A stretch of DNA of 64,000 bases, taken from assembly GCA_963971575.1 (NCBI GenBank), contig OZ020611.1:57073381-57137380 (forward strand). The letters are read 5' to 3'. The DNA comes from Liopterus haemorrhoidalis. Its lineage: Eukaryota > Arthropoda > Insecta > Coleoptera > Dytiscidae. Made by a program: the position numbers and the translations under genes. Below, piece by piece: positions 1 through 64,000 of the stretch (positions are counted from its first letter, which is position 1; every line of letters begins with the position of its first letter). The notes below the pieces were generated by a model. The model was not told the DNA's origin, made no database searches, and saw nothing but the letters and a program-made list of their open reading frames with translations.

Positions 1-234
1 AGCAACTTTTGTCCAAAATATTATTTTCTTTATACAATAATAAAAAAAAAAGTTATGCTGATTGTCTCAACACAATCTCGATCATGGACAATTGTCTTAA
101 TAACAATAACACAGAGTGAGATAGAATGCTACAAAATATCACATGTGTATACAGAAAACCGAAGGTAACCGAGGACTGCGTAGTCAGAACATAATCGCCT
201 GTTTCTCCGTAAGTAACCGAAGATTTAATGTTAA

Positions 235-380
235 CGCGGATATTGCGGATAAGCGGATATGAAATTATGTCCGCATCCGATCCGCATCCGCATGGTTTAA
301 ATGATAATTTATCCTCATCCGCAGAAAAGTTGCGGATATTCGCGGATAATCCGCGGATACCCGCGGATTTGCAGGGCTCT
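235..380. repeat. GCGGAT-rich repeat cluster
   Basis: Multiple direct and inverted copies of the hexamer gcggat/atccgc are packed here and the cluster ends in cagggctct. Such clusters often mark subterminal repeats of hAT-type elements, and cagggctct resembles a hAT terminus, but no second end or 8-bp duplication was found. Bases 1-234 hold nothing I recognise. Confidence 0.45.
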
Positions 381-437
381 AAGCATGGTACGTGATATTG
401 TGTAGAAGTGTCAATAATTGTTTCGAAAATCTATTGA

Positions 438-480
438 CTTGGTAAGATATAACAAACTAGATTTGTTATATCTTACCAAG
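438..480. repeat. Perfect 19-bp inverted repeat (hairpin)
   Basis: Arms at 438-456 and 462-480 are exact reverse complements and are separated by five bases (ctaga). The tetramer ctag is present in the loop and again directly after the second arm. A transcript would fold into a strong hairpin. No promoter or host gene can be tied to it. Confidence 0.7.
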
Positions 481-1278
481 CTAGAAAATAAGGCCCATAC
501 TGTTTGCAATAAATTTATAATTGTGTACTTTGCAGTATATAAATGTTGATTGTACTTTTTTTTTTTTATTTTAAAGTAATTTTTAGTACCAAGAATATTT
601 ATTATTTACCTAAGAAGTAAGCAGCAATTTAGATTTGTTAGTAATTTGCTTATAGTAGTATAAGGTTTCAATCTTAAATGTTTCTAATCAAATTTGTGAA
701 TGTGTTCATATTAGGATTAAGAGCAAATCAAAAAGAAAAATTGTATAGCCGGTCAGAAAGCGCACAAATATTTTACAATTTACTGTTCTCCTCAGAATGG
801 TTGGCAGTAATAACTTAAACTTAGAAATAGATACGTGGTTGTTAAATAAAAACATTTTGTTGTGTTTTAGAAAATCTTTTATTGATGTACTGACTACAGT
901 TTCGGCTCTGGCCTTTGTCAAAGTTCCAATGTCATCATCATTGCAACTTTCTTGTTCCTTAAGTCCATTTTTGTCTTTTATTAATTGTTTTCATTTAAAG
1001 TACAGAAATTTAGAATCATTGGAACATCACGTTCGCAAAAACTAAAAAATTCGAATTAATCCTACTGCAAGAAATTTTGGCGTGGACGGTTGTTACTCGT
1101 GTTGATTTTAAGATTTTTGCGAATATTTCACAATAGATAAATATTTCGAAAAAAATTATTTAACAAAAGTTGCTATAAAAGCAATAGCGAACAACTTTTC
1201 TTTGACTTGTTTTTAATACACATGATATTATCAACGTAATATAATACGTTATTGTCTTTTACAATAATAACTACTCAT
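481..1278. other. Non-coding, AT-rich
   Basis: Two short overlapping open frames lie on opposite strands near 706-1045, but neither shows a recognisable domain or convincing codon bias. I see no other structure. Confidence 0.6.
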
Positions 1279-1424
1279 TTTCTTTTTTTTTTTTAAACCA
1301 CAGAACTGGACTAAATGTCATAATTACACTGTGGCTCACAAACATCCATGCCCTGACCGGGATTCGAACCCGGGACCTTTGGCTCGTGAAGCAGGAGCAC
1401 TACCTCTACGCTACCAAGGCCGAC
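1279..1424 (-). mobile_element. tRNA-derived SINE
   Basis: Read on the minus strand, bases 1421-1349 fold like a tRNA. The acceptor arms gccttg/cagggc pair, an A-box-like stretch (tagcgtagaggtagtgctc) follows, and a B box (ggttcgaatcc) lies at about 1361-1371. About 50 bases of unrelated tail follow and the unit ends in an A-rich run at 1282-1296 (T-run on plus). A tRNA-like head, a tail and poly-A are the hallmarks of a Pol III SINE. No clear target-site duplication was found. Confidence 0.75.
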
Positions 1425-2165
1425 TCTGCTGCTAGAATGTATTTTATACAAGTACTTTGTGATGGTGGTAGGTTCTGTGGTGGCCACAGCAGATTTTTTT
1501 TTCTTAATTTTATTCTTAAGCCTTTATTAATAGAATAACAAATGCAAACTGTTTTTTTATTTTTATGAACATTTTCAAGATTTATCTTTTTTTTGCTCGT
1601 TTTATTAAAATTAATCTTTAAAATAATTTATCTGATAATTCAATATAGCAGTTGAATGTACCCATAATTATATCGACTTAAAAAATTACATTGCATTAAA
1701 AATAATAATAAGAGAAATCCTTACTAAGCTTCTAGTGTAAATTGTGTAATACCTACTTATCGGCCTACCTATACAATGTGGATTTTTTAAAAGAATAAAT
1801 ATACATTTATGAATTTTTACCTTCATGTCCAATTTTATATCCGTTTTATACCCAGTAGCGAACAAAATATTTGTATATTCACTAAATATTATAATAAATC
1901 TTAGAGTAGCTCATTTAAGGAGGTTATATTTTATTGTTATGATATAATTGTCAAACGCATCAGATAGTTGACAAATATGTTTGAGAAATATTAGAAAGTT
2001 TAACATAAATTTTTGAAAATATATTCAATAAAAATTAGCCTCCTTATTGCTGAGCTTATAGGTCACTGGATCTTGTACTACTGATGTATAATATATTGTT
2101 CAGAATTCACAGGACAGCGAAGTCAGTCAATATGTAATACAAAGTATTATGCTTACGACAACTGT
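1425..2165. other. Non-coding, AT-rich
   Basis: No gene or repeat recognised. The stretch ends at the target-site duplication of the following hAT-type element. Confidence 0.6.
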
Positions 2166-2486
2166 ACGCTATGCAGTGTTGCCAGATGTACGATTTAAAT
2201 CGTATTTGTACGATTATTTTTGCATGTGTACGATGTACGACTTCTTGGTATCAGATGTACGATTTTTTTGATGTTTTTATTGATGAAACATATTTATTTA
2301 TATATATTTTTAGTAAGTTAAATATTAATATTATATAATGCGATATATTGAATATTTTAGCCCTCGGATTTCAAATCGACGCGCTCTTAAATAGAATGGT
2401 TTATCTCGCTAAGATCGGGTATGCTCGGGCATATACGAATATTCAAAAAATATAAAAAAAATATAAAGCTCACTCCTCATTAGTTA

Positions 2487-2983
2487 TACCCTTTTCACAC
2501 TAGAACTTTAAGACGAGTGAACTTAAAGTTCACCGATGTTTAACATCGGTTTGCTTTCACACTTGATGTTTAAATCTCCGGTGCTGTCATCAGCTACAGT
2601 AATTTTGTCCTTAAGTTACCGTCAGGAAATTACCAGTTTTGAACTGTCTGCGCAGACGCACATTTTGAATTATTATAAACAAATATGGATATTTCATTTC
2701 ATTCTACAATAAAGACATTACAATAAAGAATATATTACACCTGTATTAACATGTAAGTCGATACATTTTATCTCAATTATTGTAACTCTGTATTTTATTA
2801 AACACATTATTAAAATAAATAATTTTATTATAACAATAAGTATAAACTTTTTATAACGTCGATATAATACAGTATTCTTGTTTTTGATAATACAAAATGT
2901 TGACAGCACATTGTTTTCACATTAGCGTTTAAAGACACATTCACTTTAACATCCGATCTTAAAGTTCTAGTGTGAAAAGGGTA
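2487..2983. mobile_element. Inner MITE with 26-bp terminal inverted repeats
   Basis: The arms taccctttt...tttaag (2487-2512) and cttaaa...aagggta (2958-2983) are near-perfect inverted repeats. The element is flanked by TA dinucleotides, which suggests a Tc1/mariner-type insertion. It lies inside hAT copy A, and the same element occupies the equivalent place in copy B (50116-50717). A 63-residue open frame inside has no recognisable domain. Confidence 0.75.
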
Positions 2984-2998
2984 TAAGAGTACTGTACT

Positions 2999-3221
2999 CA
3001 GTGGCGCACTCAGGGGGGCCCCCTCCCAGAAGAATGGAAATACCAAATTTTTTAATTAGCATTATGGATCTTAGGTAAATATATAGAAATGGATTTAAAA
3101 GTAGAGATGAGGACCTTTTTTCCTATTCATCACTTGTATTTTACAAGTGAGGACCTTTTTGTTTTTTTGTCATCGACGCGAGGAACTTCACTTTTTTTCT
3201 GTCTATCCCCCCCCCCTATAC
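2999..3221 (+). mobile_element. Truncated small hAT element nested in copy A
   Basis: This stretch starts cagtggcgca and is homologous, in reverse, to the complete 288-bp element at 49813-50100. The far end, with its inverted terminus and target duplication, is missing, so a deletion removed its end and adjoining DNA of the host element. Its start follows actgtact, the 8-bp target site that is duplicated around the complete copy. Confidence 0.8.
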
Positions 3222-3426
3222 ATTTTTTATCCTTTTATGCTAGTATGATTGGGCAATAGAAAAATATATACCTAATAATTTTTAAATTAATTACACAGCA
3301 AATTTTTTATACGATTATTTTTTAAAAAATACGATTATTTGTACTATTTTTTTCATGAAAATACGATCATTTTGAAGTGTTGGTACGATTTTTTCTTTTT
3401 CACCATCTGGCAACACTGACGCTATG

Positions 3427-4489
3427 TCCTGTCAAAAGAAACAACCGGAAGATTTCACTGCAAAAACAGAGTTTCAACTAATAAGCGTCAGGTTAAAATT
3501 TTTATTTTAACACCATGTCTAACGCCTTTATCCAAAGTGCTATTCTGTAAGAGCATTTATTATGGTAAGCGTTAATATCATACATATATAAACGCGAGGT
3601 GTTAAAATACCTTGTAAAGGGGCTATATTATTTCACGCTCATGCGTGTTGTTTGCAAGTGCTAGGCCAAAAAGTGTCAAATGCCAAAAAAATCTTAACCT
3701 AATATTTCAGTGTAAATTTAAATACTCACCGTGACGAAATTTATTTTAAAAATGGTGCAGATATGATTGGTCCTATGATACTCATTATAACTTATTTAGT
3801 CAATTTATATAGTACATTGTTTATCCCATTTTTTAATAAAATGTGAATTTATTTTATTTTTGTAAAGGTGTTTTGTAATATTAATTATTAAATAATTAAT
3901 TGATTTATTACGCTATTTCTAATGCGTATCCCTTGTGATGGTACAGTCACTTGTACCTCATTTAATTTTTTTATTTTTCATTTTTATCATTGGTTACGCA
4001 TTCCAAATATTAACTGAAACAGATTATCTTAAGTATGTTTCTTATACCTCTAGTTACCGCTAGTACCTACGACCAGATGTGCGGTATTTCAGGGGTCTCG
4101 GATTTCTCAAAAGGGATACACACAAAAACTATATAAGTAGGCGTCATAAAACGTTGACCAAAACTGTTGACATTTTACCTCTGTTCACTGATTGATATAT
4201 TGGTTATTTTTAAATATGTCTAGTGTTTAACTTAAAATTCTAAGAAACCATTTTTGTGAGGGTTATAACCCAAATGAGTCAAAATAGTCATTAATAGGTC
4301 TGTGTTGAAAGAAATTATTAACCATGTCTGGGATCTGGATTATGTACAGGTTTTTATGAAAATTGGAGAGAGAGAGAAGACAAGTTCTTTGTCTAGATTT
4401 GAGGTATATAATCTGGAAGTTTGGGAACAGAAGAAGGCAGTTGGTTTTAGATACTAACTGCGGGTAGGTAAAATCTTGACTTCTTTCGC
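3427..4489. other. Non-coding, AT-rich
   Basis: No gene, RNA or repeat recognised. A 91-residue minus-strand open frame at 4263-4538 runs into the tandem array and has no recognisable domain. Confidence 0.55.
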
Positions 4490-7400
4490 GTAACCCGTTA
4501 ACCCAAGTAATTTCTCTGTGGATTCGAGGTTGGAACATCGCTCGCTGGATTAGCGACGCCTGTTCTCAGACACTTTGGAATTATGGGGTGAGCGGCCCGT
4601 ATGTTTCGCGTATCCGCGACGCCCGTGTTTTACCCGTTAACTCAAGTAATTTCTCTGTGGATTCGAGGTTGGAACATCGCTCGCTGGATTAGCGACGCCT
4701 GTTCTCAGACACTTTGGAATTGTTGAGTGAGCGGCCCGTATGTTTCGCGTATCCGCGACGCCCGTGTTTAACCCGTTAACTCAAGTAATTTCTCTGTGGA
4801 TTCGAGGTTGGAACATCGCTCGCTGGATTAGCGACGCCTGTTCTCAGACACTTTGGAATTATTGGGTGAGCGGCCCGTATGTTTCGCGTATCCACGACGT
4901 CCGTGTTTAACCCGTTAACTCAAGTAATTTCTCTGTGGATTCGAGGTTGGAACATCGCTCGCTGGATTAGCGACGCCTGTTCTCAGACACTTTGGAATTA
5001 TTGGGTGAGCGGCCCGTATGTTTCGCGTATCCGCGACGCCCGTGTTTAACCCGTTAACTCAAGTAATTTCTCTGTGGATTCGAGGTTGGAACATCGCTCG
5101 CTGGATTAGCGACGCCTGTTCTCAGACACTTTGGAATTATTGGGTGAGCGGCCCGTATGTTTCGCGTATCCGCGACGCCCGTGTTTAACCCGTTAACTCA
5201 AGTAATTTCTCTGTGGATTCGAGGTTGGAACATCGCTCGCTGGATTAGCGACGCCTGTTCTCAGACACTTTGGAATTATTGGGTGAGCGGCCCGTATGTT
5301 TCGCGTATCCACGACGTCCGTGTTTAACCCGTTAACTCAAGTAATTTCTCTGTGGATTCGAGGTTGGAACATCGCTCGCTGGATTAGCGACGCCTGTTCT
5401 CAGACACTTTGGAATTATTGGGTGAGCGGCCCATATGTTTCGCGTATCCGCGACGCCCGTGTTTAACCCGTTAACTCAAGTAATTTCTCTGTGGATTCGA
5501 GGTTGGAACATCGCTCGCTGGATTAGCGACGCCTGTTCTCAGACACTTTGGAATTATTGGGTGAGCGGCCCGTATGTTTCGCGTATCCGCGACGCCCGTG
5601 TTTAACCCGTTAACTCAAGTAATTTCTCTGTGGATTCGAGGTTGGAACATCGCTCGCTGGATTAGCGACGCCTGTTCTCAGACACTTTGGAATTATTGGG
5701 TGAGCGGCCCGTATGTTTCGCGTATCCGCGACGCCCGTGTTTAACCCGTTAACTCAAGTAATTTCTCTGTGGATTCGAGGTTGGAACATCGCTCGCTGGA
5801 TTAGCGACGCCTGTTCTCAGACACTTTGGAATTATTGGGTGAGCGGCCCGTATGTTTCGCTTATCCGCGACGCCCGTGTTTAACCCGTTAACTCAAGTAA
5901 TTTCTCTGTGGATTCGAGGTTGGAACATCGCTCGCTGGATTAGCGACGCCTGTTCTCAGACACTTTGGAATTATTGGGTGAGCGGCCCGTATGTTTCGCG
6001 TATCCGCGACGCCCGTGTTTAACCCGTTAACTCAAGTAATTTCTCTGTGGATTCGAGGTTGGAACATCGCTCGCTGTATTAGCGACGCCTGTTCTCAGAC
6101 ACTTTGGAATTATTGGGTGAGCGGCCCGTATGTTTCGCGTATCCACGACGCCCACGTTAACCCGTTAACTCAAGTAATTTCTCTGTGGATTCGAGGTTGG
6201 AACATCGCTCGCTGGATTAGCGACGCCTGTTCTCAGACACTTTGGAATTATTGGGTGAGCGGCCCGTATGTTTCGCTTATCCACGACGTCCGTGTTTAAC
6301 CCGTTAACTCAAGTAATTTCTCTGTGGATTCGAGGTTGGAACATCGCTCGCTGGATTAGCGACGCCTGTTCTCAGACACTTTGGAATTATTGGGTGAGCG
6401 GCCCGTATGTTTCGCGTATCCGCGACGCCCGTGTTTTACCCGTTAACTCAAGTAATTTCTCTGTGGATTCGAGGTTGGAACATCGCTCGCTGGATTAGCG
6501 ACGCCTGTTCTCAGACACTTTGGAATTATTGGGTGAGCGGCCCGTATGTTTCGCGTATCCGCGACGCCCGTGTTTAACCCGTTAACTCAAGTAATTTCTC
6601 TGTGGATTCGAGGTTGGAACATCGCTCGCTGGATTAGCGACGCCTGTTCTCAGACACTTTGGAATTATTGGGTGAGCGGCCCGTATGTTTCGCGTATCCA
6701 CGACGTCCGTGTTTAACCCGTTAACTCAAGTAATTTCTCTGTGGATTCGAGGTTGGAACATCGCTCGCTGGATTAGCGACGCCTGTTCTCAGACACTTTG
6801 GAATTATTGGGTGAGCGGCCCGTATGTTTCGCGTATCCGCGACGCCCGTGTTTAACCCGTTAACTCAAGTAATTTCTCTGTGGATTCGAGGTTGGAACAT
6901 CGCTCGCTGGATTAGCGACGCCTGTTCTCAGACACTTTGGAATTATTGGGTGAGCGGCCCGTATGTTTCGCGTATCCGCGACGCCCGTGTTTAACCCGTT
7001 AACTCAAGTAATTTCTCTGTGGATTCGAGGTTGGAACATCGCTCGCTGGATTAGCGACGCCTGTTCTCAGACACTTTGGAATTATTGGGTGAGCGGCCCG
7101 TATATTTCGCGTATCCGCGACGCCCGTGTTTAACCCGTTAACTCAAGTAATTTCTCTGTGGATTCGAGGTTGGAACATCGCTCGCTGGATTAGCGACGCC
7201 TGTTCTCAGACACTTTGGAATTATTGGGTGAGCGGCCCGTATGTTTCGCGTATCCGCGACGCCCGTGTTTAACCCGTTAACTCAAGTAATTTCTCTGTGG
7301 ATTCGAGGTTGGAACATCGCTCGCTGGATTAGCGACGCCTGTTCTCAGACACTTTGGAATTATTGGGTGAGCGGCCCGTATGTTTCGCGTATCCGCGACG

Positions 7401-8061
7401 CCCGTGTTTAACCCGTTAACTCAAGTAATTTCTCTGTGGATTCGAGGTTGGAACATCGCTCGCTGGATTAGCGACGCCTGTTCTCAGACACTTTGGAATT
7501 ATTGGGTGAGCGGCCCGTATGTTTCGCGTATCCGCGACGCCCGTGTTTAACCCGTTAACTCAAGTAATTTCTCTGTGGATTCGAGGTTGGAACATCGCTC
7601 GCTGTATTAGCGACGCCTGTTCTCAGACACTTTGGAATTATTGGGTGAGCGGCCCGTATGTTTCGCGTATCCGCGACGCCCGTGTTTAACCCGTTAACTC
7701 AAGTAATTTCTCTGTGGATTCGAGGTTGGAACATCGCTCGCTGTATTAGCGACGCCTGTTCTCAGACACTTTGGAATTATTGGGTGAGCGGCCCGTATGT
7801 TTCGCGTATCCGCGACGCCCGTGTTTAACCCGTTAACTCAAGTAATTTCTCTGTGGATTCGAGGTTGGAACATCGCTCGCTGTATTAGCGACGCCTGTTC
7901 TCAGACACTTTGGAATTATTGGGTGAGCGGCCCGTATGTTTCGCGTATCCGCGACGCCCGTGTTTAACCCGTTAGCTCAAGTAATTTCTCTGTGGATTCG
8001 AGGTTGGAACATCGCTCGCTGGACAGCGACGCCTGTTCTCAGACACTTTGGAATTATTGGG
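4490..8061. repeat. 139-bp tandem repeat array, about 25.7 units
   Basis: The landmark cccgtta recurs every 139 bases from 4494 to 7968, with one 138-base unit near 6139-6278. Units are mostly over 97 percent identical. They differ at a few diagnostic sites: ccgcgacgccc versus ccacgacgtcc, gtttaaccc versus gttttaccc, and ctggattag versus ctgtattag. Variants occur in ordered blocks. Because 139 is not a multiple of three, the open frames inside are by-products. The unit contains the partial palindrome cgctcgctggattagcgacg. It is a satellite or minisatellite of unknown affiliation. Confidence 0.95.
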
Positions 8062-8779
8062 TTTATCCGGGGCCCTGCGCCTCACAACCGTAGGAGCCCG
8101 CGACGCTTGACCGGTTCTCTACGATTCACAACCGTAGAAACCGGTACATACACCGAAGGGTTGACAGACCCAACAAATCTGTATTTGCGGGTAGCAGACC
8201 CGTCCGTCGAAACAACACCGAATACACCGTCATGCACAGAAAGCAGCGGTTAGGTGATCAAACTATATCTACACGAGTAATAAACCCGTGTTGGATAAAA
8301 CAGCCACTCATTATTGATTGCAAATAATTAAGTATAAGATCCTAGTCAACGCTAGTGATCTTAACAATGATATGACATGATATGGACCGCATGCTTAGCT
8401 TGGAAGTGTAGATTTGATAGTAATATTTGAGTAGAAACTTACGTTATCACTATAAATGTGTTAATCTGAATTTACCTTACAGCCATCACAATCAGACGCA
8501 TTAATAAACATGTTTGTACTATTTCTGAATGACTAGACCTTTAATAAACTATTTGATTTGAATGTGTCCCGGCGTTTCTTTGTAGACATAGCTTCCCGCT
8601 CCAAGATCGAACTGACTTAATAATCCTAAAAAACACAACGTAGGGCAAAACGAGTAAAATGGCCAGTACATAAATTCCCCAACCGTCACACCCTTCTTGT
8701 AACTAGTTACCATCAAACAACTGCCTAAAAGAAAACATTTTTAATAGTTAGAAATTTAAAACATAAACTAATTGTTACA
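8062..8779. other. Array flank, GC-richer, no gene recognised
   Basis: The first 200 bases are noticeably GC-richer than their surroundings. They contain two copies of tcacaaccgtag and a self-complementary stretch (accggtt...aaccggt). The rest is AT-rich with several AATAAA-like signals. It could be the 3' part of the element that carries the 139-bp array, but no protein similarity is visible. Confidence 0.45.
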
Positions 8780-9060
8780 ACCTGGATTATATGGAATAGC
8801 ATCGTTGTGATCTTCATTATCATTGTCATCAATTATTTCTTTAAATAATACACCTTTAAAATGTATTGCGATATTGTGAATCACGGCAGAGGCATAAGTG
8901 AATTTTGTAACTTTCAGAGGAATATAATTTTAAGTACTGTGTCTCAACAAAAACCAAAATGCTCTACAATACTCCAATTACTTCCTTTCTATAAAATTTC
9001 TTTAACTTGCGTCTGGTAACTCATAAAGCTTACTTGTATCACAAAGATGATGAAGGACCA
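8780..9060 (-). pseudogene. PIF/Harbinger transposase relic
   Basis: The minus strand, in broken frames, reads a C-terminal Harbinger-type stretch: lysine-phenylalanine-threonine-tyrosine-alanine, then VIHNIAIHF, then an acidic tail. This is the pattern that closes HARBI1-like transposases (a conserved cysteine/alanine-rich helix followed by leucine/isoleucine-histidine-asparagine). Upstream codons suggest the preceding helix, in another frame with stops. It is a short dead fragment. The call rests on motif recognition only. Confidence 0.5.
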
Positions 9061-10330
9061 TTCTTAGCTCTACTCTAAAGAATTCAGTTTAAAGAGTAAT
9101 ATAAAGTTTGAATTTTGTCTCATAATAATTTATTTCATCATAATATGTCTCATAATATTCTTACTATCTTGTGTTTTATTCAATTTATTTTAATAACATA
9201 ACATTTACTAAAATAGGATCAGCCATTTTTACTAAATACAAGCATTAGCTTTTATAGCCACTGTTTTAGTAGGCGCTTATTGTAGAACGTTAACTGGCTA
9301 TTTTAACGCCGCCCTATTAAAATTTTAACACAAATTTGATTAACGCATAGCATTTACGTTTAAAATGGTGTTCAAAAAATTATTGTCAATTTTTGACGTT
9401 AAGGTTTCAACATCTTTCTTGGCGAATAGACCCGCATAGGTCTTAAATAAAATAAAATTTATGGATATTGTTATATCGCAATTTCTTCGTTCGTATTTTG
9501 GTGAAAATGAAGGTTGTTTCCGATAAATGTATTCCAATGTTTTAATTGTGATAATTTGTAATGTGCGTACAATATATATGTATTATGATAAATGTTAAAT
9601 GTTGTTTGTGTGTATTATTTATTTACCCAACATTACTGTGTTTATAAAAAGTTGTCTATCGGCGATGAGTCATTCCCGACTTGTCGACAGAAGCATGATG
9701 CGAAATCGCGTTGAAAATTTCGGTAAGTAACAATGTTTTAACTAGAATATTTACGTATTGTATGGATCCAGTACTTCTCGAAATTTTGAGTTTAAGGACC
9801 AACTTTTTTCATTCAAATCTTTCGCGGATCAGCATTTATCTGAAATTAAATAAAAATAATTTTCAAAAGAAGAGAAATATTTTCGATTATTTTTAGACTG
9901 AATTAGTAGGAAAAAGACAAAAATTATACAAAAACTTATTTTATAAGGGTTGGATTAACGATAATTTTCTGTATTTATTATTATTATTATTTTTTAATGT
10001 AGGCTGTTATAGATCATGTAGTATCAAGCAATTTTTACATTAAATGTATACCCTGTCCAATGGTGTGTTTGTAAATAGTTAATAACAGGCTTGTTGAAAA
10101 AATAAATAAGTAAATAAATAAATAAATTTAAAAAAAAGAGAGATACCGGTCAATACAACTGGTTGTTCCATAATAAATGCGTTCGCAAATGCACAGTCAA
10201 TATTTGACGTACATCGAATCAATATTGCAATAATAATATAACTCTTTATTTGCACAAAGTATACATACATATATATAGATAAACATAATGAAAATAAGTA
10301 TAAAAACAAACAAGAGTAAATCACTCCCCT
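9061..10330. other. Non-coding, AT-rich, with (AAAT)n
   Basis: A simple (aaat)n run is at about 10101-10128. Open frames at 9340-9537, 9711-9896 and 10079-10324 are AT-rich and show no domain. The right part may be the 3' untranslated tail of the minus-strand LINE relic that follows. Confidence 0.5.
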
Positions 10331-10570
10331 AAATGGTTTAATATTTGGGGAGTGTATGTTATTTTATTTTATTATGATCGGAGCACAGACAGGACTGACC
10401 TAGTAAAGTGCACACATTTACAATGTACAGTGTTTACAAGTTACAATATTATTACAAAATTATATTTACTTTTTTACTAGATTAAATAGAAGAAGATTGG
10501 GGATCACTTATAGTATGCAATTTATTAATACATAATTGCCAGAATTTTTGTTTGGAACAATTGTAAATGT

Positions 10571-11229
10571 CTATATGAGAAAAAAAAAGAGATTATACGT
10601 AGTGGAAAGTCTAATGATGGGCGAGTTAGTGAATGAATTTGAGTTTGAAATTGTTTGCTGGAATAGGTTAGTACTTCTGGTATTGTATGTAGGGATTCGA
10701 AACTCGATAAGATGTACAAGTTCGCTAGAAGAAGTTATGTTATTAACTATTCGGTAAAGCATCAACATGTCAGACAAAATACGACGTTTTTGAAGCGGTA
10801 GAATATTTATTCCGAGACAGGAGTCGTAGTAGTTATCGTATTGGACGTTACTTTTAAAGCAGAAATCCTTTATGGTTTTTTTCTGAATTTTTTCAATTTT
10901 GAAAATGTATTTGTCATACGAACTATTCCAGACAACGGATGAATAGTTTAAGATACTAGAGATGTACGCATAGTAAAGATTTTTCAAAGCGTTTATAGAA
11001 TTAAAACTTTTAGTAGTGCGAATTATAAAACCTAATATTTTAAGGGCTTTGCTGCATATATATTCGACATGTAGTTCATAAGAAAGTTTTGAATCTAAAA
11101 ACACTCCTAGATCTTTAATTACTGATGATCATTTCAAAGCACAACCGTCAAAATTATATTGAAAGGAATGTACGTTTTTGTTTCTCGTAAATGATATTAT
11201 TTGACATTTATCGAGGTTATTACATATCT
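10571..11229 (-). pseudogene. LINE relic: 3' part of reverse transcriptase ORF
   Basis: The minus strand encodes the thumb and C-terminal region of a jockey/CR1-group reverse transcriptase. It includes KDLGVFLDSKLSY, a helical segment with SKALKILGFI and LNYSSVVW. One in-frame stop lies near 11143. The catalytic core with the F/YADD box is missing: at about 11229 the frame passes directly from the fingers (FFRGRSV, beyond the MITE) to the post-catalytic LDKCQIISF segment, so an internal deletion removed the palm. It belongs to the same element as the RT piece at 11694-11985 and the endonuclease piece at 12057-12374. Confidence 0.75.
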
Positions 11230-11297
11230 GATTAGACAGATCTGCCGCGAAAAAAAAACATGTTGTTCAGGAATTATATGTTTTATAGTTTCAAATA

Positions 11298-11693
11298 CAG
11301 TAGTACCTCGGGTTACGAACGTCTCTGGTTACGAACGTCTCTGGTTACGTATGTTTCAGGTTACGAACCGAGATTCGTCAAAATTTTTGTCTCGACTTAC
11401 GAACAAATTTCGGGTTACGTACGATCAACATCGTACGATCGATAACATTATAGATTGGTATTATAAAATAATATTGGTCCACATTGGTTGTATTTTTATT
11501 ATTATAAATCAATATTGCGAATATTTATATATATAATTTTATAAATATAAAGTAATATTTTTGGCGCTCTGGAACGAATTAATTGAATTTACATTACGTA
11601 TTCTTTATGGGGAAATTCGTTTCGACTTAGGAATGTTTCGGGTTACGAGCTAATTTCCGGAACGAATTAAATTCGTAACCCGAGGTACCACTG
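11298..11693. mobile_element. pogo/Tigger-like MITE
   Basis: The 396-bp element starts cagtagtacctcgggttacg and ends with the inverted form cgtaacccgaggtaccactg. It is flanked by TA on both sides (11296-11297 and 11694-11695). Internal tandem copies of the motif ggttacgaacgtctctg extend the left end. The terminus type and TA duplication fit pogo/Tigger-class Tc1-mariner MITEs. It is inserted in the LINE relic, between the conserved fingers motifs of the reverse transcriptase. Confidence 0.85.
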
Positions 11694-11985
11694 TAATTGT
11701 CTACAGACTAAAGATTCAAATATTTTCCCAAGGATGCATAGTTTGGAGATGGATCGATGGTTTTTTCTTTTTTTTTTTACCTTTATCGCCAGATTTAAAA
11801 ATAGGAACTATAAGAGCCTTCTTCCATATATCTGGATATATATTTTCTTGAAGAGATTTGTTGAATAAGGGTTCGACTAAATTACTAGCAAAAGTTTTAA
11901 AAAATAACGGTTAAACATCGATGTTTTGCCTTCGATGTACAACCTTAATCTGAGCGATCCTCCTTCTTTGTTTTTGTTGGTAAAT
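11694..11985 (-). pseudogene. LINE relic: RT fingers region
   Basis: The minus strand reads a typical non-LTR RT entry region: WKKALIVPIFKSGDK, then, after a frameshift in an A/T run near 11770, the isoleucine-serine...leucine-glycine-lysine-isoleucine-phenylalanine-glutamate box. It continues across the MITE into the glutamine-histidine...FFRGRSV box at about 11230-11290. It is degenerate and not expressed. Confidence 0.7.
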
Positions 11986-12056
11986 AAAAATTATCTTTGA
12001 AAGTCCAGATTATTCATGGAAAATTAGTCACCAACTATAGCAAATAATTCTTGCTT

Positions 12057-12374
12057 TCATGGATGTGCGTTTATTAAATACATTAATTTATCATTAAATT
12101 CAAAAAAAGCATCGGTATTATGCTCTGGCAGGTAAACACAACACATATTACACTTTTGTCCTTCACTGTTTGTTATACACATCCACAAATCTTCAGCGTT
12201 TGTCGACCAGTCGTGTTTGGGGGTAACTAAAATATTAGATCGTACAGCGATGAAAACACCGCCACTTCCTTTTTTAGCTGAATTTGTATATTTACGGTCT
12301 CTACGAAATACATTATAATCGGTGGGAAAAAGTTCGTTGTACACCACTAATACCGTAAGGTATGAGCGTGGCAT
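12057..12374 (-). pseudogene. LINE relic: APE-type endonuclease fragment
   Basis: A 105-residue minus-strand frame carries NELFPTDYNVFRRDR and a glycine-rich GGVFIAV strand, then a VYLPEH strand, in the order found in apurinic-endonuclease domains of jockey/CR1-type LINEs. Downstream, in other frames near 11990-12050, a V-G-D-x-N-F-P box is readable. It is the 5' remnant of the same element as the RT relics to the left. Confidence 0.7.
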
Positions 12375-12489
12375 CTACATATTAAATTATTTCTATATAA
12401 TTATTCTATATATGTATATCGAACTGTGCATAATGCACTGTGTATAAAGAAAAAACAGAATACAATTTAGATTTTTTTTTTCTTTGAAA

Positions 12490-13530
12490 TAAGCTAATTA
12501 AATTTTAGATACAAGAAATTCAGCTATTTATTTTGATCAAGTTGTAAAATCCAGGTTTTAGCAATTTTAAATGTTTGTTAATCCCCATAATCATTAAATT
12601 ATTTTCAATTAAATACCTATTAAAATTATTATAAAATTTAGGTATAAAATAGGTGAAACATCTTTGACCAATGGTTTTTTTAGATTTAAACAATAATGCT
12701 TGACCAACATTTTTGGTATTATATTCATGGGATGCTAGTTGAATGGGTAGTTGCATTCTGTACATGTATTTATTCTTAAAATATATAATTGCCTAATAGT
12801 CATTATATTTGTTTCTGAATATAATTTTTCTAACAGATAATCTCTTGATATGACTATTAGCTGCACCTCCCCATGCAACTATACTATATGTAAGTATAGA
12901 TTGTACCAGGCAATAGTAAAAATTAAGCAATAATTTGATAGGCATGAAATCTCTTAATTTTCTAAAAATATAAATGGTTTTTCGCAGTCGAATATAAATT
13001 TTTTGAATTTGTAAGTCCCACTTAAGATTATGGTCAATGATTACACCCAGATATTTCACAGAATTAACCCTTTTTATAAGTAAACACATACAATTTATTT
13101 TTGTACAACAATCAGTATGGATTTTAATACAATCAAATAGATGTTGAGTGGTAATATTTGTTGAGAAAGTGACAAAGTTAGATTTTATAGAATAAGGAGA
13201 TAGAAAATTAGAGTTCATTCTGTTGTTTATAATTACTAGGTCATCTTCACCTATTAATCTCGCATCATTCCATGTTTCTGCTTCAAGTAAGATTACAGTA
13301 TCATCTGCATAAGATAAAATTTTGTCCTTAAGTTCAGTTATCGTTAACAAATCATTAATATATATTAAAAACAGCAATGGACCCAATATTGTGCCTTGTG
13401 GTACCCCGCAAGTAGATGGAGTGCTTGCATGACTTTTTTATCTTCATAGTTTAGGTTCTGTTTGAGAGATAACTTTTAATAAATTTTTGACCAGTGCCTC
13501 TAATACCATTTTTTTCAAGTTTTGTAGAAG
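12490..13530 (-). pseudogene. 5'-truncated LINE: RT palm to C-terminus
   Basis: Reading leftward, the minus strand has LEKNGIRGTGQKFIKSYLSNR-like codons (about 13500), then GVPQGTILGPLLFLIYINDLL, then the catalytic YADDT box (near 13310). Next come VKYLGVIIDHNLKWD and a C-terminal helical region. Frames break near 13400 and at 12793, where the last 81 residues resume in another frame. The piece ends near a T-run at 12471-12480 (poly-A on the minus strand). It is similar in style to the LINE at 20513-23060. The 5' two thirds are absent. Confidence 0.8.
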
Positions 13531-13751
13531 TAATAAATAAAATGCAGCTGTTTTTCGTCTAATATTTTTGAATTGGTTTAACATAAAATGTACTTCTTCA
13601 TTATGATACTATTGGAGATGTATTGTTATCTATATGGTTGATTTACCTTGAGGGACAAGAATGTATATACTCCTCAGAATGAAAATACAAAATCGGTTCT
13701 GTAGTTCCAAAGTTACAACAATTTTTACTGATAAAGTCGTCTTAGGTAAGT

Positions 13752-14464
13752 TTGAACCTCTCTCTTGTACTGGATAAGCAAGATGCCATTCACTATCCAG
13801 CCGAATTCCTGAATTTTCTTAACCCATCAGGATTACCTCCTCATGCTCTTACTTTGAAAGTAGGTGCACCAATAATATTACCGAGGAACATAAACAAATA
13901 CTTACAGATGAATAGTTTCAGAATCTATGGAGCAGAGACAGTTAGTTAGTTAGTTAAAATTTTTGGCGCACAGCAACAAAGGCTATTTGCGCCTTGGAGC
14001 AGAGACAAACATTATGACTGATTGCGGTACAGGCAAAAATGTAGCGATTACCTATAACACTGATGACTCCTACAATTTTAGCATTTTAGTTCAAATGTCT
14101 TCGATTTACCGTCAGGGTTTGTTTTGCGATGACTGTTGATAAGACACAAGATCAAACTCTGAACAGCTGTGTACAGGGTTGATTTGCGGAGTCCATGCTT
14201 ATCATGGCGTAAATGTAACATGCTCGCGTGTCAGTTTTAGCAATAACTTTTACCTACTAGCGCCTAATGGTAAAACTAAAAACATTTTTTATAAAGAGGC
14301 TCTCCGATAAATAATCCAGTTCAGTTAAATTAAGCCATTTACATGTTCATAGTATTGTATTCCGTCTGGGCACCTAATTACGAAGTATTATCAGTAGTAA
14401 ATTACAAAAAAATGCAGGTCAATAATATTTAACAGTCTCTGAGCGAAGCCAGGTGGGCAGCTAG
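13752..14464 (+). mobile_element. Helitron relic (PIF1-type helicase 3' end)
   Basis: The plus strand starts with the end of a Helitron helicase: the DAIHYPAEFLN and LNPSGLPPHALTLKVGAPI boxes, then, in broken frames, the final helicase motifs (T-x-x-K-x-Q type) and a LAPNG-like tail. Right of it, a short imperfect stem (gcgaagccaggtgggc) is followed by ctag and then T. This matches the hairpin-plus-CTAG 3' terminus of Helitrons inserted before T. Rep and the 5' end are missing. Confidence 0.8.
13941..13995. other. 55-bp insertion flanked by 12-bp direct repeats
   Basis: Within the Helitron helicase relic, ggagcagagaca occurs at 13929-13940 and again at 13996-14007. The 55 bases between contain (gtta)n and a small stem (ggcgca...tgcgcc). 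This looks like a mini-insertion or templated repair event with target duplication. Confidence 0.65.
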
Positions 14465-14465
14465 T

Positions 14466-14834
14466 TTCTATATATGTATACAGGGTGTTTGTTTGAAACG
14501 CCGCATCTCGAATAACTCCTTTATTTTAAGAGATACAAAAAAATCTTCTGAAAAAAGTTTAAACTAGACAAAAAGGCCCACTTAAGGACTATAATAAGAA
14601 TTCTGTATCACTACCGGTTTCAGCGGATATTGCTTCAACTTTTTATCTATCATAGAGAATCGTTACCTTAATATTTTTTTCTTGAAAATACATTAAATCA
14701 GCTTTACAAGGATATCGAAATGTGCACCAAATATACAAATCATGTGCAGTCACAGCAGTTAGACGTGTCAAATAGTGTCGCGGTACTTATAAAAAATAGT
14801 TAAAAAAGTACAAAAAGTAGTACTTCATATTGCA
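14466..14834. other. Spacer before ORF1, no gene
   Basis: Starts near a tatacagggtgttt sequence (about 14476), a terminus style common to several insect repeats, and leads to ORF1. It is probably the 5' untranslated part of the following LINE piece. Confidence 0.4.
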
Positions 14835-15575
14835 ATGCCACCTAAAAACAAAATTAAAAATAAAGCTAATGTCCATATTGCTAATAGTGATTTAAATGTA
14901 GACAGAGATATCTCTAATAGTGAATTAAGCATAGCTAGTGACATTGCTAATAGTGAAAACATAGCTAGTGACATTGAAAAAATGATACGTGAAACTTTGA
15001 AGTCACCTTTCGTTCTTGAGGAACTGGCCAAATCGTTGGCCAAAATAGTTATAAAAAAGATCGAAAATAAACAGCGCGAAATGGCAGACAAAATTGGTGA
15101 TCTTGAAGCGCAAATTAAATAGAAAGATGTACAGTTGAAGGAGGCGACTACACGGCTACAGGACCTAGAGCAGTACTCGAGAAGGAATTCAGTCCGCGTT
15201 TTTGGGGTGCCTGAGGACATAAATGAAGACATCGAGAAGGTGGTAACTAGTGTAATTGCAAATCAACTCCAATTGCCATTGTCTACATACTCCATTGACA
15301 GAGTTCACCGTGTGGGACGATATTTGCCAAACAAAACCAGATCTATTATAGTCAAATTTACAAACTACAAAGATCGCGCCGCTGTATTTCGAGCTAAAAG
15401 CAAGTTGAAGGGAACAGGGATAATGATTCGTGAGGATTTAACTTTCTTTAACTTAGAACTACTAAATAAGGCCATTAAGAAATATGGCATTAAAAATGCA
15501 TGGTCGCGGGATGGTAATATATATCATAAGTTAGATAACAAAAACGTTAAAATCAGAAGTATAAATGACCTGTAA
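14835..15575 (+). pseudogene. LINE ORF1 (coiled coil plus RRM type), one stop codon
   Basis: One reading frame of 246 codons is interrupted only by a TAG at 15120-15122. The N-terminal third is polar, with repeated asparagine-serine-aspartate stretches. The middle is a predicted coiled coil (KKIENKQREMADKIGDLEAQIK region). The C-terminal half carries LEQYSRRNSVRVFGVPE and a basic C-terminal domain, the signature of L1/transposase_22-type ORF1 RNA chaperones that bind LINE RNA. No matching ORF2 follows; a different LINE starts within 420 bases. It is either an ORF1-only element or a truncated LINE. Confidence 0.8.
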
Positions 15576-15994
15576 TAACTGCTTGCTTAAAAGGTTATTG
15601 AACTCGGCTCTAAATTCTAAACTAAACTTGCCAATCTCAACTTGCTATTTGTCTTACTGTCATATATTCACATTACTGTATCTGCAAATTTAAATTTAAA
15701 TATAATATTAGATATCTTATTGTAATTAATATTTTAAAATGTTGCTCATCTGTCAGTTGTCAAGTGATGACATATGTGAGATATTTCAGTTTCTCGTCTG
15801 AACCGTGTTAGTTATCAGATGTGTTAAACCTGCGTAAGTTATACATATTTAATATTACTTCAAATATTATAAAATAAAATAACTTTGTTTAAGTTAAAGT
15901 TTTACAAAACAAAATTTATAGTAAAGTAACCTCAAAGAGAATTGCCTCCTCACCAGAGGAATGGCAAATCAAAAAACTTAAATGTAATTCATCT
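15576..15994. other. Non-coding; likely 5' UTR of jockey LINE
   Basis: No frame. It contains cagtttctcgtctgaaccgtg near 15787, which resembles the initiator/downstream-promoter arrangement of jockey elements. The frame of the following gag stays open upstream without an ATG, so translation probably starts at 15995. Confidence 0.4.
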
Positions 15995-17158
15995 ATGAAT
16001 ACTGACATCATGGATGAAGACGTTGATGATGAGCAAGTTGTAACTAACGTTCCAACGGCCAACAGATATGCTGCGCTCTCGGTTGGCGTCAAAGATGATG
16101 TAACGGTAGCCACCTCCAACAGGACTCAAAGCAAGTTAAAACCAAAAATCAAACCAATAGTATATAAACATAAAGTTTCAAATTATGCTGAATTTATAAA
16201 GAATTTAAAGGATGATTGTAGCCATGAAGTTAATACCAAATATTTAGGAGACAGAATTAAAATATTTACAACTGATATTAATGATTATAACAAATTACTA
16301 AAGACATTTAGAGAACAAGACATAAATTTTTTCACCTACACTGATAAAGAAACAAAACCTTTGAATTTTGTTTTGAAAGGCCTACCATATGATATAAGCT
16401 TACAGCAAATTTTTAATGAACTGAAACTGAAAAATTTACCGGTGTTAAAAGTAACTATAATGAGACAAAGTGTACCCACGTTATACCCTTACTATCAAGT
16501 GTCGTTCAAGCCAGATACAACATTTAGGCAAGTGGCGGATATCAGATAAATATACTATACCAAAGTATACTGGGAAACATATAGGCCGAAAAAGGGTGTA
16601 ACTCAGTGTTTTCGCTGCCAATGCTATGGGCATGCGGCAAAAAACTGCAATGCGCCGTCCCGTTGTGTAAAATGTGGAAATGGGCATGCTACAAGAGAAT
16701 GTACTAAACTAATAACAGAAGAGCCCCGGTGCGCCAACTGTAAAGGTCCTCATACTGCAAATCATATCGATTGTACTTATAGGATCAAATACTTAGAAGA
16801 AATTGAGAAATTTCACGTGCGACCAACTAGAATCTATAAAACTCAAGATAATTCGAAAAATTTAATTCAACCTACCAAAGAAAATTTCCACTTAAATTAT
16901 TCTAAATTTCCCCCCTTACCTAAAAAACCTCAACCTGCAACTGTTTCAAATCAAGTTCATAACAATAATAATAATGAAATTAGTAGTACGGAAAATATAG
17001 CTGAGTTAACTAGACAACTTAAAAAATTAAATTCATTGTGTAACATTAAAAAACTAATTGCTGACTTAAAATTACTAAATCACTACCTTGAAAATACCAA
17101 TGATCCTCTAGCCCGATTGCAAGCACTTTCTGAATTCGCTGAAAAACAAAATGACTAA
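15995..17158 (+). pseudogene. Jockey-type LINE ORF1 (gag-like, three zinc knuckles)
   Basis: The 387-codon frame has a single nonsense codon, TAA at 16547-16549. An acidic N-terminus is followed by an RNA-binding region (LNFVLKGLPYDIS). Three CCHC knuckles sit at about 16600-16790: CFRCQCYGHAAKNC, CVKCGNGHATREC and CANCKGPHTANHIDC. The tail is proline- and asparagine-rich. Three knuckles behind a PRE/RRM-like domain are typical of jockey-clade ORF1, which binds element RNA. The last codons overlap the ORF2 start by 8 bases, indicating coupled translation. Confidence 0.88.
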
Positions 17159-19893
17159 TACAGCAAGCAAAAACATTAAAGTTCTTATCTGGAATGCCAC
17201 TAGTTTGTCTAACAAACTGGGTGAACTAGGATATTATATGAATAAACACAGTATAGATATAGCCTTGATCACTGAAACCTGGTTAAAAAATAATAAAAAT
17301 ATATTCATAAAAGGATATAAATGCTACCGACATGACAGACCTCATGACCCCTTGTCTACTCGTATAGCTGGAGGAGGGGTAGCTATTTTTATAAAAAATA
17401 CTATAAAACATGAGATTATACCCACTCCTACAGCTATAACATCTCTTGAATGTAAAATTCTAAAATTATCAACAGCCAATAACAATCAGAGCATAAATGT
17501 GGTGGCTGCGTATAACAAGCCCACATCTACGTTAAAAACCCAGGAGCTTGAAGAAATACTTCACACCTCAACTAAAGCTGTAATAGGTGGTGATCTCAAT
17601 GCAAGGCATACTGAATGGAATTGTCCTACAAACAATACAAATGGAAACATCCTTAAGCGTTTCATTGACAGCTCCTCCAGTATACTAAAATATCCTCCTA
17701 CTCCATCTTTCTTCCCAGATCAAATTAACTACGCACCTTCAACCATAGACTTAGCAATTATCAAAAATATTAATACCTCAGATCTCATCGCTCATTCCAA
17801 TCTCCCTTCAAATCATGCACCAATAGTATTCTCCATTAAAGATGAATCGATTAAAGCTCATTACAAACTCATGCCAAATTATTCTGAAGCGAACTGGAAA
17901 CTTTACAAAACAGAGCTAAACAAAAATATTATCCTACCCCCCACTTTGGAAACAACTAAAGATATAGATATAGCAGTAGACAACATAACAACTCTATTAC
18001 TCAATGCCTCCAAAACTGCAATTCCTTTACGCATACTGAAGCCAGCTGAAGAAGATTTACCTGATGATATAAAAATGATAATAAGCCAAAGGAACCGCAT
18101 AAGGAAAAAATGGCAACAAACCCGTAATGAAAATCTTCGTTTTCTAAAAAATTACTTGAACAATAAAGTGCGCTTGCTAATATATAAACATAAGAATGAC
18201 GTTTGGCAAAGCAAACTCGAAAAACTTTCAACTCAAGACAACTCTTTATGGAAAAAACTAAAGGTAATCAAACACAAGAAAGTTGAGATACCACCACTCA
18301 TCCGGAACAATTTACATATATCTGCAGATAAAGATAAATCTGAGTTCATAGCAGAAACTTTTGCTAACATCCATTCTAGTAATAACAACATCTCCAATAA
18401 ATCCACTGAAAAAGTTGTAATGTCTGCAATCAACAACTTCTTCAGCTCCCAGGATGACCAAAATGACGCGTCAAACTTCACTAAACCTAAGGAAATAATG
18501 AGCATTATACATAAGTTAAAAAATAGGAAAGCTCCAGGAATTGATAAAATTCAGAATGTTGAACTAAAACATCTCCCTCGAAAAGCGATAGTTTACTTAA
18601 CTTATTTATATAATGCTTGCATTCTTAAAAGCTATTTTCCCACGAAATGGAAAACGGCGCTCGTTTTGCCAATCCACAAAACAGGAAAAGACAGAGAGGA
18701 TCCAAACAGCTATAGGCCCATCAGCTTGCTGTCTACTCTCTCAAAAATACTGGAAAAAATTATACTCCGAAGATTAATTGAATTCAGCTACCACACGAAA
18801 ATCTTTCAGAATGAACAGTTTGGGTTCAGACAACAACATTCGACTGTGCACCAGCTTGTTAGAGTCACAGAAATCATATCAAAAAATTTTAACAGGAAAA
18901 AACCAACTGCAGCAGTGTTTTTGGATATACAAAAAGCCTTTGACACTGTCTGGCATGAAGGCTTACTCTTTAAATTGATACAGCTAGGAATTCCAAAATA
19001 CCTGATCAAATTCGCTAAATCATATCTGACGCAACGCAAATTTCAAGTTATCATTAATGATACATTGTCGAATATGAATGAATATGCATGACATAACTGC
19101 TGGCGTACCTCAGGGCTCAATCCTAGGACCTATCTTATTTAATATATATTTGCATGACTTGCACACTTCAAAGGATACACAATTGGCCTTATTTGCAGAT
19201 GACACAGATATCTTTGCGTCTGGGATAAAACCTGATGCAATAGTTAACAAATTGCAAACAGCTCTACGTCAACTACACAATTATTACTGTAAATGGAAAA
19301 TCAAAATTAATACAAATAAATGTCAAGCCGTATATTTCACTCATCGTAAAAACAAACCAACAAGATGTCTTTATTACAATAATAGAGTAATTAATTGGAG
19401 CTCCAGCGCTAAATATTTAGGTCTAACCATTGACAGCAAATTAACGTGGAAAGATCATATTGTCAATGTCACTAAAAAGTCTAAAAAAATTATGCATGAA
19501 ATCTATGCCTTAATCAATACTAGTAGCTGTCTAAGCACTAAAAATAAATTATTGCTATATAACGCTGTGATAAGACCAGTATTAACTTATGGATCTACTG
19601 CATGGTGTAGCACATCGAGAAGTTACCTCAACAGTGTTCAGATTATTCAGAACAAATGCCTAAGGATGGCCACAAAACTTCGAAGATACACTAAAGTATC
19701 TCACATTCACGAAGTCGCAGTTCAACCTACAATTGAGGAATTTATTATCAAAATTGCAAGGAAGTTTTATAACAAATGCAGTTACTATGAAAATCCGCTA
19801 GTTAACCAACTAGGTCAATACGATTTTGCTGAACTCCCAGTTAGACACAGTAGAAGATTACCGAAGCATATACTCCATGACCACCCTATGTGA
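17151..19893 (+). pseudogene. Jockey-type LINE ORF2 (endonuclease-reverse transcriptase)
   Basis: The frame is open from 17151 to 19091, then shifts by one base near 19080 and stays open to 19893. Endonuclease boxes: IKVLIWNATSLSNK, LITETWL, GGGVAIF, VIGGDLNARH and SNHAPIVFS. RT boxes: NRKAPGIDKI, YRPISLLSTLSKILEK, QFGFRQQHST, VFLDIQKAFDTVWH, GVPQGSILGP and catalytic FADDT (about 19194-19206), then KYLGLTIDSKLTW. It lacks a C-terminal RNase H, as in jockey. One frameshift is the only defect seen, so the copy is young. Confidence 0.9.
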
Positions 19894-20512
19894 CCATCTA
19901 AACTCATAACATTTATATTTTTTTTTTTTTTCACACACTTACACACTCACTTTTTCACACCTCACACATTACTTATAAGGTTTTTTGCAAATTTTCCTTG
20001 AATTAATCAGTAAGCATAAAAATGTATTAGATAACACTATAATATTATTCTATGTACAAATACAGATTAAGTTACTTGTAACGGGCGCTGTGTTCTAATG
20101 ATGTACTGATCCATATATGTAAATCAATATCTGAATAAACTCATTTATATATATATATTTTAAAATGTAGACATGTTTTAATCGTTTTAATCATTTAATT
20201 TTAATTTTTTTTTACTAACATATATTTAAACATGCATTTATTTAAATTCATGTTTTTGATTAGCCTATCCATGGTTTAAATCATGTCTACATTCTATCTG
20301 ATTAACACTACTAGAAATTAATATATCTTTTTTCTAATTAAATTTTGAACTTACAATTAATACTCTTTGTACAACATTATTTTACTAATTTATTGATACA
20401 CACTGCACACTGTTTCAGGTAATAATTTAATTTACTGCAAATAGAGAAGTTACTCATTAATAAATACACATAAAAAATTACACTAATATACATTTGGTAG
20501 TATTTCGTTTAA
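19894..20512. other. LINE 3' UTR and AT-rich spacer
   Basis: Contains a T-run at 19919-19931, an aataaa-like signal and a (ta)n stretch near 20145-20157 that probably ends the jockey LINE. An inverted pair, tgtagacatg (20166-20175) and catgtctaca, near 20283-20292 brackets 130 AT-rich bases and could be a small MITE. Confidence 0.45.
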
Positions 20513-23060
20513 ATGCCATCAGTGAAACTCTCCCGCAGCATGGACCTATTGAGTGACGAGATTGTAAGTATTGACACACAATATTGTGATAATTTTTCAA
20601 ATTTAGTGGATTTTTCGGTAAATAAAAATACTACATTGAAAATACTACATATGAACATAAGAAGTATTGAGGCAAATTATGATGAATTACTGTTACTATT
20701 AGAAACTTTTAAACTCCAGTCTTGTGATGTAATTATTCTATCGGAAACTTTTAGGGTAAAAAATGTAGACAATATAAATATAAATAATTATAATCTATTT
20801 TATAACCAAATTTTAACCAAAACGATGGATTAATTATATATGTAAGAGATACAATTGAATGTAACGTAAAAAATGTATTTATTTCCGAAAATACATTTTC
20901 AAAAATTAGTTTCGTAATTAAAAACATAACATTTAACATAACTGCGGTATATAGACTCCCATCAACTAACGTCCAATTATTTTTAGATGATCTAGCTACT
21001 ATATTAAAGGGTGAAAATAATAATATAAATATGCTTATTGGAGATATTAATATTAACATATTAGATACAGATAATATAATAACTCAGTCTTATTTAAATA
21101 TATTGGAAAGCAACGGATATTGTTCATATATAAACAAACCAACTAGAGTATTTATGAGTATTATTATTCATATTTAAACAAACCAAAGAATATTTTTGTA
21201 AAAATGTCCTTAAAATCGAAAGTAATTATTCCATATATATTGAAATCAGACATAACGGACCATTATCCTGTACTATTAGACATAAACTTAAACGAAAACA
21301 AAAATAAAAAGCCTGTCATCCAGAAAAACTGTATTGACTATGAAAAACTAAATAATTACTTGCGTGAAGAAAAATGGGATACAGTCTTACAAAATCCTGA
21401 CGCTGAAGTAGCGAACGATAATTTCAACACTATTTTAAAATCCTATTTAATTTATCTACAAAGAAAATTAGAATACAAAAAAAACTTGAAAAACTTAAAC
21501 CATGGATGACCGTTGGTCTACTCAAATCAATCTGTAAAAGAGACAAAATAAAACATAAATTATTAACGCATGCGCATAATGAAAATTTAAAAACACAATA
21601 TAAAACATACTGAAATTACATAACAAAATTAATAAAAATTGTAAAAAAGGATTATTATACAAACAAGCTATCCGCAATAGGCCAAGTTCCGGGGAAAACT
21701 TGGGAAATAATTAAAGAAATCTCAAACGATGTAAAGAAAAAAAAGTTGAATTTATCGGAAATTAAAAATAATGAGGGAATAAAAATTAACGATAAAAATA
21801 AAATAGTAACACTTTTTAACGATTATTTTACCGATATAGAAATTAAAATGAATATTATTCCGCGTACTGAACATCTTCCCGATTTGGAAACACTTAATTT
21901 TTCAAAATCATTATTTCTAAATCCAGTTACAACCAACTAAATTATTTTGCAAATAAATACTCTCAAGACCGATAGCTCTCCAGGCATCGACGGAGGCTCT
22001 GCAAAAACATTAAAAATAATACACCCTTATATAGTAAAACCCTTGAAATATATATTTAACTTAATTTTCTCTATTAGTAAAATTGCTCAGTCATTTAAAA
22101 ATTCAGTAGTAGCACCAATATATAAAGCAGGCGATAAAACTGAAATGGGAAATTATAGACAAATTTCATTGATAAATACAATCGCAAATATATTTGAAAA
22201 AAGTTTGAAAAACAGAATAATGATATTTTTGAATAAATACGATATTCTGTATAAATACCAATACGGTTTTAGAAGTACTTATTCTACAGAAACTGCATTA
22301 CTCCACTTCACTAATTTAATAACTAGCAGTATGCAAAACCAGCAAAAATCTGTTGCAATTTTTTTGGATTTGGCAAAAGCATTCGATACTGTCTCGCACT
22401 CAAAATTACTAAACAAATTGGAAAATATTGGAATAAGGGGTTCAGCGCATACACTTATAAAAAATTATTTAACACAAATTATAGCGGAAACAGTGTGTAA
22501 AAATTGATAATCACTTAAGCAAAGATAATGAAGTCAAAATTGGTATACCGCAAGGAACAGTTCTTGGCCCTCTGCTTTTTCTTATTTACCTTAACGACTT
22601 GGGATCACTTAATATTACAGGATCATTATTGTCATATGCGGATGATACTGTTATCTTTGTTAATGGTAAAACATGAAGCGAAGCTGTATCGAATGCCGAG
22701 TCAACTTTGAAAAAAGTTCAACAGTGGCTACACTACAATGCGTTATTACTAAATCACTTGAAAACAAAATTTATCACTTTTTCACCCACAATTGCTGGTA
22801 TGAGTAGTAATATCGAAAACATTTGTATACATGAAGAACATTGTAACATGAACTATAACTCTAATTGTAAATCTATTAACCGCACAGAAAATATAAACTA
22901 TCTAGGCTTCATTTTGGACCAACGGCTAAACCAGGGATTAGACTTCTACAACGTTACAAAATTTCTTTGTAGATGGCAGCACATAACAATTTTACTAAAT
23001 AATTCAAGGATTATCAGTGGCTGTAAAACAATGGTGCGAGCTACCCATCTTCTAGTTTAA
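20513..23060 (+). pseudogene. Decayed LINE (endonuclease-RT)
   Basis: The plus strand reads a full non-LTR ORF2 in at least five broken frames. Endonuclease: LKILHMNIRSIEANYDELL and IILSET, then after a frameshift GDINIDIL and SDHYP-like residues at about 21262. RT: SSPGIDGGSAKTLK, GNYRQISLINTIANIFEK, YQYGFRSTYSTETALL, VAIFLDLAKAFDTVSH, then IPQGTVLGPLLF and catalytic YADDT near 22636. The sequence loses homology after INYLGFILDQRL. Many stops and shifts show an old copy. It is related in style to the fragment at 12490-13530. Confidence 0.85.
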
Positions 23061-23786
23061 TGACAAAACACTATATGTTTCAAGAAACTCGCGCTAATAT
23101 AATAATGCCGCCTGTTTAGAACCATCGTAGGTAAAACAAAACATGTGCCATGTAATGCGGTGTGACGCATGCGCAGTTGTGTAGCAAGCTATTCCCGGGT
23201 TATACCATATTTTAAATGGTAAATGCAAAAGAAATATAAATAGTGTAATAAAAAAAAAAAAAAAATGGCACAGACTAAATTTAATATGTACAATAAAAGT
23301 AAATATAAAAGTAAAAAATAAATACCTGTTTATTTATTTCATATGCTTGCTTGCAAATAAAATAATAAAACATAATGCTTACTGAAGTATTAACTTTTAA
23401 CAATTGTAATTAATTTTAATTTTAGGAAATTAATTAGGAGAATTCTAAATAAATTAATTATAATTTTCGGTTCAAGGCAATCTTTAATTTTCTACCAAAA
23501 TTACATTTTATTTTTCAATTTTGGTAGAAAATTAATGATCGCGCGATTCATAGCAATTTAAAATATAAAAATATATTTGTGTGCACTGCGGGTTGCATAC
23601 TACCTAATCCTAGTTCATATTACAACCACGAATGTCGCAACTATCGCTGTCCAAAGCCGTAACGTGGGAGTCCGGTATCTTCCTTGTTTTATTGTCAACT
23701 GACAATATATCTATAAATTGCTCTTCGAATTTTCTTATTGTTATTCTGTTTTTGTGGTTTTTGTTGCACGACATGGTAAGTAGTAT
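23061..23786. other. Non-coding spacer
   Basis: Apart from a strong hairpin at 23484-23535 nothing is recognised. Two overlapping 60-70 residue frames on opposite strands at about 23610-23822 cross into the gypsy LTR and are not supported as genes. Confidence 0.5.
23484..23535. repeat. Perfect 19-bp inverted repeat (hairpin)
   Basis: Arms 23484-23502 and 23517-23535 are exact reverse complements around a 14-base loop. No flanking duplication or gene context was found. Confidence 0.7.
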
Positions 23787-24196
23787 TGTAAGGTTCGCGA
23801 CCTGTTGGAAGTAATGTCCCAAGAAACAGTGGCGTATCGGCGAAGCGGGGTCTACTTGTAGTAGGACGCCCGATTATGTGAATGCCCTAATGATAATTTA
23901 ATAATTAAAATGAGCAGCCACTGACTACGATATAAGCTGATGTCATCTATATGTTGAATGACATGTGGTGGGGAAAAGCTTTTAAAAGGAGATGAAGGGA
24001 CATGAGGAGGATGGTCGCTGCAAACGCCCCATCGGGGGATGGTCGTACCTAAAACCTCGATGGGCTAGTAAGATCCGTGTTCGGGATTTTGAACTTTACG
24101 ATCCATCCTAGAATATCCAGAAGTGAAGTGCTTTTCTGTTCTGTTAAGAAATTGAGTGACTAAATTGTGTGTTTTGTGATACATATTTGGATTAGC
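23787..24196 (+). repeat. Gypsy 5' LTR, left half
   Basis: The left boundary is chosen at tgtaag because the right half ends in its inverse, cttaca, directly before the primer site. The half ends with ttagc (24192-24196), which is repeated after the copia element at 48037-48041. No 3' LTR is available to confirm the start. Confidence 0.6.
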
Positions 24197-25693
24197 TGTT
24201 GGTATACTCTATATATTTAAATTCTATAAACACAATACTAATTGTAGCGCCCGCCTACGTTGGGTGGTGACCGTAGGACAAGACAGCGCTACACAGTGGT
24301 CGACAATTTAAAAACTCGAAGGACCGATGTGTATGGAAGCGCAGCGCGCCGGTAAATTGAGTGGTCTATTGTGTCGCGGACGAACGCGCAGTGAGTTGAG
24401 TAACCGCCGGTTTCAACCTTAAGGAAAGAGGGGGGATTTTAACTCTTCTGCTCCTAGGGGCAAATCTAGGAGACTGCACAAAGGAGTGGAAGCCCTCGCT
24501 GGGGAGAGAAGGGTTAAAGTCCAGGCCCACAAATAAGGTGAAAGGAGGAGCCAATCCCTGATGTTTCCCTCGATGACTCCTACCGACGATGTACCTAACA
24601 CGAAAATATCGTAGACTCAACTCACTGGATGTAAAGTACACCTGGCAAGATACGGTGCAACGTAAGCTGGCCAGTGTACGTTGTCGGACACAATACAAAT
24701 GATAAACTGTACAAATCTTATAATTTACAATATAAATAAATGTGTTTTGGTGAAAGCCAAGCCTTAGTTCAGTATTAGAACTAGAAATAAATATGCAACA
24801 AACAAATGGTTAAATTGCATTAATACATAAATAAATATCAGCTGAAGGCACGTGAAAATAAACTACAATAAATGAATGTTAATACTAGAATATTAATATC
24901 TGCAAATTAACAATAATATGCAGTATTATTGTTACTAAAATGTATTAGCTGAAGGCTATTCTAAAGAATTTAACAACAATAAATCTTAAACTGAAATTTA
25001 AGTAAGTTCGGAATGAACTACTCTAATAAACAATATTCTCAAAACAAAATTCAAAATGCAATATTTTCATATAAATATAAACAGAATAGAACTAGTGTTC
25101 GACACTTAGCTGGATTCTGGAACGTCCTGAGGAGACGGATATCTCTTCTGGAGCAGATAACAGCTGATTTTGGTTTTCACTAAATTACAAGATGCACTGA
25201 TATGATTTGTCAGGTTGTAAATCTGACAAAGAGCGGTTTAAATCACTGATATTTCGGGTTGTAAATCCGAAATATACACACATAAAAAATTAGCCGGGAA
25301 GCAAAAATCACTGATTTATAGGTTAAAAAACCATGCGGTCTCGAAAAACGTTATATTAACGAACGGGTTAATTGACAATTGAACGGTCAGCGACCTGTTA
25401 ATCGCGGTTAACTAATGAATTAAATTTTCATAAAAGTGCAAAGAAAAATTGGCAGATGGCCCTAGTTGGCCTAAAACATAGAAAATATACATAAATTATG
25501 TTTGAACATTTAAATAAATTAAAATTACTAAATAAGGAACTTGGGGCGCCTAGCGGGCCCAACACTAATTATAAATACAATATTTCTATATTTTAATGAC
25601 AGCTCAAAATCTACAAATCTCTATTTTTCTAATACTCATACTTCCATGACAACCTATATTTTCTACAAGACAAAATTTCAAAACATATCAACA
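24197..25693 (-). repeat. Copia 3' LTR, interrupted by solo LTR
   Basis: Bases 24197-24242 and 25565-25693 together match the right LTR over 170 positions with one substitution (ctct versus ctcc near 24209). The gap is filled by the 1,322-bp solo LTR plus one copy of its 5-bp target duplication. Confidence 0.95.
24243..25564. mobile_element. Solo LTR inserted in copia 3' LTR
   Basis: The 1,322-bp insert begins tgtagcgcccgcc, ends gcgggcccaaca and is flanked by the 5-bp duplication ctaat (24238-24242 and 25565-25569). TG...CA ends, a 5-bp duplication, lack of coding capacity and a size fitting a long LTR together indicate a solo LTR left by LTR-LTR recombination. The interior has an imperfect duplicated motif (tcactgatat...ggttgtaaatc) at about 25190-25280. 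Its parent family is not identifiable here. Short open frames at 24366-24698 are not supported. Confidence 0.82.
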
Positions 25694-25705
25694 AACTTCC
25701 TCCTG
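25694..25705 (-). promoter_or_regulatory. Copia polypurine tract
   Basis: On the minus strand a purine-rich stretch (aggaggaagtt) abuts the 3' LTR, the position where plus-strand DNA synthesis is primed in LTR retroelements. Confidence 0.7.
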
Positions 25706-25706
25706 T

Positions 25707-27344
25707 TTAAAATTTTTCTAGCATCCCATAGCTTTCTATTTCTTTTTTAAACAAATTTATTGCCAGTGGCTTTGTAAACCCATCAGCCAACATTTCTTCA
25801 CTTGGAGTATAATTAATTTTTAAATATCCATTCTCTATTTCATCTCTTACAAAAAAATATCTTAATTGGATATGTTTTGTTCTTTGATGTCGAATTGGGT
25901 TTTCTGCTAAATGTATTGCTGCTTGATTGTCTACATTTATATTCAAAACTTCGTTGCTTAGTTTCCTAAATCCAATTTCTTCTAAAAACATCTTTAACCA
26001 TTTACCTTCTTTGACAGCTTCCGTAAGTGCCATAAATTCTGCTTCACATGTCGATAAAGCAACCATGGGTTGTTTTACTGATTTCCAACTAATTGCAGTA
26101 CCACATAGCTTAAATAAGTATCCACTAGTTGATTTTCCATCATAAGATTTTGAGTTCCAATTAGCATCCGAGAATCCTTCCAACATCTCATTTGAATTAT
26201 GATAGGTTAACTTATGCCCTTTAGTTCCTTTTAAATATCGCAATATTCTCTTAACTGCCTTAAAATGTTCTTCTCCGTGAAAATTATTAAACTGGCTTAA
26301 GTAATGTGTTGAAAATGCGATGTCTGGTCTTGTTCCCTGTACAAGATACATTAAACTTCCAATCACGGACTGATATTTTTCATCATTTTCTGTTCTATTT
26401 AGTTTTTTTAAGTCAATTCCTTTTTCCATAGGCGTCTTCATACTTTTGCATTCATTCATATTATTTTCAATTAATAATTTGTCGATCAATTCTTCCTGAG
26501 CTAGAGATAATATTCTCCTCTTCTCGTTGCTTGTGATCTGTATCCCTAAGATATGCTTTGGCTCTCCTAAATCTTTCAAATCCATATCTTTTCTAAAATT
26601 TTTAATATCTATTTCTATCAGTTGTTCTTTATTTGATATCATTAAAATGTCGTCTACATATAAAGCAAAAATAATGTAATCATTACCATTTCTTTTAACA
26701 TAAACACATCTATCTGACTCACATCTTTTATAACCATTTTTCTTTAAAATTTCATTTATCGTGATATTCCATTCACGTCCAGATTGTTTTAGACCATATA
26801 TAGCTTTATTTAGTTTTAGAGCCAGTTCGTTTCTTTCTTGTTTATCAATATTTAGACCATATGGAATTTCCATATACAAATCTTCTGTGAGTCTACTATG
26901 AAGATATGCTGTTTTAACGTCTAATTGTTTCATGTAGAGATTTTCTTTATTTGCTATTGCCAACACTGTTCTTAAACTTTTTAGTCGCATTACCGGTGAA
27001 AATGTTTCTTTATAGTCGATTCCCTTTTCTTGTGAGCATCCAACTGCAACAAGTCGTGCTTTGTATTTATTATTATCTTTTATTCTAAATACCCATTTAG
27101 CTTTAATTATTTTTCTGTTGCTTGGTTTCGGCACAATTTCCCAAGTATTCATTTTCTTGTGCGAATTTAATTCTTCCTCTATTGCTTCTCTCCATTTTTT
27201 TTGATCTTCTCGATTTATCGCTTCATGATATGTTTGAGGTGTGTCTTTTATCAAATTTGATTTGTAAGATTTTCCTTTAGGATGAATTTGTATCCTTTCT
27301 TGAATTTTTCTCTCTCTTTTTGATCTTCGTAAGTTATGTACTTC
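25707..27344 (-). pseudogene. Copia pol, RT-RNase H half
   Basis: The frame encodes the C-terminal half of a copia polyprotein. After an integrase C-terminal/linker stretch with NLRRSKRERK comes the RT entry box (WEIVPKPSNRKIIKAKWVFR). Then follow GIDYKETFSPVMRLKSLR, KQLDVKTAYLHS, LNKAIYGLKQSGREW and catalytic YVDDILMIS. RNase H follows, with GFSDANWNS, SGYLFKLCGTAISWKS, LSTCEAEFMAL and the histidine box VDNQAAIHLAENP. It ends 14 bases before the 3' LTR. No frameshift is seen. The open frame continues upstream through the Polinton TIR to 27479, adding about 45 foreign codons; the true upstream part lies at 45482-47802. Confidence 0.93.
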
Positions 27345-27350
27345 ATTCAT

Positions 27351-27489
27351 AGTAGATAAACTGGGGGGATTCCCGCTCAAGATGCCTACAAGAGCCTGAA
27401 CTTCTTTCATCCGCGTTATCGCATAGACTTTTATCGTCATATTGACGCTAGCTGACCACGCATTAATTAGTTTATACAAACGTTACACA
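27351..27489 (+). repeat. Polinton left terminal inverted repeat
   Basis: 139 bp, exact inverse of 45337-45475. It begins with AG as Polinton termini usually do. The TIR is open in one frame towards copia pol. Confidence 0.97.
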
Positions 27490-27511
27490 CACACACACAC
27501 ACACACACACA
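27485..27511. repeat. (AC)n microsatellite at TIR inner edge
   Basis: Simple CA repeat directly at the inner boundary of the left TIR. The right TIR has a (GT)n run 54 bases inside its inner edge, so the same repeat type sits near both ends. Confidence 0.9.
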
Positions 27512-27940
27512 ATAACAATCTCAAAAAATGTTTTTTCTTATCACCCTCTATCGTGTATATGATAAACAAACTTTTTTTTATCAGACATGACACTCACGTG
27601 TGTCAGCATAAAAAAATTAGTAACACATTCCTTTACGATAGATGAAAAAAACTTAAAAAATGCGCTGTCATCGAATATTATAAATTTGTTTGCGTATCCA
27701 GCGGCGGAGATGTTTTATTCTAGCCCAGTGGCGGTGTTGTTTTTTTCTTTTTGATGTAGATATAGTTAAAAAAAATATCTTTTTATAAATTATTGCAGAA
27801 AACTGTTAAAAAACCTTTTTTCGGGGAATATGCGTCTCTTAATATTATCATATAAACATAAGAAGTTGTTTTTTTTTCTCAGTCAGTTGAATGTGTGCAT
27901 CGCTAGTTTAACATTACTCCGTTTTTGAATTTTTATCAAG
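27512..27940. promoter_or_regulatory. Left-end non-coding region with initiator-like site
   Basis: AT-rich leader of the first gene. The sequence tcagtcagttgaatgtg (about 27880-27896) matches the arthropod initiator TCAGT and lies about 60 bases before the first ATG. No clear TATA box. Confidence 0.4.
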
Positions 27941-28606
27941 ATGAATTTAGAACCAGAATTACCTAGGAATTGTGTCTCAATAGGCAATGGAGTGTTAGCT
28001 CAAGTTGAACTGAAAAATTCACTCGAGCCGAAAACGTATCAATTGTTGAAGGAGTATCATTTAATTGATCCTCGTGAAGAAAAAGTGCAATTAAAAGTTG
28101 ATGTGGAGGGGGAGACGGTGAAATGGCATATACCGGATGAATGCTTCAACCATGGGGGTGAAAGGATACATGTGTATTTCAAGATTAATCTGTTCTCTAC
28201 GAACACCTGTTGTCTAAGACTCACTGCTCAATCTAAATCAAATAAGGAGAACTCTGTGAAATTTGTTATTCATCCAGGGTTTCAATCGTTGTTTTCCTGG
28301 GGGGAGAGTGGTGGAGATTTTGTGTTGGTCAATCCTAAATCGTTAGTTTCTTCAATAATATCTGAATGTCTTAATGGTGTAGTGAAACTGAAATTAACAA
28401 CTTATAAAGGAAGCGTGTATGGGGTTGATGGGGTGAGTAAACCGTATCAAATAGTTTGCGATGGGATATGCACTGATGGAAGTACCAATCATAAATCTGT
28501 AAATTTCGCTACATATGGTGATTCATCTCAAAAGTTTGTAAAAACTCATTTTATTGAGGATAGAAAAACTTGTATTGACACACAGTTTCATTTTATAATA
28601 GCGTAG
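27941..28606 (+). CDS. Polinton left-end protein, unknown function
   Basis: A 221-residue protein from a good ATG, with a uniform open frame. I recognise no family. It is predicted to be soluble: no signal peptide or membrane helix, many alternating hydrophobic/polar strands suggesting a beta-rich fold, and two adjacent cysteines (TCC near residue 88). Being outermost in the element and transcribed inward, next to another unknown plus-strand gene, it looks like an accessory or early gene. Possible roles such as host interaction or capsid decoration are only guesses. Confidence 0.7.
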   Translation: MNLEPELPRNCVSIGNGVLAQVELKNSLEPKTYQLLKEYHLIDPREEKVQLKVDVEGETVKWHIPDECFNHGGERIHVYFKINLFSTNTCCLRLTAQSKSNKENSVKFVIHPGFQSLFSWGESGGDFVLVNPKSLVSSIISECLNGVVKLKLTTYKGSVYGVDGVSKPYQIVCDGICTDGSTNHKSVNFATYGDSSQKFVKTHFIEDRKTCIDTQFHFIIA

Positions 28607-28724
28607 AAGGTGGAGGGGGGTGAGATATAACTTAATAAGAATCGTTCAAAATCTATGCTGTTCAGTATTAAATTAGCTGTTCAAAAACAGATTAGCAGAA
28701 AAACAAAAAAAAAAATTCACAAAA

Positions 28725-29207
28725 ATGTATTATTACGCAAACCTTTATCATGACTATGACGCTTATAAACTTGGGGGTGTTGATTTGGTGCCGCGATTGG
28801 ATGCATGTGGTTTTTTCTACTTAACAGATAAACAAAATAATCAAGTTATACGTCCTGTATTTATGAAGAACCCGTCCGGTAGTGATTTTTTATCCATCTC
28901 GTTAGCATCGGAAAGACATTGTCACCCACCGCAAGCAATTGTTAAATTTATCATTAATCACAAAGAAAGTCAACTAATTCGAATCTATATGTGTTCTAAA
29001 CATAAACTGGAACGAATTGTTTTTCTCGCTGGTTATGAAACTGAATCATGGCAATGGTGTGAAACATATAAAAATTTTCCGGAACACGATAATCACGAAG
29101 AGATTTGTTTCAAAATTGAAAATTTAAATTTTATATACTGGAGTGATGGTGATGATGCTGATGATGATGATGATAAAGATGATGATGTTGATAATTATTC
29201 TCTATAA
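28725..29207 (+). CDS. Polinton protein with acidic tail, unknown function
   Basis: A 160-residue protein, same strand as and 119 bases behind the previous gene. The body is mixed alpha/beta with several histidines and cysteines (ERHCHPPQ, MCSKHK, WQWCETY). The last 20 residues are almost pure aspartate, encoded by a (gat)n tract at 29146-29190. Acidic C-tails occur in DNA-mimic and histone- or protease-binding proteins, but function cannot be assigned. The tract could also vary in length by slippage. Confidence 0.65.
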   Translation: MYYYANLYHDYDAYKLGGVDLVPRLDACGFFYLTDKQNNQVIRPVFMKNPSGSDFLSISLASERHCHPPQAIVKFIINHKESQLIRIYMCSKHKLERIVFLAGYETESWQWCETYKNFPEHDNHEEICFKIENLNFIYWSDGDDADDDDDKDDDVDNYSL

Positions 29208-29475
29208 TATTCTTAGAATGTAACACATTATGTATGTACACGAATTAATGTAGAATATTCAATAAAAAATGTAAATAAATGTAATATTTTTTAGTTTATG
29301 TTAAACCTCTGTTTTTCCCTTCAATCCTTTTTTTAACCTAAAACAGTGTTTAAGGAGGCTGATGAGTGAAAAAGAATAAAAAAACAAATTATTATCATAA
29401 AGTATTTTTTATTTAAAAACACAAAATACAAAAAAAACAAAGTAAGTATTTATTTTATATTTTTTAATACATTAT

Positions 29476-30201
29476 CTAGATTTTCTTTACTATTACATCA
29501 GTTAATAAAACTAAATTAACATAAACATATTCGGGGTATATATTCAGAACATTTGCTGTTTCATTTTTTTCATGATGCGGGTAAAAATAAATATGATCTT
29601 TTTCCTTTAGGTTATGGTTAGGACATAGCAATATTGTGAAATCCACCATAGCATTTATTTTCAAGTTAGTACTGTATATAATTTGAATCAGTTTAGCATC
29701 AAACGGCATTATGTATGAGTCGTTAATGATATTATTTATAGCAGCGACTTCATAGACGTGCCCATTTAATTTCAACCATAAGTTTGTAACTACATAGTTT
29801 TGAAGTTTTAAATTATATATCTTCTTTTCAAATATTTCTGATAAATTTAAAAGTTTTTCTACACAAACGGTCACCATACTAGGTAAATCATGTATGATTT
29901 TACTTATTTGCTTGTTTATATTATCTATTGAATGAAGGTTTAAATTAACTTTATCAGTAAAGGTCTTTAAAGCCTCATCCACATATTTTTTCGTACAGGC
30001 ATCTTTTTCATCTTGGGGGTTTGCTACATTCTTCAAATGTTTTAATGTAATATCAAAATCCCCTTCTTTCGTTCGTTTTATCCCCGCATAAGGTGTTGTT
30101 GTTGGCCGAAATGAATTATTGAATTTCGAGTATAGTACATCGGAATACTGTCCAAACTTACTGACACTCATTTTGCAATTGATAAATATAGTAAGATTCA
30201 T
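29476..30201 (-). CDS. Fibre-like protein with tail-fibre motif
   Basis: A 241-residue protein; a second ATG ten codons in (30171) is an equally good start. Residues 55-74 read HLKNVANP, then Q-D-E-K-D-A-C-T-K-K-Y-V, which matches the LxNVxxPxxxxDAxTKxYVD motif used in many phage and large-virus tail-fibre or short-fibre proteins to start trimeric stalks. A helical stretch (75-125) follows, then a beta-rich C-terminal half (WLKLNGHVYEVAAINN onward) that could be a receptor-binding head. It lies next to a membrane protein gene and away from the capsid block. A receptor-binding fibre of the putative virion is inferred, not shown. Confidence 0.6.
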   Translation of the reverse strand: MNLTIFINCKMSVSKFGQYSDVLYSKFNNSFRPTTTPYAGIKRTKEGDFDITLKHLKNVANPQDEKDACTKKYVDEALKTFTDKVNLNLHSIDNINKQISKIIHDLPSMVTVCVEKLLNLSEIFEKKIYNLKLQNYVVTNLWLKLNGHVYEVAAINNIINDSYIMPFDAKLIQIIYSTNLKINAMVDFTILLCPNHNLKEKDHIYFYPHHEKNETANVLNIYPEYVYVNLVLLTDVIVKKI

Positions 30202-30257
30202 TTGTATTTATATGCACACCTACGCTTAATCTAGTATTAAGGAATAACAAAAATTTA

Positions 30258-30701
30258 CTAGAACGGCGCTGTTTCAATAATTCTTTTATATTCTACATAT
30301 TTTCTCAACGCATATCTTGCTGGGATAATTAATGTAACTAGAATTAGGATGAATATTTCCCCGTAAACATATGCTAGTAAATTTGTATTGTTTCGCATAT
30401 CTATACTGCTGAAAATTAATATCCAGTTATGTTCGTTCGGTGAGTAATAGCTTCCATTATGGAAAAAGTAACGAATTTTGAATTTAACATATTTTGCGTC
30501 TAATATATTTGTTTCAGAAATATTTGTGAAACAGTAATTTTTATCCATATCCATAACTACCCATCTTTCAGGGTATGAGTCATTCATTTCCTCATTGTGG
30601 TCTATTGTAATTGCACACTTTGTCACACCTCCATCTGGTATATTTATGTATAATTTAGAATGTAATATTGCAGTTAACAAAATGAATGTAGTTGAATACA
30701 T
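30258..30701 (-). CDS. Small type I membrane protein
   Basis: A 147-residue protein. Residues 1-17 form a hydrophobic signal-like leader. An ectodomain of about 90 residues has two cysteines (VTKCAITID, NYCFTN) and one or more N-glycosylation motifs (NIS, NGS). A membrane helix follows at about 107-130 (YGEIFILILVTLIIP) and a short basic cytosolic tail. It is transcribed with the fibre-like gene 57 bases downstream. It could be a virion or host-surface glycoprotein. No fusion peptide or known family is recognised. Confidence 0.65.
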   Translation of the reverse strand: MYSTTFILLTAILHSKLYINIPDGGVTKCAITIDHNEEMNDSYPERWVVMDMDKNYCFTNISETNILDAKYVKFKIRYFFHNGSYYSPNEHNWILIFSSIDMRNNTNLLAYVYGEIFILILVTLIIPARYALRKYVEYKRIIETAPF

Positions 30702-30764
30702 TTTTTTACACTTTTTGAATATACGTATGTTTCACGTAAGAAGTTTGCAGTATGAATAAAATAT

Positions 30765-31010
30765 TTATAACAATCGTTTATGTTTTATATGATTTTTTAA
30801 ATTTAATTTTTGCATTTGCGCTGTAATTAAATTTAAATTTTCACGTTGTTTAATATTATGTTTTAACTGTTTAATGTTATAATTTAACTGTCGCATTAAT
30901 AAACAAATGTTACACTTAAATTTTCGTCTACGTGATACCATTACACCCTTAAGAAACTTTATTTTTAGATTCGAAGAACTGTTCATTCTATTTTTAATAC
31001 TTTTAGACAT
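30765..31010 (-). CDS. Small basic helical protein, unknown
   Basis: 81 residues, over 25 percent lysine/arginine. The MVSRRRKFKCNICLLMRQ segment has a C-x-x-C pair, followed by a long amphipathic helix built of heptad-like repeats (NYNIKQLKHNIKQREN). It could bind nucleic acid or act as a virion core protein; nothing proves this. It sits 63 bases upstream of the membrane-protein gene on the same strand. Confidence 0.5.
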   Translation of the reverse strand: MSKSIKNRMNSSSNLKIKFLKGVMVSRRRKFKCNICLLMRQLNYNIKQLKHNIKQRENLNLITAQMQKLNLKNHIKHKRLL

Positions 31011-31281
31011 ATTTTTTTAATAATTATCTTTTGTTCTTATTAGAAGAACGTCTAACGTGCGACTGACTATATGAAAAACAATGTGAGGTTTCTTATAAAA
31101 ACAATTTAATATATTATAATAGTTTTTTATTTATTAATACATTAATCAAGATCAAGTTTTTATAGATATACATACTATTATTAAGTAATAATAAATGATA
31201 CAAAATTATGAATAAATACATAAGTACATACATGAACATTTTTATCATATATAAGAGGTAGAAAAAATCAAACATTACATA

Positions 31282-31584
31282 TTAATTAAAGGAAAAAACA
31301 ATATCAACACAAGACCCCTTTTTACCCTTCGACTCCAGAAATGCTTCACCCTTCTTAGCCTTATCATCAGCTTCTTTTAGTTTTTCAGCAGATATATTAT
31401 TAATAAATCTAGCCCCCAAATAAATTCCGTATTCTTCCAACTCAACATATATTCTTTTACCAAATCGTGTATCCTGTATTCCCATTGATAAAATTTTCAA
31501 CTCTACCCCAATTGGGATTGACTCTAATCCACAAATTGGTTTAAATACAGAGATTTTGTTAAAAGTCGCACTTAAAGAACTCAT
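31282..31584 (-). CDS. Possible OB-fold single-strand DNA-binding-like protein
   Basis: 100 residues. The pattern is a hydrophobic beta strand, ELKILSMGIQDTRFGKRIYVELEEYGIYLGARF, then a short helix (AEKLKEADDKAKKGEAF) and a final strand with glycine (KGKKGSCVDIVFSF). A five-stranded compact layout with an exposed aromatic/basic face suggests an OB-like fold. I recall short proteins of this layout in insect Mavericks, but I cannot name the family with certainty. A role in protecting replicating DNA would fit the neighbouring integrase and the polymerase. Confidence 0.5.
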   Translation of the reverse strand: MSSLSATFNKISVFKPICGLESIPIGVELKILSMGIQDTRFGKRIYVELEEYGIYLGARFINNISAEKLKEADDKAKKGEAFLESKGKKGSCVDIVFSFN

Positions 31585-31941
31585 TGCTGTTGTTGTTAAA
31601 GTTGTTTTTTGTTAAAGTTGTTGTTGATGTTGATGTTGTTGATGTTGTTGCTGCTGTTCTGTTGTTAAAGACTGAATAAAATGATCTTTATACATTTTAT
31701 TTATACAAAAAATTATCAGCCTGGGGATTTACACACAAAGGCGTTCATTGAGGCGTTGTCGGTAGAGTTCAAAAGAATAGATAATGAATGATGATGACAC
31801 CGCAATTTTTAAGAATTTTTTCTTATCTCTGATGGTGTTGCTAAACTTGCATTTTGACAGCTGCACGCAGTTTAATTTTCTAAGAATATAATATATGATG
31901 AAACCGCAAATTTCTAAGAAGTTTTTTATTATCTGCAATGG
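31585..31941. other. Spacer with CAA/GTT repeats
   Basis: An irregular (gttgttgat)n tract at about 31587-31665 precedes the small gene on the minus strand. The 69-residue frame at 31729-31938 has no domain and is not supported. Confidence 0.5.
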
Positions 31942-32862
31942 TTATACTATATGAGATTTATTGATCCAACAATTGAATGATTCATCAAAACCCAACCATT
32001 TAACATAAATTTTCGACCCTCTTGTTTTAATTATTTTTTCTATTAAATAAGTATTATGAAAAGAAGTTTTCTGCAACTCTGGTTCATAAAAACCCCCCTC
32101 AATAGGAATATTTTGCATATCTTTAAGTTTATACGTGACTGGATCAGTCCATTGAATTTTATCTATAATGAATACTTCAGTTGTCCAATTTGGTTCATAA
32201 CCTTTAGCAAATATATTTTTATATTTACTTATACGAACAAAATCACCTTCATTAAATTTCGCTTTAGCAGTCATTTTCAATTTATTGTATTTAGTTTGCA
32301 GTAAGTATGTTTCATCAGTGCGTTTAACATCACTAGGTTTCATATCTATCGTTCTATGGATTTTGTTATTATACTTTTTTATTAATATAGGTAATTTTTT
32401 CACCCAATTATGAGAACCTTGATAATTAAACTGTCGCCAAACATACCCTTTTAATGTTCTATTAAATCTTTCGCAAATAGAAGCTTTAAGATGGGTATAT
32501 GTGGAGTAATGATTTATATTATGCTTATGCATAAGGTTTTTAAAATGGGTATTATAAAATTCCTTCCCATTATCTGTTTGTATATTTTTAGGTATTCGAC
32601 GATCACGTTTAAAAATCTTTTCAAGAGCTTTTGTAACATTTTCACCTGATTTTGATTTCACCGCCACACCCCATGCAAATTTTGAGAACACATCTATGAC
32701 CGTCAGTAAATATTTATAACCATCATTTTCTTTAGCGTAAGGAATCATTTCCACTAAATCACATTGCCAAAGGTCGTCAAACCCTTTTTGAATTACGTTT
32801 CTTCGGGTATAATTTTTGCGAGCGGGTTTATGTAATTCGTCAACAAGCTTCTTTTTTAACAT
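31942..32862 (-). CDS. Polinton retrovirus-type integrase with chromodomain
   Basis: 306 residues and intact. DDE catalytic core: D35 (LWQCDLVEM), D97 (IQTDNGKEF) and E131 (ASICERFNRTLK), with YLLTVIDVFSKFAW between, as in c-integrases of Polintons. The Asp-Asp-x33-Glu spacing is normal for the group. The C-terminal 35 residues (IIKTRGSKIYVKWLGF, then SFNCWINKSHIV) form a chromodomain, which may direct integration to marked chromatin. The enzyme processes the TIR ends and inserts the element, giving the 6-bp duplication seen. The zinc-binding N-terminal domain is short or absent. Confidence 0.95.
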   Translation of the reverse strand: MLKKKLVDELHKPARKNYTRRNVIQKGFDDLWQCDLVEMIPYAKENDGYKYLLTVIDVFSKFAWGVAVKSKSGENVTKALEKIFKRDRRIPKNIQTDNGKEFYNTHFKNLMHKHNINHYSTYTHLKASICERFNRTLKGYVWRQFNYQGSHNWVKKLPILIKKYNNKIHRTIDMKPSDVKRTDETYLLQTKYNKLKMTAKAKFNEGDFVRISKYKNIFAKGYEPNWTTEVFIIDKIQWTDPVTYKLKDMQNIPIEGGFYEPELQKTSFHNTYLIEKIIKTRGSKIYVKWLGFDESFNCWINKSHIV

Positions 32863-33021
32863 CGTTTTTTACTATTACTGTTTTCGTTTGATTAATCTTA
32901 TTTTATTTATTTTTTTAGTTCTTTCATAACTTTTTTTTAATTAAACACATCTGATGCCTGTTAACTAACTAAATACAAAAATATATAACCATCGCTATAT
33001 ATAAGAAAAAAATCCTAGGAG

Positions 33022-33582
33022 TTATATATAATTTTCATGTAAGATATTTAAAATTTTATAAACATTTGTTGTGCTACAAATTTTTTGAGAACCATTGTGG
33101 TAAAAGGAACATTTCTTATTATTTTTAATTTTCTTTAAAGATGGAGTTTCATCTAAGTTTATTATATTCGCATTAACAATGTTTAAAGATGATAAAAACT
33201 GTGCTTTCTGATCACCTTTAACATAAATCTGTGTTGCTTTGCTCAGTAGATCAGGTAAAATGTCATTAATAAATTTTCTATAATCCACGAATCCATCTGA
33301 CCACCTTAAACCGTGATAATGCTGATATAACCATCTAGCTTGTTGTTTATATTCTTGGTTCAAATAATGCCAAGAAAATGGTGGTTTCAAAATAAAATGT
33401 TCTACATTTTCACTATCATATTCTAATATAGTTATTTCTTTTAAAATAAATTCACAAATATGAAATCCCTGCACGTCTAAGATAACTTTCATACTTATAG
33501 TACACACACGTAATTGCGAGGATGACGGTTTAATTTCAACTGACTTGATTTTTTTTTGGTCTTTCAATTTTATTAGCTTCAA
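33022..33582 (-). CDS. Conserved Polinton-associated protein (RNase H-like?)
   Basis: The frame is 186 codons, but the likely start is the internal ATG at 33492 (MKVILDVQGFH), which avoids overlap with the preceding gene and leaves 156 residues. The body has LDVQGFHICEFILKEI at the N-terminus, an aromatic-rich middle (FSWHYLNQEYKQQARWLYQHYHGLRW) and DGFVDYRKFINDIL. This layout recurs next to integrase in insect Mavericks as I recall. The strand-turn-strand start with an early aspartate is compatible with an RNase H-like exonuclease fold, but that is inference. Confidence 0.65.
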   Translation of the reverse strand: MKLIKLKDQKKIKSVEIKPSSSQLRVCTISMKVILDVQGFHICEFILKEITILEYDSENVEHFILKPPFSWHYLNQEYKQQARWLYQHYHGLRWSDGFVDYRKFINDILPDLLSKATQIYVKGDQKAQFLSSLNIVNANIINLDETPSLKKIKNNKKCSFYHNGSQKICSTTNVYKILNILHENYI

Positions 33583-34555
33583 TTAGCTCTTCTTGAATTG
33601 ACAGTATTTCATTGTCCAAATTTGAATTTCCTGCCATTTTCGCCGAATGTAATAACATTAAACGTTCCACAAGTTCATTTACATCGTTCCAGTGTCGGAA
33701 GTCATATTTTACATTATTTTCGTAGGTCATGTGTGTTGGAATGGAGGGTGGATTTTGATATTTTACTTTTTTATTTCTGCGTACAGCACCTCGATGTGAG
33801 GGAGAAGGTGGAGAGTGAATCTGCGGTACTTTTAAATTTGGTTTACTTCTTATCAATGATTTATAGCTAAATCCGGATGTAGAGCGACTTTCTAACGCAG
33901 GTTTGATAATTTCTTTAAATTTTTTACTAGAATTACCTTTGCGACGTGAATTTGACAAATTATCTATCCTATGAGCATTTGTATTTATGAGTATATCAAT
34001 GTACGTTTTTAAATCTTGTTCAGTACATAAATTTTCATCAGGATGCATTTTAAATAATAATTCATACAGCCCCACAGTTCCTTCGTACCATTTATTTTTT
34101 ATATTAATATCATTATGATTAATTGTAATTGGAGAATCACCCATCATCCATATATCATCTACTTTGCGAACTCCGAATGCATTATCTTTATCTTTTCTAT
34201 TTGCAAGCATATAAAATTTTAAATATTTTACAGCGATATCACCCACTAAACTCCCCATTTCATTTTCTCCTTCTGACATCTCAAGTGAGTTACGAACTTC
34301 TCTTTCATATTCATATGTATCTTTAGATGCTTTGTTGACAGTACCAGGCTTTTCCTCTTTGACATCTGCATCCGCAGTCGTTAATGATGGTGATTTATCA
34401 ACAAATTTTTTCAACTGTCTAGTGATAGGTGTAAATGTCTTCTCAAACCGCCGTTCAACAGATGCATCGCGTTTTTTTAAAGATTTAAATTTTTCACGAA
34501 TGGCGTTAGTTACATCAATTATACGTTGAAGGGTCTCAGGGCTTTCTTGTTCCAT
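33536..34555 (-). CDS. Conserved Polinton-associated structural/packaging protein
   Basis: 339 residues, intact. The N-terminal 60 residues form a helical, basic coiled coil. The central domain (about 100-220) has VKYLKFYMLANRKDKDNAFGVRK, GDSPITINHNDINI and the boxes GTVGLYELLFK and DLKTYIDILINTNAHR. A basic, serine/proline-rich linker and a short C-terminal helix domain follow (DVNELVERLMLLHSAKMAGN). It corresponds to a family common in insect Mavericks, to my recollection the DUF8207 group (not verified here). Its function is unknown. It lies between integrase and ATPase, which suggests a virion or packaging role. Confidence 0.75.
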   Translation of the reverse strand: MEQESPETLQRIIDVTNAIREKFKSLKKRDASVERRFEKTFTPITRQLKKFVDKSPSLTTADADVKEEKPGTVNKASKDTYEYEREVRNSLEMSEGENEMGSLVGDIAVKYLKFYMLANRKDKDNAFGVRKVDDIWMMGDSPITINHNDINIKNKWYEGTVGLYELLFKMHPDENLCTEQDLKTYIDILINTNAHRIDNLSNSRRKGNSSKKFKEIIKPALESRSTSGFSYKSLIRSKPNLKVPQIHSPPSPSHRGAVRRNKKVKYQNPPSIPTHMTYENNVKYDFRHWNDVNELVERLMLLHSAKMAGNSNLDNEILSIQEELIEANKIERPKKNQVS

Positions 34556-34889
34556 GTTTTAATGACAGCACAATTTTTTTAATCTGTTTTTACTTGTTCG
34601 ACTTATTCAATATATATGATGGAATAATTATACCTGAGCTCATATTTATAGTTTTTTCTTCATAATCTCCCTCTATCTCTGAAAATCTAATAGATGTATC
34701 AGCCAAAAAGTGATCAAGTACCCGCTACCCCCCACTCCTACCCCTACACAAAAAATCTTTAAAAAAATGAGGTTATGAGTACCTACGTTGTTTTTAAACA
34801 ACAAATCTTTTTATATATCTCATGCATTTAATCTACATTTTAAAAACTTTCCCAAGTACGCTCCTGAAGTCTGATATTAAAACTCACGC
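34556..34889. other. Intergenic spacer in Polinton
   Basis: No gene seen. It separates the ATPase stop from the next minus-strand start. Confidence 0.6.
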
Positions 34890-35599
34890 TTAATTCAACG
34901 ATAGAAATTCATGAAAACCTCTACGATAGCGGCCGTTATATATATATCTATCCTTATCAATAACACAGAAACCATATTTCTCCCCCCAACAGTTTGAACA
35001 AAATTCTTTAAATTGTTCGAAGCTCATATCTGTATTAACATGATTGTTATATATATGCGCGAGATTAGCATAATCTTGTTTAAAGATTATAAGTAGATTC
35101 GCATTATCTCGAATATTTTGCTTTTGCACCTGAGCGTAAGTTTGAACTACATAAAAACAGTCAATATATCGATGTCTTGAATAAGAAAAATATTCACTCA
35201 TTATTTTTTGTTTACCTGACACTATATCATCAAAAATCATTACTGAATTGGGTATCGCTTTAGCTGGTTTAATGATATTATCATTTTCTGTATACGGGAA
35301 GAACTTCATTCCTTTGATATGAGATAAGCATTTTTCTATAAATTTATACTTCGGTTGATTGAGCGATTTAGAATAAATATATATGTTTTTGTATTTCACC
35401 CCATTCCGATCGCATAATAAACTTACAAGCACGTTTGTTTTACCGCAATTAGATGGGCCGCAAATTATACATCGGAGTATGTTCGGTAATAGTTCGCTAT
35501 GACGTTTTACCGTATTTTTTGCGATTTCGATACCGTATTATTTGCAGGAGAATCAAAATTTTTAACATTTAAAATATGTTTTTGGCGTGTAAAGCGCAT
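34890..35599 (-). pseudogene. Polinton genome-packaging ATPase (FtsK/HerA, A32-like), frameshifted
   Basis: From an ATG at 35597-35599 the frame runs about 30 codons and then stops. A one-base shift near 35530-35540 is needed to reach the main frame. That main frame holds Walker A (CGPSNCGKTN, coded at about 35430-35460), Walker B (SVMIFDDI, about residues 60-67 of the long frame), and the downstream sensor region (YVVQTYAQVQKQ). These are the hallmarks of the poxvirus A32/FtsK-HerA packaging family, which pumps DNA into capsids. It is divergently oriented to the capsid block. Confidence 0.88.
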
Positions 35600-35649
35600 T
35601 TTCAGTTAATGTAAATGATATCTCATAAAACACATTATAGTAAATGATG

Positions 35650-35686
35650 TATATAAGGTAGTGGCGTGTTATTTATACACTCAGTT
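35650..35686 (+). promoter_or_regulatory. TATA-initiator core promoter for capsid block
   Basis: The TATA box tatataagg (35650-35658) is followed at about 33 bases by the arthropod initiator tcagtt (35681-35686). A second tatataagg at 35733-35741 lies about 30 bases ahead of ttcattc. Both are upstream of the PLA2-type gene, so late capsid transcription probably starts here. Confidence 0.6.
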
Positions 35687-35784
35687 TTAGTGAACTTTCC
35701 TATTTTTTCACATGACAAGAGTGAGAAAATGGTATATAAGGCGGTAAAAGTGATGTTTATAGTTCATTCATACAATATACTTTG

Positions 35785-36396
35785 ATGATTACATATCAAG
35801 GTGAGGGATTAATTAATTCGGTGATAAATTCCCTACCTGTCGAGCTACATTTGCCTGGTTACCAGTTTTGTGGACCTGGCACAAAATTAAAAAAGCGTTT
35901 AGCGCGAGGTGATACGGGCATTAATGCTTTAGACGTTGCCTGCCGACAACATGATATTTTGTACGGTCAAGATACCAGTCTAACAGCTAGACATAGAGCG
36001 GATAAAGTTTTGCAGGAGAAAGCTTGGAAAAGGGTTAAAGCAAAGGACGCATCTTTCGGAGAAAAGGCTGCCGCTTGGACTGTAACAAATTTGATGAAAG
36101 CCAAAACCAAGTTCGGTATGGGGCTTAAGAGAAAAATAAGAAAAAAACGACGCACTCGCACATTGAAAACAGGTGGATTTTTACCTATCTTAACGACGGC
36201 TGCGCCATTCATACTCAAAGCCCTTGCAGCTGGAGCTCTCAGCGGTGCCGCGGCTCTCGGTACAAAAAAAGCTTTAGGCGGAGGGTTATATTTGCGACCA
36301 TATAAGGGTGGGGGTAAAAAATTAAAGAAGAAAAAAAAAACAACAAAAAAAAAACAAAACGTTAAAATTACCAAACCGAGCTTTAACCAATCATGA
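35785..36396 (+). CDS. Minor capsid protein with PLA2 domain
   Basis: 203 residues from the ATG at 35785; a TTG one codon earlier is not the start. Residues 26-65 carry a phospholipase A2 core: YQFCGPGT (calcium loop), then DVACRQHDILY with the catalytic His-Asp pair. The same fold is used by parvovirus VP1 to leave endosomes. The middle is basic. Residues 130-165 form a glycine/alanine-rich hydrophobic patch (GGFLPILTTAAPFILKALAA) resembling adenovirus pX/pVI-type core peptides, and the tail is polylysine. It is probably a virion protein for endosome escape and DNA binding. An A-rich tract at 36326-36360 is a slip site. Confidence 0.88.
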   Translation: MITYQGEGLINSVINSLPVELHLPGYQFCGPGTKLKKRLARGDTGINALDVACRQHDILYGQDTSLTARHRADKVLQEKAWKRVKAKDASFGEKAAAWTVTNLMKAKTKFGMGLKRKIRKKRRTRTLKTGGFLPILTTAAPFILKALAAGALSGAAALGTKKALGGGLYLRPYKGGGKKLKKKKKTTKKKQNVKITKPSFNQS

Positions 36397-36712
36397 TATA
36401 TACGCTCACGCGAAAAGATTATCTAATTTTCGCGGTGTGTTTATGCGCGACACTTTACCCAAGAAACCTAGAATAAACGAATGCGCTGTAGTAAATTTGG
36501 ATGAAGCTGCAGGGGATGGCACTCACTGGGTTGCTTATAAAAAAATAGGTAATTCTGTTAATTATTATGACAGTTTTGGGCAATTACCTCCCCCCATTGA
36601 ATTAATAAATTATTTTGGTGAAAATGTTAGAATAAGGTATAATTATAACCGTGATCAAAATGTTGATTCGTTTAAATGCGGTCATCTATGTTTAAAATTT
36701 CTCTATAAATAA
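36371..36712 (+). CDS. Adenain-type cysteine protease (no ATG of its own)
   Basis: The catalytic set is visible: His (GDGTHWVAY, 36524-36526), Asp (YYDSFG) and Cys (FKCGHLCLKF), the Ulp1/adenain order, with QNVDSF supplying the oxyanion glutamine. These proteases mature capsid proteins in adenoviruses and Polintons. The frame is open upstream of the first in-frame ATG (36443) through ALTNHDIYAHAKRL, a stretch that looks conserved, and overlaps the end of the PLA2 gene in another frame. No ATG precedes that part. It may be made by frameshifting on the A-rich tract, by a non-AUG start, or the gene may be damaged. Start shown is approximate. Confidence 0.85.
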   Translation, partial: PNRALTNHDIYAHAKRLSNFRGVFMRDTLPKKPRINECAVVNLDEAAGDGTHWVAYKKIGNSVNYYDSFGQLPPPIELINYFGENVRIRYNYNRDQNVDSFKCGHLCLKFLYK

Positions 36713-36765
36713 CAATAACATATCTTCCTATAAGACATTCTATTTTAGGTCTTTAATAAGTGAAT

Positions 36766-37494
36766 ATGTCGTATACATTTATACTCCGAGGTAACACGAG
36801 TATTTTAAGCTATGATTTCACCACAACCCTTTATTTAGATGACGGTCCATACGCTATAGGTTTGATAAGTTTTCAGACTTATAATTCGATACCCAACGTT
36901 GATGAAAGTAACAATAAATTTCATTATGATAATGGTGAAATTATAACCATACCTGAAGGTTCTTATGAAATTGCCGATATCAATAATTATCTACGATTAG
37001 CGTTAGGTGATCCGAATGTAGAAGATATATTTCATTCAGATACACAGTTTGATAATAAAACAAAACACACATTTAACTTACGCGGTAACACAAACACATC
37101 GAAATGTGAATTGTTAAGTTCTAGCGAAATAGATTTTACACATAGCGATAGTATTGGTAGTATGCTAGGTTTTTCAAAGAGAATTTTATCCCCCAATAAA
37201 GTTCATACGGCTGATGATATTGTAAATATAATTACGGTTGATACTATACAGATCGACTGTAATATCGTGACAGATTCATATATAGATAATAAATTATCAC
37301 ATACATTACACGAGTTTTATCCAGGAGTTCCGCCTGGGTATAAATTGGTGGAAGTACCTCAAAATATCATTTACTTGCCGATCGCTGTCAGAGAAATACG
37401 TAATATAACGCTAACTATTCGTGATCAATCAAATAGACTAGTGAACTTTAGAGGTGAAAACATTTCAGTTAAATTACATTTTAAAAAAATATAA
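36766..37494 (+). CDS. Penton-type minor capsid protein
   Basis: 242 residues; a GTG two codons earlier gives a slightly longer frame, but ATG at 36766 is the natural start. Beta-rich throughout, with family boxes recognisable by eye: FQTYNSIPNVD, IPEGSYEIADINNYL, DSIGSMLGFSKRIL, HTLHEFYPGVPPGYKL and FRGENISVKLHFKK. This is the single jelly-roll penton/minor capsid protein of insect Polintons, forming pentamers at capsid vertices. It sits upstream of the major capsid gene as in the family. Confidence 0.92.
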   Translation: MSYTFILRGNTSILSYDFTTTLYLDDGPYAIGLISFQTYNSIPNVDESNNKFHYDNGEIITIPEGSYEIADINNYLRLALGDPNVEDIFHSDTQFDNKTKHTFNLRGNTNTSKCELLSSSEIDFTHSDSIGSMLGFSKRILSPNKVHTADDIVNIITVDTIQIDCNIVTDSYIDNKLSHTLHEFYPGVPPGYKLVEVPQNIIYLPIAVREIRNITLTIRDQSNRLVNFRGENISVKLHFKKI

Positions 37495-37497
37495 AAA

Positions 37498-37701
37498 ATG
37501 GGTATACTTTTCCCTCATTATACACCCCCCACGAATGTTGAGATGTTTCAAAAGGCGCTTGATCGACAATCGCCATCGCGGCCTATAAAAAGGGTAATCA
37601 AACAACAAACTTGTGTTAATAGTCAATTGTCATCACCTCGATTAACACCTGCGAACAGAGCTTTTCTTGAATCGTTAAATTACAAAGTAATAGAAAAATA
37701 A
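37498..37701 (+). CDS. Small basic protein between penton and MCP
   Basis: 67 residues from ATG at 37498, three bases after the penton stop, and its stop overlaps the MCP start (TAATG). N-terminal hydrophobic (ILFPHYTPP), then a basic arginine/lysine centre (RPIKRVIK) and the box LTPANRAFLESLNYKV at the C-terminus. A small protein at this position recurs in insect Polintons in my memory. It could be a capsid cement or packaging protein; the function is unknown. Confidence 0.75.
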   Translation: MGILFPHYTPPTNVEMFQKALDRQSPSRPIKRVIKQQTCVNSQLSSPRLTPANRAFLESLNYKVIEK

Positions 37702-38893
37702 TGGCTTCCGTATTAGACGTAAAACGTGAGATCTTATTCGACAACAGTATTAAACGCGTTGAATGGCATAATTATGAGCCGTTTTCGTCGACAAGGTATG
37801 AATCCAGTGATGTAATTAGGCTTTGCATAAATCAGCAAGACCTTTATACGACTCCTTATGACAGTTATATTGTTATTGAAGGAAAGTTAGTAATCCTGAT
37901 AATTCTATAATAACCGAGGAAGTAAAATTAGCTAATAATGGTTTCGCATTCCTATTTGATGAGATAAGATACGAACTATTCGGTACAGAAATTGATAAAA
38001 ATAGAAACGTGGGGGTCACAAGCACCATAAAAGGATATATTTCAATCGGATCTGATGAGAAATCTGTTTACGATACCGCTGGATGGAATAATTCAAAAAT
38101 TATAAATTCAACCACGGGGGAATTTATAGTATCAATTCCTCTAAAATTATTGTTAGGTTTCGCTGAAGATTACAATAAGGTGATTATAAATGCTAAGCAG
38201 GAAATCATTCTTATTCGAGCTAGAAACGATAACAATGTGTACATTAATGCAACTGAATTAAAAGTAAATATATTTAAAGTTCAATGGCGTATCAAACATG
38301 TATATCCTAACGATGAAGAGAAATTGAATTTACTGAATATTCTTAATAATAATCAACTATTACCTATTGCATTTAGAGGTTGGGATCTATGTGAGTACCC
38401 CGTATTACCGATTTCTTCTAAACAAGTTTGGCCCATTAAATCAGCAAATTCGCTCGAGACACCTAGATATATTATTTTAGCGTTTCAAACTGATATCAAG
38501 GGAAAAACTGAAAAAGATTCAAGCAAATTTAATCATTGTAAACTTACCGACGTAAAACTTCATTTAAATTCTGAACATTTCCCCTATGATAAATTAAATA
38601 TAAATTTCGATAAAAACCAGTATACTGCACTATACGAAATGTACACAGATTTTCAAAAATCTTATTATGGAAAAAACAATAGTTGTCCTCTACTAAATTG
38701 GGAGGCGTTTAAAGATACGCCTTTGGTGGTTATTAATTGCTCGAAACAAAGTGAGAAAGTTAAAACCGGTGTTGATATTCGTTTAGAATTTGAAACATCG
38801 GAAAATTTCCCCAATCTAACCACTGCCTATTGCTTAATCTTACACGATAAAATTATTGAATATTCCCCATTAACAAATGTTGTTAACACATAA
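37701..38893 (+). pseudogene. Major capsid protein (double jelly-roll), one frameshift
   Basis: The frame from 37701 covers the start of the first jelly roll (SIKRVEWHNYEPF, INQQDLYTTPYDSYIVIEGKL) and stops at 37910. The remainder is open in another frame from about 37886 to 38893. Recognisable boxes: FAFLFDEIRYELFGTEIDK, GVTSTIKGYISI, LKLLLGFAEDYNKVIINAKQE, WRIKHVYP, FRGWDLCEYPVLP, LKFETS-like RLEFETSENFPN and CLILHDKI. This is the Polinton/adintovirus double jelly-roll hexon. A single-base change near 37885 breaks it, and no homopolymer explains the shift. Confidence 0.93.
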
Positions 38894-39364
38894 AAATAAG
38901 GTTATATAAGGGAGTTTTGAAGAAAAAATTGTTTTGAAGAATATTCATATGCATAATGCATATTAAATGTAAAGCATTTTTTAAACAACTTATAAATATC
39001 TTGTCTGTTCTTTTTAAAAACATATTATAATTTATAAGAAATATTCTTGTAAAAATTTAAATCTTAAAAAATAAAATGTATACATATGATTGAAAAAATG
39101 TGTTTTTTATTTTTTATCACTCCAACACCAACATAAACATTTTTTACTATCGTACGAGTATGTTTATAAGATTCTTCCTACACTATTAAGATAATCCCCC
39201 TTAACGCATTGTAAGCATTAATACTGCATGCGTTTTGTAAACATCTTCCTGCGGGGGATAACCGTAAACTTCAGTTATATATACCGAGTGTTAGATGATA
39301 TTTAGTTCAATTATTATCAACTAGTTTTCAGTGAAAAATATTATTAAAAATTTTTTTTTTAAAA
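38894..39364. promoter_or_regulatory. Non-coding, with TATA/initiator before the zinc gene
   Basis: AT-rich end of the capsid block. A tatatata stretch near 39278 and ttcagtg at 39326 are spaced like a core promoter for the following spliced gene. Confidence 0.4.
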
Positions 39365-39973
39365 ATGAACCAACAAGAACTTAATAATGCGGAAATTATT
39401 GAAATTAGTGATAGTGAAAGTGTAAGTGACAATGATAGTTGGAGTGAAAATGAAAATGTTGAAGAAAATGACTTGGCGAAATTTATGATGAGGAGTATGA
39501 GTCGGACCATCAGCACTGGTACAATAGCAGCATAATTCGGTTAGGTAATTCTAATGAAAACAGTGTATGTTTTATTTACACCTACAGAGAGGTAAATTTT
39601 GTTGGAATTTACCACCGATTTTGCGCGCTGTGCTTCCAGTCAGTTTTGGAAGAGGGGTACGTTTTCGCTACGACATACAGCAGGCATACGACGATGAACC
39701 CTGCGACATGTAAGAAAAAAAGCAATATATGAAGTTATAAATAATTATATATAAAAAATATATTATTTCTAGCGGATGAAGCAAGCCTAGCTAGCTTACG
39801 TTGCGATGTTTGCAGGGATTCCTTGGTGTTGGCAATCCCCACAGCCGTATGCCCCCGTTGCGTGATTACCGAGTGAGTATTAAATTATTGTTTTAACCTT
39901 TTTTGAGGGTTTTAAATTATTTTTTATATTCTATTTTTACAGAGATGATCAATACGTCACTCGGCAGGAGTAG
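39365..39973 (+). pseudogene. Spliced cysteine-rich zinc-binding protein, one frameshift
   Basis: Exon 1 starts ATG 39365 with a serine/aspartate/glutamate-rich head (IIEISDSESVS). A one-base shift near 39470 is needed to continue into an acidic stretch and FCALCFQSVLEEGYVF. Intron 1, 39710-39772 (gtaag...ttctag), joins in frame to DEASLASLRCDVCRDS...CPRC. Intron 2, 39873-39942 (gtgagt...ttacag), joins in frame to a short tail ending TAG 39971-39973; without it a TGA follows at once. Four CxxC-type pairs indicate a zinc ribbon/RING-like fold. The 57-codon first frame is too short for a long-ORF search. Confidence 0.6.
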
Positions 39974-40457
39974 CTTGCTGGTCTCCCCCTTCAATTCCCG
40001 CCCATCATCGCCGCCCCCTCCACTACATATATAATTTTGTATATTTATAATATTCTTTTTATTTTATTATTTAAAAAAAATATGATTAAAAAAATATAAT
40101 TTTTTAAATGTGTTTTTTATTTTTTATAATTTGTATATGCGTAATGCCCAGTAGAAGCAAACATCTCGATCGTTTTTTTGAAAGCTGAGACTAGGGATCC
40201 GTCTAGTCATTACCACTACCCCAACCCACTTTTAATATTTATTAATATATTCGAAGTAATAAAAACATATTTTTAATTTTTTATGATTTTTTATATTAGA
40301 AAAAATAAAAATATATACATATACACATTTTTTATATTATAAAAATAACATATTAAAAACATATTAAAATATACATATACACATTTTTATATATTATAAA
40401 ATAAAATATATCATATTACAAAATAAAATATATGAATATATTTACAAATTTTTATTT
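39974..40457. other. AT-rich spacer between convergent genes
   Basis: Very AT-rich with several aataaa-like signals on both strands, consistent with shared polyadenylation between the convergent zinc gene and polymerase gene. Confidence 0.6.
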
Positions 40458-43400
40458 TTACAATTGTTCCTTCTTATACCCCCAGGGTAAAGTATCAGTG
40501 TACGGGAAATTTATAATTCTTTTATCATCGCATGGGTTTAACGCTATTTTTCTTTGTTTGATTGTATAAACATCATGTTCTTTTGAAGTGATAGTGCACT
40601 GACGCTTGGTAAGTATTAATTGATTAAATAAACATGTGTAGTAATCATCAAAACTTATTGTTTTTAAAACACCTTCTGTTACACCCTTTGCTCTCTTTCC
40701 TACGTACTCATCTAACATCTTATAGGCGTACATTTTGGATCTCAACCCCGCAAACTCCACCATCACATTTCCAGCGTTTTCATCCTTCATCAACCCAATT
40801 TCTTTCCCATTAACTCTAGGCATATTGAAAATATTATTTTTTGCATAATCACATGTATCGAACCGATAAAGTTGTGCCTTCATCGATTGGTAAATATCAA
40901 TATGCTTAAATTCATACAATAAGCTATCTGTGTCTGTATATAAAAGTTTAGCGTTTTCACTAAAATTTTTTTTAATATAATTGTAATGAAAATCATAAAC
41001 CAAAATTTTCGATAAGTCTAATATTGCAAAACCCACATAAATAGGTTTATTCAATACAATTAATTTCTTAGACATTTCTATAAGGATAAAATCGTCATCC
41101 AATATTTCACAAGAATGAAAATTAACTTGTGAAATATAATTTTTAGCCCCATAACGCCCTTCCCACTTATTTACTAATTTGACATCTTTCCGCTTTCTCA
41201 CATTTTCCATCATTTTACCAAATACAGCATTATTCATTAACTTATAAAAATTTTTCTTAAAGCTGTTATCTGATTTTTTTCTTAATTCAGTATTCAAGTC
41301 TATATATTTCCGGAGCCAGGGTTTTTGTTTAAATTTTAAAATTCTATGAATGTGAGATAATTTCATGCCTAAATTCAAACACTGTTTTAAATTTTCATAA
41401 TGTATTATGTAATTTCTTTTATTATATAAATTTTGAATAAGTTTTGATTGTTTTGAGATCGGCGGTATGAAATGTTCAGGGCATAACGGTAAATCTCTAT
41501 GTAGGTGATGCAATGTCACAGGATAGTCCAGATCCACCTCAAAAATATATCCAATATGTGAGTCACTCGATAAGTTCATTATATCGATATTATTAAATTC
41601 TGATTCTGACACCCATTCGAATTGAGCGTAAGGCAAAGGCATTCTCATAGCGGCCCCATATAAATTATTAATATCAAAATACATTAGATATGAATCAGAT
41701 GCATTGGGGTTATATAATTCTCCCATATATTTATTATTAGCTTTACCGTATCTATTTACACAAACAGAAACCCCCCCACGAATACCTCGTTCCATCATCA
41801 TAACCTTATCGATATCGGTTAGAAGCTCCAATTCAATTTCTGTTAATTTTAAGGCTGCATCGAATGCTAAGCCGGGGGCTGTGAAATAATGTGCCGCATC
41901 TAGTTTGTAAGTGTCTAAACAATTTTCGCGAAAATTTTCAAAAACGTCTGCTAACAAGAATACATCAGTTTTCAAGTATAAATTTGCATATTCACCTAAT
42001 GTTTTTATATTAAATGTCCCCCAAACTTTTTGCGCATGTTCATAATCGTTTTGAGTGATATGGTCATTTTTTATTGAACTATAAAATGCTTCTATAGACG
42101 GTAATTGTTCATCTTTTAATTTTTCCCAAGAGTCCACATATTCATACGGATATACCCCCTTTCTCGTTAATAATTTAAATTCCTTTTCAGAAGTACAATG
42201 GCGTCTAGTTATGCATTTCTCAGAATCTTTCAAATAAGACGCTAATTTATCTAAACTACTAGCCATGAAACGGAAGGAATCGATAAATCTGAATTGAATT
42301 GCTGTATTTTGCACGCGTTTAGTAAATGAAATATACCGTTCTTTGTTGATTGGTAACAGTGAAACTGCCCCAGGTATTCTCGTTGCTAAATTTTTTATTA
42401 CAAAATGCGCGTCGTAACAAGTTAAGTTATGGAATACCACTGAAATAACGTGTGTATTTTTATAACGCAAATTGCAAGAAGCGTGAGCCCCCCCCCCCGA
42501 AAGCGCCCACTTAAATGACAGTGATCACGGACCATTCTAAAACCTTCTTCTTCTTCTTCTTTAAAGTTCTCACCACATATGTGACACACTGTAGTGTTCC
42601 TAAAATCTAATTCTTCATCCACGGTAAGTTGCATCGGTACAACATTTTTCATAATACCGTCCACTTTAATGGCGATTTTGTGTAGTTGATCAACAAACCA
42701 ATCGATGCAATCATCACCGAAATACATTTGAAAGTATGATAGTTCATCATCATATGAGCATTTGAAATAGTATGCTATACTAAACGCTTTATGTTTCTGA
42801 ACATATTGCGTGTTCACGTTTTGTTTTGCATTTAGTTTTTCAAGAATTGATTCTATATCCGCGTATATTATAAACGGGGCTTTCTCTTTATACTTATAAT
42901 TCTTAAATTTCAAAATATTTACACCTTCTTTAGGTAATTGTATTCGTGCCTTATTGTGAGTGAAACAAATCAGTGAATGCTTATTTAAGGTTTCTTCAGT
43001 TTTAAAGTGATTAAGACACCGGTCGCATAAATATGTAGCATTTTTAGACTTTGACATCTGTGAATTTAATAATCTGCTTAAATTTTTGATCCACATAAAA
43101 TGGTAATTTTCTGGTTCTCGTATACACTTAGCGATAATTTCGTTGTTTTGTTGATCATCGTAGTTTATCACGTTTTCTTCATTATACCCCTCGATTAATT
43201 TATGGACCATTAAAAGATGTATGGTTTTACTATATTTTTTGGTTGATAAAAGAACTGGAACAACTTCATGTTTTGCTTTTTTGCTCACCCCAGCTCGCTC
43301 TAACGTATACACATTGATGCATAATTTATTTTGTTCTTCAAATTTTGATATATCTTTCAGTTTTACCGGAAATTCTATCCCTTCAAATTTCAAGGTTTGC

Positions 43401-44242
43401 CAGAATTCAGTGTAAGACGATGGGCGGTCTGAATTCGAATGAGCTGGATAAAGCGCGGATAAAACTGCATATTTGAAACAATATTCATCATAATTTTTCA
43501 CATTTATAATAGCTTTTTTCAACTTTATATCTGTCGGCAACTCCACATATCCTGTTGATCTTATCGGCGAATAATTATTAATGTTTACTTTTAAATGAAG
43601 GATTTCTCTGAGAGAGAACCCAGAATCCTTCTGTTGAAAATTACCTAGGGCGCTTAATATAATGTTTGTAACATTTTCGTCATACCATAAATTAATATCC
43701 GTGCTTGCATCTATTACCTTATTAGCTGTATTAAAACTTTTGATGTCACAGGTTTCAGTCGAAGGTAATATGAATTCACAACTTAATATCACGTTGACTT
43801 TTAAAATAGATGATTTTAATGCCAGCTTGATTTTATTTACGAATAATAATTTAGCATTATCAAAAAATGTTCGAGGTTCTTTGAACCCTTTTTTATTTAT
43901 TATTATTCCGGTTCTTATTCTATTTTTAAATACAGACTTCACATCTTGCCATATTAAACCCCCATATCTTTTTCTCCCCCTTATCGATATACCGCAACCG
44001 ATTTTATCTCCATTATTTTTTATTATCTGTTTATATGTTATCAACAACGCTAAATTCGCTTCTAACTTAGATAAATTTTTTATATCTTCTTTAGCATTAA
44101 CGTACTGCGATATTAAATTAATAGATTTATTAATACGTTTAATCCAAGTGTTTACTTCATCCGAGGATTTAATAAGCGTTAGAACACTTTTAATTTTTTT
44201 AATTAATTCGTCGCTATAAGAAGCAACTGTAGCCTCAGTCAT
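40458..44242 (-). pseudogene. Protein-primed DNA polymerase B, frameshift in an 11-C run
   Basis: The N-terminal frame (44242 down to 42422, 606 codons) and the C-terminal frame (42470 down to 40458) belong to one polymerase of about 1,255 residues. Exonuclease: IIYADIESIL (458-467), a zinc motif CHICGE...[12 protein letters not shown], then, in the second frame, [13 protein letters not shown] (Exo II). Polymerase: [10 protein letters not shown] (266-272 of that frame), [11 protein letters not shown], catalytic YTDTDS (511-516). A C2H2-like finger (YLCDRCLNHFKTEET) precedes. This is the Polinton replicase that starts DNA synthesis on a protein primer at the TIRs. The frames meet at C11 (42488-42498), a likely slip or sequencing error. 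Confidence 0.96.
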
Positions 44243-44740
44243 AGTTTTTATGTCTTAGAATTGAAAATAGTAAAAAATTCTAAGTCCGAGCCTGTGAAGT
44301 TTACAATTCTTAGGCTTGCGTAACAAGCTTTGGTTAAGATTACCGGCGGTCGACCTCGTCTCAGGAGTCTGTTCTGAGAGCTCGCATTAGGCTAAGTTTG
44401 TAAAAAGGCGCTGTTTCACGGCATACCTTGTACACATGGCTTATAATTCATTTATCTTGTATGCAAACGGACGTATTCAGATATTTTTTAAAAGCATATT
44501 TCACTTTAGAATTCCAAATATAATAACTTAATTAATGTTTTTTTTACATTGGTTATTTATTAAAATTATTTTTATAACTAATTTGTGTTTTTTACATTAC
44601 ATAACTTAAAATAATGTTTTTTTACGTTATAAAACTTAAAAACAAAACTAATTACGGATTCCAAAAGAAATCTACTCGATCAATAAGACTTTTTTAATCG
44701 GACGTAATTTTTGTTCTTCTTCTTCTTCTCTCTTGGTTCA
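44243..44740. other. Spacer upstream of polymerase gene
   Basis: No gene recognised. Likely holds the polymerase promoter on the minus strand. Confidence 0.55.
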
Positions 44741-45091
44741 TCATATATATTCACAATTTAAACAGACTGTTGGATCGGTATATGTAGCAAAATAACCATC
44801 ACAACGTTCACAGCGATTGAATATTCTATCTATATCATAAGTAAATAGTAGACATCTGTGGTATTCGGTACAGCAAGAACTGAAATCTATGCGACTTTTA
44901 CTACCACATTCAATTAGATCTTCTTTGCAGATTTTACACACATACACGTTTTCACCGTTTATATTTTGATACCAACAATATCTTACAAACCAACAGAACT
45001 TTGTTGATTTACTGCACTCGCGAGAGAGATGTTGAATACTTCTAGCTAATGTCGGACGGCGATGCAGAATATTATTCAATAGTACAGGCAT
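44741..45091 (-). CDS. Right-end cysteine-rich zinc-binding protein
   Basis: 116 residues, 15 cysteines. Basic N-terminus (ILHRRPTLARSIQ), then a CxxC (YVCKICKEDL), a cysteine-histidine cluster (SSCCTEYHRC) and two further CxxC pairs (NRCERCDGYF and VCLNCEYI). It is a compact two- or three-zinc domain, similar in layout but not in sequence to the spliced gene at 39365. Comparable cysteine-rich proteins exist in insect DNA viruses, and a link to baculovirus Ac52-type proteins is only a suspicion. It is the gene nearest the right TIR and may act early in regulation. Confidence 0.7.
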   Translation of the reverse strand: MPVLLNNILHRRPTLARSIQHLSRECSKSTKFCWFVRYCWYQNINGENVYVCKICKEDLIECGSKSRIDFSSCCTEYHRCLLFTYDIDRIFNRCERCDGYFATYTDPTVCLNCEYI

Positions 45092-45249
45092 AACTGCTCT
45101 GTCAATAAGAAAGATTTACATTCGACTGCATAGCAAAAGTACACCAACTCGCTTTTTTTATCGCGCGTCTCTTAGCGACATGTTGTGTAGGTTGGGGGGG
45201 TTAGTTAAGCACAGCGGTGCCCCCTCTGGATCGAGGGCGACCCCCCACT

Positions 45250-45251
<2 letters not shown>

Positions 45252-45282
<31 letters not shown>
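45252..45282. repeat. (GT)n microsatellite near right TIR
   Basis: Simple repeat 54 bases inside the right TIR, mirroring the (AC)n at the left end. Confidence 0.9.
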
Positions 45283-45283
<1 letters not shown>

Positions 45284-45336
45284 TTGCAACGTACACTTGT
45301 GTGAATCCCCTGATTTTTATGCGTAGGTGTACGGTA

Positions 45337-45475
45337 TGTGTAACGTTTGTATAAACTAATTAATGCGTGGTCAGCTAGCGTCAATATGACGATAAAAGTC
45401 TATGCGATAACGCGGATGAAAGAAGTTCAGGCTCTTGTAGGCATCTTGAGCGGGAATCCCCCCAGTTTATCTACT
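45337..45475 (-). repeat. Polinton right terminal inverted repeat
   Basis: 139 bp, exact inverse of the left TIR; followed by the attcat target duplication at 45476-45481. Confidence 0.97.
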
Positions 45476-47802
45476 ATTCATATTCACTTCTCTGCTAATA
45501 TCTTCGGTATCTTCTAAATCATCAACTTCAATATTTACTTGATCTTCTCTTTCGTCATTTTCATCATCTTCAACTTTATTATATACCAAAATTTGATTAT
45601 CTTCTAAATCAATTTTAGACGTTGATTTTTCTTCTTCAAAAATTATTAAACTTTCACCTGTATTATGTTGATTCTCAGTTAATAATTCTGATCTGTACTC
45701 ATTTTCTAAAAATTTCGTATCGGTACTTGAGTATATAATATTTTTAATCGGATCATATATACGAATCTGTTGGAACAATAACCAAGGAAGATTCCAGATT
45801 TACTTTTTTGTTCTAATTTTCTCCTCTCTCCATTTGGTATCCAGGTATATGCCTTGCATCCAAATATTTTAAAATAAGACAAAGTAGGTTTTCTACGTGA
45901 CCATATTTCTTCTGGTGTCTTATCATTTAGGCTTCTCTTAATTAATCTATTTTTAACATATACTGCAGTGTTTGCAGCTTCGGCCCAAAATTTTAATGGC
46001 AATTTTGAGTCACTAAGCATTGTTCTTACTGTTTCTATTACTGTCCGATTAGCTCGTTCCGCCACCCCATTTTGCATTGGTGTGTACGGCGTAGTAGTTT
46101 CATGAACTATGCCGTTGTTTTCTAAATATTTCTTAAGATTTTTATTTATAAACTCACCTCCATTGTCTGATCTCAAGCGTTTCAGTTTCTTACCAGTTTG
46201 CCTTTCATTTTCTTTTATAAATTTAATTAAATTTTCAGTAGTCTCATCTTTTCTTTTCAAAAAAGATACAAATATCTTTCGACTAAAATCATCTACTATT
46301 GTGAGCAAATAACAACTTCCACCAATCGATTTTTTATGCATTGGTCCACATAGATCAACATGTACGAGTTCTAATATATCTGAACTCTGTGTTTCATTTA
46401 CAGATTTGAAACTTCTTCTACTTTGTTTACCTCTGACACATTCTTCACAAATGTCATGTTCTGTCATTTTTATGTCAAAATCACGTATTGACATATGCCG
46501 ATTCATTTTTTTCATTAAGTGTACGTTAGCATGAGCCAGTCTTCTATGCCATAATTTTGTCTTTTCATCTGTGATTTTGTAAATATTTTCTTTTCTTACC
46601 GTTTTTGCATTTATTTTATATAATCCATTTTTCTTTGGTGCGGTAAATACCAAATTTCCATTTCCCGCGTAAAAAACTTCACACATATTATTTTTGAAAA
46701 AAACACAGACACCTTCTTTAGTTAATTTTCCAACTGATAATAAATTATCTGTCAATCCAGGTGAAAATAATACTTCTCCTATTCTAATATTAGTGTTGTT
46801 TTTATTTTCTAATATTACTTGACCAAACCCTTTGGAACATTTTATGCTGCCATCTGCTAATTCTATTTGTCTTTCAAATTCATTTTCATAATTTTGTAAT
46901 ATTTCTTTTCTTCCAGTCATATGACTAGTTGCTGCCGAATCTATTATCCAGTCATATTCGTTGTGTTTTACAAAATTCTTTTCAACTTTTAATGCAAATT
47001 CTGTTTTTTCTTGACTTGTGCTGGCCTTGAATTTTCTATTATCTATTTCTTTATTTCTATCATATTTGTTTGTGTAACTCTGAATATTAGTCCTACAATC
47101 TTTTGCTTTATGTCCAAATCTATTACATCTAAAACATTTAATGTTACAATTTCTATTAAATTTCGCCTTTTGATACCTTCCTTTGTTCTCTCGCATTCTT
47201 GTTTTGTTCGCAATTTCATCCATTTTATTTTCTTCTCCTAATATTTCCTCCTCTTTTAGTAGCGCATATTTAACTTTTGATAATGTAATTTGAGAAATAT
47301 CGCTCATATTAAAAATTGTCGCTATTTTTGAATATCGTTTTGGCAGTCCTTGTACAGCTATTGATGCGGCTTCTACATCATCAATATTTTCTCCAAGAGC
47401 CCGAAGATGCTCTACCAATGTCTGAATCTTCTCTATGTATTTTTGTCCATTATCATCATTTTGCCATTTAATTGTGTGTAATGCTCTTTTAATATCTAGT
47501 TTCTCTTCGATTGCTCGAATTTTATGGATTTCCTCCAGTTTATTCCACACTTCTTTTGCAGTTTTTGTGTTCAGTATATATTGAGTCTGTACTGAACTCA
47601 AAGACTGTACCAAAAAATTCATGGCTTGCCTGTCCTTCTTCAGCCATTCTACCTGACTTTGTTCATCTGTTGGTGGTTCAGCTTCAATAATATTCCATAA
47701 CCCTTTTGCTTCTAAATATAGTTTGGTTTTAAAACTCCATACTTGATAATTGTTCTTTTCTAGTTTTTCTATTAATGATAATTCATTTATTTTTCCTGAC
47801 AT
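45476..47802 (-). pseudogene. Copia gag-protease-integrase half, one frameshift
   Basis: From ATG 47802 the frame gives gag (IEKLEKNNYQVWSFKTKLYLE), a CCHC knuckle (CFRCNRFGHKAKDC), the protease active site WIIDSAATSHMTG, the GAG-pre-integrase zinc region (LWHRRLAHANVHLM...CEECVRGKQ) and the integrase core (LVHVDLCGPM, LRSDNGGEF, VAERANRTVIET). Near 45770 the frame shifts by one base and continues as an acidic integrase tail to the Polinton insertion at 45481. The copia pol continues at 27344. The protease has Asp-Ser-Ala rather than Asp-Ser/Thr-Gly, which is common in copia. The element would be active-looking apart from the shift and the insertion. Confidence 0.94.
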
Positions 47803-47849
47803 TTTTGTTGTACCTATCTATTCTCTTATATCTGTCTATTCTTTTGCAT

Positions 47850-47863
47850 CTGGGCCCATAACC
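47850..47863 (-). promoter_or_regulatory. Copia primer-binding site (tRNA-iMet internal)
   Basis: The plus strand reads ctgggcccataacc, which is the anticodon stem-loop of initiator methionine tRNA, just inside the 5' LTR. Drosophila copia also primes from an internal cut of tRNA-iMet rather than its 3' end. Confidence 0.85.
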
Positions 47864-47866
47864 AAT

Positions 47867-48036
47867 TGTTGGTATACTCCATATATTTAAATTCTATAAA
47901 CACAATACTAATTATAAATACAATATTTCTATATTTTAATGACAGCTCAAAATCTACAAATCTCTATTTTTCTAATACTCATACTTCCATGACAACCTAT
48001 ATTTTCTACAAGACAAAATTTCAAAACATATCAACA
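47867..48036 (-). repeat. Copia 5' LTR
   Basis: Intact 170-bp LTR, tgttgg...caaca on the plus strand, followed by the target duplication ttagc at 48037-48041. Confidence 0.97.
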
Positions 48037-48402
48037 TTAGCTGTGTCACCTCAGAAGTGATGTATGTATGTTCTATGTATTTTATTTAATTGGGCTTGAA
48101 AAATATTCAGATTATAAGTTTAATTAACTAAATTGACGTCAAAACGGACCTCCAAACTATTCTTTGATCATAATGTTTTTTGATTAAATTTTATAAACCA
48201 CACGTAGATTTAAGTTTTGTATATCTTTAGCTTAATAAACATAGTTATAAGTTAAACTTATAACTGTTGCTTAATTTCAAACAACCCCCACATTCTCATG
48301 TCCGGCTCGAACCCATAATTTCCAGGTTCCATGAGGGAGCTGTAAGCCAACCCAGCTTAATTGGGGCCTGAGAGGTAAGTGCCCACCGCTCGGGGTCTTA
48401 CA
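48037..48402 (+). repeat. Gypsy 5' LTR, right half
   Basis: Continues the LTR begun at 23787 after the copia insertion and ends cttaca, with a tRNA-Leu-type primer site two bases later. Confidence 0.65.
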
Positions 48403-48404
48403 TT

Positions 48405-48421
48405 TGGTGTCAGGTGTGGGG
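48405..48421 (+). promoter_or_regulatory. Gypsy primer-binding site (tRNA-Leu)
   Basis: tggtgtcaggtgtgggg is complementary to a tRNA 3' end CCA and the GTCAGG-type acceptor stem of tRNA-Leu. It lies two bases behind the LTR end. Confidence 0.7.
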
Positions 48422-49812
48422 TAGTTTCAAGAAAATCCCTTGAAACGCAAAAATCGCCCGACAGAAGTAAAATTTGTGCGGGAGTATTTGTACTCTAAAT
48501 TATAACCCAAAAAAAAAAAATTAAACCTTCTAAATTACGTTTAGAGGCGAGATGAACGCAAGTACTTCAGCAACAGATAGCATGTTACCATCAATAGGAG
48601 CACATATCTCGGTCGAGGCAATCCCGACCTACGATGGGACCGGGAATGTGAAAAACTTCATTTCTATTCTAGAAGATACAGCCCTTCTTGCGGGATGGGC
48701 AGACCCTCAAAAGGTACTACTCGCGAAGTTGCGATTAAGGGGTACCGCAAAAAGTATTATTCAGTCAGAAGAAGCGCCCGGTGGATGGCCTCAAATGAAG
48801 GACCGGTTGTTAGCCCGGTTTGGGTCAAAAAAACTACCGGGGCAACGTCTAGCCGACATAACGAGGTGTCGGCAGTATAAAGACGAATCGGTGCGAGCAT
48901 ATGCTGCTCGTTTGCGAGTATTATGCACTGAGAACGCAGCCGAAATTAAGACTAAAAATGTTGAAGTTTTAGCAGCTTTGAGGGAAAGAGAGAAAGCAGA
49001 TACCCTCAGCCAGTTTTTACTGGGGTTGCAAAACTCAATACAGCGGAGGGTCATGTCCGCCAACCCGCTCACATTTGAGGCGGCTATTGAATTAGCCGAG
49101 AGGGAAGAGTTGATTGAAAGGTTAACTAGTAAAACCGAGAAATTAAATGTTATGACTGTACGTGATGCGGATTATAAGAAGAGACCATCAAAACATCGTA
49201 ATCCATCTGGAAATACGTCTGAATCCGGGCCTGGTCGTGATCAACACTATGAGAGTTACCGCGAGAATAGCGAGGGATACCGGCAAGCGCCGCGTAGGTT
49301 TCCACCAAGCAGTGTTGCCAGATGATGAAAAAGAAAAAATCGTACCAACACTTCAAAATGATCGTATTTTCAAGAAAAAAATCGTACAAACAATCGTATT
49401 TCTTAAAAAATAATCGTACAAAATATTTGCTGTGTAATTAATTTAAAAATTATTAGGTATATATTTTTCTATTGCACAATCATAGTAGCAGAAAATGATA
49501 AAAAAATTATAAAAATCTATATCTATATATCTATCTATATATATATAGATATATATCTATCTTATATCTCTATACATCTATCTTTATTAAATCTATATAT
49601 ATATATATATGAATTAGTCTCTTGTTTCATTTTGTAAAAATCACATAAATACCTATCACATGCATAAATGAATATCACATGCATAGTTGAAAAAATCACA
49701 AGATATTTTAGTAAAATTAGAGTACTCTCAGGGAAATACATATCTTTATATTAATACATTAATACAATAATATATTAATACAGACAAGGCCGATGTCAGT
49801 TTGTAGTACAGT

Positions 49813-50100
49813 CAGTGGCGCAACCAGGAATTTTTCTTGGGGGTGGGGGGGGCGGTAGACAAAAAAAAGTGAAGCTCCTAGCTTCGATGACAAAAAAACA
49901 AAAAGGTCCTCACTTGTAAAATACAAGTGATGAGCAAAAAAAAAGGTCCTCACTTGTAAAATACAAGTGATGAGAAAAAAAAGGTCCTCATCTCTACTTT
50001 TAAATCCATATCTATATATTTACCTAAGATCCATAATGCTATTTAAAAAAATTTATATTTCCATCCTTCTTGGAGTGGGCCCCCCCTGGGTGCGCCACTG
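49813..50100. mobile_element. Complete 288-bp hAT-type MITE nested in copy B
   Basis: Starts cagtggcgcaaccagg, ends cctgggtgcgccactg, with the 8-bp duplication agtacagt at 49805-49812 and 50101-50108. It contains two copies of ggtcctcacttgtaaaatacaagtgatgag in tandem. A truncated copy sits at the same site in copy A, so it inserted before the host element spread. Confidence 0.93.
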
Positions 50101-50115
50101 AGTACAGTACTCTTA

Positions 50116-50717
50116 TACCCTTTTCACACTAGAACTTTAAGATCGGATGTTAAAGTGAATGTGTCTTTAAACACTAATGTGAAACCGTATGGCCTCGTCT
50201 AAATACAAGCGATGTTTAAGACAGAGATCTGCGTCTTAAACATCGTCCGCACTGCCAACATAATTTCTATTATAAAAATATACTCTTTGAATTTGTGCTG
50301 TCAACATTTTGTATTATCATAAACAAGAATACTGTATTACATCGACGTTATAAGAAGTTTATACTTATTGTTATAATAAAATTATTTATTTTAATAATAT
50401 GTTTAATAAAATATAGAGTTACAATAATTGAGATAAAATGTATCGACTTACATGTTAATACAGGTGTAATATACTCTTTATTGTACTGTCTTCATTGTAG
50501 AATGAAATGAAATATCCATATTTGTTTATAATAATTCAAAATGTGCGTCTGCGCAGACAGTTCAAAACTGGTAATTTCCTGACGGTAACTTAAGGACAAA
50601 ATTACTGTAGCTGATGACAGCACCGGAGATTTAAACATCAAGTGTGAAAGCAAACCGATGTTAAACATCGGTGAACTTTAAGTTCACTCGTCTTAAAGTT
50701 CTAGTGTGAAAAGGGTA
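50116..50717. mobile_element. Inner MITE in copy B
   Basis: Same taccctttt...aagggta inverted ends as 2487-2983, at the same site in the host element. It is about 100 bases longer than in copy A. Confidence 0.75.
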
Positions 50718-51227
50718 CAACTAATGAGGAGTGAGCTTTATATTTTTGAATATTCGAATATGCCCGAACATACCCGATCTTAGCGAGATAAACCATTCTA
50801 TTTAAGAGTGCGTTGATTTGAAATCGGAGGGCTAAAATATTCAATATATCGCATTATATAATATTAATATTTAACTTACTAAACATGTATATAAATAAAT
50901 ATGTTTCATCAATAAAAACATCAAAAAAATCGTACATCTGATACCAAAAAGTCGTACATCGTACACATGCAAAAATAATCGTACAAATACGATTTAAATC
51001 GTACATCTGGCAACACTGCCACCAAGACGGACGGAGCACCGCCCGAATAATTATGCTGGCTACAATGAAGCTGGAGAACGACTATGTTTTAAATGTGGAA
51101 AGCCCGGTCATTTCCAGAAGGACTGTAGAGACAAAAACAAACCCCGGACATATCAGGGAAAGGATACTGATTTAAACGAGGGGGCAGCCGGTGCGAAGCC
51201 CCGAACCCCGGCTGCAGATTCAGCTCA

Positions 51228-52298
51228 AAAATTTTAAATTGTAAACTAGGGGTCCGGATCCGACATAATGACGCGGAATATGTAGATTCTGGATGTAATA
51301 CTGTGCGTATTAAAATGGCCCCCCGTGTTATTCGCGCGGTTTTGGATTCCGGAGCGGCAGTTTCCCTAGTTCAGGAACAGGATTTAACGGGGCATTTTAG
51401 TAGTAGCGCTATAGAAATTAAAGATGTACAGGGAAACACGATACCTGTAGTAGGGCAAGTAAATTTACAGTTAGAATTACCGCGAATCAAAATTTTGATG
51501 CACGATTTTTATGTTGTGAAAAATGTGTTATTTGAACCTGAATTACTATTGGGGTTGGACTTTATGACCATATTTAATGTTTTAATAGACTGGAGTAAAC
51601 GAAGGGCCAGAATAGCAGGAAACTGGTTGCCGATGGAACCAGAGCATTTAACGGGGTATTTGGTCGAAAGTGGGAAAATTAATTTGGCTGAAGTTGAGCC
51701 GTGTAAAAGCCGTGTACACCCGTTAGAAGGAAAATTGGGGCCAACTAATAAATTGAAAATATTGGAGGGGGATATTGAAAACTCTAGTGATAATGCGGTG
51801 ATTGTCCATTGCGTGTCTTTAGATTTAAAAATGGGACAAGGGATAGCAAAAACCCTGAAGGAAAAATATGAAATGTACAATTTGAATTCCGAAGGAAAAC
51901 AGGTAGGCGATATTATTGTTTTTAACGCTAGTTCAGGGCGGAAGATAGTTAATTTGATTACTAAGTCACGTTATTATCATAAGGCGACATACGGTGCTAT
52001 TAGGAGAGCACTGATAAAATTAAAGTTGTTTTGTCTAGAAAATGGACATACTGAACTCGCGATGCCGAACATCGCTTGTGGACTGGATGGTAAAAAGTGG
52101 AAAATTGTTAAAAATATTGTAAAACAAGTGTTTAAGGGGACAAATATAATTGTAACGGTTTATAAATTAACAGGTCTGCTGGCCACTAGTAAGAAAAATG
52201 TTGAACGCTCGGAGTTTGCAAACTGTGGTAGGAGCAAGGAAGACGTGGGCAAATCTCGTGAAATTTTGAAGAAAGGAAATGATGATATTATGAAATGA
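51228..52298 (+). CDS. Gypsy pol N-terminus: protease plus macrodomain
   Basis: The frame opens at about 51228 behind gag; the first ATG-like codons are at 51303-51315. Residues (from 51303) 10-100 are a retropepsin: AVLDSGAAVSLV active site and LLLGLDFM near its end. Residues 151-290 form a macrodomain: LKILEGDIENSSDNAVIVHCVS, DLKMGQGIAKTLKEKY (glycine-rich ADP-ribose loop), VNLITKSRYYHKATY, and LAMPNIACGLDGKKWKIVKNIV (second loop). This order is that of TARG1/OARD1-type ADP-ribose hydrolases, including the lysine in the N-L-I-T-K box and the aspartate in C-G-L-D. A frameshift near 52300 separates it from RT. Confidence 0.9.
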   Translation, partial: KILNCKLGVRIRHNDAEYVDSGCNTVRIKMAPRVIRAVLDSGAAVSLVQEQDLTGHFSSSAIEIKDVQGNTIPVVGQVNLQLELPRIKILMHDFYVVKNVLFEPELLLGLDFMTIFNVLIDWSKRRARIAGNWLPMEPEHLTGYLVESGKINLAEVEPCKSRVHPLEGKLGPTNKLKILEGDIENSSDNAVIVHCVSLDLKMGQGIAKTLKEKYEMYNLNSEGKQVGDIIVFNASSGRKIVNLITKSRYYHKATYGAIRRALIKLKLFCLENGHTELAMPNIACGLDGKKWKIVKNIVKQVFKGTNIIVTVYKLTGLLATSKKNVERSEFANCGRSKEDVGKSREILKKGNDDIMK

Positions 52299-52462
52299 TA
52301 AATTACGACCACATGCAACAGGTCTTGGGGAGACTGATCACCTCTCTGTTCACCTCTTGCACGATGTTGTTATACCAGCCAGATCAGAGGTGGTATGCCC
52401 TGGAAAAGTGAAGGGAGTGCACGCCCTAAAATTTTTCTGAAATTCTCCTTGAACCTACAGAA
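52299..52462 (+). pseudogene. Gypsy pre-RT spacer, frameshifted
   Basis: In a third frame the codons read LHDVVIPARSEVVCPGKVKG, the conserved beta segment that precedes RT in many gypsy pols. Stops near 52437 and 52451 and two register changes show decay here. Confidence 0.7.
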
Positions 52463-54067
52463 ATGTTAACTGCAGGAACTTTAGCTGCGCGGGTGCTATG
52501 TAAAAGCGCCAAAATTGTTCCGGTGAGATTGATGAATGTCTCTGAGACCGAGGTAACAGTGACAAAAGGCTCCCGGGTCGCGCAGGCAGTCGCTGCTGAA
52601 GAAGTACGTGAGAGTACTGAACGTAAAGTCCCGAATACTGTTCAAAACCAGTCCAAAGTTAAGAAATCTGTGAAAAGAATCAGCACAGAACAGCGAGAAA
52701 TTATTGAAAATATGGAATTGAGTCATTTAGCCCCACTGTGTAAACAAAAAATGGAAAATTTGTTATATGAATACATTGATATATTTAAGGCCCCTAATCA
52801 AAAATTGTCGTGTGCTAAAAATGTAGAGCATAAAATTATAACGCAAAATGTAAATCCCATAGTATCTAGGCCTTATCGTATGCCGTATAAACCTAAACAT
52901 TTGTTGGATAAACAAATAGATGAAATGCTTACAGATCAAATTATAACGCACTCCGATTCCCCCTGGAGCGCCCCTGTAGTTCTTGTTGAAAAGAAAGCAA
53001 ACACTTTTGATGACCCGCAACTACGTATTTGTATTGATTACAGGAAGTTGTTTACCACCATTGACTTAGTAAGCTGTTATTATCAAATTTCATTAGATGC
53101 CGACTCGCAACAATATAGCGCGTTTAGTACGCCTACTGGACATTACGAATTTTTAAGAATGCCGCAAGGATTTAAAAATGCACCTGCCACCTGGATGCGA
53201 CTAATGATGACAGTACTTGCAGGATTACAAGGACAAATTTGTTTATGTTACCTAGACGACATAATAATTTTCAGTTCTGACGATATTGACGAACATTTAC
53301 AAATGTTAAGAGCGGTATTAGAAAAATTACGCGAATACAATCTCAAAATTAAGCCATCAAAATGTGACTTTTTGAAAACAGAAGCAAAATTTTTAGGACA
53401 TATAATTTCAAAAGACGGTTGTAAAACAGACTCGGCTAAATTAGAAGTTGTAAAAAATTTCCCGGCACCTAAAAATGTAAAATAAATTAGGTCATTTTTG
53501 GGATTATGTAATTTTTATCGTCGTTTTGTAAAAGATTTCGCAAAGATTGTACAGCCGTTGACAGAATTGACTAAAAAGGACATACCCTTTTCTTGGACTA
53601 AAAGACAAGTTGACGCTTTTGATCAGTTAAAAACCGCTCTATGCACACCACCTGTATTAAAATTTCCAGATTTTTCAAGACAATTTCGGGTTACAACGGA
53701 CGCCTCTAAGCAAGCCGTAGGAGCCATTTTATCGCAGATTTATGATGGGCTAGAACACCCTGTGTGCTATATTAGTCGTAATTTAAATAAAGCAGAAAGA
53801 AATTATTCAGTTACAGAGCAAGAGTGTTTAGCCGTAGTTTGGGCTGTTAAACAATTTAGGATAAATTTGGCAGGGACGAAATTCACTTTGATAACAGACC
53901 ATCGACCTCTAAAGTATTTACTGACTTTGAAGGACCCATCGTCAAGGTTGTGTAGGTGGGCATTACAATTACAAGAATACGACTTCACGGTTGAACATCG
54001 GGCCGGAAAATTAAATACTAATGCGGATTGTTTATCCAGAATACCAGAAAATAGTGTGATGGCTTAA
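52463..54067 (+). pseudogene. Gypsy reverse transcriptase-RNase H
   Basis: The frame resumes with LTAGTLAARV and VPVRLMNVSE, then RT: SPWSAPVVLVEKK, RICIDYRKL, TTIDLVSCYYQI, FSTPTGHYEFLRMPQG and catalytic CYLDDIIIFSS. Codons directly after RICIDYRKL jump to FTTIDL, so roughly 25 residues with the usual Y-P-L-P box are deleted in frame. A TAA replaces one codon at 53483-53485 between RT and connection. RNase H: FRVTTDASKQAVGAIL, RNYSVTEQECLAVVW, LITDHRPLKYLL, ADCLSRIPE. No integrase follows. Replication-incompetent. Confidence 0.92.
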
Positions 54068-54640
54068 CACAATATTTAATTTTTGTGTGGTTCTATGTAT
54101 CTGTAAAAGGTTCTCAAATGGGTTTATTATATAAAAAGTTAATTCACTTGTGAGGTGTTTTATTTCTGTTAATATTACAAGGTTTTTACTTATATTAATT
54201 TATATTTATTTCAGTTAATGTTAATTAAAATTACGAGATGGAATGAACTTTTGAATACGGAAGATAGAAATGGAAATTGACTTGACTCTACTAAGGTTGA
54301 AATCGAATTGTTTTTATGATGCTAAGTTTTGTATAAATATGAAGTATGTTTTGCTTTGTTAGCACGAAAAAGTTCTCAATTATATTTGGAGTTAAATATT
54401 AATTAGTAGCGCGTGTTTATTGTTCAAAACATTGGATATCTAGGAATGAAATATGTATCCTGAGATGAACGAGTTCATCGACTTATAGCGCGTGTTCATT
54501 ACACCTCCCCTTTCGTAAGACAAATGATAAAGATGTAAAGTGTTTAAAATTGAAATTATTGATATTTTCTTTTTCATTTGTCCATTTACTTAAATTATTT
54601 CACAACTATATATATTATACTAGATATATTTATTTTCTTA
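54068..54640. other. Non-coding, junction of the two gypsy elements
   Basis: No LTR copy, integrase or other gene seen; the 75-residue hydrophobic frame at 54550-54777 is AT-driven and not supported. Confidence 0.5.
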
Positions 54641-54649
54641 AAATTATTA

Positions 54650-55125
54650 TTAATGTCTCTCAATTTTTAGATCTATCGGTGGTAAATATTCTATTCTTAT
54701 TTTGTTTGAAAATGTTCTTTTTGCTGATAAAAGAGTTGATATTCTACATCAACTACAAGCAAAATTTAGAGAAATAATTCCTGGATTATTTAATTTAACA
54801 TCGATAGTACCTATCTTTTGAGGACTTGCAACTTATACTTAATGTTTCTGGATTTGCTAACAAAAATAGCCGTAGGTCTGCTGTGAGTTAAATGTAAAGG
54901 CTGTGTTTGTTTGCAAACATAATACTTAAAATTAACATTTTTACAATATTTTATATCGTTATGAATGACGAGATAATGTTCTCTATTATCGTCGATAGCA
55001 AAGAATTCACTAGATGGTTGAATAAACAAGTACTTGTTCGATTTTTGTTTTACTGGCATTGGTCTTAATCGATGTGCATTGAAAATGAATGGTTGAACAA
55101 GTGGAACTTGAATTAAATAAATTTA
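54650..55125 (-). pseudogene. Errantivirus-like env fragment
   Basis: The minus-strand frame 55125 to 54811 has the IQVPLVQPFIFN start, RLRPMPVKQ, a strand with FIQPSSEFFAID, a cysteine pair (IKYCKNVNF, YVCKQT) and HSRPT. Further codons after a stop (54811) read LPPIDLK. This order of beta strands and cysteines is that of the distal ectodomain of F-type envelope proteins in insect errantivirus-like gypsy elements. The 5' part is missing at the Helitron-like end. It lies downstream of the gypsy integrase, the correct place for env. The fragment has no coding capacity for a full protein. Confidence 0.62.
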
Positions 55126-55136
55126 ATATTTATTAA

Positions 55137-55166
55137 CTAGGGGCCTCAGCCCGGCTACGCCGGGCT
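55137..55166 (-). mobile_element. Helitron-like 3' end
   Basis: On the minus strand an 8-bp stem, agcccggc/gccgggct (55166-55159 and 55155-55148), with three-base loop is followed about 7 bases later by ctag (55140-55137) and then T. Hairpin plus CTAG before T is the Helitron 3' terminus. The body would extend rightward; its 5' end is not located. Confidence 0.7.
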
Positions 55167-56750
55167 TCTCCCCCTACGTTGATAAAACTCGTCGCTTCGC
55201 GACTCGTTTTAATATAATAAGGCATTTTGCCGCAATGTCGATTATAACACTCGGGAAGTTCTAATCTATACATACAATGTTCAAAGGATTATCCAAATCA
55301 GTTCATTAATTTACGTTTGTACCATTTAAACGTAACAATAATATTTTATTTCACTATAAAGAATACATGGATTCTGAATAAAATAGAGAAAAATTAATAA
55401 AATAGTTAAATATTATTGCATATGATTCACTATTAATTATGTCACTTGGAAATTTAGAAAAACTTTTGAGTAACACTGATAGATGTGAAATTTGCGGATT
55501 TTCGTTGCAATAATATATTCATTGTAGTAATATTTTACGTTATTAAATTTAATATTTTGTTTAACTATTTAAAAAGGTATTTATAATTTTCAGTTTTTTT
55601 GAAAATAATTTGGTTTACATGTAAATATATTATAGTCGTTTTTTAATTTATTTAATCACTAAAATTTCACCTATACTTGTTATAATTCAGTAATGCGAAG
55701 GAATTGCCTCCTAAATTTGAATGTCGATAGTTGTCTCGTTGTTCGAGAGAGGCGCTGATGAATACTTTTATCATAATTTTTAATTTTTTTTGAAATACGT
55801 CTTAAAATGAGCATTTTTACTGCAAAAAGAAAACAGCGGAAGACCTTCAAGATGATAAAAAAACACTTTCATCCTATAGTAATCCATTATATAAATAAAT
55901 AAGATATTAAATTGACATCTGGGTATTTTATACTTCAAGATTTAACACAATTAAAATTATGCGATTACTAAATATCGAATATTATTCTGTCTTATCTATC
56001 CTCCTAATACACTCCACTTTATACTTTCGTTAATATAGTTAGTAAAATAGTTAATAACATACAGTTTCCAGAATTAAAATAACAAAACTGCTTTACACAT
56101 CTATCTTCACCCTGAAAACTTATTTGAACGTATTCTACAGATAGGTTTAACATTTAAAACGTTCGAACGACCCTTAAAATATATTTTGATAACTCAAAAC
56201 TGATTCTTACTTTCTTAATTCTTACTTTCTTTTCCGTTTAATAGCATTTTTAACTGAAGACAATTTTATGATCAGCAAAAGTTTTCAAAATTTATGAAAA
56301 TGTGTTAAAACCTTAAAAAACTGCATTATCTTTATCAACTCTTATGTATTTTTTACACATTTCATCAATTTTATAAATAAAATACCTTCAACTGTAGTTT
56401 TTCAATTCAGTTTTGGTCTGAAATCGCCTCCTAAATAGTAGAAATATGAATAAACATATTTTATCGTCTGGTACAACCTATCCGTGCCCATTGCTCGGCA
56501 CGGGTCGGTGACGATCAACGACACGGTTTCGAGGAAAAAATGCATGATTTTCATCAATATAAATTAGTCAGTACCCCCTGTCGAAATAAAATTAAGCCTA
56601 AGCACTAAAAAAATATCACGCGGATAAGACGGCGGTTCATTTGCCTCTCTCCGCGTTACCGGAAAAATGAAGATACACCAGAAGTTGAATAGAACATACA
56701 TACCAACACTTGTACAATATAATAGTAGATTATTTATTATGTTAGATTTA
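55167..56750. other. Non-coding; probable Helitron body and gypsy spacer
   Basis: No protein. A palindrome gtcgcttcgcgac lies near 55190 and a stem ccgtgcc/ggcacgg at 56482-56503. The right end up to 56750 adjoins the gypsy integrase stop. LTR or env start of the gypsy element may be in the last 100 bases but cannot be defined. Confidence 0.4.
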
Positions 56751-57720
56751 TTATGTTATGCATTTTTTTAATCGATTAGCGTGAACTTTTACGTGTCGAT
56801 TCTTTATTTTGATTGTATAATTTACTGGAGAGTTCTTTTCTATGATCTCATATGGACCGTTATAATGAGGAGTTAACTTTTTACTTTTATTTAAAGGAGT
56901 TTGTTCATTTAGTAGGAATATTTTATCTCCGATTTGGAATTCGGTTACATTTACCTTTTTATCGTATATTATTTTGTTATTATTTTTAGAATTTATAATG
57001 TTATCTCTTGCGATTTTATTGGACATTTGAAGTTTTAATTTTAAATCAGATAGATAATCATCATAGGTATATTGAAAAGTAGGCTCCTGTATTATCGTCG
57101 TAGGAAGTTCTGCATTTTTACCCAAAATTAATTCATAGGGTGAGAATTTAGTCGTACTGTGTGGAGTTGTGTTATAACTAAACATTGCGAATGGTATCCA
57201 ATTACACCAATCTGTTTGCGAATTAGAAATGAAATGTTTTAAATAATCTGCGAGAGTTTGATGCGATCGTTCTAAACTACTATTTGACTGAGGGTGATAG
57301 GCTGTTGTTTGAATTTTCCGTATTTTAAATAATTTTGCGATATCTTCAAATAATTTAGACGTAAAGTTTCTGCCTTGATCAGTTAGGATCGATTTGGGTA
57401 TTCCGAAATTACAAATGAATTTTGTAGTTAGGACGTTAGCGATTGTTTCAGTTTCTTGATTTGGAATAGGGTATCCTTGATAAAACTTTGTCAAATCGTC
57501 TTGCAAGGTTAAAATATATTTATTACCGTTTTCTGATACAGGGAATGGACCAACTATGTCTAGAAAGATTTTGTCAAATGCGTTCTCTGAAGTTGAAGTG
57601 ATTTCCATAGGGAGTTTTGTTTTCGTACGAACTAATTTATTTTTTTGACATTCTGGGCATTGTTTAATAAATTTCTTTACAGCTGATTTTAAATGTTGCC
57701 ATTTATATATACTTCTGTTT
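56751..57720 (-). pseudogene. Gypsy integrase
   Basis: The zinc-binding HHCC domain begins in the frame of the upstream ORF (YHITPTGGYHGIS) and, after a shift near 57703-57720, continues with WQHLKSAVKKFIKQCPECQKN. Core: DKIFLDIVGPF, ILTDQGRNF and NSSLERSHQTL give the D-D-E triad. The C-terminal domain (IGDKIFLLNEQTP, LTPHYNGPYEIIEK) is the GPY/F module of gypsy integrases. It ends with a basic HVKVHANRLKK stretch. The frame is uninterrupted from the conserved core to the stop. Confidence 0.93.
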
Positions 57721-58656
57721 TATCTTTTTATATGTACGTGATATTCCGTGATAACCTCCAGTTGGAGTAATGTGATATTCTTTTAATATAATAGGAATTT
57801 CTTCTGGACTTGGTATTATTATTTTAGAGTTGCAAATAGTTATTTTTATATTTTGATTTTTAAATATAAATCTTAACATTACACGAATTTTCTGATATTT
57901 TAAATTATGGAAACTTTTATCGAGTGTTGATATGGAAAATGAGTTTATATTATTTGAAATTAGATATTCTTTTAGATGTACGAGTGAGTCGTACACATCT
58001 TTATAAGATAACTTATGATAATGACTTTCTTTGTTTACTAACAATAGTATTTTATTATTCGTGTTATTTATTTTATGGATTTCGTAGACATGATTGTTGT
58101 TTGTAGGATTTAAGGTATTTAGATTTATGTTATACTTTTCTAATATTTCATTAGTAATATTTAGGTCTCTTGACGAACATATTACGTAATTATTCTTAAT
58201 GTTCATTATTGATTCGTCGGTTTCGATTACATTTGGATTTAGAATGACATGAGATTCGATATGATTTAGAAATTCTTCGTAAGATATAGAATTAGAATGA
58301 TTCGGCGATTCGTAGGAATTAGAAGATTTAGTAGTTGATTGCGACTTTGATTCAGTGGATTTAGAAGTTGATTTCGACTTTGAAAGATTTTGCAATTTTA
58401 AGATATTTGATTGAGACTGAGACATATGATTCTGCGATTGAGGCATAGGATTCAGTGATTCATTTTGCGATTGAGACATAGGATTCAGCGGTTCATTTTG
58501 CAAATGAGACATAAGATTCAGTGAATCATTTTGCGATTGAGACATGGGATTCAGAGATTCGTTTTGCGAATGAGACATAAGATTCAGTGATTCATTTTGC
58601 GATTGAGACATAGAACTTGAATTTGCTTCGCTATTATTTTGATTAGCGTTAGACAT
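57703..58656 (-). CDS. Gypsy linker with 11-residue repeats and macro-like domain
   Basis: 317 codons between RNase H and integrase in the same pol. Residues 16-80 are about 5.5 copies of an 11-residue serine/asparagine/glutamine unit (MSQSQNESLNP), encoded by a 33-bp tandem repeat at about 58417-58611; 80-125 is serine/lysine-rich. Residues 148-275 resemble a degenerate macrodomain: YVICSSRDLNITNEI, LLLVNKESHYHKLSYKDVY, SISTLDKSFHNLKYQKIRVM and FKNQNIKITIC follow the TARG1-type order, but the glycine-rich ADP-ribose loops are lost. The end is the start of the integrase zinc region. Confidence 0.75.
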   Translation of the reverse strand: MSNANQNNSEANSSSMSQSQNESLNLMSHSQNESLNPMSQSQNDSLNLMSHLQNEPLNPMSQSQNESLNPMPQSQNHMSQSQSNILKLQNLSKSKSTSKSTESKSQSTTKSSNSYESPNHSNSISYEEFLNHIESHVILNPNVIETDESIMNIKNNYVICSSRDLNITNEILEKYNINLNTLNPTNNNHVYEIHKINNTNNKILLLVNKESHYHKLSYKDVYDSLVHLKEYLISNNINSFSISTLDKSFHNLKYQKIRVMLRFIFKNQNIKITICNSKIIIPSPEEIPIILKEYHITPTGGYHGISRTYKKIKQKYI

Positions 58657-58669
58657 AGAATTGTTAGCA

Positions 58670-60350
58670 CAACATCTAGAACAAAAATGTAGAATTGGGA
58701 TTCGACTTAGAGCATCAGCGTTTGTGTTCAGTTTACCTGATTTATGTATGATTTCGTATTGGTATTCCTCTAATTTAAGTCTCCATCTAATAAGTCTACT
58801 TCCGGGATCTTTTACACTTAAGATGTAAGTTAGGGGGTCGATGATCTGTTACAATTTTGAACTTACGCCCGTAAAGATAAGGTCTGAAATGCTTTGTTGC
58901 GTAAACTATTGCTAATAGTTCTTTTTCGATTGTTGAATACGATATTTCGGCTTTATTGAGAGTGCGGCTTGCATATGCGATTGGTTTATCTTGCCCGATA
59001 ACACCTTGTGAGAGGATTGCGCCAATTGAGTGATTACTTGTGTCCGTAGTTAAAATAAATGTTTCCTTAAAGTTTGGATATTGCAATAGAGGTTCTGTTG
59101 TTAAAATATCTCTAAGAGTTTCAAATGCATTTTGTTGTAAACTAGTCCAAATAAAACTGATTTTCTGTTTTAGTAAATTATTGAATGGATTTGCGATTTT
59201 ACTAAAGTTTTGTATAAAACGTCGGTAGTATCCTACGAGGCCAAGGAAGGATCTAACTTCTTTTTGATTTCGGGGAATGGGAAAATTCTGAACTGCTTCA
59301 GTTTTCTTTGGGTCTGGTTTTACACCATTTTCAGTAATAATATGACCTAAATAAGCGACTTCTTTGTGTAAAAATTCGCATTTATCTGGTTGAATTAATA
59401 AGTTATGTTTTCTAAGCTGCGTAAAGATCTCGCGTAATTTATTATAATGATTTTCGAGGGAGTTTGCATAAACGACAATATCGTCTAAGTAAATAAATGC
59501 TTTTAAATCTTGGATTCCTGCAAGGACTGTGTTCATAAGGCGTTGAAACGTAGCTGGAGCTGATTTTAGACCGAATGGAAGTCTTAGATATTCGTAGTGA
59601 CCTAAGGGAGTACTAAAAGCTGTTTTTGGGGAATCTTGAGGATCCATTTTAATTTGATTAAAACCTGAGAATAAATCTAATGTTGTGAAATATTTGCTGT
59701 TGCCTAATTGGTCTAAAATATCTATGATATTAGGTAACGGGTATGAATCTCCGATACTTATGTCATTTAATTTTCTGTAGTCGATTACTAGTCTCCATTT
59801 TTGCTTTCCTGATGCGTCGATTTTTTTTGGCACGACCCATAAAGGTGCGTTCCACGGTGAATTGGAAGGTTTAATTATTTTTTTGTTTAACATATCTTTT
59901 ACTTGATTTTCGATTTCGTGTTTATGGATTTCGGGTAATCTATATTGTTTTACATTAATAGGAATATCTGAAGTAGTACGAATTTGATGCGTTATTGTAT
60001 CGGTTCCAGGAAATGTGTCACCTGGGAGATAGAAAAGGTCGTTGAACTCATGACAAAGAGATAATATAGATTCTTTTTCCTCCGCGTTTAAATGTTTAAT
60101 TCTTAATTTGGATTCTAATAAATTGATTCTTTCGGATTGATTGTTCTCTGTATTATTGGATTCGATTTTGTAGATACTACTTGATTTTGGAATGTATTCT
60201 ATCGTTTGAGGTACGATTTTTATGAGTTTGGTTTGTTCCGTCGTATTTAAAATAATCGTGTAGCTCTGGAGTTAGAAATTGATACAAAACTTGAACTTAG
60301 ATATATACCTTCATCTAATTCTATGCGATTTATGATACCTTCGGTTACGT
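58670..60350 (-). pseudogene. Gypsy pre-RT, reverse transcriptase and RNase H
   Basis: Pre-RT segment: GIINRIELDEGIYLSSSF, then a shift near 60265 and LNTTEQTKLIKIVP. The frame continues through DTFPGTDTITHQIRT, RLPEIHKHEIE and RT: SPWNAPLWVVPKK, RLVIDYRKLND, SYPLPNIIDILDQLG, FSTPLGHYEYLRLPFGLKSAPATFQRLMN, catalytic FIYLDDIVVYA. RNase H: TFILTTDTSNHSIGAILSQ, SYSTIEKELLAIVYA, KIVTDHRP. Then one base is lost or gained in a C-run near 58838 and the frame continues with RWRLKLEEYQYEI and ADALSRIP to join the 317-codon ORF. Confidence 0.93.
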
Positions 60351-60363
60351 TGGGTGTCGATCT

Positions 60364-60564
60364 GTTACAGAAGTCAGTGCGGCGGCTAATAAAATATTAA
60401 CAAAAAATTTCAAAATTAGCGCCCCATTTGATAAAAAAGATGAATTGTATAGTCCTACGTTTTGGCCAAAAGGAGTCGCATATACGCGTTACAACTTCAA
60501 TATAGAAAAAGAAAATATTAAACAAAGTAGAGATTTTTTAGAATCAAGAACAGAAACTGCCTAA
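60364..60564 (+). pseudogene. LINE ORF1 C-terminal fragment
   Basis: 66 codons to TAA at 60562-60564. The residues FDKKDELYSPTFWPKGVAYTRY match the closing domain found at the end of ORF1 in several insect LINEs. The N-terminal part is lost by 5' truncation. ORF2 starts five bases later. Confidence 0.7.
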
Positions 60565-60569
60565 AAGTT

Positions 60570-63279
60570 ATGAATTTTAATATACAATGTGTTACCAATA
60601 AAATCGAAGCTGTGGAACTTTTAGCAAATGATATGGATTTAGATATAATATGTTTGACCGAACACTGGCTAAATGAAAGTAATAAAAATCTATTTACAAT
60701 AACTAATTATTCTATGATCAACTGTTACATAAGAAAAGAACATAAAAATAGAGGGGTATGCATATATGCTAAATATAGGATAAAACATTTTCCTATTGAA
60801 TTTTTGAACTTATTATCAGTTGATATTGTTTGCGAATTGACTGGGAACTATATGCCGGTTTAAATTTGTTAATTATAGTCATGTATAGATCACCCAGATC
60901 TAATTTATGGGCATCATTATCAGTGTTGGAAGAAGCTTTACTTTATATTTTCACCAATTTTAATAGCAAAACCAATATTATTTTTTCTGGAGATTTTAAC
61001 GTGGACTTCCTTACCAACAACAATGAAAGTCAAGAAATTATAAATATTTTTCTTAACTATGGCTTAATGCGAACAATACATAAGCCAACAAGACAGAAAC
61101 GCTGCATAGATAACATATTTACGAATATTGTAAGAATAACACAAATGTCTTTAAAGCACTTGTATCTGATCACGACGCCCAAATAATATGTGTAAATTCA
61201 AATGATAATAATGAGGTAAAATCGGTCATACAAAGAAATTATTCAGAGGAAAATAAACAAAAATTTCGTATGGCTCTTCAAAATGAAAGCTGGGAGAATG
61301 TTTATTGTGCAATAGACCCTAACGAAAAATTTGATAAATTCTTAAACGTTATTTTAAAAAATCATGAGAAATGTTTTCCACTTTGTGCCAAATTTTATAA
61401 ACCACATAAAATACACATATCTGACAGCACAAAGAAAATGAAGGAAATTTTAGGTTTGCTTCATGATGCCTATAGTCAATCTGGTGATCAGATATATAAG
61501 AATAAATATATCAACTTTAAGAAAAGGTATCTTGATCATTTAAGACAGGAAAGATCATGTCGAAATTTCAATTTCATCAACTCAGCAGCAAATACTCAAA
61601 AAGCGATATGGCATGTTGTCAACAGCGAAACATCAAGAAAGAAAAAAGAAAAACACTCTAATTCTCCATCTGCCACCGACTTTCAGCAATTCTTCAATAA
61701 TATATCAAATAAAATGATAACCAATCTCAAAAATCCTCTTCCAATGCTAAGGAATGTTTCAGTAAACGGTTCAACAGTATTCTTTCATCCAGTAGTGCCT
61801 AATGACATTAAGACTATCATAAGGGACATGAAACCTAAAATAAGTAAAGATATCTTCGATCTTGACTGTAAGCTGGTGAAATACATAGATTCTGAAATAG
61901 CAGATCCATTGTGCCACATCGTCAATCATTGTCTAGAACAAGGGGTTTTTCCAGAAAAAATGAAGATAGCCAGAGTCCGGCCCATATACAAAAAGTGTGA
62001 TCCAAGTCTACCTGACAACTACAGACCAGTCTCAATACTCCCTGTATTTTCCAAAATTTTAGAACGTGTAATGTCTTTACAACTAACATCTTTTTTTGAC
62101 AAGCACTCTTATTTTTTGGAGCAGCAATTTGGATTTCGTCCCAAGAAAAGTACAACCGATGCCATCATAGCCTTAGTTAAACAAATTTGTGCTGCACTTG
62201 ACAACCACAAAGAATGCTTAGTTCAGCTATGCGATCTTAGTAAGGCCTTCGATCGGATGTCACATGAACTAATTTTGGAAAAAATAGAGTACTATGGAAT
62301 TAGAGGTACCGCCCATCAGCTAATGGCTTCATACCTAGAAAATCGTAGGCAAATAATTGATCACAATTCCGAATGGAGTGAATCGCAAATTGTTAAATGT
62401 GGTGTCCCACAAGGTAGCATTCTTGGTCCACTACTCTTCATCATTTTCATAAATGATTTGCTAAGAAATCTTACGTGCGACTGCATACTTTACGCTGATG
62501 ATACCACCTTGATAACTCACGACAACAATGCTTGTATACTGAAAAGAAAAGCTGATGTAGCCAACATGGAGGCTAAATTATGGTTCAAAACGAACGAATT
62601 AGTTCTGAATAACCAAAAAACTAAATCAATAACATTTACGTCGAACAGAAGAAATTTGCAGGATGACACAGGTGTTTTCTTGGGTTTAAGCTTGGACTCG
62701 GGATTGACATGGCATACCCACATTTACAAGATAAGTGCGAAACTAAATAGTGCCATATACGCAATACGACGAGTAAGAATGATATCTAATGAAGATCTGG
62801 CCTTAACGGTATATCATTCGTTATTTCACTCGATAATGACATATGGTTTAATCGTATGGGGAAATTCACCGCAAGCAGAAAACATATTTCACTTGCAAAA
62901 GAAAGCTGTTCGAGCGATTGTTGCTGCACCACAGATTGCTTCCTGCAAGCCTATTTTTCTAAATATGAAAATTCTAACGTTGCACGCACAATTCATCTTC
63001 TTACAAGCTCTTGAAATCAAGAAAAATATCTGCAACCATACGACCCGTCAAGACTGTCATAGCTACAACATCCGTTCGAAACACAACTTAACAAGACCCA
63101 CATCCAGACTGATAATATCTGATAGAGTAAATGCAAGTTACAACATATACAATAAGATTCCCTTATCATATAGACAGTTAAAAATGAAACAGTTTAAACA
63201 TAAATTAAAACAAATTTTCCAGAGCAATCCATATTATTCTGTCAACGAATTTCTAAATCATGATATGAAATATATATAA
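60570..63279 (+). pseudogene. LINE ORF2 (endonuclease-RT), two frameshifts
   Basis: Endonuclease: NKIEAVELLANDMDLDIICLTEHWL in the first frame; after a shift near 60850 VMYRSPRSN, IIFSGDFNVDF and IDNIFTN; after another near 61165 SDHDAQIICV. From about 61190 the frame is open to 63279. RT: NYRPVSILPVFSKILERV, QFGFRPKKSTTDAI, QLCDLSKAFDRMSH, CGVPQGSILGPLLF, catalytic YADDTTLI (about 62488), VFLGLSLDSGLTW, IMTYGLIVWG. The C-terminus (NASYNIYNKIP onward) is intact. Confidence 0.9.
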
Positions 63280-63381
63280 ATTTCAAAAATTAATGTAAAT
63301 TGATATAGCATGTATATTCTCTTTTTTAATGACTTAACTTGTAAATATTGAAGTTAAATAAAGGATTATTATTATTATTAT

Positions 63382-64000
63382 AGGAATAGAGACAAATATT
63401 TCAGAACGTGCTGGAACTTCGATTTCATTGACGTGAGATAGAATATACTGGATTTTACTTAGAACTAAACTATTTGTTTTATAACATATCGTGGCTTTTG
63501 ATTCATTGAGAAATTCTAGTCCTAATATACCATCTTGATTTATTTTAAAATCATTATTAACTACATGGAACTTGTGATTTCGAGTGTCGCTTGAATTTGG
63601 AATTGTGAGGAATGTGTATCCGATAGTTGTGGTTGGAATTTGGCATGATATACCTCTTAGATTTATTATTTCGTCGTTATGTATTTTAGTATTTTCATTT
63701 AAACATTTTAATTTTATTAGATTTATATCCGCGCCCGTATCTATTAGAAATATGTTATTTTTACTGATACATTGTTGAATATCGATTTTTACATTATTAG
63801 TACTTAAAGCGTGAATTGTTGTTACTTGATTTTGATTATTATTAAAAATGTTATTTAATGATTTATTATTTAATTGCGGTTTGAGCGAATGTTTTAAATC
63901 TGATTCCTGGTTCCGCTCGTGCCTGGAATCGGGTTTGAGTTTAAATGTTGATTTTGGTTGTATTTTCTGCTGATATTGTTGTTGTGGTGCCTCCCAGAAG
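63382..64000 (-). pseudogene. Gypsy protease and gag-pol linker, partial
   Basis: The minus-strand frame is open to the right edge. Retropepsin: NIFLIDTGADINLI active site (coded at about 63725-63760), GILGLEFL and then VPARSEIFVSIP, where the LINE cuts. Upstream is a polar glutamine/asparagine linker that would join gag. The gene continues beyond the window. Confidence 0.85.

Follow-up and report, generated by a model that had tools for sequence, protein, structure and literature searches.

Sequence, profile and model evidence supports the capture of a macrodomain within the pol open reading frame (ORF) of a Ty3/gypsy retrotransposon, behind the protease, in the 64-kb window examined here (the window being the whole stretch of DNA that was analysed). 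This is the arrangement that a preliminary description of the DNA had proposed, and results from phmmer, Pfam, hhalign and Foldseek agree with it. The reading we favour is that this plus-strand element (element 1) derives, as a broken copy, from a retrotransposon that gained the domain between protease and reverse transcriptase (RT), that the domain is a predicted hydrolase in working relatives, and that a second Ty3/gypsy copy on the minus strand (element 2) carries a domain of that kind in front of the integrase. Taken as a whole, we consider this reading probable.

Element 1 and the macrodomain behind its protease

Element 1 follows the Ty3/gypsy order of gag with a CCHC knuckle, protease, RT and RNase H (the protease being below Pfam cut-offs and the knuckle identified by eye). 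The 5' part of gag (48534-49322, plus strand) was recognised by Pfam (Retrotrans_gag, E = 1.9e-6, 28.4 bits versus a cut-off of 24.1) and is separated from the gag CCHC zinc knuckle (51085-51126, plus strand; frame 1 translation CFKCGKPGHFQKDC) by an insert at 49310-51018. This insert has inverted ends starting with CAGTG and is surrounded by an 8-bp target duplication, CCACCAAG (49302-49309 and 51019-51026), two marks from which we take it to be hAT-like. A related copy of the insert lies in the opposite orientation at 2173-3418, with pieces that are 84-96% identical, and each of the two copies has an 8-bp target duplication.

The aspartic protease, with its DSGA motif (51306-51581, plus strand; gag-asp_proteas, 0.0029, and RVP, 0.004, each under the Pfam cut-off), and the macrodomain (51750-52172, plus strand) are held in one frame by an ORF (51171-52298, plus strand) that is open throughout, and the location, strand and frame first claimed for the macrodomain are correct. 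The next segment, 52321-52437 (plus strand), was found from frame translations and lies in a frame that differs from that of the macrodomain; we take it to be the start of a linker of the protease-RT type. A stop and frame changes lie between the macrodomain and this linker, and hence an in-frame fusion of macrodomain and RT is not seen in element 1. Further downstream, again in another frame than the macrodomain, are a Ty3/gypsy-type RT (52874-53407, plus strand; Pfam RVT_1, 3.1e-35), from which a stretch is missing as judged by eye and which is followed by an in-frame stop at 53483-53485, and a Ty3/gypsy-type RNase H (53594-53980, plus strand; RT_RNaseH, 4.3e-40; RT_RNaseH_2, 2.5e-36). A search of 54068-56750 with the element 2 integrase revealed no integrase behind the RNase H (best E = 0.21, on the opposite strand), the ORF at 54469-54774 had no Pfam match, and no long flanking direct repeat pair that could represent paired LTRs was found within 47900-56800. 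Element 1 is thus a dead copy, with gag split by the insert, pol broken, and integrase and paired LTR not found. We take the absence of integrase and LTRs as truncation of the copy, and as no argument against Ty3/gypsy ancestry.

The macrodomain corresponds to residues 150-290 of the pol frame 51303-52298 and was matched by human TARG1 with E = 7.8e-27 (phmmer, residues 5-140 of 141). The profile search suggested in the preliminary description gave 24.8 bits for Pfam Macro with the domain alone (cut-off 22) and 21.8 bits, slightly under the cut-off, with the whole protease-macrodomain (PR-macro) protein. An OARD1 profile matched the domain at 99.8% (hhalign), and NCBIfam DarG matched with E = 7.5e-14 at 51.7 bits, far below that model's cut-off of 250. 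The structure prediction suggested alongside supports a macrodomain fold, with TARG1 as the top Foldseek match, although confidence in the models is low (pLDDT 64.5 and 63.9).

Both glycine-rich loops and the NLITK box reported earlier were located in the domain in the order of TARG1 (DLKMGQGIA, NLITK, IACGLDGKKW). The ADP-ribose pocket residues are retained as well, including K72 and D113, the equivalents of TARG1 K84 and D125, which we take to be the catalytic residues. These two columns hold K and D in 120 of the 120 OARD1-type relatives listed (the best 120 of 945 matches), to which the element 1 domain is 33-44% identical. The evidence supports a complete TARG1/OARD1-type macrodomain, with pocket loops and residues kept, that is a predicted enzyme; judged by sequence, its source is most likely an animal TARG1 gene. 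The lack of stops in the domain had further been read as a sign of special preservation, for which we found no statistical support. At the downstream rate of 3 to 4 breaks over 589 codons, the chance of zero breaks is P = 0.38-0.49 for the macrodomain and P = 0.11-0.19 for PR-macro; since zero breaks are not unusual at this rate, the open state of the macrodomain carries no weight.

The second element and its diverged domain

Element 2 comprises, on the minus strand, RT and RNase H (58796-60271; Pfam RVT_1, 4.7e-39; RT_RNaseH_2, 1.5e-35), a degenerate TARG1-type macrodomain (57826-58245) that the preliminary description did not include, and an integrase with an H2C2 zinc domain, an rve core and an SH3-like C-terminal domain (56751-57804; Pfam, with H2C2 below cut-off), in which the frame changes near 57710. 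Pfam recovered the order RT, RNase H, integrase. Between RNase H and the macrodomain lies a 33-bp tandem repeat (58429-58613, minus strand) encoding a Ser/Gln/Asn-rich stretch. Upstream of the RT, no gag or protease was recognised in 60200-61200, where frames were judged by eye only, and a non-LTR-type ORF on the opposite strand starts at 60824. The direct repeats detected in 55001-64000 (E = 1e-3) were the 33-bp coding repeats alone, and no paired LTRs were found there. Element 2 is a dead, truncated copy.

The assignment of its macrodomain rests on sequence, profile and model. Against PDB sequences, the sole match under E = 0.5 was TARG1 (4.6e-5, residues 51-131 of 134), and an OARD1-only profile matched at 96% over 80 columns (hhalign); element 1 was used in neither comparison. 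The structure predicted with element 1 as the sole other alignment row fits TARG1 best, and a viral structure library gave 50 matches to this model, several of them nameless, with no retroelement among the names listed. The equivalent of K84 is kept, while the MGxGIA glycine loop and CGLD, with the D125 equivalent, are missing. From these features, we regard the domain as a degenerate relative of TARG1, which we do not file as a TARG1 enzyme and in which catalysis has probably been lost. Its presence suggests that some gypsy spacers between RNase H and integrase may be unrecognised macrodomains.

A single capture shared by both elements was also considered and is unsupported. The two domains match each other in blastp at 40 bits; the element 2 domain scores 122 both to element 1 and to its best OARD1 protein, and in blastp 14 OARD1 proteins rank above element 1. 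Moreover, the macrodomain lies behind the protease in element 1 and between RNase H and integrase in element 2. Equal scores and differing pol positions thus lend no support to one capture and are compatible with two. TARG1-type domains may have been taken more than once by such elements, with element 2 too diverged to decide. The fuller proposal of repeated Ty3/gypsy capture of TARG1-type macrodomains, giving an active ADP-ribose eraser next to the protease in one case and, in the other, an N-terminal integrase extension without catalysis, is put forward tentatively, the balance lying somewhat against it. If true, repeated capture would suggest that retrotransposons are under lasting pressure from ADP-ribosylation by the host, and that an integrase extension originated from a macrodomain.

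The 64-kb window is rich in transposable elements, and its content appears to resemble that of an arthropod genome. A Polinton/Maverick-like element of about 18.1 kb (27349-45477) has inverted repeats of about 144 bp and encodes an integrase (rve), an A32-type ATPase, a double-jelly-roll capsid (E = 4.8e-119) and a phospholipase A2-like domain; its DNA polymerase frames were recognised by eye only, and an exact target duplication is not evident. It appears to be inserted into a minus-strand, copia-type element (25560-48036, type judged by eye) with 134-bp end repeats that are 99% identical. A satellite array with a 139-bp unit occupies 4491-8062 (25.7 copies, matches 98%).

Putative role and alternative readings

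Viral macrodomains are taken as a sign of host defence via ADP-ribosylation, and a TARG1-type eraser in Ty3/gypsy pol would widen this contest to retrotransposons and offer a concrete protein for assay. On the favoured reading, the retrotransposon behind element 1 acquired a macrodomain of the TARG1/OARD1 type in its pol, placed after the protease and before RT. In relatives that still work, the domain would be made within Gag-Pol and released by the protease next to it, and the freed domain would act as an ADP-ribosyl hydrolase, removing mono-ADP-ribose from acidic residues or nucleic-acid ends. Candidate targets would be either components of the element itself (particle, RNA or cDNA) or host factors that silence it. 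The preliminary description had likewise envisaged a putative role in editing ADP-ribosylation, either on the particle or on factors of host defence. According to published work (PMC7139919), TARG1 strips acidic residues of ADP-ribose and does the same to single-stranded DNA and RNA in vitro, and hence particle proteins, the RNA genome and cDNA are all possible substrates. A precedent for ADP-ribosylation acting against retroelements comes from Van Meter et al. 2014 (in the references of PMC8003356), whose title states that SIRT6 represses LINE1 retrotransposons by ribosylating KAP1. In element 2, the domain may now act as a folded module that extends the integrase at its N-terminus.

Alternatively, the macrodomain may be a non-enzymatic, structural part of both elements, such as a folded spacer or a binder of ADP-ribose, chromatin or RNA. 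This would fit element 2, which keeps the fold without the glycine loop or the Asp, as well as the position of the domain next to a polyprotein enzyme in both elements; however, element 1 retains its pocket residues, including the two presumed catalytic ones, and we consider a purely structural part unlikely. It appears still more doubtful that a lone host TARG1 transcript or gene landed behind the protease of one dead element and was never part of a replicating retrotransposon. The PR-macro fusion is known from one copy and its downstream join is out of frame, but macrodomain and protease share an unbroken frame, no poly-A tract is visible by eye 3' of the macrodomain, and with another gypsy copy that bears a macrodomain in the window, a chance landing becomes less likely. 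Identity between the element 1 domain and the OARD1-type proteins, for the 120 that were listed, also stays at or below 44%, although the proper yardstick here would be the host TARG1. Finally, it is very improbable that the element 2 spacer merely looks like a macrodomain through its composition and a common fold: the protein is Asn/Ile/Lys-rich, Pfam Macro and NCBIfam gave no match to the domain (the top Pfam model being Imm41, below cut-off at 17.7 versus 26.9 bits), a tblastn scan of the window starting from the element 1 domain did not pick it up at E = 10, and its model was built with element 1 as the single other row, but composition-keeping shuffles reached a maximum of 1.7% against the OARD1-only profile (hhalign, n = 100) and a top score of 61 versus 122 for the real domain (n = 2000), the OARD1-only profile and PDB search are independent of element 1, and the element 2 integrase, as a control, obtained just 0.2% (hhalign).

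Relatives and comparison with known systems

A protein search with PR-macro yielded 4223 candidates, none at E ≤ 1e-3; the search is insensitive, because even OARD1 proteins were absent from its results. With the element 1 domain alone, none of 12 protein candidates was confirmed. An alignment of element 1, a piece of human TARG1 and element 2 gave 945 matches among 1626 candidates, and no transposon occurred among the visible names in the best 120 (some rows being nameless); because of a length limit of about 78-247 aa, a full pol could not have shown up among these relatives. In viral contigs, no match was confirmed for the element 1 domain, the element 1 RT, the element 2 domain or the alignment, and in genome contigs none was confirmed for PR-macro or RT. 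Nor was a second copy of either fusion found in the contig collections, which are viral, bacterial and archaeal only. In the literature titles and abstract openings that were listed, drawn mostly from outside subscription papers, we found no report of a macrodomain in a Ty3/gypsy element. Retroelements are known to capture cellular enzyme domains; what we rate as new is that the captured domain is of TARG1 type and occupies two different sites in Ty3/gypsy pol.

The closest counterpart of the element 1 domain is TARG1/OARD1 (C6orf130), the animal terminal ADP-ribose protein glycohydrolase, which it resembles in full-length sequence, predicted fold, loops and the K84/D125 pair, and from which it differs in its place within a pol ORF, where it is joined to the retrotransposon protease that precedes it, and in its identity of 33-44% to the 120 relatives listed. 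The macrodomain of the bacterial DarG antitoxin is likewise TARG1-type, as the NCBIfam match indicates, but DarG is named as a DNA ADP-ribosyl glycohydrolase antitoxin, whereas the element 1 domain falls far short of that model's cut-off and sits in pol. Retroelements with macrodomains are represented by teleost epsilon-like endogenous retroviruses, which are stated to carry macrodomain ORFs (Basta et al. 2009, cited in PMC4977317). As described there, these are additional ORFs of vertebrate retroviruses, whereas the domains here lie inside Ty3/gypsy pol, at two positions. Alphaviruses, coronaviruses and other RNA viruses also have a macrodomain of the same fold within a polyprotein, but element 1 groups with TARG1 in sequence, and the alphavirus chains listed are 10-16% identical to it in structure alignments. 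dUTPase domains in the pol of retroviruses and other retroelements offer a further parallel, as a captured enzyme whose position in pol varies by group, although enzyme and fold differ from those of the macrodomain.
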